Source: Cordylochernes scorpioides (lineage: Eukaryota; Arthropoda; Arachnida; Pseudoscorpiones; Chernetidae). From it: a stretch of 64,000 bases of DNA. The first letter of the stretch is position 1. Every line of letters begins with the position of its first letter. Positions 1-64,000 of the stretch are shown one piece after another. The position numbers and the translations under genes were made by a program. A model generated the notes under the pieces. That model was given only the letters and a program-made list of their open reading frames with translations, was not told the DNA's origin and did no database searches. The stretch covers positions 20,282,611 to 20,346,610 of the forward strand of contig CP092874.1 of assembly GCA_030710605.1 (NCBI GenBank), given 5' to 3'.

Positions 1-215
1 AACCATTTGGCTTAAACTAGAACTGTTCATTTGACATTGTACTCTCAAATCAGCAACAAGTGGGCACCGGATTAAAATATGCACAGGGTTGTGATCTTCT
101 TGGTCACATAAGCAGATTGAATAATCAATTCTGCCAATTCTATATAAATATGTGTTAAAGTCTTCATGCCCCGTAAAAAATACTTGATATACAGCCTGGT
201 TTGAGCAATTCCAAA
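1..215 (-). pseudogene. Non-LTR retrotransposon C-terminal fragment
   Basis: On the minus strand from about 215 to the window edge one frame has no stop. It reads a TGHEDFNTYLYRIG stretch followed by CLCDQEDHNPVHILIRCP. This C-x-C ... H-x4-C cysteine/histidine cluster, with a TGH-x2-F-x2-YL-x-R run in front, is the usual tail behind the reverse transcriptase/RNase H of I- and Jockey-type LINEs. It probably binds nucleic acid. No start codon or RT domain is visible, and the frame runs off the left edge, so this is a partial copy. There is no sign of host function. Confidence 0.7.
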
Positions 216-236
216 CAATATATATTAGTAAATTGA

Positions 237-371
237 AGTTAATTGCCATCTATCGTTAAAATTTTACACAAATAAATTTACTGGCAATGCGTTTCTTGTG
301 TTCTTTGTGTAGTAAGGTCTGTAGAGATAATATTTGATGATATTTAAAAGAAACGCATTGCCAGTAAATTC
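237..371. repeat. Snapback element, subfamily C, internally deleted
   Basis: Both outer arms of the element seen complete at 3058-3350 are present (TTGCCATCTATCG start, ACTGGCAATGCGTTTCTT and its inverse). The centre that should hold the CTCATCAG core is gone and a short unrelated GTGTTCTTTGTG bridge replaces it. Confidence 0.75.
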
Positions 372-454
372 CAAACAAGTTGAAAAGGTCAGATGTTGAT
401 TAAATTACTCGTATGAACGGTCGGGGGGGTATGCCTTTTTTATTATATATATAA

Positions 455-560
455 TTAAAAAAAAAAAACAACGATTAGATGATATTAATTCCGACAGATG
501 GCGCAAGCCATCAGCAACTTTTAGTTACACAATCAGGGGAGATATCTTTCTCTTAATTTA
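455..560. repeat. Snapback family D, half copy
   Basis: Carries GATGGCGCAAGCCATC followed by AGCAACTTTTAGTTACAC and an AATCAGGGGAGATATC tail. It matches one arm of the complete palindrome at 13912-14073. The opposite arm is absent. Confidence 0.6.
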
Positions 561-1172
561 TCAAACTGATTCCAGTACAAATTCAGTTTTGTACTGATTT
601 TACATAGGGTCTTGTGAAAAACATCTTGAAGTGTAGTCGTCTATATTGTATACACCCAGTATCATTGAAGTCACTTCTTAAAATTCCACCTTAACTACAC
701 TTTCTTATCTTTTATTTGAATATTTCTCTGATCTTTGTGATGATCTTGTAACGTTGTTAGATGAATAATCTAAGTTTATTTTGTAACATAGCTCGATGCC
801 ACAAATCTGTCGGTGGTATATGCAGCTAAGGTAAGGCAACCACAGAGCACACGGGGCGCCGTTTTAATTGAATTCTACGGGAGCTAATTTTCTTAAAGGA
901 AATGGTCGATTGGCTATTGGTCAAGTTCAAATAATAATTGCCACCGCAGCTGGGTAGTTTGTGGCAACATTCTTCAAATTTTTGACTCTCTTGTCAGACT
1001 TCTTTCGGAATATGTTTTTTTTTTACAGTTACGTATCTTATCAATCTACCAAAGATATCATTAGTGCGCTTCTTTGTAATTCTGGAAATGGTATTTAAAA
1101 TCAATGTTGTGTTCATCAATACGCCTTAAAATCAGTTTTATAGAAGTTAAGAATAGTTAAATCAGGGAAAAA
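561..1172. other. AT-rich sequence, nothing recognised
   Basis: No reading frame, RNA gene or repeat family that I can name. Confidence 0.4.
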
Positions 1173-1622
1173 GGTTACCTCTTCTTCTTCTTTCTTATCT
1201 CCACTCAATCATATTAAGGTATCAAGCTTGTAAAGCTTGTTGATGGTGTCTGCTGGAGATGAGTAGAGCACATCAATGGATGATTCAATACAGTCAATAA
1301 TGTGTTTTGGGGTTGCAGGTTGAGAATTGCACTTAGTACATAGTGGGAAAACCCTGCAACCATTCTGGAAAGTCATTGTCCGTAGATGACCAGACTTAAG
1401 TCTGGAAATCAAAGACTGTTGTTCTCTTTGGTGAACAGAACCGATGCTTGTCCCTCCTACTCTGTACCAGTCATGTGCAGCATTAGATTTCCATTCATGC
1501 AGGCATTGGGTTTTGATGGTACGGAGGAGGTCTCTTTCGTCTAGTTGGGTGGTAGATTCTCTGGCTTCAGGTAGGCCAAGAGCTCCAGACTTTGCCAGAG
1601 AGTCTGCTAGCAAGAAGACCAA
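1173..1622 (-). pseudogene. Non-LTR retrotransposon fragment: RNase H end and C-terminal tail
   Basis: A 137-codon open frame on the minus strand begins LADSLAKSGALG, the last conserved RNase HI block (catalytic D in ADSLAK) of I/R1/Jockey-type LINEs. It continues with HDWYR, QREQQSLISRLKSGHLRT and a CTKCNSQPATPKHIIDCI zinc cluster (C-x2-C ... H-x4-C), the normal tail after RNase H. The stop at 1209 is followed by a short 3' region ending in GAA repeats near 1173-1190, which looks like the element's 3' terminus. Everything upstream (endonuclease, RT) is missing, so this is a 5'-truncated dead copy. It is not the same family as the fragment at 1-215, because the peptide spacing differs. Confidence 0.75.
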
Positions 1623-1654
1623 GAAGAGGTAATGTAGAGTGTTCTCCTGATCCT

Positions 1655-1706
1655 TTAACTAAACGTTACTGATGGCGTAGTGCCATTTATCGGAATAATT
1701 GTTAAT
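1655..1706. repeat. Snapback family D, short fragment
   Basis: TAACTAAACGTTACTGATGG and GTGCCATTTATCGGAATAA match one arm of the family D palindrome near 13410 and 36160, with several changes. Confidence 0.5.
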
Positions 1707-1739
1707 TGATCCTTAATAAAGTGGATTATAGTAAACGAA

Positions 1740-2291
1740 TAATTGCGCTGCAAATATTAAAAACAAAGATGCAACCTTTCGCAATGAGTTTCTTTTATTA
1801 CAATAAACGCGAGCTTTCGGGCTGGAGCCGCCCTTCTACAGGCAAAAATGAACTATTTGATTTTTTGAGAGACAGTTATATACATTTAATTTGTTACAAG
1901 TTTTACATATATAAATCACAAAGAAAAGTATTGAATCTACATATATTATTTCTATTTTACTATGTTTAACAATTGGAATGGAAATTAACCTAAATTACGA
2001 TATTTTAAAAAGTTAAGTTTTAGACTATGATTTAGATAAACGAGAGATATGATTTTTGTGGTATGGAATATGGCTAAATTGTTCAGGGATTTCTATTCTG
2101 CGATTAATGCTATCATGTTGTTTGGAGATTCGAGGATTAATCTTTCGGATTTGGTGGTTATATTACTGTAGTGGCAAGTTGGGCTATCTAAATTAAATTT
2201 GTGGCCGGTATTAATGGTATGCTGAAAAATGAGGGACCTAGGATCTTTGGTTTTCATATTGTACGTATGCTCTTTCAATCTTGTTATAATT
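1740..2291 (-). pseudogene. Penelope-like retroelement 3' end: GIY-YIG endonuclease tail
   Basis: The minus-strand peptide at 2093-2290 reads RLKEHTYNMKTKDPRSLIFQ then HTINTGHKFN and SERLILES. The R-x-KEH, (H)H-x-x-TGH and E-S blocks are the C-terminal half of the GIY-YIG endonuclease of Penelope-like elements. A frameshift near 2093 separates it from the usual terminal INRRIEIP block, which is visible in another frame. Downstream on the same strand, at 1809-1842, lies a hairpin CTGTAGA-AGGGC ... GCCC-GAAAGC. Penelope-like elements are known to carry hammerhead ribozymes in their terminal repeats, and this looks like a degenerate one (the A6 core position is changed). RT is absent, so it is a broken copy. 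Confidence 0.65.
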
Positions 2292-2340
2292 TTTCAAAAA
2301 TGATAGAAAAAATAAAAAATAAAAAGGTCAGGTGTTGATA

Positions 2341-2413
2341 TTAAAAATAAAAAAGGTATATCCTGTCAAGGAGCACATGTGCTCCTGGTCAGGATATGCC
2401 TTTTTATTTTTAA
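2341..2413. repeat. Perfect-type palindrome, family F
   Basis: The arms AAAAAGGTATATCCTG and its inverse meet at GGAGCACATGTGCTCC, giving an almost perfect 70-bp palindrome. Related TATCCTGACC / GCACATGTGC sequence recurs at 42170-42215 and 47995-48050. Confidence 0.8.
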
Positions 2414-2419
2414 TAAAGT

Positions 2420-3057
2420 AAACTATAACGTACGTTCAAAGTACTGTTTTAATACCCCCAGACGTACAGACTTCTGTCTAGGTAGTCCACTATCTATCGC
2501 TATACCCTGATTGATCGATCCTATGGAGCTAGATCAGGAGTCCGCAAAATTTTGAGTCCGAAGAGTCAAAAATATCAATTTACAAAATTTCAAAGTTTTT
2601 AACAGAGCCACAGATATTTTTCTTGCCAACAAAAAATAACATTCGCATAAATAATATCTGTGTATGGTACTTTATAAAAAGCCTCAGTTTCACATCCAAA
2701 GCTCCTGCAGCTAGACTATAAAGGCGAGCGTGAGGGATTATACCATATGACCGCACGGTGTATAAGCGTGCAGCAATTCCTATTGGCTGGGAAACTGAGT
2801 CTTAAGCAGCGATGTCATTCTTCGGTATATTAACACCAGAGATTATAATGACGCATTCTATGATGTCGAGGTAACCAGTACCTGAAGATACCCTGGTCAG
2901 ATATATGGTAACTCACTTCTAATTAGTTATAAACAGTCCGACAATTAAGCAATTAGAAATGAAAAACAAACTTTATTAACCTCTAGTCAACAATGAAACA
3001 AAAAAGTCCCAATAAATTATATCTATAAACAATTAGAGGGAGCAAATTAAATTTTAA
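2420..3057. other. No gene recognised
   Basis: Slightly more GC-rich than its surroundings. No coding signature, cloverleaf or LTR ends that I can support. Confidence 0.35.
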
Positions 3058-3350
3058 TTGCCATCTATCGTTAAAATTTTACACAAATCAATTTACTGGC
3101 AATGCGTTTCTTTTAAATATCATCAAATATTATCTCTACAGACCTTACTGCAATGATATGAGTTATTGAATGAGAGGGCTTGGCTCATCAGTAGATTAAT
3201 TTGGCGAAACCGCTGAGAGGGTTCACTACTGATGAGCCAAGCCCTCTCATTCAATTAACTCATATCATTGCAGTAAGGTATGTAGAGATAATATTTGATG
3301 ATATTTTAAAGAAACGCATTGCCAGTAAATTTATTTGTGTAAAATTTTAA
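3058..3350. repeat. Snapback element, subfamily C, complete
   Basis: Arms of about 120 bp (TTGCCATCTATCG ... CTTACTGCAATGATATGAG) face their inverse across a 30-bp loop. The loop and right arm hold the shared core at 3201-3250: TTGGC, CGAAAC, GAGAGGG, CUGAUGAG, GCCAA, CCCTCTC. TTGGC pairs with GCCAA and GAGAGGG with CCCTCTC without mismatch. No protein is encoded. It is probably mobilised in trans. Confidence 0.85.
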
Positions 3351-3456
3351 AACTAGAGAGAGATTGAGGTCAGAATTTGAAATATAAACAATCCCCTTTA
3401 AATAATTGCAACGTTTTATTCAAAGTAAGATCCATTGATATACTGAGTAGCACGAT

Positions 3457-3709
3457 CCAGCAACAGATTTCTGCAACAACTTCTATGTACCGAAGAGTCG
3501 ATGTTCCAACAACAGATTTCTGCAACAACTTCTATGTACCGAAGAGTCGATGTTCCAACAACAGATTTCTGCAACAACTTCTATGTACCGAAGAGTCGAT
3601 GTTCCAACAACAGATTTCTGCAACAACTTCTATGTACCGAAGAGTCGATGTTCCAACAACAGATTTCTGCAACAACTTCTATGCACCGAAGAGTCGATGT
3701 TACAGAAAT
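3457..3709. repeat. 49-bp tandem repeat, about five copies
   Basis: The unit starts near TTCCAACAACAGATTTCTGC and recurs every 49 bp (phase points 3501, 3550, 3599, 3648). The last copy diverges at ATGTTACAG. All three forward frames stay open because 49 is not a multiple of three and the unit lacks stops. This is not evidence of a protein. Confidence 0.9.
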
Positions 3710-4160
3710 TTGAATGTCATCAGTATCCTCAAATCCATTCATTGTAATCTTAAGTTCTGGGAACAAAATAATCGCAGGAACTCTCAAATCTGTGTATGTC
3801 GATAAATTAATTTAATCCCCATAAACAAAAAAACTTCTATTATAATTGTTGGGCTATAAGTTGAAGCTGGACTAGATGATATAATAATGGAAGGAAGTAG
3901 TCAATTATCCCACTACATCTGTCAATTGAAATGGATAGATTAGAAGCACGCGGAGTCGACGCGAACAACAGTTAACTCCTTTATTTTAGACTAATGAAGG
4001 GAGGGAGGATGGGCTGCCCCCTGGGCAGCACTGTGATTGGCTGGCCGTGACGTAGTGGTGAGTAAGTCCTCCCCGGCAGAAGTAGGCTTATCCAACGTCT
4101 TCAATAATTCAAAGTAAAAATAAAAAGAATAGCCCAATATCAGATGTATATCACAACAGT
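3710..4160. other. No gene recognised
   Basis: Mixed AT-rich sequence with a more GC-rich stretch near 4000-4090. No feature that I can support. Confidence 0.35.
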
Positions 4161-4164
4161 GTAT

Positions 4165-4510
4165 CAAATTGGTAAAACTATTGGAAGGGTTCACCACTGA
4201 TGAGCCAGGCCTTCCAAATATAGTATTTTATTTGCAGTAAGTATAGTAGAAATATGTATTTTTGTATTTAGAAAATAAAAAAAAATCGTTCTAAAAACAA
4301 TGGCGCAATATCGTTTACAGAACTTGTATTTGATCCTATTGTTTAAAAGACAATAACACGCTCTTTCTAAACACAATTAATAAAACCACTAAGCACGAAA
4401 GTGTCTCTAACAAATAAAACAAACTTTCTACTGTCCTTACTGCGATGAAAAATAGTGGAAGGGGTTTGGCTCATCAATAGGGACTCCTTCTAGCGATTTC
4501 AAATTGTGTT
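4165..4510. repeat. Decayed snapback relics carrying the CTGATGAG core
   Basis: The core at 4169-4217 reads TTGGTAAAAC, then TTGGAAGG, then CACTGATGAGCCAGG, then CCTTCCAA. The CGAAAC box has become TAAAAC, as expected for CpG decay, but TTGGAAGG/CCTTCCAA still pairs perfectly although its sequence differs from every other copy. A second relic on the minus strand lies at 4420-4500 (TCCTTACTGCGATGAAAAA then GGCTCATCA). Confidence 0.65.
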
Positions 4511-4662
4511 TAGCCACATTTGGTATAATTTACATACTCTGAAATATAGTTCACTGCTCCTCTGATACAAAATTTATTTATTCCATTATAAAGATAAACC
4601 AAGCTTTCGAATATAACTCTTTCTTCTACCATCCTATTTAAAAAATAAATTTGCATATCCTG

Positions 4663-4830
4663 ACCGCTCACATTTTAGATGGCAGAGCGCCATCTAGTGG
4701 AATAAAAATAAATTAACCGTTGACTTAAGTTATTCTATAATATTTGACCAACCCATTTTCTGGATAAATAAAGAAAAACGAGCCACGTACGCGTTTCGGG
4801 CTGTTGGCTCTCCTATTTAATGAAAAAAAA
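4663..4830 (-). repeat. Family E repeat with a truncated hammerhead remnant
   Basis: Contains TATCCTGACC, the hairpin GATGGCAGAGCGCCATC and TCTAGTGG, ending on the minus strand in GAGCCAACAGCCCGAAACGC. This aligns with the repeat at 34366-34530. The CTGACGA half of the hammerhead found there is lost here. Confidence 0.6.
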
Positions 4831-4982
4831 ATTGACTTATAGCATCTTGATTTATAGAATTGAATAAATAAACTTTGTTTTATAGAGTAGTGAAATATTT
4901 CAATGTCTACCAAGATAATGTAACGAAACAAATAATTTATAATCCTTCCATATATCCAAATTTGCATAGATCCAACCATATA

Positions 4983-6660
4983 TTACACACACACAAAGCC
5001 TTTATTAAGACATTAGTCTTATACAGATTCTCCGTACAAGGTGCAATAACAGGAAAAGAGCAGCACAGGAAACCAGTAGTTCCGCAACTATATACAATTA
5101 TTAGTAATAAGGAAAAGTAAGATTTAATATGAAAGGTCGACGCCATCGCCCCAAGTCTTCAATTCCATAAGCGCGGAGCAGAAATAGGGACTAAGTTATT
5201 TAGTTCGCCATAAATATAGCATCCAGACACAAAAAAGGAGGTTTACTCCAGCACAGCCATCCATATTACCAGCTCCGCAATCTCATCGTCGACCAACACG
5301 ATGGCCCCTCGATGTTTCGTCATCATTCTGAGGTGTAAGAACAATAGCTTCTCTTTTCTCCCTCTTTACACCTACTGCCTTGTAAAAATTATATAGGGCC
5401 TGAGCAACTAGTCTGCTTGTTTGGGCACTGGTTAACATCATTTGGATTGACCTAAGTTGGCTGGTGTCTACCATTGAAAAGAATGTCCTTCTCTCCTCAC
5501 TAATATCTTGGCATTCATAGATATAATGAGATAGTTCAGTTTCCATATTTTCTTTGCAGAGATCACAAATCTTATCACCCTCTTTGAAAATGTTTGTATG
5601 GTTTTCCTTGAAAAACGAATATAGTATTCTCTGTTGTGCGATATAGCGTTTTACTGGGAATGGAAAGTTGCTAAGTAAATAGTTTTCAATTCGGAATGAA
5701 CTGTGTAAATACTTATAGTGAGGGTAGAATTTAGAATTCTCTATTTTTGACTGGTCACTTTGAATAGATTGTCCTATTGCAATTTTAGTTATTAAAGGTA
5801 TTTCTTGCCGGATAATCCTTGCATCGTTGCAGTTAATTAACCAAGAAAATCCTGTTGAGTTGAGTATGTTGGCCAAACTTTCCGCAAGTCCAATATATAT
5901 ATTTCTATTTCTTGATATCTCATATAGTTGAGCTAAACATATATGGGGGAGTCGGCTGCTGTTCATTTTTAGAATTCTAAGCCAGAACCCGAGTGTAAGT
6001 TTCAGCACCGTAACTCCCAGTGACGTTCTTCCTCACTCCATACGTAGAATAAAACCAGGAGTATATCTGGGTAAATTTAGAAGTCTCCGTAAGAAATTGT
6101 CTTGTACCCTGTCAACCAAGTTTTTTTGGTTGTTTGCCCAAATTGGAGCTGCGTAGAGCAAGGTTGACAGAGCCATTGAGTCTAGAAGCTTGGGTGAGGA
6201 TCTGATAGAATTGATTCTTGTTTTAGTCGATATTGCCCAGACCGCATTAATAGCATTTAGCGCCTTGTTTTTAAAATGCTTTGCCGCCTGTTGAGTTGAG
6301 TTTGACGCTGTCAGCTGGTAACCCAGATACGTGTATTTAGATGTTATAGTGAGAGGCAATTGTCCCCAGAACCAAACATCCGATCGGGCCTTTCGACCTC
6401 CATTTCTAAACACCATAACCTTTGATTTGCTCTGGTTCAGCGTTAAAAAATTATCTTCGAAGTATTTTCTGAGTACATTGATTTTTTTTTAAATTTATCT
6501 TGGATTCTCCGAGAAGTACGATGTCGTCTGCGAACAGAAGGAGATGTATATTTCCATAATTCGGTAAATAAATACTTGGCAAATCAGCGTCATCGTACAG
6601 AGAAACCAAGTCGTTTAGAGAAAGGATAAATAGATAAGGTGACAGGGGATCCAACCATAT
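4983..6660 (-). pseudogene. CR1-like non-LTR retrotransposon, 5'-truncated and frameshifted
   Basis: Three minus-strand frames in order. 6451-6654 holds RT motifs including LFADDIVLLGES (catalytic ADD). 6033-6416 continues with the RT thumb (YLGYQLTASNS, LLYAAPIW). 5283-6008 (about 240 codons) carries the C-terminal region with FPFPVKRYIAQQRILYSFF and the zinc cluster CDLCKENMETELSHYIYEC. The frames do not join, so at least two frameshifts separate them and the copy is dead. The 3' untranslated region runs to 4983 and ends in a hairpin (5007-5020), AATAAAGGCTTT and a short TG repeat. The tail protein is homologous to those at 20954-21139 and 41062-41451. The N-terminal endonuclease is absent. 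Confidence 0.85.
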
Positions 6661-7255
6661 ATGTAAATATAGATATTAAGTTAATGGTTAACATTTACTT
6701 TTTTATATTTTCATTCGAGGATTTGAAAATTCCTCATATAATATTATCAAATAATTATATACAATTATATTTAAGAGTATTAAAACTTTTAAACTACTTA
6801 TACATAAAATTAATGTTTAAAATGAGCTAAATACATGTGTATCCTTGGATAATCCGGGTCACACAAATAAAATAAAAAAAAAAGGTGGGCAGACGAAAAT
6901 GTTTCCCGCCAAAATGACAGGAACGCGGGAAGACAAGAAAAAGGCGGGAAGGGTTGTAACAAAGATGATGACGGAACATTTTTTTCCCCTTCGTCTGCTT
7001 GAGAAATGACGTCACCTGATTGGAGCCAATCAGGCTTCAAGTTCACAGCTTTATTATCTGGATCATTAGTTTCGGATTGGCCATACTATATTTACAATAT
7101 ATTTATTTACATATTGTTCACATTGAATAGGTTGATACTCGGGACTTCATTCTCTATATATCTAAGCAATCTTATGGTATTTGGTTGAATTGAAAGATAA
7201 GGTAATTTTTGGTTTAATTGGTATTTTGGATATGGGAGGAGGTATATTAATATAT
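6661..7255. other. AT-rich sequence, nothing recognised
   Basis: No coding or structural signal. A GGCGGGAA-containing patch near 6895-6960 resembles 39970-40050 only in composition. Confidence 0.35.
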
Positions 7256-7261
7256 TAATTA

Positions 7262-7553
7262 TACACAAAGCAATAACGCGCCATCTATACATATAAAATG
7301 AAAGGATTTAAAAGCACGAATGTTTCTTTTATACATAATACAAACTTCTACTGCCCTTACTGCGATGAAAAATATATTGGGAGGGCTTGGCTCATCAGTG
7401 GTGAAATGAATATTGGCGAAACCGCTGGGAGAGTTCACCACTGATGAGCCAAGCCCTCCCAATATATTTTTTAATCGCAGTAAGGGCAGTAGAAGTTTGT
7501 ATTATGTATAAAAGAAACATTCGTGCTTTAAATCCTTTCATTTTATATTAATT
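7262..7553. repeat. Snapback element, subfamily A, complete
   Basis: Preceded by AATAACGCGCCATCTATAC. The arms from 7291 (ATATAAAATGAAAGGATT) and 7548 are near-perfect inverses about 115 bp long and include CTACTGCCCTTACTGC. The loop holds TTGGCGAAACCGCTGGG (7413-7429). The right arm holds CACTGATGAGCCAA and CCCTCCC. It is the same core as at 3201-3250 in unrelated arms. Confidence 0.85.
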
Positions 7554-7789
7554 ATAAATAAAATTATATTTTCGAGAAAAAATGAAAATAAAAAGCTTAT
7601 CCATACATGTATTTATCAAAACTGTTTTAATAAATAAATCATCTTATATATACTGTACTTTAAAAATTTCAATTAAAAGATGAAACACTTAGAAGATATA
7701 TCAATAAACAATAAATTTAGACGGTCATTTATGCAAATCGATATGTATATAACCGATATGTACAAAATGCTACATATATATATATATAT

Positions 7790-8026
7790 ATATATATATA
7801 CACTCATGGACGAAACTTGAGGAAGTGCACAGAGTTATTGTCTCAATCCCGATATACATGCTGAAAGGCACAACTTCCTTAAGTCTTGTCCATGAGTGTA
7901 TATACACTTGGTTATCTCGTGTGTCTTCAATAAAGGTCACTGTAATATCTTTCAGAGTTATTATCTGAATCCCGATATACATGCTAAAAGGTACAACTTC
8001 CTTAAGTTTTGTCCATGAGTGTATGC
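7790..8026 (-). repeat. TACACTCATGG mini-MITE units, two copies
   Basis: Inverse-orientation copies of the 123-bp unit described at 60866-61934, with both TACACTCATGGAC ends visible and a (TA)n run before the first. Confidence 0.8.
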
Positions 8027-8042
8027 TCCCACTAACATAATG

Positions 8043-8640
8043 AAATATTTTAATAGCCACCACATATGAATCATTTAAATTTCTTCACAAACTATTTTAT
8101 GGCGATGAAACATTCCAAAATATCTTCTGCTGCATTATATTTCCACATTTACCATTAACTAAACAACAGTATTCTATTAAACTATTTCTTTCCAAAAAAA
8201 TGTCGAGAAATATTATTTCCCTCCAAAGTTTCTTCCTAAGCCATTGTGACATTTTATTTATTGTTGCGAATGTTTTGCCCCCGAGTTTTCCCCTCCAGAC
8301 GTTTAATGATATCGTTGATAAGATTGTGGTTTTCCCCTCTTTAAATAGAACAAATTCTCAACAAAGTTTTCCTCGGATAGAATTTTACCCTTTTGACGAT
8401 AGGATCATTTCACAAACATTTTTTTTCCATCTCCAAAAAAAAAAAAAAAAGATTTTGCCTATAATCATCTATAGCCAAATAGTTTATTTCTGATAACTCA
8501 AGTTCCATATAAAAAAATAAATGTTTTTTTTTAAACGATAGTTACACTTTTGACTATATCATCTTTATCAAAAATAAATAAAAAATTGTAAACTTTTGAA
8601 TAAGTAGATATTGACTTAACGAGAAAAAATAAAGTTGACA
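8043..8640. other. AT-rich sequence, nothing recognised
   Basis: Poly-A and poly-T runs. Short open frames without recognisable motifs. Confidence 0.35.
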
Positions 8641-8649
8641 TTTATATTT

Positions 8650-8860
8650 TTTACAACAACAAAAACCTTTATTAAGACACTATTGTCTTACAAGGGGATT
8701 CCCCTAAAAAGTTATATATGTACATGAGTGAGGAGGAAAAGCAATTTAGAAGGGAGGGGGAGCAATCAGTCGTTGTCTGTGGAGTTAAGCACTTCTTCCC
8801 TCATTTTATCAATAACCTTGAAAAATTTAAAATATTTATAAACAAATGTTTTATCCAGCA
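8650..8860 (-). pseudogene. CR1-like retrotransposon 3' tail
   Basis: On the minus strand a short peptide ends FKVIDKMREEVLNSTDND and is followed by a 3' region ending in AAGACAATAGTGTCTT (hairpin 8674-8689), AATAAAGG and GTTGTTGT. The 3' end matches the architecture of the element at 4983-6660. Nearly all of the coding part is missing. Confidence 0.65.
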
Positions 8861-8881
8861 AGAGAGTAGTAAACATTTTTA

Positions 8882-9168
8882 TATACACCAATACCTCGCT
8901 TTGCGTCGTTTCGTTTTGCGTTTTTTTTTCGAAGTTGCGTCGCTGCTTAATTTTTACTGATTTTCACTGTGCGTCGTTAGATTTTCGAAGTTGCGTTGTT
9001 TTGGATTCAAGTCTTTAATTTTTTTTTTTTTGAATTTTTTTCCTAAAATATGGCAACACCATTGTTTTTGATTGCGCCTTTACATATTTTAACTTTGCGT
9101 CGTTTCAATTTGCGTCGTGTTTTTTTTTTGGAACGTAACCCCGACGCAAAGCGAAGTATGGGTGTATA
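8882..9168. mobile_element. pogo/Tigger-like MITE
   Basis: Terminal inverted repeats of about 27 bp: TATACACCAATACCTCGCTT on the left, and the inverse of AAGCGAAGTATGGGTGTATA on the right. TACCTCGCTTTGCGTCG is the style of pogo/Tigger termini, and the flanks allow a TA target duplication. The interior repeats TTTGCGTCGTTTC-like blocks and encodes nothing. Confidence 0.7.
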
Positions 9169-9171
9169 TGT

Positions 9172-9590
9172 TGTTCATCATAGTGAGTTAGCACATTTCT
9201 ATAGGTTTTAATAACAAAACTTCACCAGCTTTAATACATCTTCAGTAAATTCGACCGATTCCATAATTCCTTTTGTAGGGTTTTATGGAATCGAAGCCGT
9301 CCCTGTACTGATGAGAGCTACATCTAGAATCTCTATATACAGGTTGTTATTTGCGACAGCTAAGCTCTCAACTATAGTGTTTTTACCTCAAGTGCTGCCA
9401 TTTGTGTGATGTTTGAACAGAACTTCTTAGGCATCTTTGTGTTTTGATTGAACCTGTGTAAGTCATTGCTATTATACAATTGATGAGTTCTCATCAGTCA
9501 GTAAATGAACTGTATGTATATTGAAAGCTATATTGGCTGTATTTCCCATTGCTCAATGTGTGCCAAAACCAATCTTGTACATAAAGAGGA
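9172..9590. other. No gene recognised
   Basis: Ordinary AT-rich sequence without repeats that I recognise. Confidence 0.35.
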
Positions 9591-9591
9591 T

Positions 9592-9957
9592 ATGTTCAAA
9601 TCTCTAAAAGCTTGAGGGATGAGTTTCTTTTGCAAATAAATTTATTTCGAGCTTTCGGGCAATGCCCTTCTACAGGAAAATTAAATATAAAGTAAATTAA
9701 ATTATATTACACTGAGATTAAGCGAGGCAAATGTATAACAAACTATATAAAAATAAATATCAGAAACAAACACACGTGAGACTACTGATATTTATTTTAT
9801 ATAGTTTGTTATACATTTGCCTCGCTTAATCTCAGTGTAATATAATTTAATTTACTTTTTTTTTTAATTTTCCTGTAGAAGGGCGTTGCCCGATAGCTCG
9901 AAATAAATTTATTTGCAGAAGAAACTCTCATCCCTCAAGCTTTTAGATTTGAACATT
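9592..9957. repeat. 365-bp palindrome of two Penelope-like tails
   Basis: Arms of about 170 bp flank a 20-bp loop (9761-9781). Each arm carries CTGTAGAAGGGC ... GCCCGA(A/T)AGCTCG, the same hairpin found behind the GIY-YIG fragment at 1740-2291, followed by AAATAAATTTATTTGC. Confidence 0.85.
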
Positions 9958-10284
9958 CTATTAAGGAATTAGCCTATTAATAATAATAATAACAAAGAGG
10001 ATGTGTTGTACATAAGAGAAAGGATAATATTAATAAAGCTTGTGCTCTATGTTATACAGGTTGTTGGCTTTTTGTCTGAATTTGACAAAACGGGTGTTTT
10101 ATCTTATTCCTTATCACCACCGTGAAGTAGTTTACAGGGGCGATAGAGATAATGCAATGTTCTAATGTACAATTTACGGTAGATATGCTTCTTTTATTGA
10201 ACTTGAATATCATCCACCCGCACCTGTATAGTTATTAAATATACACAAAAATACTGGTTACTTATATAAATAAACTCATGCATG

Positions 10285-11200
10285 ATTAAGGTTGCAGTAC
10301 GATTATATTACTGCAGTATGATGATTATTGTTGCAGTATGATGATTAAGGTTGCAGTACGATTATATTACTGCAGTATGATGATTATTGTTGCAGTATGA
10401 TGATTAAGGTTGCAGTACGATTATATTACTGCAGTATGATGATTATTGTTGCAGTATGATGATTAAGGTTGCAGTACGATTATATTACTGCAGTATGATG
10501 ATTATTGTTGCAGTGTGATGATTAAGGTTGCAGTACGATTATATTACTGCAGTATGATGATTAAGGTTGCAGTACGATGATTAAGGTTGCAGTATGATGA
10601 TTAATGTTGCAGTATGATGATTATTGTTGTTGCAGTACGATAATTATTTCTGCGGTACGATGATTAAGGTTCCAGTATGATGATTAAGGTCGCATTATGA
10701 TAATTAAGGTTGCAGTATGATAATTAAGGTTGCAGTATGATGATTAATGTTGCATTATGATGAATAATGTTGCAGTATGATGATGAAGTTGCAGTATAAT
10801 GATTAAGGTTGCAGTATGATAATTATTCTTGCAGTATGACGATGAAGTTGCAGTATGATGATTATTGTTGCAGTATGACGATGAAGTTGCAGTATAATGA
10901 TTAAGGTTGCAGTATGATGATTATTGTTGCAGTATGACGATGAAGTTGCAGTATAATGATTAAGGTTGCAGTATGATGATTATTGTTGCAGTATGACGAT
11001 GAAGTTGCAGTATAATGATTAAGGTTGCAGTATGATGATGAAGTTGCAGTATAATGATTAAGGTTGCAGTATGATGATTAAGGTTTCAGTATGATGATTA
11101 AGGTTTCAGTATGATGATTAAGATTGCAGTATGATGATTATTGTTGCAGTATGACGATGAAGTTGCAGTATAATGATTAAGGTAGCAGTATGATGATCAA
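10285..11200. repeat. Minisatellite with 59-bp higher-order period
   Basis: The basic unit is close to GTTGCAGTATGATGATTAA, about 20 bp. From 10320 to about 10560 variants recur in blocks of three with a 59-bp period (one block contains GATTATATTACTGCAG). From about 10840 to 11040 a different 59-bp block containing GACGATGAAGTTGCAG is amplified. Middle units are mixed. Confidence 0.9.
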
Positions 11201-11983
11201 TGGAAAGGAAAGGTGAGAAAGAAAGGAGCAAAAGAATTAAAAAAAACACTAATAATAGTTAGCAAAAAAAAAAGATAAATGAATATGTAAATGAGTTAAT
11301 TTACTAGTTGTACTCTTCTCTCTCTCTCTATCTCATATAATCATATACATAATAATAATATATGCAAATATTTAAATACTATTCGTAAATTTTGGAAAGT
11401 GCTTTTTAAAACTATGATTAAATATTTTCAATGTCTTTATCATTTACAAAGAAACACTAGGATGTTAAGACACTTCTACAAAATTTTAATGAATAAATTC
11501 TTTATAAACTTTTAAAACAGAAATTGGTCCCTCCAATAACAACGCTCAGTTATTCCTAGCATATAAAACTCTCTGTACCTTCTTAGTAAAGTCAATAGAG
11601 ATAAATATATAAAAAAAAGAAGACAAATATAATCAAATTAAAAAAGTCAATAAAAAGAATTTAATCTCAAGCCCTCCTTTTTTAAACAAAGTTTTTATAT
11701 ACTTTTTTTTTATATACCATTTACTTTTTATAGATGAAAGAGGATAAAAAATGGATTTTTTCTCCAAAGTTTTTTTTTCTTTCTTCTTGTGAAGCAATAC
11801 ATTTTCTCTCTGAAACTTAATTAAATAGCAAACCTGGGTTTCAAATTATAGAACTCTGTAGAAATACAACATCGTTGTCATTTTTGTGTGTTTAGATAGA
11901 TATTTTTAGTGTAACGAAAGAGGCATCTCTCCCTTCAATTATGCATTAAAACAATGTACTGTACATTACTCTAATAAAAATAC
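11201..11983. other. AT-rich sequence with a CT-rich microsatellite
   Basis: A (CT)n run lies at 11315-11335. Otherwise nothing recognised. Confidence 0.4.
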
Positions 11984-12289
11984 TACTTTTTTTGCTTATC
12001 CCTAGTACACGTGGTACAGGCCATGATAATCATGGTGGGTAGAAGTAGGCGACTGCTTTTACTGTAAGTGCACCACATGTCTACACATGCGAAAAGCAGT
12101 TCGACTTTTCACTTACAAATGTGCCAGAGCCCCGTTTGGTTACTTGCACTCGTTGGTGGGGTTGGACTTTTGCAAGAATCGGGGGTCATTGGAGCATTTT
12201 TTTTTTTTAATCAGAAAAAAGTACCCAATGCGGGAATCGAACCAGGGTCGTAGCAGTCGACAACCAATGATTTAGACCATCCTTCCATC
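11984..12289 (-). mobile_element. tRNA-derived SINE, copy 1
   Basis: On the minus strand the 5' part carries the RNA polymerase III B box GGTTCGATTCC within a T-arm-like GACCCTGGTTCGATTCC. It then has a poly-T-rich spacer, a body with GACCCCCGATTCTTGCAAAA and TTGTAAGTG, a perfect 15-bp palindrome CCATGATTATCATGG and an A-rich 3' end. It matches the copies at 24449 and 25731. Confidence 0.8.
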
Positions 12290-12291
12290 GA

Positions 12292-12311
12292 CCCCCCCCC
12301 CCCCCCCCCCC
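12292..12311. repeat. Run of 20 C
   Basis: Homopolymer directly at the 5' side of the SINE. Its length is likely to be uncertain in the assembly. Confidence 0.9.
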
Positions 12312-12503
12312 AACTTTACTAGTGAAAATAATGAATGTGACACAGAACCACAGTTTTTTTTTTCAATTTCACACAAAAAAACTAACCTGTTTACCATGGT
12401 ATCGGACTATGACATTTATATAGGTTGCAATTTTTTTTTCTGAATTTGCAAAAAACTGATGTTGTAACGCATTCTTTATCATAATTAGTAAAGTTTTCTT
12501 TTT

Positions 12504-12876
12504 TTATTAGAAACTATTTTAGACGCGTAAGATTCTTTTTTGAAATTTAACAATTTCTACTACCCTTACTGCAATGGAAAAAATTAATGGGAGGCCTGAC
12601 TCATCAGTGGTAAACCCTCCCAGCGGTTTCGCCAGTTTAATCTACCATATCGCTGTTATATTGCATTTTTAGATCTTCCTTTTATAGTGATACTGTTGCT
12701 AGACTCTTGGAATTTTAGATGAACTATGGATATAAGTTTTGAGGACAGTAGGATTACATATAATTATAAATATATAATATGCTTCGAGCAATCACTCTTC
12801 CGCAAATATCAAATTGTGTCTTTTTATTAGAACGCGTCTAAAATAGTTTCTAATTTTCATAACAAATGGCGCGCTA
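12504..12876 (-). repeat. Snapback family, subfamily B, short-TIR form with an insertion
   Basis: Terminal inverted repeats GAAACTATTTTAGACGCGT (12512-12530) and its inverse (12834-12852) flank the core, which reads on the minus strand at 12588-12635: CTGGC, CGAAACC, GGGAGGG, CUGAUGAG, GUCAG, CCTCCC. The second helix keeps pairing through a G-U. About 185 bp of unrelated sequence follows the core before the right terminus. Confidence 0.7.
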
Positions 12877-13162
12877 GTGCATCATAATATAAAAGTTTTT
12901 TTTTTACTAGGGCGATGTATATTGCATAGTTTTGATGTATAATTAAAGGGAGAGGTACTCTTTTAGTATATAAATATCATCCTCCCGTAACATTACGTTG
13001 TATATTTGTAGTAAAAACCACATTATGTGTTTTAAAACTAAGTGTAGAATAAGGAAACCCTATGCAATTCTGCCCATTTTCCCAAACACATTGCTAGCAT
13101 CGATGCTATTACCTCAACTTTCTCTATCCCTAAAAAAAGTAAAATATTTCCAAATTATACTG

Positions 13163-13366
13163 ATATAAAATTAAAGGATTTAAAAAAGCACGAATGTTTC
13201 TTTTATACATAATACAAACTTCTACTGTCCTTACTGCGATGAAAAATACATATATTTCATCGCAGTAAGGGCAGTAGAAGTTTGTATTATGTATAAAAGA
13301 AACATTCGTGATTTTAAATCCTTTAATTTTATATGTATAGATGGCGCGTTATTGCTTTGTGTTAAA
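13163..13366. repeat. Snapback element, subfamily A, core-less palindrome
   Basis: The arms match those at 7291-7548 but meet almost directly (loop near 13247-13258), so the CTGATGAG core is missing. The right side ends TAGATGGCGCGTTATTGC. Confidence 0.85.
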
Positions 13367-13404
13367 TTACACCGAGTTAAAGTTTATAAATAAAGAGAAA
13401 TTCT

Positions 13405-13690
13405 TGATGGTGTAACTAAATGTTGCTGATAGCTTGCTCCATCTATCGGAATAAATATTCAACTAATTGTTTTTTTTTTTCAATTATTTCAGAATTGTCT
13501 AAACACCCTTTTTTAATTAATCAAACGGTTAGATTTTTCTCAATTAATCAAGAAAATGTATTTTCAGCCAATTCTGGAATACTATTTTTTTTTAAATCAA
13601 CGATTATTTGATATTTATTATGATAGATGGCGCAAATCATCAGCACATTTTTCTAGTTTAACGATCAGGAAATGTCTTTATCTTAATTTC
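13405..13690. repeat. Snapback family D, diverged copy
   Basis: GTTGCTGATAGCTTGCTCCA on the left and GATAGATGGCGCAAATCAT on the right are inverse arms, about 190 bp apart, separated by T-rich sequence. Confidence 0.65.
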
Positions 13691-13911
13691 TATATCTGAT
13701 AAAAATAAACCCAGTGGCTAACTGTGGATACTGAAATGTATAGTATGTCAATAGGTTGACACCTTAATGGTGAATAATTGTTGGAATAATACACAGAATA
13801 ACAATGACTATAGAAGAGCTCGTGTTTGAAAAGGAACTTGTACATATATAATGTTTACTGTGAAAAAATAGTACAAATGTTATATTGTACTGGGATAAGG
13901 TGCATAATTAT

Positions 13912-14073
13912 GAAAAAAAGGGCATCTCCTTATCGTGCAACTGAAAGTTGCTGATGGCTTGCGCCATCTACGAGATCTAAAAATCAACGAGAATAGTTGA
14001 TATTTATTCCGATAGACGGCGCAAGCCATCAGCAACTTTCAGTTGCACGATAAGGAGATGCCCTTTTTTCATA
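13912..14073. repeat. Snapback family D, complete palindrome
   Basis: GGGCATCTCCTTATCGTGCA ... CTTGCGCCATCTA faces its inverse across about 35 bp. The arms are nearly identical, so this copy is young or maintained by conversion. Confidence 0.9.
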
Positions 14074-14216
14074 ATGTTTATTGTTTTTGTTGTTGTCATG
14101 TAAGACATATATACCAAGATTTGTATAATTACTATTAATAATAAATAATATGTAACGTTAAATTGGTTACGTCCTTCTTACTTACTTTAATTACATAACA
14201 GTATTGTAAATTAAAT

Positions 14217-14443
14217 TTTATTGCCATCTATCATTAAAATTTACACAAATAAATTTACTGGTAATGTGCTTCTTTTAAATATCATCAAATATTATCTCTA
14301 CAGACCTTACTGCAATGATATGAGTTATTGAATGAGCCAAGCCCTCTCATTCAATAACTCATATCATTGCAGTAAGGTCTGTTGAGATAATATTTGATGA
14401 TATTTAAAAGAAACGCATTACCAGTAAATTTATTTGTGTAAAA
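14217..14443. repeat. Snapback element, subfamily C, shortened loop
   Basis: Same arms as 3058-3350 but with the GGCGAAAC loop deleted. GAATGAGCCAAGCCCTCTCA marks the join. Confidence 0.85.
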
Positions 14444-14637
14444 TAACAAAAATGTATTGAACCGTTAATATTTCGATCTCTAACCGTTTGATAAATCTTA
14501 ATTTCAACTTATATCGATAATATAAGATATACAGACATATTTATCACTCGTATACAGTTCCAGAAAGTCGATTGGTGTATTAAAAATGAGAAATATTTGA
14601 GGTACAAACGGTCAAATAACTTTATTACTCTACTACT

Positions 14638-14820
14638 ATTACAACTATGCAACTTACTATGCAACTTTTATTCAACTTACTATGCAACTTTTATGCAACT
14701 TACTATGCAACTTTTATGCAACTTACTATGCAACTTTTATGCAACTTACTAGGCAACTTTTATGCAACTTACTATGCAAATTTTATGCAACTTACTATGC
14801 AACTTTTATGCAACTATTAA
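14638..14820. repeat. 23-bp minisatellite
   Basis: About seven copies of GCAACTTACTATGCAACTTT followed by TAT, with single-base variants. Confidence 0.9.
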
Positions 14821-14904
14821 CGAAGCAAATAATACTTTCTTAAGCTTTTTTCCCTAAGAAATCCCTAAATACTTTCGTCCAAATTTTTATAATACACAAT
14901 TTGT

Positions 14905-15262
14905 TACAAACCACGGAAATTTCAAAAGTTTTTTGAACAGAATAAAGGCAGTGGAGGATTTAAGTTGTTTTTGTGGTATTGAGGAATAAACCTCAAGACA
15001 TCTACTGATCGATTGCCCATCATTTCAAGATTATAGAATGAAGAATGAACTAGTTGTTTGTGAACTTAACGATTTGATTTCCGATTAAAAAATCACATTT
15101 AAAGTTTGATTTATTTTGTAAATACATTCTAAACTTTCTACAAAATCTGGATCTCTAGTGTTTTCATGTGTTGAATAATGTAAATAACTTATGTAAATAA
15201 ACTTTTTTTCTTGTTTGGCGCAAGTATCCCTTGCGGGATATAGCGCTTTGGAAATTAAAAAA
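14905..15262 (+). pseudogene. Jockey/I-like non-LTR retrotransposon 3' end
   Basis: The forward frame near 14965 reads LSCFCGIEE, a stop, then TSRHLLIDCPSFQDYRMK. Ignoring the stop, this is the C-x-C-G ... H-x4-C-P tail of a LINE protein. It is followed by a 3' region that ends with a hairpin ATCCCTTGCGGGAT (15225-15238) and a poly-A run at 15251-15262. In-frame stops show that it is dead. Confidence 0.65.
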
Positions 15263-16309
15263 AAAATTATACTCTAAAAAAACAACTGATTAAAGATAAC
15301 TACACCAATAACCAAACTAGCTATCAAATAGGACAACTGGTTACAAATTAACTGTAAATACACACCACAACTATATAGATAAACTATATGCAAATATGGT
15401 AAGTGTAACTAACTCTAAATACCGTTATATCTGCATATTAGCCTGACGTAACGATGGTTATGTAAATTTGATGAGGACCGCCCACGGCCTGTCTTGGGCT
15501 CTTTTCCAGGATTTCCGATCACGTTGGTTGGGGAGAAAGGGAAACGTGTTCTGGCACACTGCCCCCCCTATTGTTGCCGTGATTGGTCAAATGGGATCAC
15601 GGCCATTTTGGAATTCTTCACGGCCGCTACCTAAAATTCGATCGGTTTGACCTAAAACAACGAAATTAAAAATACGGAAGAATGAAATGTCTTTTCTTCA
15701 ATTGAAAAACAAAAATGGACACCTAAAATACCATATGTCATCTGGTAACCACCTCGACAAACTGTCGGCATATGCAAATTTGACTCCACAACCAACATAT
15801 GGCGATATACAGATGTCATTTGTCTTGTTATCATTATATATTTAGAAAATTTTTTTCACTGCAATTACCCGAGATATGCAAAAGTATTTTTTTAAAATTA
15901 TATATAAGATTGCGATAAGAAAATATAGGAGGATTTCATTTTTATGAAAAAAAAAAAAAGAATTCCTAATTAACAATTGCACAAAAAAAATGTTTTCGTT
16001 ATGCTAATGGCCAATGTGCAAAATTGTTCAAAGTAAAGCATTAATGAGTGTTGTGTGTGTGGTCTGAAAAAATATATGTCATTTTAGTTGCATATAATGC
16101 ATTAATTTGCATATTGTGCAGCAAGCAATTGGCGAAGGCATCCAGCAGTTGTTTCTATGGTTGTGGAGGACATTATGTAACTATGTATTAAATTTTGCAC
16201 AACGGGAAGGTGATCTGACCTGACGCTCACAGGTCCCGACCTTGGAAATCTCCAGGTGCTCTTGTATCGACCCATCACGTGACCGAACACTGAACCGCCC
16301 GTACGTTCC
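15263..16309. other. No gene recognised
   Basis: Includes a GC-richer patch at 15470-15650 and another at 16195-16310. Neither shows coding bias or LTR termini. Confidence 0.35.
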
Positions 16310-17725
16310 TCCCCGCATTCCCCCCCTCTCCCCATTACACACATTCCCCATACTCCACATTCACCATGTCTCGCATTCCGCATATTCCCAACATTCCGCA
16401 CATTCCCCACTCTCCCCATGCCCCGCATTCTCCAGATTCCCAATACTCCACATTCACCATGCCTCGCATTCCGCGCATTCCACACTCTCCCCGCTATCCC
16501 CATATTCCACATTCACCATGCCTCGCATTCCCCACTCTCCCCGCATTCCCCATACTCCACATTCACCATGCCTCGCATTCCGCACATTCCCCACTCTCCC
16601 GATACTCCACATTCCCCACTCTCCCCATACTCCACATTCCCCACTCTCCCCATTACACACATTCCCCACGTCCCGCATTCCCCACTTCCACATACTCCAC
16701 ATTTCCCACTCTCCCCATTACACACATTCCCCACGTCCCGCATTCCCCACATTCCCCACTTCCACATACTCCACATTCCCCACTCTCCTCATTACACACA
16801 TTCCCCACGTCCCGCATTCCCCACATTCCCCACTTCCACATACTCCACATTTTCCACTCTTCCCATTACACACATTCCCCACGTCCCGCATTCCCCACAT
16901 TCCCCACTTCCACATTCCCCACTCTCCTCATTACACACATTCCCCACGTCCCGCATTCCCCACTTCCACATACTCCACATTCCCCACTCTCCTCATTACA
17001 CATATTCCCCACTTCCACATACTCCACATTCCCCACTCTCCTCATTACACACATTCCCCACGTCCCGCATTCCCCACTTCCACATACTCCACATTTCCCC
17101 CTCTCCTCATTACACATATTCCCCACTTCCACATACTCCACATTCCCCACTCTCCTCATTACACACATTCCCCACGTCCCGCATTCCCCACTTCCACATA
17201 CTCCACATTTCCCCCTCTCCTCATTACACATATTCCCCACTTCCACATACTCCACATTCCCCACTCTCCTCATTACACACATTCCCCACGTCCCGCATTC
17301 CCCACTTCCACATACTCCACATTTCCCCCTCTCCCCATTACACACATTCCCCACGTCCCGCATTCCCCACATTCCCCACTTCCACATACTCCACATTTCC
17401 CACTCTTCCCATTACACACATTCCCCACGTCCCGCATTCCCCACATTCCCCACTTCCACATACTCCACATTTCCCACTCTCCCCATTATACATATTCCCC
17501 ATACTCTACATTCCCCACTCTCCCCATACTCCACATTATCCACTTTCCTCATACTCCACATCCCCCACTCTCCCAATTCTTAACATTCCCCACTTCGACA
17601 TACTTCACATTCCCCACTTCCACATACCCTACATTCCCTATTCCCCACTCCCTGCATTCCCCATACTCAACATTCCACACACTTCCCATACTCCACGTTC
17701 TCCACTTATCCCATACTCCACAATA
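16310..17725. repeat. G-poor ACC-type satellite
   Basis: About 1.4 kb built from CATTCCCCAC, TCCACATACT and CATTACACAC modules. From about 16870 to 17330 a 114-bp higher-order unit is visible. The plus strand has almost no G outside ACGTCCCGC. All three forward frames are open for 400-520 codons because stop codons are nearly excluded by composition. Confidence 0.9.
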
Positions 17726-19132
17726 TACAATATCAATAATAATTAACACAACAATAAAAATATTAATATCATTTATAAATAAACTTTTGAAAAAAAAATT
17801 GTCTTATATATAAATTAAATATCAAAATCAAAATATTTTAATATGACAAACAAAATTTGTAACTTTGATAGTTCATTTAACACTTCGATGTAACAACCAC
17901 TGAGCTAGGAAATCATACTCGCAATCCTACCTTAACGTTGATTGAAGGGATGAGGTCTTGTCAGAGAGAACCACATAACACCACATATATATATCTACAC
18001 ATATTACAGTATATTACAAATAGTCAGGATATCAAATTGTGAGAGGATATATTTTTCAAATAAATATATGTCGTGATCGAATGGAAGGGTGCAACCGTTA
18101 TACTTACAATCTCCAAGAAATAGTTCCAGCCAAGTGAGCAGCGCACCCGCGACTTGCCGTAGCATTAATCCGCGATGTCTGCCACGTTTATTTTTTGTAC
18201 AGTTTTTATAGATGGATGGATTTGCATATTTACAGTTTAACATACTTATTTTGGTAAAAAAATTATACCTTTTGGATATTATGAAAATTATGACATATAT
18301 ATATTCATAAAAAGCGCGAAATCATAAGGCGAAATGTTTATTTTAAAAGAAGCCTTTTGTTTTCGCGCTTTTTATGAATTTGCTTAAGTCAGATTATATA
18401 ACACAAATATATCGCAGAGAAAGAAGTACAATTTGCATATAAATCTAACTAAATGATACAACATATATATATTACATACTAATTCAAAGAAAACCTTTGC
18501 TAGTTTGCGGATAATCCTGTTCAAGTCGAAAGTCATTTGGGATTACATTCCTGGCGTCTGCTCCAAGTCGCTAATTGTTCTTCTGGAAACTCTGCTAAAT
18601 GATATTTATTGACTTCTCCAACTCTGTGAATTTAAATGTCAAGTTTAATCCAAATTTATTTGGAGGTAAGATAAAACTTGCTAGATAAGTGAAAGAAGGG
18701 TTTCTTATGTTTTAAAAATTGATATCCCCTGTTTTATATAAATATATTAGATAAATTGTAGGTTATATAAGTCTTAACTAACAAAAAGCGATTGTTTTTT
18801 AAAATAAATTTAAATGATAGAATTTATTTTTAGATATGTTTGAGAATTTATAAATACTTTTTTTTTAAAGAAAATAACAATTGATTGAAAAATCTAAATT
18901 TTATTACCAAAATTATCTTAAGACAAAATGGCGATTTTTCTATATCACGCAGACGATTTTTTTCAAAGTAATATATCATCATATTGAGAAAAAAAAACAT
19001 TTTTTCCTTAAATATTATAATAATTTCAAATTATTTTAGGACAATATTTGTGCTTTACTATAAATATATTATATATTTCGTGTTTTTTTTTCTCAAAATT
19101 ATATTATTAAATATTTTATTTTTAAAAAATAT
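17726..19132. other. AT-rich sequence with one strong hairpin
   Basis: At 18305-18378, TTCATAAAAAGCGCGAAA faces its inverse across about 40 bp. The rest, including very AT-rich 18700-19130, shows no gene. Confidence 0.45.
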
Positions 19133-19385
19133 TGTGGCGAAGAAATATTTTATTATTTAATTTAATATTATTCAATGAAAATATATTCAACAGATTATAA
19201 AAATATATATTAATCTGTATTTGTGAAATCATCTTTAAAATATTTCTTTGCTTGCTTGCTTAAGATTCTCTAGCTGTAAATAATCTTGGGGCTGACCTGT
19301 TAATAATTGTCGACTCGTCGCTGTGACGTCATCAATAAATACTTTTACATCTTAGGATATTTCAAGGCTTGATTTCTACGCTACA
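19133..19385 (+). repeat. Left LTR of the TR-GAG element
   Basis: Begins TGTGGCGAAG and ends GCTACA. Holds a perfect CRE palindrome (19324-19331) and AATAAA (19334-19339). Confidence 0.9.
19324..19331. promoter_or_regulatory. Perfect CRE (CREB/ATF) site in the left LTR
   Basis: TGACGTCA, repeated in the right LTR at 20280-20287, three bases upstream of AATAAA. It could couple transcription to cAMP/stress signalling. The role is inferred from the motif alone. Confidence 0.45.
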
Positions 19386-19387
19386 AC

Positions 19388-19405
19388 TGGTGGAGATGCT
19401 GGACC
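19388..19405 (+). promoter_or_regulatory. Putative primer binding site
   Basis: TGGTGGAGATGCTGGACC starts two bases after the LTR and begins with the TGG expected opposite a tRNA CCA end. I cannot name the tRNA. The first in-frame ATG of gag lies inside this segment. Confidence 0.55.
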
Positions 19406-20121
19406 GATACCCATTAAGAAATAAAAGAAAAATTGATTCTGTTGAACCAAAAGAAACTTCTATGAATGTAAAGAAGGAAGGTACTCAGGTAAGCAACTAC
19501 GTTGTTCAACATCTGCCAAGGAACCCTTCCATTTTCTCCGGGGAGGATGGTGAAGATCTCCAAAAATGGTTAAAAGGGTATGCACGTGTGGCAAGGTACA
19601 ACCATTGGGACGAAACCCTTTGTCTTACTAAAGTTTATTTTTATCTGTCTGGAACTGCTCTCAAATGGTTTGAGAACAACGAAGAAAGCATACAGACTTG
19701 GAAGGAATTCACATCTCAATTAGAGAATGTGTCCGGAAAAAAAGAAAATTCAAAATTGCAAGCGGAGAAGAAACTTAAAACACGGGCAAAATTAAAAGGT
19801 GAAAGTACCGAATGTTACATCCAGGATCTCCTGTGCTTGTGCAAAGAGGTTGATCCTCAAATGAGTGAGGAAGATAAAATCTCCCACCTCATGAAGGGGA
19901 TAGCTGAGGAGCTTTATCAAGCACTCCTATCGAGGGATGTACAGAGCACCGAGCAATTCATTACAGAATGTCGCCGTGTCGAAGCGCTCCGTTGTAGGCG
20001 AGTTACCCCAACCAGGTACGAGCGCCTACATAATGTAGCCTCTCTTTGTGACCAGGATGACGGAGAAGATCTGGATAGGAGGAGGCTATGTGGCGAAGAA
20101 ATATTTTATTATTTAATTTAA
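19396..20121 (+). CDS. gag: Gag-like capsid protein of the TR-GAG element
   Basis: About 241 codons from the first ATG at 19396. The frame is open further upstream into the LTR but without an earlier ATG. Residues about 40-150 show the retrotransposon capsid pattern: FSGEDGEDLQKWLKGYARVA, then LSGTALKWFENNEE, TWKEFTSQL and ECYIQDLLCLCKEV. This is the Ty3-type retrotransposon gag domain that forms virus-like particles. The lysine-rich 90-115 region may bind RNA. No CCHC nucleocapsid knuckle, protease or RT follows. The last eleven codons read into the right LTR. The frame has no internal stop, in keeping with recent activity supplied in trans. The dependence on another element's pol is inferred. 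Confidence 0.85.
   Translation: MLDRYPLRNKRKIDSVEPKETSMNVKKEGTQVSNYVVQHLPRNPSIFSGEDGEDLQKWLKGYARVARYNHWDETLCLTKVYFYLSGTALKWFENNEESIQTWKEFTSQLENVSGKKENSKLQAEKKLKTRAKLKGESTECYIQDLLCLCKEVDPQMSEEDKISHLMKGIAEELYQALLSRDVQSTEQFITECRRVEALRCRRVTPTRYERLHNVASLCDQDDGEDLDRRRLCGEEIFYYLI
20073..20088 (+). promoter_or_regulatory. Polypurine tract
   Basis: GGATAGGAGGAGGCTA directly before the right LTR. Expected plus-strand primer site. Confidence 0.65.
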
Positions 20122-20341
20122 TATTATTCAATGAAAATATATTCAACAGATTATAAAAATATATATTAATCTGTATTTTTGAAATCATCTTTAAAATATT
20201 TCTTTGCTTGCTTGCTTAAGATTCTCTAGCTGTAAATAATCTTGGGGCTGACCTGTTAATAATTGTCGACTCGTCGCTGTGACGTCATCAATAAATACTT
20301 TTACATCTTAGGATATTTCAAGGCTTGATTTCTACGCTACA
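20089..20341 (+). repeat. Right LTR of the TR-GAG element
   Basis: Same length and sequence as the left LTR except for one base that I noticed. CRE at 20280-20287 and AATAAA at 20290-20295. Confidence 0.9.
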
Positions 20342-20448
20342 ATATATAATAAAACAACGAAACACGCGGTTGTACGCTTTTTAAATTTAATTTAATAAAA
20401 TCAAAAAGCATATACAGAACTGTAAAACAACACTTGAAGTTACACACA

Positions 20449-20660
20449 CCGCATAAGTTTCTTTTCAACTAAAAATCAAAATTTATTTCAAGGTGAAATA
20501 TTGACTAATTTCTAACCTTTTTTGGATGAGGTATGAAAGGGTGAATTATGAAGAGTAATGATGAACGGAAAAATAAAAGTGTCCAGGGATGGGAATCGAA
20601 CCCACAATGTTCCGTTTACCGGGCAGATGCCATGTCCACTAGGCTACCCTTGGACGTATT
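20449..20660. repeat. Family G repeat arm with tRNA-like end
   Basis: GCATAAGTTTCTTTTCAAC, ATTTCTAACCTTTTTTGGATGAGG and GAAGAGTAATGATGAACGG match one arm of the palindrome at 26440-26712. Here it runs into a complete tRNA-like segment. Confidence 0.7.
20581..20655 (-). tRNA. tRNA-like sequence, probably a pseudo-tRNA
   Basis: On the minus strand, 75 nt from GTCCAAG to CTGGAC form an acceptor stem with one mismatch, a D arm with GCC/GGC and a GG-containing loop, an anticodon stem with one mismatch, and a T arm GTGGG-TTCGATT-CCCAT. The A and B boxes (TAGCCTAGTGG, GGTTCGATTCC) are good. The anticodon loop has C instead of U at position 33 and there is an extra base before the 3' acceptor strand. 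Its repeat context at 22085, 26570 and 46330 suggests a mobile tRNA-derived sequence and not a working gene. Confidence 0.5.
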
Positions 20661-20734
20661 TTTCCGTTCGTATACAGATCTGTGTTTCTTGTATAATATT
20701 ATTTCTCTAGCTTTAGAGATAACATGTCCTTCAA

Positions 20735-21121
20735 CAGTAGCAACAACAACAACAACAAAAAGCCTTTATTTAGGGTCACTGACCCTATACAGGATTCACC
20801 AGAGGTATGCATAAGAACAAAGCAGTGAGACAAAGGAAATAACGATATAGACAGAAGAAAAAGAAAAAAAAAGAAAAAAAAACAAGAAAGAGAAAGAGGG
20901 ACGCAAGAAAAACAACACAAAAAGAGTAGCAGTAAGAAAGTGAGGAGTGAGTGTCACTTAGCCTTCTTCTGAGATATGGACTTGTGGAAACCATAAAACG
21001 CCGTAGCAATATACTTATTCTGGGTCATATTGTCAATTATTGATGGAAGTGAAGCACAGAGTTGCCCAGTTTTGAGCATAAGGGTTCTTCTTTCTTCTTT
21101 CAGAGCAGAGCAATCAAAAAT
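20735..21121 (-). pseudogene. CR1-like retrotransposon 3' tail
   Basis: The minus-strand peptide at 20954-21121 contains YIFDCSALKEERRTL and the end KYIATAFYGFHKSISQKKAK, nearly identical to the copy at 41062-41451. The 3' region is A/G-rich, then the hairpin AGGGTCACTGACCCT (20772-20786), AAATAAAGGC and (TTG)n. It is truncated at 21121, where a Penelope-like tail sequence begins abruptly. Confidence 0.8.
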
Positions 21122-21590
21122 ATAGCTAGAAGTATACAATTATAGAATAAAACTTAACCTTGAATGCTTTTTGATATTATTACTGTTGGATCATTTTTGA
21201 AGACTCAGATTTATAAAATTATTTTATTAAACATTAAACATATTTAGATATATATAGAAACGAGTTAATTATCTCGTATTTAAGGCAATAAAAGATTCAT
21301 CTAATTTTTATACATTTTCTAACCAGATTCAACTTGTGAAAACAGACGACAAAGAAAAGAATAAACAAAATTTATAATAGAGGGTAAGTTCCTATTTTTT
21401 GCAAGCTTTCAAACTCAAAGAATATTCAGCTTCTTGCTTCATTATAGATAACTATACATACTTAACAGGGGTTTATAGTTATATAGAACTTCTAGTTGGT
21501 TCTGTTGAAGGGCATATTAGCCCGAAAGCTAGAAGTATACAATTATAGAATAAAACTTAACCTTGAATGCTTTTTGATATTATTACAAGT
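21122..21590 (+). repeat. Direct repeats with a Penelope-like tail hairpin
   Basis: AGCTAGAAGTATACAATTAT ... TTTTTGATATTATTAC occurs at 21122-21182 and again at 21529-21588. Between them, 21502-21530 reads CTGTTGAAGGGC ... GCCCGAAAGCTAG, a hammerhead-like hairpin with the essential A6 changed. The arrangement resembles the direct repeats of Penelope-like copies. Confidence 0.6.
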
Positions 21591-21615
21591 CAGTTTATTT
21601 CAATACAATGTTTAT

Positions 21616-21908
21616 TGAAATTACAAATATATTCTCACAATGAGTATCTTTTTTATTAAAAAAACGCTAGCTTTCAAGCGTTAATCGCTTTTCAACGGGC
21701 ATATACTTCTATGTACAATATCAAGATGAACTTTGTACAGTAATAATTGTGTTATTGTCAATAACATATTTTCAATTATTACTGTACAAAGTTCATCTTG
21801 ATATTGTATATAGAAGTATAAGCCCGTTGAAGAGCAGAAATTTTGCTCGAAAGCTTCCTTTTTTTAAATAAAAAAGATACTCATTGTGAAAATATAATTG
21901 TAATTTTA
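21616..21908. repeat. Palindrome with Penelope-like tail motifs
   Basis: Arms of about 130 bp (ACAATGAGTATC ... AAGATGAACTTTGTACAG and inverse) around a 35-bp loop near 21750. Each arm carries a GAAAGCT(T/A)-type tail hairpin, diverged between the arms. Confidence 0.8.
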
Positions 21909-21939
21909 ATACTTTTTCACAATTTTTATCATGAACAAT

Positions 21940-22112
21940 GTTTATTGTAGAACGACATTTGAAAATAATCCCGCATGTGTTTCTTTTGAAAGAAAAAATC
22001 GAAATTTAAGGAGAAATAACGATTATTTCTAACCTTAGGGATGAAGTATAAAAGGATGAATTGTGAAGAGTAATGATAAACGGAAAAATAAAAGTGTTCA
22101 GGGATGGGAATG
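21940..22112. repeat. Family G fragment
   Basis: Contains GAACGACATTTGAAAATAAT, ATTTCTAACCTTAGGGATGA and GTGTTCAGGGATGGGAATG, stopping where the tRNA-like part would start. Confidence 0.65.
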
Positions 22113-22258
22113 TTTATTGCAATATTTATAAAAGGATACGCTATATACGGGGGGCAACAACCTGTATATAAGGAATATTAAAAGGTTTTAACGATAGGCT
22201 ATAACACAGCTATATACACAGAAGTTAGGATCAGACATGACGTAACCACGCAAATAAT

Positions 22259-22514
22259 ATTTGAAATGAAGGCGATAAAAACGTGGTGATTTTCTTTTAA
22301 TAGTAAAAACACAAGCTTTCAGGCAAGAATGCCCTTCTTCAGGTTACAACTTGGAAATATTTTAAAATAAAAGGTTTTCATATTCAAAGCAAATAAATAA
22401 AAGTAAATAAAATATTTCCAAGTTGTTACCTGAAGAAGGGCATTCTTGCCTGAAAGCTTGTGTTTTTACCATTAAAAGAAAATCACCACGTTTTTATCGC
22501 CTTCATTTCAAATA
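22259..22514. repeat. Palindrome with hammerhead-like hairpins in both arms
   Basis: Arms of about 107 bp around a 41-bp loop. The right arm (22429-22462) reads CTGAAGA, AGGGCATTCTTGCCT, GAAAGCTTG. The CUGANGA and GAAA boxes are intact around a paired stem, but the GAAAGCU that follows leaves no room for stem III. Confidence 0.85.
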
Positions 22515-23001
22515 CACAGAGGTATTAAAGGTATATATATATTGTTACAACTTTAGATGTAGGTGGTATTTGCTCAGCCCATTGTAGTGTAAAATAAACC
22601 TGAACAAGTTCTCATTAAAAAGCTGACGCTTTATTTTGGAATGCTTTCAAAGAGGGGGGGGGAAGAGCCGACGCGAACGCGTGTGGCTGCACTAAGTTAA
22701 CAACAAAAATAATAAACAAGACAATACTAATTTGTTTAATAAGTGAAAATAACTAATGATAATAGTGTTTCACCAAGTTGCAGCTTTGAAGGGTCGTCGA
22801 CCTTGGTTTCTTACTTCTTGGTGTTATACACGTTTCCCGAGCGGGTTTCCATACTCAAAGCAAATAAATAAAAGTAAAAGTAAATAAAAATAAATTACCT
22901 TTTAACGTTATTGTGTTTATTTATTCGTTGTCTTCCTCGTAGGTCGTGATCCGCCGTCTTCGTCTAGGTCCTCTCTCGCTCCAATAACCAATCAAGATAT
23001 A
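22515..23001. other. Unassigned, possibly an old solo LTR
   Basis: A GC-richer block (22600-22985) with a G8 run and several CG-containing motifs. It begins near TGTTACAACTTTAG, but I cannot define a matching end. Confidence 0.25.
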
Positions 23002-23351
23002 TCTATATATATATAAATCAATGTTTGTATGTTTGTTTGTATGTCCGGTATACAAATTCGCAGTAGTTCACTAATTCAAACCAAAATTTCCATACATAGG
23101 TAAAAAATACGGGGAAGACGATAGGCTATTTTAAAAATATATAAATCAATTATTAAAACTATATATTCAAATTATTCTACTAACTCACGAACAGCGCCCT
23201 CTATCAAAGATTAGATTAAATTATGCTGATACAAACAAATAGATAATGCTAATAACAAACAATTATAAAAAAAATCTTATCTAAATATATATCACTCGGG
23301 TAGATATGCACACGGGTCAATCCCGGGGCGAAGCCCGGGTCACCCGTCTAG
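23002..23351 (+). mobile_element. Helitron-like non-autonomous element
   Basis: Starts TCTATATATAT after an A. Includes the TGTTTGTATGTTTGTTTGTA block common near Helitron 5' ends. It ends with the hairpin CCCGGGGCGAAGCCCGGG (about 23322-23339), a short spacer and CTAG before a T. The A/T flanks and lack of target duplication fit rolling-circle insertion. Confidence 0.65.
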
Positions 23352-23861
23352 TGTACAATAAAATATTACAAAAGGAATGATGATAATATAAATAATCTGT
23401 TTTAAATAAATATTAAATATCATTGAATATTTTGAATAAATGTAGGGCGTATTAAAATTGATGCAACAATATTTAAATGAGTCGGCTATGACAATATATA
23501 CATGTCGTTAAGTTATCTATTCTAGTTACAAAGGAGAAATTTTGTTTTCCTAGAAGTATTCAGTAGTCTTAGGAGAAACCAATAATGACCACACCCAATG
23601 ACCTTTAGCTTACCTTAATGTGTATAACCTTTATAACATTGGATCGATTCAACGTTAGGTTTGTTATTGTATCTTAGCGGAGAAATACTTGTCTGTATAT
23701 ATGATGGAAACGCTATATATATTGAATGGATTTATCTCTAATTAATTAAATGAATATGTAAATAAGTATTGAAAAGTCTTGGCTCATCATTGGTGAGCCT
23801 TCCCAGCGATTTAGCGCTAATTTAATCCACTATATCTAAGCTACAAAACTATTGTATATTA
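23352..23861. other. AT-rich sequence with a decayed snapback core
   Basis: At 23785-23835 the minus strand retains GCTGGGAAGG, CAATGATGAGCCAAG and a mutated GCTAAATC where CGAAAC is expected. Confidence 0.45.
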
Positions 23862-24038
23862 CAGTTAAACCTGTCTATAGTGCCCCCTCTAAATAGCGTC
23901 TTCCTCTCTATAGCGCCCGATTTAAAACATTAAAATGTAAACATTTTACATTAAAAGTGACCTGTCTATAGCACTCCCTCTCGATAGCACCCTATTTTGA
24001 TGAGTCCCAAGAGGGGGCGCTATAGACAGGTTTAACTG
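23862..24038. mobile_element. pogo-like MITE with CAGTTAAACCTG termini
   Basis: CAGTTAAACCTGTCTATAG ... CCCCTCT on the left and the inverse (AGAGGGGGCGCTATAGACAG ...) on the right, flanked by TA. A second internal CCTGTCTATAGCACTCCCTC block is present. Half copies lie at 38350-38400 and 51015-51072. Confidence 0.8.
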
Positions 24039-24169
24039 TATATAGAAATTAATAATACATTTACCAATACGTATATATATTCTATTGTTAAAAAGTAGAC
24101 TTTCAAACAAAGATGTTCTACTATTGGCTTATCAAATTTATATTGAGAAATGTTTTCTATAGACATACA

Positions 24170-24400
24170 CAGCAATAACATAGGGAAGTTGTACCTTTTA
24201 CCATGTATATCAGGATTCAGACAATAACTCTGAAAGATATTACAGTGACCAATACATACAATGACCATACAAAAGATAACCAATTGTGAACAAAATTGCC
24301 TCTGTCTTCTTTTTCTTCTTCAAAAAAAAAATACGACCGGCGACATCAAAGACTTTCCACTTTCTTAAGTTTTGTCCATGAAGATAGAGATATTTCTCCA
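24170..24400 (+). mobile_element. TACACTCATGG mini-MITE, single unit with far terminus
   Basis: One diverged 123-bp unit followed by TTGTGAACAAAATTGCCTCT, an A-run, CGACCGGCGACATC and the inverted end TTTCTTAAGTTTTGTCCATG. This shows the larger parent structure that is also seen at 38584-39047. Confidence 0.65.
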
Positions 24401-24448
24401 AATAAATTTAATAAGCTCGTAGTAGAGCTTTTAAATTTACATTTTCAA

Positions 24449-24731
24449 ATTTTGGTTTTCGACCACTACGACCCGGGTTCGATTCCCGCATTGGACACTT
24501 TTTTTCTGTTAAAAAAAAATGCTCCAATGGCCCCCGATTCTTGCAAAAGTCCAACCCCACCAGCGAGTGCAAGTAAACAAATGGGGCTCTGGTACATTTG
24601 TAAGTGCAAAGTCGAATTGCTTTTCACATGTGTAGACATGTGGTACACTTACAGTAAAAGCAGTCGCTAACTACTCACCATGATTATCATGGCCTATACC
24701 ACGTGTACTAGGGATAAGCAAAAAAAAAAAG
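24449..24731 (+). mobile_element. tRNA-derived SINE, copy 2, full length
   Basis: T-arm-like start CGACCCGGGTTCGATTCCCG (B box GGTTCGATTCC), T/A-rich linker, body GGCCCCCGATTCTTGCAAAA, the palindrome CCATGATTATCATGG and an A11 tail. About 280 bp. Confidence 0.85.
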
Positions 24732-25730
24732 GAATAACACCATGTAGACAATTTACTTTGTTATGTGCTATTCCTCTATTTGACTAGAATCTGCCTTTCT
24801 AGAATCATTCCTTTCCATAAAGTATAACAGTATAAACCGGGAAATACCCGAAATATACCACTCCTTCTGTAAATAGACACACCCAGTCTTTGTAGCAATT
24901 TATAGGTCCCTCCTCAGTTGTTTATTTGGCTTTATCTCTATCGGATTGAAAGTGTAATAGTACAAATGTTTTTAATTTCATAAATTTAACTTTCTCAGCA
25001 CAATTTTGCATATTAATTCTGTTTATCTATTTTTCTATTAATACTCATCTCATATTTCTTTCTTTTTTGTCATTGTAAAGCCTGTAGAAAGACGTCCGAA
25101 AGCTTGCAAATAAAGTTCGATATTTTGCTAATACATTCTATTGTTCATTTTTTAAATAAAAAGTTAATTATTAAACTAATTTAGCTTATTCGCCATATCT
25201 ACAAATCAATATTCCAATTACGGAGTAAAATATGCAAATTTTTAACTTTTTCCTTCCCTCAAATTTACATAGTTGACGTTTGGGGGGAGAAAAAAGTCAA
25301 GCAGAAAATACACTTTTCGTCCATTAAAATCTTTTCGAATTCTCTCCAACTTTCCCATTTTTTGGAAAGTTTTCCTTCACTCTTGCTCTCTGGCGATGTA
25401 ACAAATATACAAGATCAATTTGTTTTTAAATTTCTGGGGTTGGAGCGAAATATTTATTAAAATATTTGGAGGAAAAGGTCGGTATAGAACAACTTGTCAA
25501 AAATAGATATTTTAACATTTTAAGCTATCGTTTTCATATATATGATGTAATTCTACTATAGATGTGTGAAAAAAAAAATTAGCAGTCGTTTGTGGCTGTC
25601 TCCACCTCAATCATCATCTCTTTATTTTTCAAATCTTTTTAAACAAAAAAAAAAATTACATACTCCATTTAGTTAAATCTTCAGTAAAAACAAAAAAAAA
25701 AAATTACATTCTATCATTCAAAATGTATCA
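24732..25730. other. AT-rich sequence with one Penelope-like tail hairpin
   Basis: 25086-25116 reads CTGTAGAAAGACGTCCGAAAG followed by CTTGCAAATAAAG. Otherwise nothing recognised. Confidence 0.4.
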
Positions 25731-25966
25731 TATATATTTTTTTTTATCAGAAAAAAAAGTACCCATGCCCCCCGATTCTTGCAAAAGTCAAACCTCACCA
25801 GCGAGTGCAAGTAAACAAACGGGGCTCTAACACATTTGTAAGTGCAAAGTCGAACTGTTTTTCACATGTGTAGACATGTGGTGTACTTACAGTAAAAGCA
25901 GTCACCTATTTCTACCATGATTATCATGGCCTGTACCAAGTGTACTAGGGATAAGCAAAAATAAAA
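25731..25966 (+). mobile_element. tRNA-derived SINE, copy 3, lacking the tRNA head
   Basis: Starts within the T-rich linker, then matches the body through CCATGATTATCATGG and CTAGGGATAAGC. Confidence 0.8.
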
Positions 25967-26052
25967 AACTTTTATTTTTTCTTAACCGATATATTTATTG
26001 TATAAATGCAGGAAGATGTTCATGTGTATAAAAAGGATATTATGATGATTAT

Positions 26053-26250
26053 CGCGCCATCTTTTATCAAAATTCGAAACTAATATAGACGCGTATGATT
26101 CTTTTAAAAATAAAACAATTTCTACTGCCCTTACTGCAATGGAAAAATTAATGGGAGGGCCTGGCTCATCAGTGGTGAACCCTCTCAGCGGTTTCGCCAG
26201 TTTAATGTACCATACGCGTCTATAATAGTTTCAAATTTTGATAAAAGAGG
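26053..26250 (-). repeat. Snapback family, subfamily B, compact short-TIR form
   Basis: Inverted termini of about 38 bp (TTATCAAAATTCGAAAC ... GACGCGTATG) enclose one copy of the core. On the minus strand, 26152-26200 reads CTGGC, CGAAACC, GAGAGGG, CACTGATGAG, GCCAG, CCCTCCC. CTGGC/GCCAG replaces the TTGGC/GCCAA of other subfamilies, so the helix is kept. This is the simplest intact member and may be closest to the ancestral layout. Confidence 0.8.
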
Positions 26251-26439
26251 ACATCTTCTAAGAAAATACTTTATTGAATCTTTATCCAAAAGGAGTTATC
26301 TTTGTTTAGCAACAAACAATTAGACATCGGTAGGTATGGTGTATTTAGGTTGATTTAAAAGTAGAAATATATTTTAGGCTTTATTTATTTAAATGTCTTT
26401 TATTATACAATATAATGCGGCTTGTGATTGTAAAACGAC

Positions 26440-26712
26440 ATTTTAAAATTATACCGCATGATTTTCTTTTGAAAGAAAAATCCAAATTTATTTTAAGGAG
26501 AAATGATGATTATTTCTAACCTTAAGGATAAGGTATGAAAGGATGAATTGTGAAGAGTAATGATAAATTTCCATCCCTGGACACTTTTATTTTTCCGTTT
26601 ATCATTACTCTTCACAATTCATCCTTTCATACTTCATCCTTAAGGTTAGAAATAATCGTTATTTCTCCTTAAAATAAATTTGGATTTTTCGTTGAAAAGA
26701 AACACATGCGGC
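26440..26712. repeat. Family G palindrome
   Basis: Arms of about 120 bp (GCATG(A/T)...TTTCTTTTGAAAG, AACCTTAAGGATAAGG, GAAGAGTAATGATAAA) around a 30-bp loop. The loop contains CCATCCCTGGACAC, the acceptor/T-arm remnant of the tRNA-like segment at 20581-20655. Confidence 0.85.
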
Positions 26713-27362
26713 TTTTATTATATTACACCGGAGTAGATGCAAAATCCAAAATGACAAGTTGTCAACAATAGAATGATGATGATAAGTTATATATTACGAC
26801 ATATATATATATCACAGAATCTGTGGATTTAAAATTATTAGAATATAAATAAACGACAGCAGGAATGTTGTCTAGTTATTCCATAACAACTATCTGGCAA
26901 GTTATGATGTCTCCGGTCGTCCTTTTATTTATTTTTTTTTTAGGAGACAGAGGCAATTATGTTTACACTTAGTTATCTCGTATGTCTTCAATAAAGGTCA
27001 CTCGTACATACATGTTTTTAATATAATATGCAAATAGGGTTTGCAAATATGCAACAGAAAAAAAAGCCAGAATGATTTTGACTCCCTCCGGATGATATAG
27101 AGTCTATATATGCAATTTTAATGACCAGACGTAAAATACTTAAATATATACATGTCACTAAAGTAAAAAAGATTAATACTATATGCAAATATAGTACATT
27201 ATGAATTCTCGTCTGCCCCCCCTTGAGTCTTGAATAGACTCCATTTTAATTTAACAGCGCAATGTTTTTAATTCGTTAGCGCAAATTAAGAAAAAAAATG
27301 GTAAAAACTAATTGTATATATAAAAATATTCATACCATAATACTAGAAGCTATATAAATATA
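26713..27362. other. AT-rich sequence; mini-MITE scrap at 26955-27001
   Basis: CACTTAGTTATCTCGTATGT and CTTCAATAAAGGTCACT are the end of the 123-bp unit. The rest is unassigned. Confidence 0.45.
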
Positions 27363-28190
27363 TGTGGCAATATCGTTGCGGAATTTCTTGTTGTTGGATG
27401 CGAATGGTGATATTTGATTGAAGCGCAGCCGTTTGAGTGGAAGTTGCAGCATACAGTTAGGAATAATCAGGACACGTGATTGTTTGAAAATAAAAGGCAA
27501 CTGGATTGGAGGGAAGAAGGTTTGAGAAGGAGCGGGTTTGATTGTTCCTTATCTGATCACATGGCGGTGATTGACATAGTTATGAGCTGAGCTGAGAGAG
27601 AGATCTCTAGAACAGATGTTACCTTGGTGGGAGCAAGTCGAAGGCTGATCCGAACTCGGTGGGAGCCAAGTCGCTACTGCCGGTGTTGTTCCTATGAGAG
27701 CGAAAACCTCACTGACCATCCTTGCCTTTCGATTTAACACCAAGACTCCGTTTCTCTATGATTGGTCGAGAGATGTCACATGATCTTTTCCTATTGGTTG
27801 ACCTACTTAAGGAGCTATCTTCTGATTGGCCCGCGGCTCTCCTTGATGAAAGATGTGCCCTGCCTGGTATATCCGATTTCGTCAGGAAGTGTTGGGTGGC
27901 TTGACGCTTATAGCTTCGACGGATATTAGATACGTCCTGTCTTTGCCGGAAATATTGGGTGTTAGCTTCAACATTTATAACTTCTGGTCACTAGAGACGT
28001 CCGGTCTCTGCCCCTGCAATATTGACACAGGGGTGCCCAGAATAGTCGTGCCAACTTTAGGTCTACTTCCTATATCTTAATGCTACTTGCTTCCCTCCAG
28101 TTACCTTGTTCTTTATTAAGTCTTCGAAAATCATACATGGTACATACATAGTGGGTCGGGGTTGCATTTAATTATATACAAATTATGACA
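27363..28190 (-). repeat. 3' LTR of element 1
   Basis: 828 bp, TG...CA ends, matching 32870-33697. Confidence 0.9.
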
Positions 28191-29943
28191 GATGCGCCCC
28201 CTACATGTGAAGAATTCAAGAAGGGGTTAGCCTGAGAGAATTCTGTAAAATGAAAAATAATTTTGTGGGAAAATTAGTTGTAGGTATTGAGGGGCTATAT
28301 ACAAGCATTGCTGGTGACATAAGTAAGATAGAATGGGGTTGATGATATAGGTTGAGTATAATTAATAGAAATCAAAAATTTTTTTAATTGTAAGAAATCA
28401 ATGAAGGTTATGGTACATAGTGGGTAAAACAAAAAAAATGCGCCTAAACGAATTCTACTCGAGATAAGAAATGATATCGAGGGAGTTCTATTAAGGCTTT
28501 TGAAATCAAATAAAAATAATATAAAAATAGTTGAATGAAATCAAAATTGAATGTGTTTGGTTGAAAAAGAAAAATATTTTGTCGCATGGTGACAAAGACA
28601 ACTGCTTAGTTACTTTTTTGCTCGAATTCTGAGAAAAAGGAATCGAGGAAATTTCATAAGGTGCTTTGAAATCAAAACAAAATGAAATAAGAAGTTGAAT
28701 GAAATCAAAATTGAATGTGTTTGGTTGAATGGTGAGAAAAAAAAGAAGAATGCCTAACCATATTCTAGCTCGAAATTGGGAATGAAATCGAAGGAATTCT
28801 ATTAGGTCTTTGGAGAAATCAAAAATAAAAATAAAATAAGAGTTTTTTGAGCGACATCAAAGTTGAGTGCTTGGTTGAATGGTCAAAAAAAAAAGGAAAA
28901 ATGCCTAATTACTTTTTTGCTTGAATTTTGGAAAGGAATTCGAGGAAATTTCATAAGGTCTTTTGAGAAATCAAAATAAGAATAAAAATAAGAGTTGAAC
29001 GAAATCAAAGTTGAGCGTTTGAAAAAAAAAAATGAAAAATAAAAAGGTTTCAACAACAAAGGGTGATTTAATGTTTTTAGTTTAATCGAAAACCAGTGGG
29101 TTTTCGTTGATAATTGAGTTGTGGCAATATAAGTCAAGTGGTAAATAGAATGATAATTGATAAGTGAAAATGATAATATAAGCTAATTGGTAAATAAAAT
29201 GATAGTTAATGATTAAAATTGATAATAAGTTGAATAAATTGCTAAATTGATTAAACATTTATATTTTTAATTGAGAGAAAATAATGAAAATGATTGATAT
29301 GAAAAATAAGGTGTATTGGTTTGAACCCTATGGTATCTACATGCCCTGATCTACATGTATTGGTTGCTCCATTTTGCCCTATAAATGTTTTACTTGCTCA
29401 ATTATGCCCTATAAATTTTTTGTCTCGTCTGTAGCGACACTTAGGTGAAAAACGTGATTCTAGTCCTCAAGTGCGTTTATGCTGTGTGTACAGGAGACAT
29501 GGAAATCTATATAACCTTTATGTGTAATTTTTTGTCTTTGTGTGTGTGTTGTGAAAAAATGTTAGAAGTCTGTTGTGTAAGAAATGTGTGAGTTAGTTCT
29601 ATGTGTTGTCTCGTGGATGTGGAGTTGGTTGGTAAAAATCGATATGTAGACTCGAACTGGAATCAAAATCGGTGGTATAGCGAGGTTCCCAGTTGACCTC
29701 AATAGGGGATCTTCTCATTGTAATTAGAGATACGGAAGTGGGGTGTGTCGGGCAAACGAGAGGGAATGAAATTGGAGATCGGACGAGGGCGCTCCGCTTT
29801 GTTTACAGAGGCCGAATTTATCGCTGCGAACTACACTTCCGTCGTGGTGTCTCAAATTCTCGTTTCCTGCCGTCTATTTATTTTTGGTGCGGCTCGGGGC
29901 TTGTTTTTGGAGTACGGCTTCTCCGACATCGGTTGGTTATCTT
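28191..29943 (-). other. Long non-coding 3' region of element 1 with internal tandem repeats
   Basis: From about 28440 to 29035 a unit of about 145 bp recurs four times: GGAATTCTATTAGG / AAATTTCATAAGG ... GAAATCAAA ... GTTGAATGAAATC ... TTGGTTGAATGG. The plus strand is A/G-rich here. No frame is open. It may serve RNA packaging or replication signals. Confidence 0.7.
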
Positions 29944-32277
29944 TCAGTTACTGCTATCTTTTCGGAGTTTATTTAGATTTTCTGCAAAGATGTTTCCTAA
30001 TGTTTGTCCAAAATTAAAAACTGCCTCTTGTAGTTCGAAGATTTTCTGAGCGGGCATGGTATATATAAACAAGTAATTGATGAATAAAATTGGAATACAG
30101 TTGTATGGCAGAAGTAACAAACAAAGGATGAAAATCAGATGAAAAATAGGGTATTGCCCCATGTTCTCTCGTATTTTTGTAAATGGGGATTTTGAAATAT
30201 TTGTTTGATCCTTATTAATTGTAGAAATTGAATGATTGGTAGGTTCGCAGTTCTCTTGTTTGATATCTTTAGGGAGTGATGTGGTATGATTGAACTGTTT
30301 GTCCGGTTTATAGTTCTCCTGTTTGATCGTCAATGGTTTTATTAGAGATATGTCGGCGGTAATTGGTTTAGGTTGAGATGTGTGATCTTTTCTCTGACGT
30401 GGATGTGGTAATTTTGGCATTATTTGTGTTGTGTGTACGCTGTGCTTTATGTACGAATTTTGTTTTGTTTGGGTACCTGTGTCGGTATTTTTACGTGCAG
30501 GTTGTTTGTATTCATCGATTCTTCTAGCGAATCGGCAGGTGGGGCAGGTTTTTACCTGTTTTGCGATGTCTTGTGTCATGTTCTGCCAATAATATTGTGC
30601 TGAGATAAGCCTCGTCATCTTGGAGATGTTTGGATGGTGGTGTTGAGTGTGTACGGACTTAAGGAGTCTGGTTGTAAGTGAACTTGGGACTATAGTTTTA
30701 AGTACTCCTTTTCGGGAGACGGTGCGCAGTTTATTGTGATCTATAGTCACGCGAGATTTTCCCGGTGGAGAAGACTGTTGGCTCTGTATGAGTGGCGCAT
30801 CTAGAAAGCCACAAAATGGGATACGAGTTCCAATGCCCGTTTCATATTGTTGTACTCCATTTATGCTACGGACCTCATATTCGTATCTTGACAATCTTAA
30901 CCTCCATCGAAACAATCTGCCTGACGGAGCTTTGATCTCTTTCAACCACTGCAATGCGGGATGGTCAGAAAATATTGTAAACTTTCTGTCCATTAGACAG
31001 GTGCGGAAATTATCCACACTTTCCACAATGGCTAGGCATTGTAGTTCCAAGTCTGAATAATTTCGCTCGTGACTACGCAGAGATCGGCTGAAATGTTGAA
31101 CGGTGTATGTCTTCCCATCAGGGTAGACTTGTTTAAGAACGCCTGTAATGCTGAATGTTGAGGTGTTACAGTACACCTGGCATGGCAGACCTTCCTGGTA
31201 AAGGTGTAATGTGGGGTGTGTGGTAAGGTTTTCTTTCAGGTTAGTGAACGCTTTCTGGCATTCGTCATCCCAGACCCACATGATATCCTTTTTTAGAAGG
31301 TTGATAAGTGGCGTCCGCAAGCGGGCGTGGTCCGGAATGAACTCTTTATAGGCGTTCACAGCTTTTAGGAAAGATCGCAATGTTTTTCGATTGTGTGGTT
31401 GTTTGGTGGCGTGAATTTTTTCTATGTTTTGTGTAGACGGGATGATTGTATTATCCTTAACGGTTGTGCATGCGCTTGTTTGTCGTTGTTGTTGTCTTTT
31501 GGCGTGCGTGTTGCGTTTGTTGTGCGGGTTGTGTGTGTTTGTCGCGTGGTGACGTATGGGTGCGTGTATGTTGTGAGGTACATTTGCGTGTTTATGGCGT
31601 TGCGAAGTATGGTCATGTGTGGATTTTGTGTGGTAAGTGGGTGAGCTGTGTCGGTGTACGGACACTTGTTTGGGCATTATTGGAATTGTAGATTGAAGTT
31701 GTGGTGGCTTTATATGTGGTGGGCATAAAGTATTGGCAATTGGGTTGAGTGAAAAGTTGCGTGGTGTGAGATTAGAATGGTGGCATGTAAATATTGGAGG
31801 TTTGGGCAATGAATGCAGGCAAGGGTTTCCATGTGTGAAAGCTTTGGGTGCTGTGCGAGTCCTTTGGGACAGGTTTTGGCCTAGCCCGTGCTTGCATTCA
31901 TTTGACACATGTTTAAAGTGGTAGATAAGATTAGACAATGGGACGCCAAGTTGGAAAATAGTGCCGCGATTATAATTTAGTTTTAATTTATACTGATAAA
32001 GGGTTTTTAAGGTAAGAACTCCAAATGGCAAGGATGCATTTACCACGTGGAAGTTCTCTCTACGGGTTATTTGGCCTATTGTCAGAGGGAAAGTTAAATG
32101 TCCTATTATTTTCGTAAAACTATTTAGGGTGGATAGATCAAGGGAAGGTTTTTTAATACTTAAATTGGGAAGTTGTGCTTTTAATCTATTGTATAAATGA
32201 TACGGCAATATGTTCGAACCTGCGTCTGGTTCAATGAGAAAGGTACATGGTAGGTCCTGGGTCAGATACAAGTCCAA
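29944..32277 (-). CDS. Rearranged pol-like protein lacking RT and integrase cores
   Basis: 777 codons without a stop. The listed start is a TTG and the frame is open upstream into the gag overlap. In order: a protease-like region (FLIEPDAGSNIL near residue 15, with DAG in place of DTG); a Thr/His/Asn-rich linker (about 150-295); the RT thumb only (LRSFLKAVNAYKEFIPDHAR); an RNase H domain whose first catalytic Asp is Asn (YCNTST) while ELQCLA and FSDHPALQWL remain; an integrase zinc finger (VHTQHHHPN ... CPTCR); then an unrelated Lys/Thr-rich tail; and a hydrophobic segment (FHLIFILCLLLLPYNCIPIL) near the end. The YxDD active site and the DDE core are absent. A frame this long without stops, between matching LTRs, suggests either very recent assembly or selection for the product. 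Confidence 0.75.
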   Translation of the reverse strand: MDLYLTQDLPCTFLIEPDAGSNILPYHLYNRLKAQLPNLSIKKPSLDLSTLNSFTKIIGHLTFPLTIGQITRRENFHVVNASLPFGVLTLKTLYQYKLKLNYNRGTIFQLGVPLSNLIYHFKHVSNECKHGLGQNLSQRTRTAPKAFTHGNPCLHSLPKPPIFTCHHSNLTPRNFSLNPIANTLCPPHIKPPQLQSTIPIMPKQVSVHRHSSPTYHTKSTHDHTSQRHKHANVPHNIHAPIRHHATNTHNPHNKRNTHAKRQQQRQTSACTTVKDNTIIPSTQNIEKIHATKQPHNRKTLRSFLKAVNAYKEFIPDHARLRTPLINLLKKDIMWVWDDECQKAFTNLKENLTTHPTLHLYQEGLPCQVYCNTSTFSITGVLKQVYPDGKTYTVQHFSRSLRSHERNYSDLELQCLAIVESVDNFRTCLMDRKFTIFSDHPALQWLKEIKAPSGRLFRWRLRLSRYEYEVRSINGVQQYETGIGTRIPFCGFLDAPLIQSQQSSPPGKSRVTIDHNKLRTVSRKGVLKTIVPSSLTTRLLKSVHTQHHHPNISKMTRLISAQYYWQNMTQDIAKQVKTCPTCRFARRIDEYKQPARKNTDTGTQTKQNSYIKHSVHTTQIMPKLPHPRQRKDHTSQPKPITADISLIKPLTIKQENYKPDKQFNHTTSLPKDIKQENCEPTNHSISTINKDQTNISKSPFTKIRENMGQYPIFHLIFILCLLLLPYNCIPILFINYLFIYTMPAQKIFELQEAVFNFGQTLGNIFAENLNKLRKDSSN

Positions 32278-32314
32278 AGTTAATTTGATGGTGTCATTGG
32301 GTGGATTGCCTACC

Positions 32315-32791
32315 TTAGTCTCGAAAAGTCTCCATTGTGGCGTCTTCGGCTTGGTGTGGCTGGCTTGGAATATCTGTTGGACCGGATCGGGACCTTTTGC
32401 ACTGTCCGCGCGATTGAAAGGGAAATCTAGTCATTTGTACTGCTTCCATTCGAGTGGATCGCGTTGTCGGTACACTGGGTCCGTGTCGCGTGGGTTGCTT
32501 CCGTGTGTACTGGTACGGCATGGCGGGTGGCGATTCCTTGGTGGGCGTCAGGTTGTTCGGACACGTACCGGCGGTGCGGGTGTCGGTTGTCCCGAGGGTG
32601 GCGCTCCGGAAGACCGCTTCCAGTTGCGTGGATCTTGGCCCTTGTAGCGCGGCGGTCAGTTCTAAAATTACCGTCGCCAGGGTGTGTCTTGTCGCTTCGT
32701 TCGTTGTCAGTTTCTTTCCGCTCGTTGCCAGTTTGTTCTTTCTTGGTTTGTCATTGCCTTTTGTTTTGCTGGTGCCTGGGCTAATTTCCAT
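32315..32791 (-). CDS. Reduced gag-like protein of element 1
   Basis: 158 codons from an ATG 79 nt inside the 5' LTR, the same spacing as gag in the element at 51754-59857. The sequence is basic and Pro/Thr/Arg-rich (KTKGNDKPRKNKLATSGKKL at the start). I see no capsid helix pattern and no CCHC knuckle, so it cannot be a complete Gag. The pol-like frame follows in the +1 frame and overlaps its end near a TTTTCG motif, as in the other element. It may be a truncated remnant or an RNA-binding peptide. The reading frame and position are certain, the function is not. Confidence 0.55.
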   Translation of the reverse strand: MEISPGTSKTKGNDKPRKNKLATSGKKLTTNEATRHTLATVILELTAALQGPRSTQLEAVFRSATLGTTDTRTAGTCPNNLTPTKESPPAMPYQYTRKQPTRHGPSVPTTRSTRMEAVQMTRFPFQSRGQCKRSRSGPTDIPSQPHQAEDATMETFRD

Positions 32792-32856
32792 AATCTTTAT
32801 CCTGATTAAGCTCTATAATCTTTATCCTGATTAAGTTCCATAATCTTTATCCTGTC
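32785..32856 (-). repeat. 24-bp leader repeats around the gag start
   Basis: AATCTTTATCCTGATTAAG (plus strand) recurs with a 24-bp period about two and a half times across the gag ATG and leader. Confidence 0.8.
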
Positions 32857-32869
32857 GACTTAACCGTTC

Positions 32870-33697
32870 TGTGGCAATATCGTTGCGGAATTTCTTGTTG
32901 TTGGATGCGAATGGTGATATTTGATTGAAGCGCAGCCGTTTGAGTGGAAGTTGCAGCATACAGTTAGGAATAATCAGGACACGTGATTGTTTGAAAATAA
33001 AAGGCAACTGGATTGGAGGGAAGAAGGTTTGAGAAGGAGCGGGTTTGATTGTTCCTTATCTGATCACATGGCGGTGATTGACATAGTTATGAGCTGAGCT
33101 GAGAGAGAGATCTCTAGAACAGATGTTACCTTGGTGGGAGCAAGTCGAAGGCTGATCCGAACTCGGTGGGAGCCAAGTCGCTACTGCCGGTGTTGTTCCT
33201 ATGAGAGCGAAAACCTCACTGACCATCCTTGCCTTTCGATTTAACACCAAGACTCCGTTTCTCTATGATTGGTCGAGAGATGTCACATGATCTTTTCCTA
33301 TTGGTTGACCTACTTAAGGAGCTATCTTCTGATTGGCCCGCGGCTCTCCTTGATGAAAGATGTGCCCTGCCTGGTATATCCGATTTCGTCAGGAAGTGTT
33401 GGGTGGCTTGACGCTTATAGCTTCGACGGATATTAGATACGTCCTGTCTTTGCCGGAAATATTGGGTGTTAGCTTCAACATTTATAACTTCTGGTCACTA
33501 GAGACGTCCGGTCTCTGCCCCTGCAATATTGACACAGGGGTGCCCAGAATAGTCGTGCCAACTTTAGGTCTACTTCCTATATCTTAATGCTACTTGCTTC
33601 CCTCCAGTTACCTTGTTCTTTATTAAGTCTTCGAAAATCATACATGGTACATACATAGTGGGTCGGGGTTGCATTTAATTATATACAAATTATGACA
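32870..33697 (-). repeat. 5' LTR of element 1
   Basis: 828 bp. Short open frames in it duplicate exactly those in the other LTR, which is one way to see their identity. Confidence 0.9.
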
Positions 33698-34365
33698 TAT
33701 ACTTTCCCATTTTACACACGCAGGTAAAAAAAAATGTAACACAAAATTAAAGTATATGGTCTTTTGTAAAAAAAGTACCTAAAATTTTGTGTTTGTGAGA
33801 GTTCCATTATTAGTTAATTAGGCGCCAAATTAACAGGAACTTATAATTAGGGAGAGGTAACACTAATGGTTTAAAAGGGAGGGTTAGAATTGTGGTGAAA
33901 GAAAGTCTCTGGTTCTTAAACAACGTCAGTGGCGTAATGTTTGCTAATAATGTTTTAGGCATCTAATAATACCTTAGATAAGAAGTTCGATAGGTATCGC
34001 CGAAAAAAAAAAGTAAGGAGAATATGCAAATACGTAAATAGAGCGTGACGTTTCGGCCGTAGCATTGAAACCATCTTAAATGTGATCTATAATATTTGCA
34101 TATCTCGTCTATATGTATATACACTTTAATATACCTCTCTTTTCCAGTATAATATATGTATATGAAGAACAATCATCCGCCATTTTTCAATTAAATAATG
34201 GTCGATAGGCGAGGCGGATAAAATGAAAGCTTTCGTGTACAATGTCTTTCTACTGACTGACGTTCTAATTTAACAAGTATAAGAGCATCATGTTCGGAAT
34301 CTAACTTCTTTATCACCAACAAAATGACACATTTCGTCCTAACAATAAAAAAAAGGGCATATCCT
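33698..34365. other. AT-rich sequence, nothing recognised
   Basis: No supported feature. Confidence 0.35.
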
Positions 34366-34530
34366 GATCTCTCCAATCAGCATTTTATATGGCAGGGCGC
34401 CATCTAGTGGAACAAAAATAAACTAAACGTTTATTTAGGTTTGTTTCATAATATTTGGCAAATCAATTTTATTGATAAATTAAGAAAAGTCAATCACATA
34501 CGGGTTTCGGGCTGTTGGCCCTCGTCAGCA
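34366..34530 (-). repeat. Family E repeat
   Basis: CATATCCTGATC, GCGCCATCTAGTGGAAC and AATATTTGGC match 4663-4790. It ends in the hammerhead described next. Confidence 0.65.
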
Positions 34531-34533
34531 TGG
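34494..34533 (-). ncRNA. Hammerhead ribozyme, minus strand, intact core
   Basis: On the minus strand: stem I strand CAUG, core CUGACGA (34528-34522), stem II GGGC-CAACA-GCCC, core GAA (34508-34506), stem III AC-CC-GU, cleavage residue A at 34499, then UGUG pairing back to CAUG with two wobbles. Position 7 of the core is variable in known hammerheads, so CUGACGA is acceptable. The very short stem III is typical of the minimal hammerheads found in Penelope-like elements. Stem I is weak, so activity may be low. Confidence 0.65.
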
Positions 34534-34661
34534 TGCAGGCTGTACCTCAACGACCAAAAAACTGGTCCTTGAAAAATCCTTGCTGAGAAATCAAGAAATG
34601 GGTATTTGAGACCAAATTTACGTAATTAAGGTAAACATGATCTCATGAAACAAAGTCAGCT

Positions 34662-34703
34662 CTAGACTGACGAGGGCCATTATACCGAAACCATGGTCTC
34701 TAG
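34662..34703 (+). ncRNA. Type I hammerhead ribozyme, intact core
   Basis: Stem I CUAGA (34662-34666) pairs perfectly with UCUAG (34699-34703). Core CUGACGA 34667-34673. Stem II has GG/CC around GCCAUUAUA and is the weakest part. Core GAA 34687-34689. Stem III ACC-AU-GGU 34690-34697. Predicted cleavage after C34698 (GUC). All conserved core bases match the consensus. Downstream about 120 bp are shared with the copy at 35052-35150. Confidence 0.75.
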
Positions 34704-34942
34704 GTGGACGCTTCTCAGTTTGACCAAGCTGATGTTGTGGCTTTGTCACCGACCCGAGGCCGCTAGTTGCGGCGACGGTCAATAGAATTTGTGTAGTTTT
34801 GACGGTAGAGGCGACCTTTATATTTTTAATAAAATATTTTCAAATTGATGTTAAACATAACTGAAAAATAATTGGTGAAAAAATTTATCAAAACTAACAG
34901 CATCCAAAATATAGATGGAAATTTTGCCGGGAGGAAATTGAT

Positions 34943-35193
34943 CTAAAGAGACAAGGGTCGCCTCTCCCGTCAAAATAGACGTCAAAACTAGACGCCATCT
35001 AAAGTCCACCCTAGACTGACAAGGGCCATTAGTACGAAACCATGGTCTCTATGTGGACGCTTTTCAGTTTGCCAAAGCTGGTGTTGTGGCTTTGTCACCG
35101 ACCTGAGGCTGCTAGTTTGCGGCGACGGTCAATAGATGGCGTCTGGTTTTAGACGTCTATTTTGACGGGAGAGGCGACCCTTGTCTCTTTAGA
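34943..35193 (+). mobile_element. Inverted-repeat element carrying a hammerhead
   Basis: Terminal inverted repeats of about 59 bp (CTAAAGAGACAAGGGTCGCC ... GACGCCATCTA; right copy 35133-35192) enclose a hammerhead-derived unit at 35011-35051 and a GGCGACGGTCAATAGA region. There is no coding capacity. The sequence at 34640-34830 is a second copy lacking the left terminus. Confidence 0.75.
35011..35051 (+). ncRNA. Hammerhead ribozyme, probably inactive
   Basis: Same layout as 34662-34703: stem III ACC-AU-GGU, GUC cleavage triplet and stem I UAGA/UCUA extended by CCAC/GUGG. The core reads CUGACAA (35016-35022), so the essential G8 is lost, and stem II has decayed. Confidence 0.65.
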
Positions 35194-35196
35194 GAA

Positions 35197-35879
35197 TCCA
35201 AAATGTGATGTAGAAATATACAAACCTTGTTTATAAATATATAACACAAATATAATTTAACCCTTTTAAATAGTTTAAAAAAAACTAATTTTAAACTTTT
35301 AAAAGAAATATACCGTTGATATTTGGGAGGGAAATAATTGATTATCAATAAAGAAAAAAAGAAAGAAAATAATAAAAGTTTAAATATAAATTGTGAAAAA
35401 AAAAGAGGCTTTTAAGATATTGGATAAAAATTGGTGAATTGTATATTTTAAAGCTATGTAATATATTGATGATAAAATAAAAATCAATTTAAACATTTAA
35501 ATATCTTTTTTATTATTATTTCATCCCTTTTATAATAGGATTATATCAAGTAGTTAAAATGGAAAAATTTGAAACTTTGAAATTACCATTTTTCTTTGTT
35601 GTAAAATAATCGTTTGGGAATTAATACCTTTAGCAGACGATCCAATAAAAAAATAATTTACCAAACGATAATTTTGAAAACTACTATTCAACATTGTATT
35701 ATTAATATTTTATATATTTATTATAGAAAAAGAGATAAAAATGCATGTTTTTTTAATATTCTTTTAATATTTAATGCTTCTTAATGTATCAGACAATTTT
35801 TTAAATCAAATATTTTTCAAATCGCTAATTCTATTATTCAAACCTTTTTAAATTTTCTAGAAAATTACCCCTTTTTAAT
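35197..35879. other. Very AT-rich sequence
   Basis: Nothing recognised. Confidence 0.35.
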
Positions 35880-36128
35880 CTATACTTTATTTTGACTTAG
35901 AGTGCTATGTTCACCTAAGGACACTTACACTTTAAAAGTAAACTAAACATAGAAAAAACAGAAAGATATTTGAAATATGTACAAGAATTAGTATGCAATT
36001 TAATTAGATGAAAAAGAGAAAAAATATCAACACAATTGATATATGTACAAAGGGTTGGTATGCAAATTTAGCTAAAATGGAATCAAATTGTAAAGTATTG
36101 TGTGTATTCGAGAAAAACAATTTACAGA
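35880..36128 (+). repeat. Repeat R, third paralogue with empty insertion site
   Basis: TTGACTTAGAGTGCTATG ... GTATTCGAGAAAAACAATTT aligns with 43065-43455 and 62455-62890. Its ACAATTGATAT at 36032-36042 is uninterrupted, whereas the other two copies each hold a different insertion there. Confidence 0.8.
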
Positions 36129-36139
36129 TTGAAGAAATT

Positions 36140-36275
36140 ATGAAAAAGGCATCTCCTTATGGTGTAACTGAAAGTTGCTGATGGCTTGCGCCATCTATCG
36201 GAATAAATATCAAGCAGTTGCACGATCAGGAGATGTCTTTTATCATAATTTATGCACCTTATCCCAGTACAATAT
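36140..36275. repeat. Snapback family D copy, loop deleted
   Basis: GGCATCTCCTTATGGTGTAA ... GCGCCATCTATCGGAATAAA joined directly to GTTGCACGATCAGGAGATGT. Confidence 0.75.
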
Positions 36276-36414
36276 CACATTTGTACTATTTTTTTTCAGA
36301 TTGAAGAAAGGTTTAAGGAATAGTTTTAAATCTATACACAAGACACACAGGTTAATTCTTAATATAATTAATAGGTTATATTTTTTGCATAATAATTTTT
36401 CTTTTAATATAATG

Positions 36415-36540
36415 TAATAACGCGCCATCTATATATGGCAAATGAAGACATTAAGACGCGAATGTTTCTTTTCACATATAAATCAAATTTCTACTGTCCA
36501 TACTGCGATGGAAAATTTTTGGGGAGGGCTTTTTTCTTTT
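36415..36540. repeat. Snapback subfamily A, left half only
   Basis: AATAACGCGCCATCTATATA, GCGAATGTTTCTTTT and CTACTGTCCATACTGCGATG, then GGGGAGGGCTT before the match ends. Confidence 0.65.
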
Positions 36541-36727
36541 ATTTCTTCAAAACGAAAAATAAGGAGCTGAACTTCCAGAAAAGACTAATATATTTTCTTG
36601 CTGAAAAAAATAAAAGAATTTGACCAAAATAGAAAATATGAATGAAAAAACTTAGCAAAGGGGGGTTGCATATTTCTCATAAAAAAAGCGTAGATTAAAC
36701 TTTTCTATTTAGAAATACCATATTGCG

Positions 36728-37037
36728 TATACACTCATGAATAAAGCTTTCAGAAAGTTTGATATTTTAATGTCGCCAGTCTTCTGTTTTTTTTTGTTTT
36801 AGGAGACAGAGACAATTTAGTTCACACTTGGTTATCTCGTGTGTCTTCAATAAAGGTCACTGTAATAACTTTCAGAGTTATTGTCTGAATCCCGATATAC
36901 ATGGTAAAAGGTACAACTTCCTTAAGTTTTGTCCATGAGTGTATATACACTTGGTTATCTCGTGTGTCTTCAATAAAGGTTACTGTAATATCTTTCAGAG
37001 TTATTGTCTCAATCCCGATATACATGTCAAAAGGTAC
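36728..37037 (-). repeat. Mini-MITE array, two units (copy 1)
   Basis: Counterpart of the nine-unit array at 60866-61934. The outer terminus TACACTCATGAATAAAGC is retained. Confidence 0.8.
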
Positions 37038-38348
37038 AATTATACATTAGAAAAATGCAATACGTTTATCACGCTAGTAAAAAAAACCTTATTAGTGGGG
37101 CGATAAGGATTGGGCCACAATACCAGTTTGGGCAGAGACGAAATCTTAGCCAATGAGGATCTTCCGAGGCGCGATTATTTCTAGTTGAAAACTTTACCCA
37201 CAATACCAGTTTTGGCAAATTCAGACATGGTCAACCTATATATATATATTGTAATATATTCCAATATATATCTATGTCTCCATGCGTTGTATAAATGTAG
37301 TGTAATTGCCAAAGTGACAAATAAAATCGAGTGAGAGTTACAGTCGGCGCCGGAAAGCCGGAAAAGGGTCCGAAAAACAAGTCGGGTTCCCAGGTATGCC
37401 CCCTTCTTACGCAAACAGATTAGTCCGCTTTGAGACAAGATCGACAGATCTCCCCTGACCGGTGTCGGCTACACACGCTCTCTCGCCATCTCTATGGTGA
37501 CATCCAACATGCCTCGTCCTTATGTGTAATCCCAATCACGCCTGAAACCACTCTAATCATTGTGGCCACCACGACTGCAACCAACATGCCACACTACATT
37601 CATCCTACAGGATACAACAACTACATTACTACATATATATATACCTTTATAATAATGCTATATATTATTACTATATTAGCAATAGTACAGACTGTCAATC
37701 TATACCCCATAGTATAATATGTGTTCTATAGCTTCTTTCCTAACCTAAACCTCACACTTGAGGAAGTTGTTAAAGTCCAGGCTTAGGTAAGGTGATAGAT
37801 CGGAATGTCTTTCTTTACCGAAGATGGAGAGAGAGGGAGATTGAAACTGATTTATTACAATGTACATATAAGATTATATAGGGTTAATTATATAGAGAGG
37901 GGGAAATCTATAAAACAAAATAATTACAAATTGTTTGTATCAGACGAATACCACTGGGTGTCGTCTCGTTCAATGTCGCATTCTGCCCTGAAGTCGGACA
38001 GGTCTAGGTCGGAGTCCCCGACATGGGCGATTGCCTTGTCAAGGAATTTCTTCAGTGCAGAGTTCTGGTCGGGCGAGAGATACAGAGAGATGGAGAGATG
38101 ACTGAAGAAGACAGACCTACGAGGAAGTGTCTCCTACACCTACGGCCGTTGCCTAGCAACAGCAGCAGAATCAATGGTCTCCTGCAGGCCTGTTGATCGT
38201 CTCTGGTATCCTGGACACATCCTGTTGACGGACGCCCTAACCATCACCGAGTATTGCTTTAAATAAATACAGTAGCGGTTCTTTGATTGGTGGATGTTAA
38301 CTTTCGGGTATATGACGCTCTCTTCATCAAGATATATATATATATATA
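37038..38348. other. Duplicated block of unassigned sequence
   Basis: Matches 60270-60860 and 51080-51753 in inverse orientation. AATAAAATCGAGTGAGAG followed by TTACA and GTCGGCGCCGGAAAGCCGG (37320-37360) resembles an LTR end and leader. The GC-richer 37930-38270 could be another LTR. No frame with recognisable domains. Confidence 0.4.
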
Positions 38349-38400
38349 CAGTTAAACCTGTCTATAGTGCCCCCTCTAAATAACGCCTTCCTCCAAATAA
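38349..38400. mobile_element. pogo-like MITE, half copy
   Basis: TACAGTTAAACCTGTCTATA and GTGCCCCCTCTAAATAACG. Counterpart at 51015-51072. Confidence 0.7.
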
Positions 38401-38583
38401 TATTTGTGTAAACATATAGGATAGTTTAAAAGAAAGAGTTAAGAAACTAGTATAACTTGATATAATTACATGCGAAACAACTATATACGCCTAGAAATTA
38501 CCTAATCTCTTCAATTTGTGTGCAAATTTAATTTCATATTTTCCTAATTGGTTTTTCAATTTACATATCACCCTACCCGACTA

Positions 38584-39047
38584 ATACACTCATGGACAAA
38601 ACTTAAGAAAATTGGACCTTTTAGCATGTATTTCGGAATTCAAGCAACAATTATGAAAGATATTACAGTGAACTTTATTGAAGACACACAAGATAACCAA
38701 GTGTATATACACTCATGGACAAAACTTAAGAAAGTTGTATCTTTTATCATGTATATCGGGATTCAGACAATAACTATGAAAGATATTACAGTGACCTTTA
38801 TTGAAGATACACGAGATAACCAAGTGTATATAAACTCATGGCAAAACTTAAGGAAGTTGTACCTTCTAGCTTGTATATCGGGATTCAGACAATAACTCTG
38901 AAAGATATTAAAGTGACCTTTATTGAAGACACATGAGATAACCAAGTGTGAAAAATATGCTTCTATTCTCCTTAAAAAAAAAAAAACAGACGACCGGGGA
39001 CAACAAAAAGATTTTCCACTTTCTTAAGTTTTTGTCTATGAGTGTAT
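38584..39047 (+). mobile_element. TACACTCATGG MITE with three internal units and both termini
   Basis: Left terminus AATACACTCATGGACAAAAC and right terminus inverse TTAAGTTTTTGTCTATGAGT. Three tandem 123-bp units, then a unique A-rich/ACGACCGGGGACAAC segment. The copy 2 equivalent (50500-50836) has only two units. Confidence 0.8.
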
Positions 39048-39479
39048 AAATACGTTTATCGATACTTTCTATTTGAATCCTTTAAATTTATTAACGTAAT
39101 CTTTGTACGGTATAATGAGCAAAAAATATTATTTTTATTTATATGTACTCTTAAGAAGAATAAGCGACCTGTGGATACCTAGAAATTGTCAGGGATTTGA
39201 GAGTCTGATCAGTTAGTTTCGATATTTTTCATGGATATCATTTTAAGAATTTGGCTATGGTTCACGTGGGTCCTGCACATGTTACATGCATAGATATTTG
39301 ATATACCTACAGTACATGCTATCAGAAATCTCTCTATATAAGGGTTTGAAGATCTACTTAGTGTTTTTCTAAATATAATAACGCTATCCATATGCAAATA
39401 AGCGTCTCTCATGTGATTTATACATTTAAAATATTGAATTATTTATAAATTATATAAAATATATAACTAAATTATATAT

Positions 39480-39600
39480 AATAAAGAAAATAAAGTCTCC
39501 AGGTCCAAGTTTCTAGTTCAAATTTTATTCTCTAGCTTTCGGACCTGTCAGTCCTTCCACAGGAGTATCACGATAACAATTTGATGGCATATATACTATT
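39480..39600 (-). repeat. Penelope-like tail hairpin
   Basis: On the minus strand CTGTGGAAGGACTGACAGG then TCCGAAAGCTAGAG and AATAAAAT. Counterpart on the plus strand at 49970-50040. Confidence 0.6.
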
Positions 39601-40479
39601 TTTATACAAAATAATTTTGCATATTTAATTTTATAAAGTTTTATTTAACAAAGTAATAATAATAGATAGAATATTTACATATTAGATTACGTAATAGAAT
39701 GTTTACATATTTAACTATTAATGATATGGAAAGGGGGAGAAAACATATATTAACTTCTTTGTGTGTTATAAACAATTTTTTGCAATTATACGTAAATTAT
39801 ATATAAGGAAGGAGAGGTGCAAATCTGGACCGTAAAACTTTTAAGTATCAGCTTAAAATTTCTAAATTTTTCTCCTTCCAAACTTTTCACCGAATTAAAA
39901 TATCGTTTGGCTTAAAAACCAGGTTAAGCCTACTTAAGACAGTACTATAATTAGTAGTCGAAAGCTCGTTAAAATGGCGGGAAAATCCGTGGAGAGAGAT
40001 CTCAGACGACCACCTTAAAATTTTTGGCGGGAAAATACCGGGAAGCAGACGATAAAGCGGAAATGTTAGGAAGAGATGATAAATGTCCTTGAGATTGACT
40101 TTGAGCTTAAAGATCGACCCATTTGATGGATGTCATATGAAATGATCATGAAATTGGGCAAGGAGCCAAATCACTCCCGATAATCGAAATAAGTTTGCGC
40201 GTCCATGCGGACAAAAAGATATGAAAATCCGGGAATATATATAAATCATATGGGGATTTTATAGCGCGCCATTGATTTTATATATTCTCTTTGACTTTAT
40301 AGTGTTTTCTTATCTGAATTATGATACGTTAAATCCCGGGTTACCAATTCTAAATCTCAGAGAACTTTAGAGTAAACTTTAAAATATGTTTTTTTTTTAA
40401 ACTTTGAGAGATATGTAAATATTACTTCGCAAGTGCTTCTATTTACATATCTACTTCCATATATCACATCTGTAAATGA

Positions 40480-42000
40480 TTATACACATTATTGACATGT
40501 GTTAACACATCATCATATGTAATGTACTTTGTACAAACTGAGGATATATCAATAAAACTGTAATAGATTAAGAGTTGAGCTGAAGCGAGAGATAGAAGTT
40601 AAAAACGTCTAAAATCGAGATAGATTTAGAAGTCCCAAAACTACATCTAAAGATAGATAGGAAACTGTCAGGACGGCGCCAGTGTAGAATTTCGCCAGAC
40701 GATCCACGCTCTTGTCGCATCTGCTGAAATGCAATACCTCCTATCTCGGAAAAAATATATAAAGCTTTCGTCCTAGCCAAAAATATAGCCACTTCACCAT
40801 CAGCGCGAGCCCTCGTCGGTTGTCACCAAGATCCATCTCAACAAAAAAACAACAACAATAAAGCCTTTATTTAGGGTCACTGACCCTATACAGGATTCAC
40901 CAGAGGTATGCATAAGAACAAAGCAGTGAGACAAAGGAAATAACGATATATACAGAGTAAGAAGAAAAAGAAAAAAAAACAAGAAAAGAAAAAAAAATAA
41001 GAAAGAGGGAAGCAAGAAATCAACACAAAAAGAGTAGCAGTAAGAAAGTGAGGAGTGAGTATCACTTGGCCTTCTTCTGAGATATGGACTTGTGGAAACC
41101 ATAAAACGCCGTAGCAATATACTTATTCTGGGTCATATTGTCAATTATTGATGGAAGTGAAGCACAGAGTTGCCCAGTTTTGAGCATAAGGGTTCTTCTT
41201 TCTTCTTTCAGAGCAGGGCAATCAAAAATATAGTGAGTGATTTCATTTTTTAGTTTTGAATTACAGAAGGTACAAGTCGGGTCCTCACCGCAGAGCATCT
41301 TGGTGTGGTTTTCTCTAAAAAAACTTGAAAGTATTCTAACTTGTGCGAGTAGTCTTACAACCGGGAAAGGAAAATCTCCTAAAAGGTATCCCTCCGTCAT
41401 GAAAGATATGTGAATGTCTTTGTAGTGAGAGTATAGCTTAGATTTATCCATTCTTGTAAGGTCGTTTTGTATAGATTGGTCTGCCGCTGTTTTTAAGAGC
41501 CCTGTAATCGCGCTCCTCAGCGTTTCAGGGTCATCACAGGAAACAAGTGCAGGGGATCCATTATTGTTAAGCAGATTGGTGAGCTTTTTAATGAAACCGA
41601 TGGGTGTGCCCGAAGCATTAGACCAAGATCCATCTCATCCACCATGTAGACCAGTAAGAACTCTTCTATCTCCATCTTTCGCTCCTAGCTCAACTTTTAT
41701 CTGTTCACGGACTTTCCTAGTGCAATTGTGTCTTCGTTTTTTTTTGTGTGGACATTCCCAAGCTTTCCACTCTGCCTCGACCACGACTGCCTGTACTCTG
41801 TGAAAACTGTTGAAGGTCTCCCAAGGTGCAGATAGGTACTGGAAAACTCCCCATCCTGACTGTTCCTCTCGGTTAACACAGAATAGCGAGAGTTGACAGG
41901 ATCATTCACCACAATTTAAGTCGAATGGATACCTCACCACAGTTTTAGTCGACAAGATTCTACAAGAGTCAACAAGACCTCATCACAGATTTAGTCGACC
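40480..42000 (+). repeat. Solo LTR (copy 1), interrupted by a CR1-like insertion
   Basis: Inverse of the LTR-like sequence at 48228-49033, which is related to but diverged from the LTRs at 51754 and 59024. Here it is split by 40841-41621 and lacks its terminal 100 bp or so near 40480. Confidence 0.75.
40841..41621 (-). pseudogene. CR1-like retrotransposon, 5'-truncated insertion
   Basis: A 781-bp insertion between 16-bp duplications ACCAAGATCCATCTCA (40825-40840 and 41622-41637). The uninterrupted site is visible in copy 2 near 48590. The minus-strand frame at 41062-41451 (129 codons) carries the tail protein: FPFPVVRLLAQVRILSSFF, the zinc cluster CTFCNSKLKNEITHYIFDC and KYIATAFYGFHKSISQKKAK. 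The 3' end has the hairpin AGGGTCACTGACCCT, AAATAAAGGC and an imperfect (TTG)n. RT is missing because of 5' truncation, as usual for LINE copies. It post-dates the duplication. Confidence 0.9.
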
Positions 42001-42149
42001 TGTATATATCTTCTAAAAGAATTGAATTTTCACTTTACTTCCTTACATTTTTTTCACTTGAATTTCAATGAATAGCCGTATTAAAACACAACGCAATAAC
42101 GCGGCATCTACAAGTGCATATATGAAAAATATATATATAAAAAAATAAG

Positions 42150-42300
42150 TGGGTCAGATGTTGATATTAAAAATAAAGGAAGTATATCCTGACCACAAGC
42201 ACATGTGCTTTTTAGATGGCAGAACGCTATCTAGTGGAGCAAAAATAAACGTTTATTTAACTTGCTCCGTGATATTTGGCCAACCCATATATATAAAATG
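42150..42300. repeat. Family F/E composite repeat
   Basis: GTCAGATGTTGATATTAAAA, TATATCCTGACC, GCACATGTGC, GATGGCAGAACGCTATC, TAGTGG. Counterpart 47940-48075. Confidence 0.7.
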
Positions 42301-42753
42301 AAAGGATTTTCGCAAGAATATGTTTCTTTTATATACAATACAAACTTCTACTGTCCTTACTGCGACCGATGTTATGTTAGAATGATACTGGCGTATAAGA
42401 AATGAGTGTTATTATCGGACGCCACAGTCGGCTATCTAACACAGCTATGAACAGAACGATTCTGCTCACACCAAATGGTAATGCTATCACCACCTAGAGC
42501 GACCTGTAAGCTATAATTCACCCACAATATACGTTCAAATAATCGATCGAACACAATAGTAGAATCTACTCGATCGTTTTTAAGAATTAATTTGCATAAT
42601 TTCTATATACATAATATATTTACATATCTCCATTAGCATAATAATGGTAACTAAGGTGATCAAAAATAAACTTTTTCAAATCATTACAATATAATCAAGA
42701 AAAAATCAATATTCAAAAGTTAATAAATAAAATGAAAATATGAAGATACACAA

Positions 42754-42929
42754 TAGAACCTTCATAAGAGGACACTCTCACTAGAGGACCCTTATTTACA
42801 CAAAGGGCAGTTTTATCACCATGATAACCATTTTTACTAATTAGGAACTTTCTTCAGAGTAAAATAGGACGTCTAATCTCTGTAACTAGGTGTTGTCTTT
42901 TAGAAACAGAGGTGGTTCTTCTGTATACG
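42754..42929. mobile_element. pogo-like MITE, second family
   Basis: CAATAGAACCTTCATAAGAG ... and the inverse CAGAGGTGGTTCTTCTGTAT at the other end. Termini of about 28 bp, diverged. Counterpart 62160-62340. Confidence 0.6.
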
Positions 42930-43205
42930 TTTAAAACATAATCAGAAATTACCAAAATAATACTTTGTATCAATTTTAAGGTGAGAAAATATCAGAATTC
43001 AAAGGATATAAGTTTCTTTTAAAACATTTTTTGATTGTTATTCATTTCGCCTTAGAGCGCTATGTCCCACTAGGGACACTTGCACTTTAATAATAAACAA
43101 AAAGTTTGAAAGAAAAGAAAAGAAAGATATTTTAAATATGTACAGAATTAAGTATGTAAGTTAGTTAGATGAAAAGATAAAAATGAATATCAACACAATT
43201 GATAT

Positions 43206-43372
43206 GAGCGGTCTAGAGATCAATTTGGCGAAACCGCTGAGAGGGTTCACTACTGATGAGCCAAGCCCTCTCATTCAATAACTCATATCATTGCAGTAAG
43301 GTCTGTAGAGATAATATTTGATCATATTTAAAAGAAACGCATTACCAGTAAATTTATATGTGTAAAATTTTA
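43206..43372 (+). repeat. Snapback subfamily C, right half only, inserted in repeat R
   Basis: The core at 43225-43273 (TTGGC, CGAAAC, GAGAGGG, CTGATGAG, GCCAA, CCCTCTC) plus the right arm. Bounded by ACAATTGATAT at 43195-43205 and 43373-43383, an 11-bp target duplication when compared with the empty site at 36032-36042. Confidence 0.8.
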
Positions 43373-43856
43373 ACAATTGATATATGTATAAAGAGTTGCT
43401 ATGCAAATTTAGTTAAATGAAATCAAATTATAAAGTATTGTGTGTATTCGAGAAAGACAATTTACATAAAAAAAGTTTTAAGGAATATTTTATAATGAAA
43501 ATATGCTAGATATTAGAGAATTATTCAATTAAAACAATACTAAAAAGAGTTAATTTTAAAATAAAAGCGTTTCAATGGAATTTAGTAGTTTTTTTAATAT
43601 AAAATTCAAAACATTTTAATTCACAAATCTCTAGTGCACGAAAGCCCATCTACAGGAGAAAGCATACTACAATAGCTCGTAATATGACAAGAGTTGAAAT
43701 ATAATAAAAGGTACTTATAGTATGGATTCAAATTACTATATATAATCATCCACTGTATTTGTTGATATTGTCGTGGAGATAAATAAAGCAAGGACAAATT
43801 TGGTAATAATTAATTTATTATAAAGGTGGGTATTTACCTTTTAGTTCTCCAATAAA

Positions 43857-44035
43857 AAAAGTCGGTGAACAAGTGGGTAACACCCTCGATTCCCGACAGT
43901 CATGAACCGGGATTGAATCGCGCGTTAAAATTTTGTTTAATATGTAAATAACCTTCACATATTATTCACTGTTTCAATTATCATGAACTAGGTTGCTCTT
44001 GTTGAGCGGTACCCAATAAAGTGATTTTGAACCGA
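43857..44035 (+). mobile_element. Small tRNA-like SINE insertion
   Basis: A 179-bp insertion between 12-bp duplications TTCTCCAATAAA (43845-43856, 44036-44047). The empty site is in copy 2 near 63210. Its start GTCGGTGAACAAGTGGGTAA resembles an A-box region of a tRNA, and GGGATTGAATC a B box. It differs from the SINE at 24449. Confidence 0.65.
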
Positions 44036-44500
44036 TTCTCCAATAAAATTATATACAAGAGTTATTTATAGGGAGAACAACTTATTCCAAGGTAAAGATA
44101 ATAATAATGAGAGTGGTCAGCCACTGAGGCGTTTTCCTTATTTGCAGATAAGATTCCGAGAACCCCTCACACCTGTGGTACCTCCCGGAGTCCAGTGATG
44201 ATTGACAGGTGTCCCATGGAGCTTCTTGTGACTGGAGTTGTAGCGCTACTTAATAATATAATCCATTACTTAGGATTCTTATAGTATAGATTCAAATTAC
44301 TATATATAAGCGCCCTATGTATTTGATTATATTTTTACTATTGTCCTATTGGCGAGCTATTATACCGTGTTTTCTCCTATAGAAGGACTTTTATGCATGA
44401 AAACTAAGGATTTGTGAATTAAAATGTTTTAAAATAAATTTATATCCTTGGAAATCTTATATTTTGACCTTGTGGTAATCAGGATTATTATGATGCATTA

Positions 44501-44790
44501 GCGCGCCATCTGTTATCAAAATTCGGAACTATTATAGACGCTTATGGTTCTTTTAAAAATTAAGCAATTTCTACTGCCCTTACTGCAATGGAAAAAATAA
44601 TGGGAAGGCCTGGAAGGAACCCTCCCAGCGTTTTCGCCAGTTTAATCTACCTAATGGTTGGGTTCACCACTGATGAGCCAGGCCCTTCCATTAATTTTTC
44701 CATTACAGTAAGGGCAGTAGAAATTGTTTAATTTTTTAAAAGAATCATACGCGTCTATAATAGTTTCCAATTTTCATAATCAGGATTATA
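44501..44790. repeat. Snapback subfamily B, palindromic form (copy 1)
   Basis: Starts GCGCGCCATCTGTTATC. Arms of about 95 bp each include CTACTGCCCTTACTGCAATG. The loop holds one inverted and one direct partial core (CCCTCCCAGCG, TTTTCGCCAG and CACTGATGAGCCAGG). TAATCAGGATTAT lies on both sides (44478-44490, 44777-44789). Confidence 0.8.
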
Positions 44791-44812
44791 TCTACACAGT
44801 ATCTACCAGACG

Positions 44813-47291
44813 CCGTCTTCAGTTCTAAGAGTGTAGATCCTTGTAGTTAAGGATTCTACACCAAACCTAACCTTGTGACCTTGTCTACCCACCCAGCTCA
44901 CTAATTGTCGCTGGTTTTTTTAAACTGCATTATTAAGTAACTGGGGGAACAATTACAATTTTATGAAGGTCTTGCATAATTCCACTTTTTTGGCATTCTG
45001 TTGTTTGGCAGGTCCTTGAGGACTAGCGATGTGGAACCTTACCTTGTCGTGTACAAGGTGGACCTTACATTTCAGTGTTGAAGCACGTTGGCTCTCTTGG
45101 TTTCCTTCTATGTTTATCCAATGAAGCTTGCCCTCCCATGTTGTTGATGGCAGAGCCCACACCTTGTTTGATTTCAAAGTAAAACCCCTATAAACTAATC
45201 ATTTCCCCACAGAGCGTTAAGTATGTGAATCATGGAGAAAATCCCCCCCCCCCCCTCCCCTAACTACACCTTTTGTAAAGTTGGATATTTTGGCCCATGT
45301 TTATTATTTATGAGTTTTACAATTGTTTTATCCTAGAAGGTTGGGAGGTAACCAAGAGTGATGTGTCACTTCACTGAGGCAAACAGACTCCAGTAATCTC
45401 GTTTATTGACATAAATTGACTGACTGCTGCTAACTAAAAACTGTCGCTATTTATATACAAAATTCTATGAAAACCATTATGAAAAACAGGATATTTGCAT
45501 ATCCATAATTCAATATGCAAATACACTACAACAATGGAGATAATTCTGAGGAAACACTGGAGTTTTTTTTTTCTCATTATAAAAACAGTCCTCCTACCAA
45601 CCTTTCCTACTGAAATAATATTAGGAGAGTTATTGTGTTTTTTTATTAAAGTGGATGACTGGGTGAAGTAGAAAGCGTCTGCCTTTGTCATTAAGACTGT
45701 AACACTACTCAGTGGCAAGCCGACTTAGCTTAAAAATAAATGGCCGCCTCTGACATGAGAAAGACACCATGTGCAGCTGCTTCTAACATGGAGTACAAAA
45801 GCTGCTCATCCTGTATCCCTGGATCAGAAGCTCTTACAGGGTGCTATCAGCCGGGCCAGCTGAGCCCAGGTTTTTTAGTGAGCTTGTTAACTCTCCCCTC
45901 CTTTTTTCATCCAGGCTTGGGACAAGCAAAGACGTTAAAAGTAGTATATATAGACGTGAATTGGATAAAAATGAATAGAAAATATTGATGTGTTTTAATA
46001 TTTATTTATAAACAATTTATGTAAATAAAGACTAAAATAGTGAATCAATCCTAGGTTCTATTCATTCTTAATTAAAGGTTCGTCGATCCTTTTTCACCTT
46101 CATCAAGAGATGTGAAGATCCTGGTTCCTCTATATATGTAAATATTCTAGTTGATCATCGAGGACCCACGCCATCTCCTCTGCGGCGAAGTACGTGATCT
46201 ACGTATTCTTCGTAGATCGTGAAATACGTGGTGTCGCTGGAGACCCACTGGCGATTTTCTATCAAACTCTGCAGCGCTGGCAGAGGCGCCATGTTCTTTG
46301 TACATAGTATCATGCATATATATTATTCCGTTTATCATTACTCTTCACAATTCATCCTTTCATACCTCATCCCTAAGGTTAGAAATAATCGTTATTTCTC
46401 GCGTTAAAATAAATTTTGATTTTTCGTTGAAAAGAAACACATGCGGGATAATTTTAAAATGTCGTTTTACAATCACAAGCCGCATTATATTGTATCATGC
46501 ATATATATTTAAATATCTTTTTAAAAATAGTACAGACTGTATACTTTGTACGTATTGATAAGATATCAATAAAATTATTTTAATTGTCAATTGTTTATTT
46601 ATGTAAATAATAATAAAATTTATGTAAATAAGTGCCAGAATTTGTATAAAATATGTATAGACTCTACTGATGGTAAAAATATTTAGAGGTATTTTACTAA
46701 TTAGATAAAGCTTGATCTACACATTGTATAACAGACTAGTATTGTATTGAGACTTGTTCGACAACTTAATATAAATTGAAGACTTCCTCAATTTTTTTTA
46801 TATAAATGTGTGGTGTCCTTCGGCGACCCACTGTCTCCTTTTTCAAAGACGGACAGCTAGTGTTGTCTTTTGTCTATCTATAGTCTCTCTCCAGTACAAC
46901 ACACATATATGTACATAAGGAAAACGTCTAGATATGCAAAACAAGATATATATAAATAAATAAACAAGTTGAAATGCATTTATATAATTAAAACTGATAA
47001 TAGTATGCAAATAGATACAAATGAGATTTAAAATGCTTTTAAAAAAAATAGGAGTTAATATTTCTAAATAAATAAAAAATTAAAATTAAACTTATAGTAT
47101 ATACTTTTTGTAAGTTTATTCTTGATAATGGTGTCTACAGAAATGTTTTCTCATATTGGTCATATAAATATATGTCTGTTCAGAAATTTGACCCAATTAC
47201 ATATTTACAAGTTATAACATTTAAAAAATAACATTAAAAAGCGCTTTTCAATATTAAAAAAAAACTATTTTGAATTAAGAATTCAGAGATG
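44813..47291. other. Spacer before the first gap, mostly unassigned
   Basis: Holds a C13 run (45243-45255) and family G sequence at 46325-46500. Two short frames are not dominated by known repeats: minus 44953-45177 (KVWALPSTTWEGKLHWINIE ...) and plus 45740-45988. I cannot assign either and see no clear splice sites. They could be remnants of host exons or of unknown elements. Confidence 0.3.
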
Positions 47292-47391
47292 NNNNNNNNN
47301 NNNNNNNNNNNNNNNNNNNNNNNNNNNNNNNNNNNNNNNNNNNNNNNNNNNNNNNNNNNNNNNNNNNNNNNNNNNNNNNNNNNNNNNNNNN
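47292..47391. other. Assembly gap, 100 N
   Basis: Exactly 100 N, a conventional unknown-length scaffold gap. Confidence 0.98.
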
Positions 47392-47408
47392 TTTTAAATA
47401 TCGATTTT

Positions 47409-47509
47409 GTTGTAAATGTTTCCTCTTCCCTCTCCTCTTGTTGATGTGTAAATACGGCGAATCCTATATGGGGCGGAATGCCCTAAATAAAGGCTTTTGT
47501 TGTTGTTGT
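47409..47509 (+). mobile_element. CR1-like 3' tail, 101-bp insertion
   Basis: Bounded by ATATCGATTTT at 47398-47408 and 47510-47520. Contains a hairpin GGGC-GGAAT-GCCC (47471-47483), AAATAAAGGC and (TTG)n. Confidence 0.85.
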
Positions 47510-48227
47510 ATATCGATTTTTTCGAAGATTATATTGTGATGATTTGAAAATATTTTTTTTGATCACCTTAGTTACCATTATTATGCTAATGGAGATATGT
47601 AAATATATTATGTATATAGAAATTATGCAAATTAATTCTTAAAAACGATCGAGTAGGTTTTACTATTGTGTTCGATCGATTATTTGAACGTATATTGTGG
47701 GTGAATTATAGCTTACAGGTCGCTCTAGGTGGTGATGGCATTACCATTTGGTCTGAGCAGAATCGTTCTGTTCATAGCTGTGTTAGGTAGCCTACTGTGG
47801 CGTCCGATAATAAACACTCATTTCTTATACGCCAGTATCATCCTAACATAACATCGGTCGCAGTAAGGACAGTAGAAGTTTGTATTGTGTATGAAAGAAA
47901 CACATTCGTGCGAAAATCCTTTCATTTTATATATGAGTTGGCCAAATATCACGGAGCAAGTTAAATAAACGTTTATTTTTGCTCCACTAGATGGCGTTCT
48001 GCCATCTAAAAAGCACATGTGCTTGTGGTCAGGATATACTTCCTTTATTGTTAATATCAACACCTGACCCACTTATTTTTTTATATTTTTATATTGTTTT
48101 TACATATATACACTTGTAGATGCCGCGTTATTGCGTTGTGTTTTAATACAGCTATCCATTGAAATTTAAGTGAAAAAAATGTAAGGAAGTAAAGTGAAAA
48201 TTCAATTTTTTTTTTAGAAGATAAACA

Positions 48228-49033
48228 TGTCGACTAAATCTGTGACGAGGTCTTGTTGACTCTTGTAGAATCTTGTCGATTAAAACTGTGGTGAGGTATC
48301 CAGTCGACTTAAACTGTGGTGAATGATCCTGTCAACTCTCGCTATACTGTGTTAACCGAGAGGAACAGTCAGGATGGGGAGTTTTCCAGTACCTCTCTGC
48401 ACCTTGGAAGACCTTTAACAGTTCTCACAGAGTACAGGCAGTCGTGGTCGAGGCAGAGTGGAAAGCTTGGGAATGTCCACACAAAAAACGAAGACACAGT
48501 TGCACTAGGAAAGTCCGTGAACAGATAAAAGTTGAGCTAGGAGCGAAAGATGGAGATAGAAGAGTTCTTACTGGTCTACATGGTGGATGAGATGGACCTT
48601 GGTGACAACCGACGAGGGCTTGCGCTGATGGTGAAGTGACTATATTTTTGGCTAGGACGGAGGCTTTATATATCTTTTCCGAGAAAGGAAGTATTGCATT
48701 TCAGCAGATGCGACAAGAGCGTGGATCGTCTGGCGAAATTCTACACTGGCGCCGTCCTGACAGTTTCCTATCTATCTTTAGATGTAGTTTTGGGACTTCT
48801 AAATCTATCTCGATTTTAGACGTTGTTAACTTCTATCTCTTGCTTCAGCTCAACTCTTAATCTATAACAGTTTTATTTATTTATCCTCAGTCTGTACAAA
48901 GTACATTACATATGATGATGTGATGACACATGTCAATAATGTGTATAATCATTTACAGATGTGTTTCTATTATACAACATGAAAATCTTGTTATAAGTTA
49001 TATACAATATGGGGTTGTTGGTTTAAATTACCA
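48228..49033 (-). repeat. Solo LTR (copy 2)
   Basis: From GTCGACTAAATCTGTGACG to GGTTTAAATTACCATA. Shares GAACAGTCAGGATGGGGAG-like blocks with the LTRs of the element at 51754-59857, but clearly diverged. Confidence 0.75.
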
Positions 49034-50499
49034 TATACATATAGGATTATGTCCCTTGGTTTTGATATTTGGAAGTAGATATGTAAATAGAAGCACTTGC
49101 GAAGTAATATTTACATATCTCTCAAAGTTTAAAAAAAACATATTTTAAAGTTTACTCTAAAGTTCTCTGAGATTTAGAATTGGTAACCCGGGATTTAACG
49201 TATCATAATTCAGATAAGAAAACACTATAAAGTCAAAGAGAATATATAAAAATCAATGGCGCGCTATAAAATCCCCATATGATTTATATATATTCCGGAT
49301 TTTCATATCTTTTTGTCCGCATGGACGCGCAAACTTATTTCGATTATCGGGAGTGATTTGGCTCCTTGCCCAATTTCATGATCATTTCATATGACATCCA
49401 TCAAATGGGTCGATCTTTAAGCTCAAAGTCAATCTCAAGGACATTTATCATCTCTTCCTAACATTTCCGCTTTATCGTCTGCTTCCCGGTATTTTCCCGC
49501 CAAAAATTTTAAGGTGGTTGTCTGAGATCTCTCTCCACGGATTTTCCCGCCATTTTAACGAGCTTTCGACTACTAATTATAGTACTGTCTTAAGTAGGCT
49601 TAACCTGGTTTTTAAGCCAAACGATATTTTAATTCGGTGTAAAGTTTGGAAGGAGAGAAATTTAGAAATTTTAAGCTGATACTTAAAAGTTTTACGGTCC
49701 AGATTTTCCCCTTTCTCCTTCCTTATATATAATTTACGTATAATTGCAAAAAATTGTTTATAACACACAAAGAAGTTAATATATGTTTTCTCCACCTTTC
49801 CATATCATTAATAATTAAATATGTAAACATTCTATTACGTAATCTAATATGTAAATATTCTATCTATTATTATTATCACATTGTTAAATTAAAACTTTAT
49901 AAAATTAAATATGCAAAATTATTTTGTATAAAAATAATATATATACCATCAATTTGTTATCGTGATACTCCCGTGGAAGGACTGACAGGTCCGAAAGCTA
50001 GAGAATAAAATCTGAACAAGAAACTTAACCCTGGAGACTTTATTTTCTTTATAATATATAATTTAGTTATATATATTATATTTTATATAATTTATAAAAA
50101 TTTCAATATTTTAAATGTATAAATCACATGAGAGACGCTTATTTGCATATTGATAGCGTACTTATATTTAGAAAAACTAAGTAGATGGCTCACTTCTCAA
50201 ACCCTTATATGGAGAGATTTCTGATAGCATGTACTGTAGGTATATCAAATATCTATGCATGTAACATGTGCAGGACCCACGTGAACCATAGCCAAATTCT
50301 TAAAATGATATCCATGAAAAATATCGAAACTAACTTATCAGACTCTCAAATCCCTGACAATTTCTAGGTAACCACAGATCCTGTATCTTTCTTAAGAGTA
50401 ATGTAAATAAAAATAATATTTTTTTCGCTCATTATACCGTACAAAGAGAATAAGTTAAATATTTGAAGGATTCTAAAAGAGAGTATCGACAAAAATTAA

Positions 50500-50836
50500 A
50501 TATACACTCATAGACAAAACCTTAATTGGAAAATATTTGTTGTCGCCGGTTGTCTGTTTTTTTTTAAGGAGAAAGAGGTAATTTTATTCACACTTGATTA
50601 TCTCATGTGTCTTCAATAAAGGTCACTGTAATATCTTTCAAAGTTATTGTCTGAATCCCGATATACAAGTTAAAAGGTACAACATCCTTAAGTTTTGTCC
50701 ATGAGTGTATATACACTTGGTTATCTCGTGTGTCTTCAATAAAGTTCACTGTAATATCTTTCATAATTGTTGCTTGAATTCCGAAATACATGCTAAAAGG
50801 TCCAATTTTCTTAAGTTTTGTCCATGAGTGTATTAG
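50500..50836 (-). mobile_element. TACACTCATGG MITE, two units (copy 2)
   Basis: Inverse counterpart of 38584-39047 with one unit fewer. Confidence 0.8.
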
Positions 50837-51014
50837 TCGGGTAGGGTGATATGTAAATTGAAAAACCAATTAGGAAAATATGAAATTAAATTTGCACACA
50901 AATTGAAGAGATTAGGTAATTTCTAGGCGTATATATTTGTTTCGCATATAATTATACCAAGTTATACCAGTTTCTTAACTCTTTCTTTTAAACACTCCTA
51001 TATGTTTACACAAA

Positions 51015-51072
51015 TATTATTAGGAGGAAGGCGTTATTTAGAGGGGGCACTATAGACAGGTTTAACTGTATA
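51015..51072. mobile_element. pogo-like MITE, half copy (copy 2)
   Basis: AGAGGGGGCACTATAGACAG then GTTTAACTGTA. Confidence 0.7.
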
Positions 51073-51753
51073 TATATATATATCTTGATGGATAGAGGGT
51101 CATATGCCAGAAAGTTAACATCCACCAATCAAAGAACCGCTACTGTCTTTATTTAAAGAAATACTCGGTGATGGTTGGGGCGTCCGTCAACAGGATGTGT
51201 CCAGGATACCAGAGACGATCAACAGGCCTGCAGGAGACCATTGATTCTGCTGCTGTTGCTAGGCAACGGCCGTAGGTGTAGGAGACACTTCCTCGTAGGT
51301 CTGTCTTCTTCGGTCATCTCTCCATCTCTCTGTATCTCTCGCCCGACCAGAGCTCTGCTCTGAAGAAATTCGTTGACAAGGCAATCGCCCATGTCGGGGA
51401 CTCCGACCTAGACCTATCCGATTTCAGAACAGAATGCGACATTGAACGAGACGACACCCAGTGGGATTCGTCTGGTACAAACAATTTGTAATTATTTTGT
51501 GTTATACATTTTCCCCCTATATAATCTTATATGTATATTGTAATAAATCAGTTTCAATCTCTCTCCATCTTCGGTAAATAAAGACATAACGGTCTATCAC
51601 TTCACCTTAAGCCTGGACTTTATCAAATTCCTCAAGTGTGAGGTTTAGGTTAGGTAAGAAACTATAGAACACACATTCTACGATGGGGTATAGAATGACA
51701 GTCTGTACTCTTGCTAATATAGTAATAACATATAGCATTATTAAAGGTATATA

Positions 51754-52587
51754 TGTAATATTGTGTTGAGTCGACTTATCTGTGATTAGGGATCCTGTCG
51801 ACTAGCTGTAATATTGCGTTGAGGTCCTGTCGACTCTCTGTAATAATGCGTTGGGGTTTGGTAAGCCTGTTGTAGAACCTCGTCGACTCTCGCTATAAGT
51901 TGTGGCAACCGAGGGTCAAACCTGTAGTAACCGCGAGGGACAGTCAGGGGTGGAGAGTTTTCCAGTGCCTCTCTGCACCTTGTAGGACCTTTAACAGTTC
52001 TCACAAAGTACAGGCAGTCGTGGTCGAGGCAGAGTGGAAAAGCTGGGGATGTCCACACACACAAAACGAAGAGACACAGTTGAAAGAAAGTTCCTTGAAT
52101 AGATAAAAAGCGAGCCAAAAGCTAAGATGGAGATCGAGAAGGTTTCTTACTGTTTTACATGGTCGATGAGTTGGTCCCTGGAGACAACCGGCAAGGGGTG
52201 ACGCTGATGGGGAACTGAACTAGAACTGACTCCTGTCGCTAAGGCCGGTCTTATTTATACTACCTCTCCGACAAAGAGAATTGCATCACGGCACGTGTCG
52301 CTGCTACTCGAGACACGGCACGTGTCGCTGTTACTCGAGTCTGGCGCCTACCAGTCGGCTAACAATCTATCTTTAGAAGTTACTTTGTGATCTCTCAATC
52401 TTGCTTTTAACTTAGCTTTTAATCTATTATATTTTATTTATTCATCCTCAGTACATTACATATGGTGGTGCAAGGAGACATGTCAATTATGCGTATAATT
52501 AGTTATAGTTTATAATTAGTTCTATATACAACATGACAAGCTTGTTATATGTATTACATAATATAGGGTTATTGGTTTAAATTATCA
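51754..52587 (-). repeat. 3' LTR of element 2
   Basis: 834 bp, matching 59024-59857. Confidence 0.92.
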
Positions 52588-54697
52588 TAGATGGGCCCCG
52601 TGAGTGAAAGGGTTTATCCGGGTTTAAGCGGGTAAAGCCTCTCTAACCCAGGTAAGTAATTAAAATTTCTTTTAATTAATTAAAACTGTGAGGGTAAAGG
52701 GCTATAACAAGATGTTTATTTGGCTATATCTGAAAATTATAAAAATAAAACTTATGTTTAATTTAAAAGTTATGATATTCATTATAAAAGAGAACTGTAG
52801 ATAAAACCTTTGTTTGCTAAAAAATAATGATGATGTTCTAAGAGATTGTTGGCGGGCGTTGGAAAGGGTTAGGGGTTGAAGAATATGCAATTGTAAGTGT
52901 TGCACAGACAATCAAATACTGAGATCCAGGTGCAAAGCGAGGATATAGACTTGTGCGTCTTCCTTGGCAATGTTTCACCTGTGATCCTGTATAAGGTTAC
53001 AGTGCTTTGACACAATTGTAGGGTTATTGGGTTGAAAAGTTGTTGCAGAAAAGACTTAATATGATTGAAAGGGGTGGTAGAGCCATGCGATACGTAGAAT
53101 TGTTGTAGCGACAGTAGGTGGTCTGACTTGACTTGAAATCAAAGGTTGATTGTGGTCCGCTAGTGCTGAAAAAAAATTGAAAATTGAAAAAAGTGAACGC
53201 TTTGTGCATGCGTTGGTGATGTGCTCTGCGGATGATTGAAATAAACTTTTGAAACGTGTTCAGACCAAAAAGTCGAGACTTGTACTTCTGGGGAACGGTG
53301 TTTTCAAAGAGTTTGTTGATTTACGAAATCAAAAGAAAAATTGTCAAGCAGTACTGTCGTTTCTAGCAATGGCTGAAATAGGTAGTGAGAAAGTATAGGG
53401 ACTTAGTTAAAGAATATGATTGTTGAAAACGATTGTTGTAGATGCCCGATAGTTGATGATAAACATTGTCATATAATAAAGTTATTTAAACAAAAATATA
53501 GTGAATAAAAAGATAGAAATATGATTGCGGAAAACAACAGTATAAGGGGATAAAATCAAACATGTAATATACAAAAGACATAATAATGAATTAGCAAAAT
53601 ATAAAAGATATAATAATTAGAATTAGTAATATATAAAAGATATAATAATGAGAATTAGTAATATATAAAAGATATAATAATGAATTAACAAAATATAAAA
53701 GATATAATAATTAGATAAATGTTAAGTAGTAACAAATGGAGCAAAAAATGTCTCTTTTGAAGAAAAGTTAAAAGAAAACAAAAAATATTCGTTCCTGAAA
53801 AGAAAAAAAAAAAAAGAAAGGAACATATTCACACAATGTCTAGGTGTAGGTCCAAGATTATTGGTGTCTTTAGTTTGACCTATGGGGAGGCAATGTGGCC
53901 CTATGTCGCTTTGGTCCGGTCTGAGAAGTTGGTCTTTGCCAGATCTTCCCGATTATATTATGTGAGACCAGACGGGGAGCGATCTTGATCCCTAAAAATG
54001 ATGTAGTGTAGTGGAAGATGGGGACTTTGGATACATGAAGTGTATAGTGCATGTCTTAGGCGCTAAAAAGATTGCAGAGCGTTTTATGCAGTTTGGTCTG
54101 CAAAATTTTTAGGTGAGCCTACCCAAACGCCGGCTTGTTACGCTTGGGAAAAAATCATTTAAACTATTAATTTAACAGATCTTTTTTCCATGTAACATTG
54201 CGTTACCTATGGAGAAATGAGAGGTTAAATTCTTTTTTATTCCTAACGAATGAGCCGGTAATGTTGTGTTTGTTCGTATTAAAAGCGTACCCAAAAGTCA
54301 TATAATTGAATGATTGACAGTGAAGAGTGTTGAAGATTGGAACATTGTCATGGCGATGGGCGCCATTTTGGGGTTTTAATTGTCTTTTTACGATGGTATA
54401 ATATGGCGTCATATGATGTCATTTAAAGGATCGATAACCTTATAAAAATAAGATTTGCTATAAAAGGAATTTTATATAACTTTCCTATCCGTTTTAATCT
54501 GGTAGGTTATTTGGACACTAAAATCTAGCATTCTGCTGGGCCAAAGATACAGGCCTACTGCAATTGGAGGTGTCATGTTAACCTGACGCCGCTGCAACCG
54601 GTGTCCATTTCAGCTGGGTTGCTTGTTTTTGCTGGCGGTGCGATGAGTCATTCTGCTGGCTATGGGAAAATCTCTCTGCCTCCACTTGTTTCCTGAC
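52588..54697 (-). other. Long 3' non-coding region of element 2
   Basis: 2.1 kb without a significant frame. 53570-53718 holds about five copies of a unit near ATATAAAAGATATAATAATG. A comparable region occurs in element 1. Confidence 0.7.
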
Positions 54698-55870
54698 CTA
54701 ATTGAAAATACTGGGATTTAAATGTAAAAAAGGCTGTGAGCTTGTAGGCGGTATAATTCGGAAATATTGTGTTTCAAAGATATCTGGAGTCAAATGATTG
54801 AATTCAATGAAATATACATCTTGAGGCAATCGCTGTGGGTGTTGAACGAATCGGGGCTGTGGAGGTGTTATGTACAACACATCCTCTGTGTAATATTTTA
54901 ATTTATTGACATGTATGGTGTCACTATCTCTATTCAGGGGCTGATTTGGGCGATCAATTCGAACGACATTTGGTGAAATTATTTCAATTATTTTGTGGGG
55001 TCCAGTAAAATATGGTGCTAATTTACCTGTGTCGGGATGTCTGTATTTTTTTACCAAAACAAGGTCATTCTCTTCGAAATGTGGTGTTCTGTGCTGCTTA
55101 TCAAATGTTTCTTTATCTTTTTTATGTTTATTTTGAGTACGAGAGCTTGCTATCTCTCGAGCTATATTTATCTCGGGATATGGGTTAAGATGAGTTCTTA
55201 GATCTGGGGGGATAACATTGAACATTAAGTAGGTAGGTGGAAAACTTGTGACAGAATGGGGTGTGTTATTGTACGTCTGTGTGACGCGTTTAACTAGTTG
55301 AGTCCAGGAAGCTTTCGGATTTTCTAGATAAGCTAGTCTGAGCTTGCCTGTAATGGTCGCATTTAAGCGTTCTATTAAACCGTTTGCTTGTGGGTTATTG
55401 CTGGTAGTTAGTAGAGGTTGTATACCATGTGTTATTAGAAATTTACGGAATTTTTCTGAGGTAAAAGCGGGCGCTCTGTCAGATAACAGACGTTTTGGAG
55501 ATCCTTGCTGTAGTACAGTCGTGAGGGTTTGAATGTACGTTAGGGTACTGGTGGACTTCGATGGAAAGGTCCAAGCATATCGCGTTAAATGATCCACTAT
55601 TACGTGTAGATAGGTCTTGGAGTGTCCATATTTCGAAAATCCAGCTATGGTATCTATAGAGATTAAGTCGAATGGTTGTTGAGGTGGTGGAATTTGTCCG
55701 AGGGCACCATAGGGTTTACCTTTGGGCCTTTTAATGATTTGGCAGGTGTGACACGACCTGACAAATTTTTCTATAGATTTAGAGATACCTTTCCAGTAGT
55801 ACTGGGTAGTAATTATGCGGGTCATCTGAGAGATGCCTGGGTGGTTATACTTTTGGTGAACTTTGTTCAT
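54698..55870 (-). CDS. int: Integrase of element 2
   Basis: 390 codons. The frame also extends upstream of its first ATG. An HHCC zinc finger starts at residue 5 (H-x4-H in VHQKYNHPG, C-x2-C in CHTCQ). The DDE core follows: SIDTIAGF (first Asp), LLSDRAPAF (second Asp), NGLIERLN (Glu). The C-terminal GPHKI ... HVNKLKYY block matches the GPY/F region of Ty3-type integrases. This enzyme joins the cDNA to target DNA. Its ATG overlaps the pol stop as ATGA, in the -1 frame. In relatives integrase is usually fused to RT, so either a one-base change split the frame here or the element uses recoding or reinitiation. Confidence 0.88.
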   Translation of the reverse strand: MNKVHQKYNHPGISQMTRIITTQYYWKGISKSIEKFVRSCHTCQIIKRPKGKPYGALGQIPPPQQPFDLISIDTIAGFSKYGHSKTYLHVIVDHLTRYAWTFPSKSTSTLTYIQTLTTVLQQGSPKRLLSDRAPAFTSEKFRKFLITHGIQPLLTTSNNPQANGLIERLNATITGKLRLAYLENPKASWTQLVKRVTQTYNNTPHSVTSFPPTYLMFNVIPPDLRTHLNPYPEINIAREIASSRTQNKHKKDKETFDKQHRTPHFEENDLVLVKKYRHPDTGKLAPYFTGPHKIIEIISPNVVRIDRPNQPLNRDSDTIHVNKLKYYTEDVLYITPPQPRFVQHPQRLPQDVYFIEFNHLTPDIFETQYFRIIPPTSSQPFLHLNPSIFN

Positions 55871-57924
55871 GAGAGAATGTTGCAGGGTTTGGGAATTATT
55901 ATTTTAGTTACACCTTTTCGGGTAATGGTATGTAAGCCGTTTGTATCAATGTTGAAGGGGGATGCTGTTGGTTGATGCTGTTTTATAATATCAGTACTGA
56001 TAAATCCTACAAAGGGGTTTCTTGAGAGTAAATCTGCCTCATACTGTTGACTGCCTTTGATGTAGTGTATTTCGTAATTATAGGTAGATAGTCTCAAGCT
56101 CCATCTAAATAGTCGGCCTGACGGATTTTTTATAGTTTTAAGCCATTGTAAAGCTTGATGGTCTGTGTATATGGTGAATTTTATACCGGTGAGGTATATT
56201 CGGAATTTGTCTACACTTTCGACGATGGCGAGGCACTCAAGTTCGGAAACGGTGTAGTTTCTCTCATGTGCCCTAAGGGCGCGGCTAAAATATTGCACAG
56301 GATGTATTTGTCCGTCTGGGTGTACCTGTTTGAGTATGCCTGCAATCCCTTGGGTGGATGCGTCGCAATAAAGGCGGCATGGTAAACCGACTTGATACAA
56401 GTGTAGTACTGGTTTACTGGTTAAACTCTCTTTGAGAGTGGTGAAAGCTTGTTGACAGTCTGTGTTCCAATTCCATTTTACATCCTTTTTAAGTAGTTTA
56501 TTTAAAGGTGCTCGTAAGCGGGCATAATCTGCTATAAACTTATTATAAACGTTTACTGCTCCTAAAAATGATTGTAGTGTTTTTTGATTGTTAGGTGTTT
56601 TTATGGCATTTATAGTATCAAGGTTGCGCGTCTGCGGTGCATAAGTACCTGCGGTAACAGTGTATCCTAAGAAATCTATTTTTGTTTTAAAAAATGAACA
56701 TTTATTATAATTAAGTTTGATGTTTTCGTGTTGACACACTGTTAGAAATTGTTGTAGGTGTTGTAGATGATCCTCAAGGGTGTCAGAAAAAATAATGAAA
56801 TCGTCGAAGTAATGGGTAACAAAATTTAGTTTATATTTTTGCATGACCTGGTTTATGGCACGATGGTATATCTGTGGTGAATTTTTAAATCCGTAAGGAA
56901 GTCTACAAAATTCGTACTGACTATCTAACGTCACGAAAGCTAATAGATTACGTGAGTTAGGTTCTATTTCCACTTGCCAATATGCGGATGCTATATCTAC
57001 AGAAGAGTAATATTTGGCTTTTGACAATTTGTCAAGAATGGTTTCTATTAAGGGTAAAGGATGTACGTCTGGAGCGATGATTTCATTAAGTTTTCTGTAA
57101 TCAATACAGAAACGCTTCGTTTGGTCACGTTTGGTAACAAGCGTTATGGGACTGGCATAAGGTGAAACTGACGGGGCAATGATTCCATATTGGAGCATTT
57201 GTTCTATTTGGGTTTGTATTTCTTGTTGGTCGTGTAGTGGCACTCTATATGGGCGTAATGCTATTATTTTATCTGTGGTGGTATTGATTTTTACCGGTGG
57301 TATGTTCAATTTGGGCACATTGTATTTATTAGTAGAGAACACTTGTGAGAATTCATATAGAATTCGGTGGAGTTCGTGTGGACAATGTTCTAACTGAGGT
57401 GCCGCATTAGAAGGTATAGAAATCTCAATATCATGGGTAGGAGATATAGGGGGTGAACATATAATTGGAGTAGAGTCCGCCACGTGTAAACAGGACTGGT
57501 GCGAGGGGAAAGTGGTAAACATATCAGTTTCCCTCGGTTGAGTGGAACATAAATCCTGTTTGCACTTGGTGAACTTATAGACATTCGTTGGGAGAGCATC
57601 ATTATTTTGATAAATTTGGAGATTATTAAAATCTATAATTAATTTAAATATTTTAAGGGTATTAATAGATAAAATACCAAAAGGTAGTGAAGCTTCTACT
57701 ATAAAAAATTTTAGTTTTTGGGTGAGGTTACCGATTTTAAGTTTTAAAAAAATATATCCAAGGGTATTTACATTGTGGGCTATTGCATTTATAGTTAAAC
57801 TGTACTGATGGATAATAATTTTATATGGTAATCTATTTTCTATGGTTCTTAAAATATCTAAGTTAAGTAGGTTTATATATGCTCCCGTGTCTATTAAAAA
57901 GGGCAAGTTTACATTTGGTGACAA
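55867..57924 (-). CDS. pol: Protease, reverse transcriptase and RNase H of element 2
   Basis: About 685 codons. The listed first codon is TTG and the frame opens about 46 nt upstream, inside the gag end. Aspartic protease near the start (FLIDTGAYINLL, catalytic DTG). RT: motif A SSVDIASAYWQVEIE, motif B LPYGFKNSPQIYHRAI, active site YFDDFIIFS. RNase H: YCDAST, ELECLAIVESVDKF and YTDHQALQWL keep the catalytic acids. It converts the element RNA to cDNA in particles. The domain order protease-RT-RNase H-integrase is that of Ty3/Gypsy (Metaviridae). It ends ...NILS at the ATGA overlap with integrase. No internal stops. Confidence 0.92.
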   Translation of the reverse strand: MSPNVNLPFLIDTGAYINLLNLDILRTIENRLPYKIIIHQYSLTINAIAHNVNTLGYIFLKLKIGNLTQKLKFFIVEASLPFGILSINTLKIFKLIIDFNNLQIYQNNDALPTNVYKFTKCKQDLCSTQPRETDMFTTFPSHQSCLHVADSTPIICSPPISPTHDIEISIPSNAAPQLEHCPHELHRILYEFSQVFSTNKYNVPKLNIPPVKINTTTDKIIALRPYRVPLHDQQEIQTQIEQMLQYGIIAPSVSPYASPITLVTKRDQTKRFCIDYRKLNEIIAPDVHPLPLIETILDKLSKAKYYSSVDIASAYWQVEIEPNSRNLLAFVTLDSQYEFCRLPYGFKNSPQIYHRAINQVMQKYKLNFVTHYFDDFIIFSDTLEDHLQHLQQFLTVCQHENIKLNYNKCSFFKTKIDFLGYTVTAGTYAPQTRNLDTINAIKTPNNQKTLQSFLGAVNVYNKFIADYARLRAPLNKLLKKDVKWNWNTDCQQAFTTLKESLTSKPVLHLYQVGLPCRLYCDASTQGIAGILKQVHPDGQIHPVQYFSRALRAHERNYTVSELECLAIVESVDKFRIYLTGIKFTIYTDHQALQWLKTIKNPSGRLFRWSLRLSTYNYEIHYIKGSQQYEADLLSRNPFVGFISTDIIKQHQPTASPFNIDTNGLHTITRKGVTKIIIPKPCNILS

Positions 57925-57946
57925 TTCAGTCCATATTATTAATTGT

Positions 57947-58939
57947 TCAACGAAAATAAGTTTCAGGTTTTCCTACCGTTGAGCTGCTCGCGGGGCTTGC
58001 AGAGTCGTCTTGGCTTGCAGCTTGGACTTGGGGAACATGGCTCGGAGGTTGGACCTTGGGCTGGGTGTGGGTACCACGTTTTGGTACAGTGGTTGTGTGT
58101 GGTCGGGCGCTGTAGACTGGGCGTGTTTGGTCCCGTGGGAACCGTTGTCCACACTGGGAGTGCCAGTGCATGGCATTGCAATACTTGCAAAGCGAGGGGG
58201 GAGGTGTAACTGGGTATGTTACACGTGATGGCCGCTGGCTGTTGTACCGCGGTGGTGGGTTGTGGTAGGTGGGGTGTGGAGCCTTGTCTACTTGGCGCTG
58301 GTTCACTGCACTGGTGGCACACTGAGTTATTCTTGACACTAGGTCGAACCATTCCTTAATGGTGTTTGGCTGCACAGTTGCGACTAATCGCTGGTCTGCG
58401 ACGGGTAGTCCGTCGGTCAGAGATTCAATTAAAATGTCGGCGGGTAGGTCGAGTTTCATACCCATAACAGTTTTGTTTTGGTAGTAGTTTTCTAGGGACA
58501 TTTGGGGTGTCATTTTGATTGCCAAAAAGCGTGCAAACGACGCTTCTGTCGTTGCTGGGAATAAGTCTATCAATCTCTGGCGGGCTTCAATATAATATAA
58601 CCTATCTAACCGTAGGCTTCGGAAATATTGGAGGGGCTTACCTTGTAGGTAGCAGGGTAATTTGCGTAGGCGATCTGTGTAGGTCAGTTCAGTTCGGTCT
58701 GCTTGGGCATCGAAGTTGTCGAAAAAGCTTTGGGCTTCAAAAGTACCATCGTATGGACTTACGTCTATCTCCCTAGGAGATCGGGCTACCAGTAACTTAC
58801 TCAGGGCATCGGCGATCTGTGTCAGTGGGTCTGCGGAGGTATCTTGGGGCGGCGACGTTTCCTCCTCTTCCAATGTCGTTTCTTGTTTGGGGATAGTTTG
58901 TTCGGCTGTATCGTTGGACGGGTTGGTTTGCTCCTCCAT
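57947..58939 (-). CDS. gag: Gag of element 2
   Basis: 330 codons from an ATG 85 nt inside the 5' LTR. The N-terminus is acidic. The capsid region (about 60-200) shows PREIDVSPYDGTFEAQSFF, LPCYLQGKPLQYFRSLR and YYQNKTVMGMKLDLPADIL, the Ty3-type pattern. The nucleocapsid has CKYCNAMHWHSQC, a knuckle with spacing C-x2-C-x3-H-x4-C, one residue shorter than the usual C-x2-C-x4-H-x4-C. The Pro/Arg/Thr-rich tail may bind RNA. It forms the particle that packages the element RNA. Pol follows in the +1 frame and overlaps the gag end. Confidence 0.9.
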   Translation of the reverse strand: MEEQTNPSNDTAEQTIPKQETTLEEEETSPPQDTSADPLTQIADALSKLLVARSPREIDVSPYDGTFEAQSFFDNFDAQADRTELTYTDRLRKLPCYLQGKPLQYFRSLRLDRLYYIEARQRLIDLFPATTEASFARFLAIKMTPQMSLENYYQNKTVMGMKLDLPADILIESLTDGLPVADQRLVATVQPNTIKEWFDLVSRITQCATSAVNQRQVDKAPHPTYHNPPPRYNSQRPSRVTYPVTPPPSLCKYCNAMHWHSQCGQRFPRDQTRPVYSARPHTTTVPKRGTHTQPKVQPPSHVPQVQAASQDDSASPASSSTVGKPETYFR

Positions 58940-59023
58940 CTTGCTTCTTGGCTCTTTTCTATCTGGACAGTCTTTACCTTCTTCGTTGTGGTCTCCTTCG
59001 TTGTGGTAATCCTGTCGACTATC

Positions 59024-59857
59024 TGTAATATTGTGTTGAGTCGACTTATCTGTGATTAGGGATCCTGTCGACTAGCTGTAATATTGCGTTGAGGTCCTGT
59101 CGACTCTCTGTAATAATGCGTTGGGGTTTGGTAAGCCTGTTGTAGAACCTCGTCGACTCTCGCTATAAGTTGTGGCAACCGAGGGTCAAACCTGTAGTAA
59201 CCGCGAGGGACAGTCAGGGGTGGAGAGTTTTCCAGTGCCTCTCTGCACCTTGTAGGACCTTTAACAGTTCTCACAAAGTACAGGCAGTCGTGGTCGAGGC
59301 AGAGTGGAAAAGCTGGGGATGTCCACACACACAAAACGAAGAGACACAGTTGAAAGAAAGTTCCTTGAATAGATAAAAAGCGAGCCAAAAGCTAAGATGG
59401 AGATCGAGAAGGTTTCTTACTGTTTTACATGGTCGATGAGTTGGTCCCTGGAGACAACCGGCAAGGGGTGACGCTGATGGGGAACTGAACTAGAACTGAC
59501 TCCTGTCGCTAAGGCCGGTCTTATTTATACTACCTCTCCGACAAAGAGAATTGCATCACGGCACGTGTCGCTGCTACTCGAGACACGGCACGTGTCGCTG
59601 TTACTCGAGTCTGGCGCCTACCAGTCGGCTAACAATCTATCTTTAGAAGTTACTTTGTGATCTCTCAATCTTGCTTTTAACTTAGCTTTTAATCTATTAT
59701 ATTTTATTTATTCATCCTCAGTACATTACATATGGTGGTGCAAGGAGACATGTCAATTATGCGTATAATTAGTTATAGTTTATAATTAGTTCTATATACA
59801 ACATGACAAGCTTGTTATATGTATTACATAATATAGGGTTATTGGTTTAAATTATCA
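59024..59857 (-). repeat. 5' LTR of element 2
   Basis: 834 bp. On the minus strand a TATA box (AGTATAAATAAG, about 59519-59530) lies roughly 330 bp from the LTR start. GTCGAC-containing blocks CCTGTCGACT(A/C) recur near the far end. Confidence 0.92.
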
Positions 59858-59875
59858 TATATATATATATATATA

Positions 59876-60186
59876 TGTCATAATATATGCTCTTCCAGGA
59901 TTAATAAAACAAATCTACAGTCGACCAGAGAGAGAGAGAGAGAACGCAGCTAAGGCCGGTCACTTGATATAGCAGTCACATTCCAAGGGGGCGACCGCAG
60001 GGCCTTTTCTTGGAACCTCAGTTCTATGTTTACTCAGTCGGGGGGGTGGTGGACACACAAGACGTGCATTTCCGCGGTGGCAGCCGCTAGCGCTCCCTCT
60101 CTCCCTCGGTTTGCTGGGTTCCATCTTCCAAACTTGTTGTTTCATTATTTCTCACCTCACCACATCATTACCACTATATTGCCACA
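59876..60186 (-). repeat. Solo LTR, 311 bp
   Basis: On the minus strand TGTGGCAATATAGTGG ... ATATTATGACA: termini nearly the same as the LTR of element 1, but with a shorter, different interior. TATA on both sides (59872-59875, 60187-60190). Confidence 0.75.
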
Positions 60187-60865
60187 TATATATATATGAA
60201 AAAATAGTACAAATGTGATTTGTATAATTTTATATAATATATATTTTTCTTAATATATATATATATATGTAGTAATGTAGTTGTTGTATCTTGTAGGATG
60301 ACTGTAGTGTGGCATGTTGGTTGCAGTCGTGGTGGCCACAATGTTTAGAGTGGGTTCAGGCGTGATTGGGATTACACAAAAGGACGAGATATGTTGGATG
60401 GCACCATAGAGATGGCGAGTGTAGCCGGCGCTGTTCGGGAAGAGATCTATCTAGAGGGGTCCGTCAAATCTCGTGTCTCAAAGCGGACTACTCTATTTGC
60501 GCAAGAAGGGGCCATACCCGACTTGTTTTTTGGACCCTATTCCTGCTTTCCGGCGCCGACTGTAACGCACTCGATTTTATTTGGCACTTTGGCAATTACA
60601 CTACATCTATACAATATATGGAGACATAGATATATATTGGAATATATTACAACATATATATATATATAGGTTGACCATGTCTGAATATGCCAAAACTGGT
60701 ATTGTGGGTAAAGTTTTCAACTATGAATAATCGCGCCTCGGAAGATCCTCATTGGCTATGATATCGTCTCTGCGCAAACTGGTATTGTGGCCCATTTCTT
60801 ATCACCACTAGTAAAGTTTTTTTTACTAGCGTCATAAACATAATCCATTTTTCTAATGCATAATT
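60187..60865 (-). other. AT repeats and duplicated block
   Basis: (AT)n runs to about 60268, then the inverse counterpart of 37038-37640. Confidence 0.7.
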
Positions 60866-61934
60866 ATACCTTTCAGCATGTATATCGGGATTCAGACAAT
60901 AACTCTGAAATATATTACAGTGACCTTTATTGAAGACACACGAGATAACCAAGTGTATATACACTCATGGATAACACTTAAGGAAGTGGTACCTTTTACC
61001 ATGTATATCGGGATTCAGACAATAACTCTGAAATATATTACAGTGACCTTTATTGAAGACACACGAGATAACCAAGTGTATATACACTCATGGACAAAAC
61101 TTAAGGAAGTTGTACCTTTTACCATGTATATCGGGATTCAGACAATAACTCTGAAATATATTACAGTGACCTTTATTGAAGACACACGAGATAACCAAGT
61201 GTATATACACTCATGGACAAAACTTAAGGAAGTTGTACCTTTTACCATGTATATCGGGATTCAGACAATAACTCTGAAATATATTACAGTGACCTTTATT
61301 GAAGACACACGAGATAACCAAGTGTATATACACTCATGGACAAAACTTAAGGAAGTGGTACCTTTTACCATGTATATCGGGATTCAGACAATAACTCTGA
61401 AATATATTACAGTGACCTTTATTGAAGACACACGAGATAACCAAGTGTATATACACTCATGGACAAAACTTAAGGAAGTTGTACCTTTTACCATGTATAT
61501 CGGGATTCAGACAATAACTCTGAAATATATTACAGTGACCTTTATTGAAGACACACGAGATAACCAAGTGTATATACACTCATGGACAAAACTTAAGGAA
61601 GTTGTACCTTTTACCATGTATATCGGGATTGAGACAATAACTCTGAGAGATATTACAGTGACCTTTATTGAAGACACACGAGATAACCAAGTGTGTATAC
61701 ACTCATGAACAAAACTTAAGGAAGTTGTACCTTTTAGCATGTATATCGCTATTCAGACAATAACTCTGAAAGATATTACAGTGACCTTTATTGAAGACAC
61801 ACGAGATAACCAAGTGTATATACACTCATAGACAAAACTTAAGGAAATTGTACCTTTTACCATGTATATCGGTATTCAGACAATAACTCTGAAAGATATT
61901 ACAGTGACCTTTATTGATGACATACGAGATAACT
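60866..61934 (+). repeat. 123-bp satellite of nine mini-MITE units
   Basis: Units begin ATGTATATCGGGATTCAGAC at 60878, 61001, 61124, 61247, 61370, 61493, 61616, 61739 and 61862. Each junction is the palindrome AGTGTATATACACT, that is end CCAAGTGTA, TA, then start TACACTCATGG. Because 123 is 3x41, one frame stays open for 276 codons as a 41-residue repeat. No protein evidence. Confidence 0.93.
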
Positions 61935-62031
61935 GAGTATGAACTAAATTACCTCTGTCTCCTAAAAAAAAAACAGAAGGCGGGCGACATTAAAATATAA
62001 AATTTTCTGAAAGCTTTGTTCACGAATGTAG
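61935..62031 (+). mobile_element. Far end of the TACACTCATGG MITE, up to the gap
   Basis: CTCTGTCTCCTAAAA, GGCGGGCGACATTAAAATA and an inverted terminus ending CACGAATGTAG at the first N. Confidence 0.7.
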
Positions 62032-62131
62032 NNNNNNNNNNNNNNNNNNNNNNNNNNNNNNNNNNNNNNNNNNNNNNNNNNNNNNNNNNNNNNNNNNNNN
62101 NNNNNNNNNNNNNNNNNNNNNNNNNNNNNNN
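62032..62131. other. Assembly gap, 100 N
   Basis: Exactly 100 N. Confidence 0.98.
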
Positions 62132-62609
62132 GTTAATAAATAAAATGAAAATATGAAGATACACAATAGAACCTTCATAAGAGGACACTCTCACTAGAGG
62201 ACCCTTATTTACACAAAGGACAGTTTTATCACCAAGATAACCATTTTTACTAATTAGTAACTTTCTTCAGAGTAAAAGAGGATGTCTAATCTCTGTAACT
62301 AGGTGTTGTCCTATAGACAGAGGTGGTTTTACTGTATACGTTCAAAACATAATCAGGATTCTCCAAAATACTACTTTGTATCAATTTTAAGATGAGAAAA
62401 TATCAGAATTCAAAGGTTATAAGTTTCTTTCAAAACATTTATTATCTTTATTTTGACTTAGAGCGCTATATGTCCCACTAGAGACACTTGCACTTTAATA
62501 ATAAACAAAAAGTTTGAAAGAAAAGAAAGAAAGATATTTTAAATATGTACAGAATTAGTAAGTAAGTTAGTTAGATGAAAAGATAAAAAAATATCAACAC
62601 AATTGATAT

Positions 62610-62803
62610 ATTAAAGGTAAAGACTCTTCTAGTAATGTATATCAATTAAGAAGGTTCAGAAGATGAGTTTCTTTAATTGTAAAAACGCTACAAGCTTTCG
62701 GGCAAAATACGTGTATATATTCACTACAACCATCGATATCTTTCTTAGTATAGTTATATTTTGCGTGTCGAAGGGCTTTTGCCCGAAAGCTTGTAGTGTT
62801 CTT
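62610..62803. repeat. Penelope-like tail palindrome inserted in repeat R
   Basis: ACGCTACAAGCTTTCGGGCA and the inverse TTGCCCGAAAGCTTGTAGTG form a hairpin element. Bounded by ACAATTGATAT at 62599-62609 and 62804-62814. Confidence 0.75.
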
Positions 62804-63671
62804 ACAATTGATATATGTACAAAGGGTTGCTATGCAAATTTAGTTAAATGAAATCAATTTATAAAGTATTGTGTGTATTCGAGCAAATAAATTTACATTT
62901 AAAAAAGTTTTTAAGGAATATTTTATAATGCAAATATGCTAGATATTAGAGAATTATTCAGTTAAAACAATACTAAAAAGAGTTAATTTTAAAATAAAAG
63001 CGTTCCAATGGAATTTAGTAGTTTTTTTTTAAATAAAATTCGAAACATTTTAATTCACAAATCTCTCGTATAATCAAAGGTGTTTATAGTATAGATTCAA
63101 ATTACTATATATAGGCATCCTCTGTATTTGAAGATATTGTTGTGGAGATTAATAAAGCAAGGGCAAATTTGGGAATAATTCATTATAAAGGTGGGTATTT
63201 ACCTTTTAGTTCTCCAATAAAATTATATACAAGAGGTATTTATAGGGAGAACAACTTATCCCAAGGTAAAGATAATAATAATGAGAGTGGTCAGCCACCG
63301 AGGCGTTTTCCTTATTTGCAGATAAGATTCCGAAAACCCCTCACACCTGTGGTCCCGCCGGAGTCCAGGGATGATTGACAGGTGTCCCATGGACCTTCTT
63401 GTGACTGGAGTTGTAGAGCTACTTGACAATATAATCAAATACTTAGGATTCTTATAGTATAGATTTAAATTACTATATATAAGCGCCCTATGTATTTGAT
63501 TATATTTTTACTCTTGTCCTATTGGCGAGCTATTATACCGTGTTTTCTCCTATAGAAGGACTTTTATGCATGAAAACTAAGGATTTGTGAATTAAAATGT
63601 TTTAAAATAAATTTATATCCTTTTTGAAGTCTGATATTTTCACCTTAATAAACAGGATTATTATGATACAT

Positions 63672-63960
63672 TAGCGCGCCATCTGTTATCAAAATTCGAA
63701 ACTATTATAGATGCTTATGAATATTTTTAAAAATTAAACAATTTCTACTGCCCTTACTGCAATGGAAAAATTAATGGGAAGGCCTAGCGGAAGGAAGGAA
63801 CCCTCCCAGCGGTTTCGTCAGTTTAATCTACCTAATGGTTGGGTTCACCACTGATGAGCCAGGCCCTTCCATTAATTTTTCCATTACAGTAAGGGCAGTA
63901 GAAATTGTTTAATTTTTAAAAGAATCATACTCCTCTATAATAGTTTCTAATTTTCATAAT
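63672..63960. repeat. Snapback subfamily B, palindromic form (copy 2)
   Basis: Counterpart of 44501-44790. The left partial core reads GTTTCGTCAG, slightly less decayed than in copy 1. Confidence 0.8.
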
Positions 63961-64000
63961 CAGGATTATATCTACACAGTATCTACCTGACGCTGCCTTC

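Follow-up and report, generated by a model that had tools for sequence, protein, structure and literature searches.

The 14.6-kb contig c2 has very probably been placed backwards in the chromosome assembly of Cordylochernes scorpioides. In all likelihood, as judged from the sequence, the window analysed here (a stretch of 64,000 nucleotides) holds two haplotypes of one locus that are interleaved on one scaffold, and c2, which belongs to one of them, was inserted in reverse. The duplication and the reversal most likely represent an ordinary class of assembly error, not new biology.

Arrangement of the contigs

The region compared extended from 40 kb before the window to 160 kb after it, 264 kb in all, and negative positions denote bases upstream of the window. 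Eight gaps of 100 N each interrupt this stretch. The contigs c0 to c6 are two diverged versions of one locus, interleaved along the scaffold in the sequence B, A, B (reversed), B, A, B, A. Contigs c0, the flipped c2, c3 and c5 make up version B, and c1, c4 and c6 make up version A. Among these seven contigs, only c2 is reversed.

Contig c0 (version B) ends upstream of the window with its last base at -7052. Contig c1 (version A, forward strand), whose true start is at -6951, fills 1–47291 of the window and is continued by c4 at 90628, outside the window. Three successive parts of c1 have counterparts in version B. The part at 7549–36728 is homologous to c0 (-39081 to -7052) on the same strand, in 16 blocks that are separated by insertions in one or the other contig (15,506 aligned columns, 90.7% identity). 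The part at 36729–42718 is homologous to c2 on the opposite strand, and the part at 42719–47291 to c3 (62132–65849) on the same strand. Contig c2 (version B, 14,640 bases) spans 47392–62031 on the reverse strand and is flanked by the 100-N gaps at 47292–47391 and 62032–62131. Contig c3 (version B, forward strand) covers 62132–64000 in the window and runs on to 90527; it is homologous to c1 from 42719 and to c4 from 65850. The copies lie in separate contigs with 100-N gaps between them in the pairs c1/c2, c1/c3, c3/c4, c4/c5, c5/c6 and c7/c8. Two chains depart from this pattern: an opposite-strand chain between c0 and c1 (3,409 aligned), and one between c1 and c7 (2,127 aligned, 82.8%). Both were taken for dispersed repeats.

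Orientation of c2

BLAST alignment of c1 with the flipped c2 is collinear, with identities of 87.5–95.7% per block, far beyond chance. The blocks pair c1 36730–37039 with c2 62030–61725, 36824–37668 with 61079–60234, 37634–38834 with 51757–50583, 38707–40466 with 50833–49063, 40465–40840 with 48963–48588, and 41622–42716 with 48603–47506. The last block ends at 47506, not at 47392, because an insert of about 115 bp (47398–47510, edges approximate), flanked by the direct repeat AAAATCGATAT and missing from c1, sits close to the end of c2. Past this insert, the last six bases of c2 (TTAAAA on the flipped strand) align to 42713–42718 (TCAAAA).

The original prediction described c2 as an inverted copy of 36728–42718. 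The inversion is borne out, but the end base needs correction, since 62031 matches 36729 and not 36728. The contig after the second gap was proposed to be a direct copy of 42719 onward, and 62132 does align to 42719. The proposal that c2 and c3 abut with no base missing also holds: the 47392 edge meets the 62132 edge at 42718|42719 on c1. This direct copy continues past the window to the last base of c1, where 47291 corresponds to 65849.

Contig c2, bounded by gaps, is collinear with both neighbours only when flipped; c0, the flipped c2 and c3 then tile c1. Flipping c2 is well supported. Once it is flipped, its edges adjoin -7052 in c0 and 62132 in c3, and the gap at 62032–62131 closes at offset 0. 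On the best reading, neither flank of the gap at 47292–47391 has its true partner across it.

Tiling of the contig ends

All five same-version junctions (c0|flipped c2, flipped c2|c3, c1|c4, c3|c5 and c4|c6) fall at offset 0 on the other version. The junction of c0 with the flipped c2 corresponds to 36728|36729 on c1. That of c1 with c4 corresponds to 65849|65850 on c3, and the last base of c1, 47291, pairs exactly with 90628 in c4. The junction of c3 with c5 brings 90527 next to 115798, and that of c4 with c6 brings 115697 next to 133974. Because same-version junctions tile at offset 0, the proper neighbour of 62031 lies 7 kb before the window starts, and that of 47291 lies 26.6 kb past its end. 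The 264 kb contain 16 contig ends, ten of which pair at offset 0. Four others (the c5 end with the c6 end, and the c7 end with the c8 start) stop only a few bases away from their homologous position in the other version. The remaining two, the starts of c1 and c7, could not be placed. Abutment with no lost base suggests that longer contigs had been cut. Zero-offset tiling on the other version provides a simple check for interleaved haplotypes that needs no reads and locates the exact joins.

Insertions private to each version

Versions A and B differ by about 3–6% in substitutions, and each has a young LTR retrotransposon insertion of its own. The insertion in version B (51750–59862; LTRs at 51750–52592 and 59020–59862, 99.76% identical) is lacking in c1. 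The one in version A occupies 27363–33700 (LTRs at 27363–28193 and 32870–33700, 99.88% identical), and its site is uninterrupted in c0. Version A also carries a 781-bp insert at 40841–41621, probably non-LTR-like in class, that c2 lacks; the flanking blocks overlap by 16 bases on c2 at this site (target-site duplication). An array of a 123-bp tandem repeat at 60867–61933 of c2 has about 8.7 copies, compared with about two on the matching c1 side (36824–37039). Finally, c1 contains an inverted-repeat element at 36730–39048, and the 62031 edge is situated one base outside the end of this element.

Probable origin of the apparent duplication and the reversal

The source would have been heterozygous, with contigs from both haplotypes retained in the assembly (unpurged haplotypic duplication) and strung together across 100-N gaps in the interleaved order given above. 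Versions A and B would then be alleles rather than paralogues. The reversal of c2 probably arose in scaffolding as an orientation error, as short contigs orient ambiguously, and the true joins would connect the 47392 edge to 62132 and the 62031 edge to -7052, 7 kb upstream of the window. Outside a dispersed repeat, a 701-base query (42500–43200) matched only c1, c2 and c3, with 40 of 2369 candidates scored. PMC7203741 reports that haplotypic overlaps are kept in primary assemblies, and gaps between falsely duplicated pairs are reported in PMC9516828. According to PMC6719893, Hi-C scaffolding commonly inverts short contigs. A literature search found no paper on this chromosome-level assembly or its method; the assembly in PMC8136511 is a different one, an Illumina draft of the species (QEEW00000000.1), and PMC7325362 deals with Wolbachia.

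Several observations count against alleles. The divergence of 3–6% is high for them, and much of the two versions is unalignable (between c0 and c1, 15.5 kb aligned out of about 32 and 29 kb). The versions could instead be paralogues. Some 95 kb would then have undergone a real segmental duplication, and the scaffolder would have interleaved the contigs of the two copies, with c2 still reversed. We consider this quite unlikely, even though the divergence, together with the many insertion differences, would suit it and local gene families exist. Near-duplicates occur on X as well, which had been considered as a possibly hemizygous, single-copy comparison: the one X sequence used as a query was multi-copy, and a near-duplicate of 99% lies at a distance of 96 kb. 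Within a 40 kb sample of C24 (180,100,396 bases, gene tags LAZ67_X) there was a single run of 69 N, and no collinear duplication. In favour of retained haplotypes, other parts of the assembly also hold near-duplicates, with two or three copies of some conserved CCT and MCM genes inside 200 kb. The CCT near-duplicates are an inverted pair on C2, 104 kb apart, and a direct pair on C6, 163 kb apart. For MCM, a direct pair lies 93 kb apart on C13, and an inverted pair on C7 has a 100-N gap separating its copies. Single loci are nevertheless the majority for CCT and MCM, with eight CCT/Cpn60 and five MCM loci lacking a near copy, which counts against the haplotype reading. An MCM gene on C3 is present in three near-identical copies (99.6–99.7%), as paralogy would allow, and two haplotypes at 3–6% leave these copies unexplained. 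Against paralogues, many chromosomes carry near-duplicates with gaps and mixed orientation. Of the 39 loci scored in one dispersed family, 25 lie less than 200 kb from a neighbour, forming 13 same-strand and four inverted pairs, whereas 0.11 adjacent pairs are expected at random. Furthermore, no base is lost in the tiling of either version, yet the assembly places both at one map position, as expected of alleles.

Given retained haplotypes, c2 could still be a real inversion on version B, with the contigs broken at its two breakpoints. Heterozygous breakpoints can break contigs, and a segment inverted in place would likewise abut its neighbours at offset 0 on either side. The original prediction had held a real inversion to be unlikely, in part on the grounds of the zero-loss abutment; this argument is weak, since a clean in-place inversion abuts too, and the coincidence of the block ends with assembly gaps is the stronger part. 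Breaks of the same kind are found at c1|c4, c3|c5 and c4|c6 without any inversion, and other pairs are also mirrored around gaps (c7/c8, and those on chromosome C7). At E values up to 1e-20 only, the two terminal 2-kb segments of c2 did not match each other. Comparison of the final 2 kb of c0 with the initial 2 kb of c3 yielded two matches, both on the same strand, and none in inverted orientation. A real inversion of this segment is therefore quite unlikely. Diverged real haplotypes (3–6%) in one pseudoscorpion, with private young retrotransposon insertions and one haplotype genuinely inverted over 14.6 kb, are less probable again. Such haplotypes would perhaps come from admixture of diverged lineages; PMC9964657 mentions a reproductive barrier at 11% divergence among Cordylochernes scorpioides populations.

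The flip of c2 had also been expected to yield a simple tandem duplication in direct orientation, its period about 10.6 kb. A direct copy does follow 36729–47291 after the flip, and recombination between element copies could place an edge where 62031 lies, beside the inverted-repeat element. The expectation fails in that homology does not stop at the unit edges. Upstream it extends for 29 kb, where c0 is homologous to 7549–36728 of c1, and downstream for about 24 kb, where 65850–90527 of c3 matches 90628–114100 of c4. Both edges of the supposed junction pair exactly elsewhere, 47291 with 90628 and 62031 with -7052. The junction between the units is unsequenced and would fall exactly on the gap at 47292–47391, the same kind of coincidence that the original prediction held against a real inversion. 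The 10.6 kb period is only the overlap of contig ends, and a genuine tandem duplication of this size is hardly credible. Recombination between transposon copies, considered as its source because 62031 is near an element end, was rejected, as c0 abuts that edge exactly.

Comparison with known systems

This class of error is worth correcting: with two haplotypes retained and c2 reversed, users of the assembly would be misled into seeing tandem duplications, inversions and perhaps additional gene copies that are false. The arrangement resembles a direct tandem duplication in having two direct copies side by side once c2 is flipped, but here homology passes both unit edges and the junction lacks sequence. 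Haplotypic (heterotype) false duplication, as characterized in PMC7203741 and PMC9516828, likewise has two diverged copies on one scaffold, overlapping contig ends and an assembly gap between the copies, all of which are found here. It differs in that several contigs of both versions interleave with exact tiling at this locus, instead of one pair. A Hi-C orientation error, as outlined in PMC6719893, is similar in that a short contig, here of 14.6 kb, lies between gaps and is reversed relative to both true neighbours; Hi-C was presumably used for this assembly, and the contig ends here abut without a lost base.

Two interleaved versions of one locus

The window (G000:C12:20282611-20346610 in a 2.62 Gb assembly of 24 sequences) was studied together with its flanks from -39999 to 0 and from 64001 to 224000 in window coordinates. 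This 264 kb stretch contains eight gaps, all of 100 N, including those at 47292-47391 and 62032-62131. The gaps delimit nine contigs (c0-c8), the first and last of which are truncated by the limits of the stretch. Homology between contigs was taken from chained alignments, and the junctions were examined base by base. Contig c0 matches 7549-36728 of c1 on the same strand, c2 matches 36729-42718 of c1 in reverse, and c3 is homologous first to 42719-47291 of c1 and farther along to c4. Downstream, c4 pairs at its end with the beginning of c5, c5 pairs with c6, and the final part of c7 pairs with the initial part of c8 on the opposite strand. Per contig pair, substitutions affect 3.1-6.0% of aligned bases, and much of the paired contigs is unaligned because of insertions on either side.

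Base-level comparison placed all five same-version junctions at offset 0, with no base lost or overlapping. On c1, c0 meets flipped c2 between 36728 and 36729, and flipped c2 meets c3 between 42718 and 42719. The c1/c4 junction falls between 65849 and 65850 on c3, c3/c5 between 114100 and 114101 on c4, and c4/c6 between 117065 and 117066 on c5. Contigs of the two versions therefore follow one another in the scaffold as B, A, B (reversed), B, A, B, A: c0, flipped c2, c3, and c5 make up version B, which spans at least 94 kb, and c1, c4, and c6 make up the 96 kb of version A. Ten of the 16 contig ends within the stretch pair at offset 0, two are unplaced, and four (c5/c6 and c7/c8) halt within a few bases of the end of the other version.

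Orientation of contig c2

The original prediction described c2 as an inverted copy of a c1 segment with c3 carrying on at 42719, and both the alignments and the base-level junctions bear this out, except that the far end of the copy lies at 36729, one base from the predicted 36728. The collinear blocks share 87.5-95.7% identity. An insert of about 115 bp close to the contig end, bracketed by the direct repeat AAAATCGATAT, makes the alignment of c2 appear to end at 47506. Beyond this insert, the six terminal bases of c2 correspond to 42713-42718, and the first base of c3 corresponds to 42719. Flipping c2 is supported.

The further proposal that flipping yields a direct tandem duplication with a period near 10.6 kb is not supported. 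Such a duplication predicts homology confined to the unit, but homology continues beyond both edges, and the junction flanks have other exact partners: c4 holds the partner of the last base of c1, and flipped c2 begins with the base that directly follows c0. The "period" is the stretch of c1 reaching beyond the end of c0. Whether c2 was reversed in the animal instead of in scaffolding is not decided by its two junctions alone, because a clean inversion likewise abuts without loss. A real inversion is, however, disfavored by the gaps at both ends of c2, by the same kind of breaks where nothing is inverted, by the lack of a match between the c2 ends at a strict threshold, and by other pairs that are also mirrored around gaps.

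Probable alleles and near-duplicates

Several observations were counted for versions A and B being alleles. Each version carries a private element with nearly identical LTRs: 27363-33700 in version A (LTRs 99.88% identical), where the c0 site is uninterrupted, and 51750-59862 in c2 of version B (99.76%). Outside a dispersed repeat, a 701-base query matches only c1, c2, and c3 among the 40 of 2369 candidates that were scored. Near-duplicates are also scattered through the assembly. CCT genes are paired on sequence C2 (inverted, 104 kb apart) and C6 (direct, 163 kb), with five CCT-like short hits on C15; MCM genes are paired on C13 (direct, 93 kb) and C7 (inverted), and three copies lie on C3. 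The C7 copies are separated by a 100-N gap and share 95.1-99.3% DNA identity over four exon stretches compared. For a multi-copy query from X, 50 rows at 39 loci were obtained from the 40 of 1360 candidates that were scored; 25 of these loci have a neighbor within 200 kb, against a random expectation of 0.11 adjacent pairs; genuine local clusters could contribute to this figure.

A divergence of 3-6%, however, is high for alleles. The absence of a near copy for eight CCT/Cpn60 loci and five MCM loci, and the presence of a near-duplicate on X as well, are either against alleles or neutral. On C3, an MCM exon region occurs three times on one strand within 69 kb (G000:C3:172906059, 172952625, and 172974582); these copies are 99.6-99.7% identical over 1.8 kb, so duplication of a further type, whether real or false, also exists. 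Because its copies are closer than the 3-6% of the c0-c6 locus, this triplet is either a genuine triplication of recent origin or false duplication of a different kind.

Contig ends and other features

Contig ends fitting together with neither missing nor shared bases suggest post-assembly cutting of longer contigs. Downstream of the window, at 133873/150907 and 197203/197304, both versions stop within a few bases of the same homologous position, and both c2 ends lie within a few bases of an insertion edge. These coincident stops (c5/c6 and c7/c8) and the c2 ends suggest a sequence feature behind some contig ends; neither cause is preferred. On X, a run of 69 N (G000:C24:40024567-40024635), compared with 100 N for the gaps in the window region, is either a true gap whose size was estimated or sequence that was withheld.

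U4 snRNA matches at 37124-37267 (plus strand, 59.7 bits) and 60643-60781 (minus strand, 59.9 bits; gathering score 46 for both) sit within an inverted-repeat element (36730-39048 in c1) and its c2 counterpart, and may be either functional genes or element-borne copies. A pol frame of the LTR element in c2 matches a Cordylochernes scorpioides protein at 100% over the aligned 80% of the query, among the 120 proteins listed of 1191 that passed. A 123-bp tandem repeat associated with the inverted-repeat element recurs across the region (60867-61933, 38584-38949, 36824-37039, and 7830-8024), with unequal copy number between versions. A GC-richer, strongly strand-skewed minisatellite with units such as CCACATTCCCC occupies 16311-17722 (GC skew -0.70 across the surrounding 2 kb). 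ARAGORN predicted a minus-strand tRNA-Thr (anticodon GGT) at 20579-20655, and Rfam likewise matches a tRNA at 20581-20653.

Relation to known assembly artefacts

Hi-C was presumably used to scaffold the Cordylochernes scorpioides assembly. PMC6719893 states that short input contigs commonly lead to inversions during Hi-C scaffolding. According to PMC9516828, false duplication is marked by gaps between the copies, half depth, and single-copy k-mers; the first of these marks was checked here, and 100-N gaps do separate the copies. PMC7203741 describes haplotigs and overlaps retained in heterozygous genomes. Interleaved A and B contigs with a reversed c2 are most probably an ordinary, already known kind of assembly artefact.
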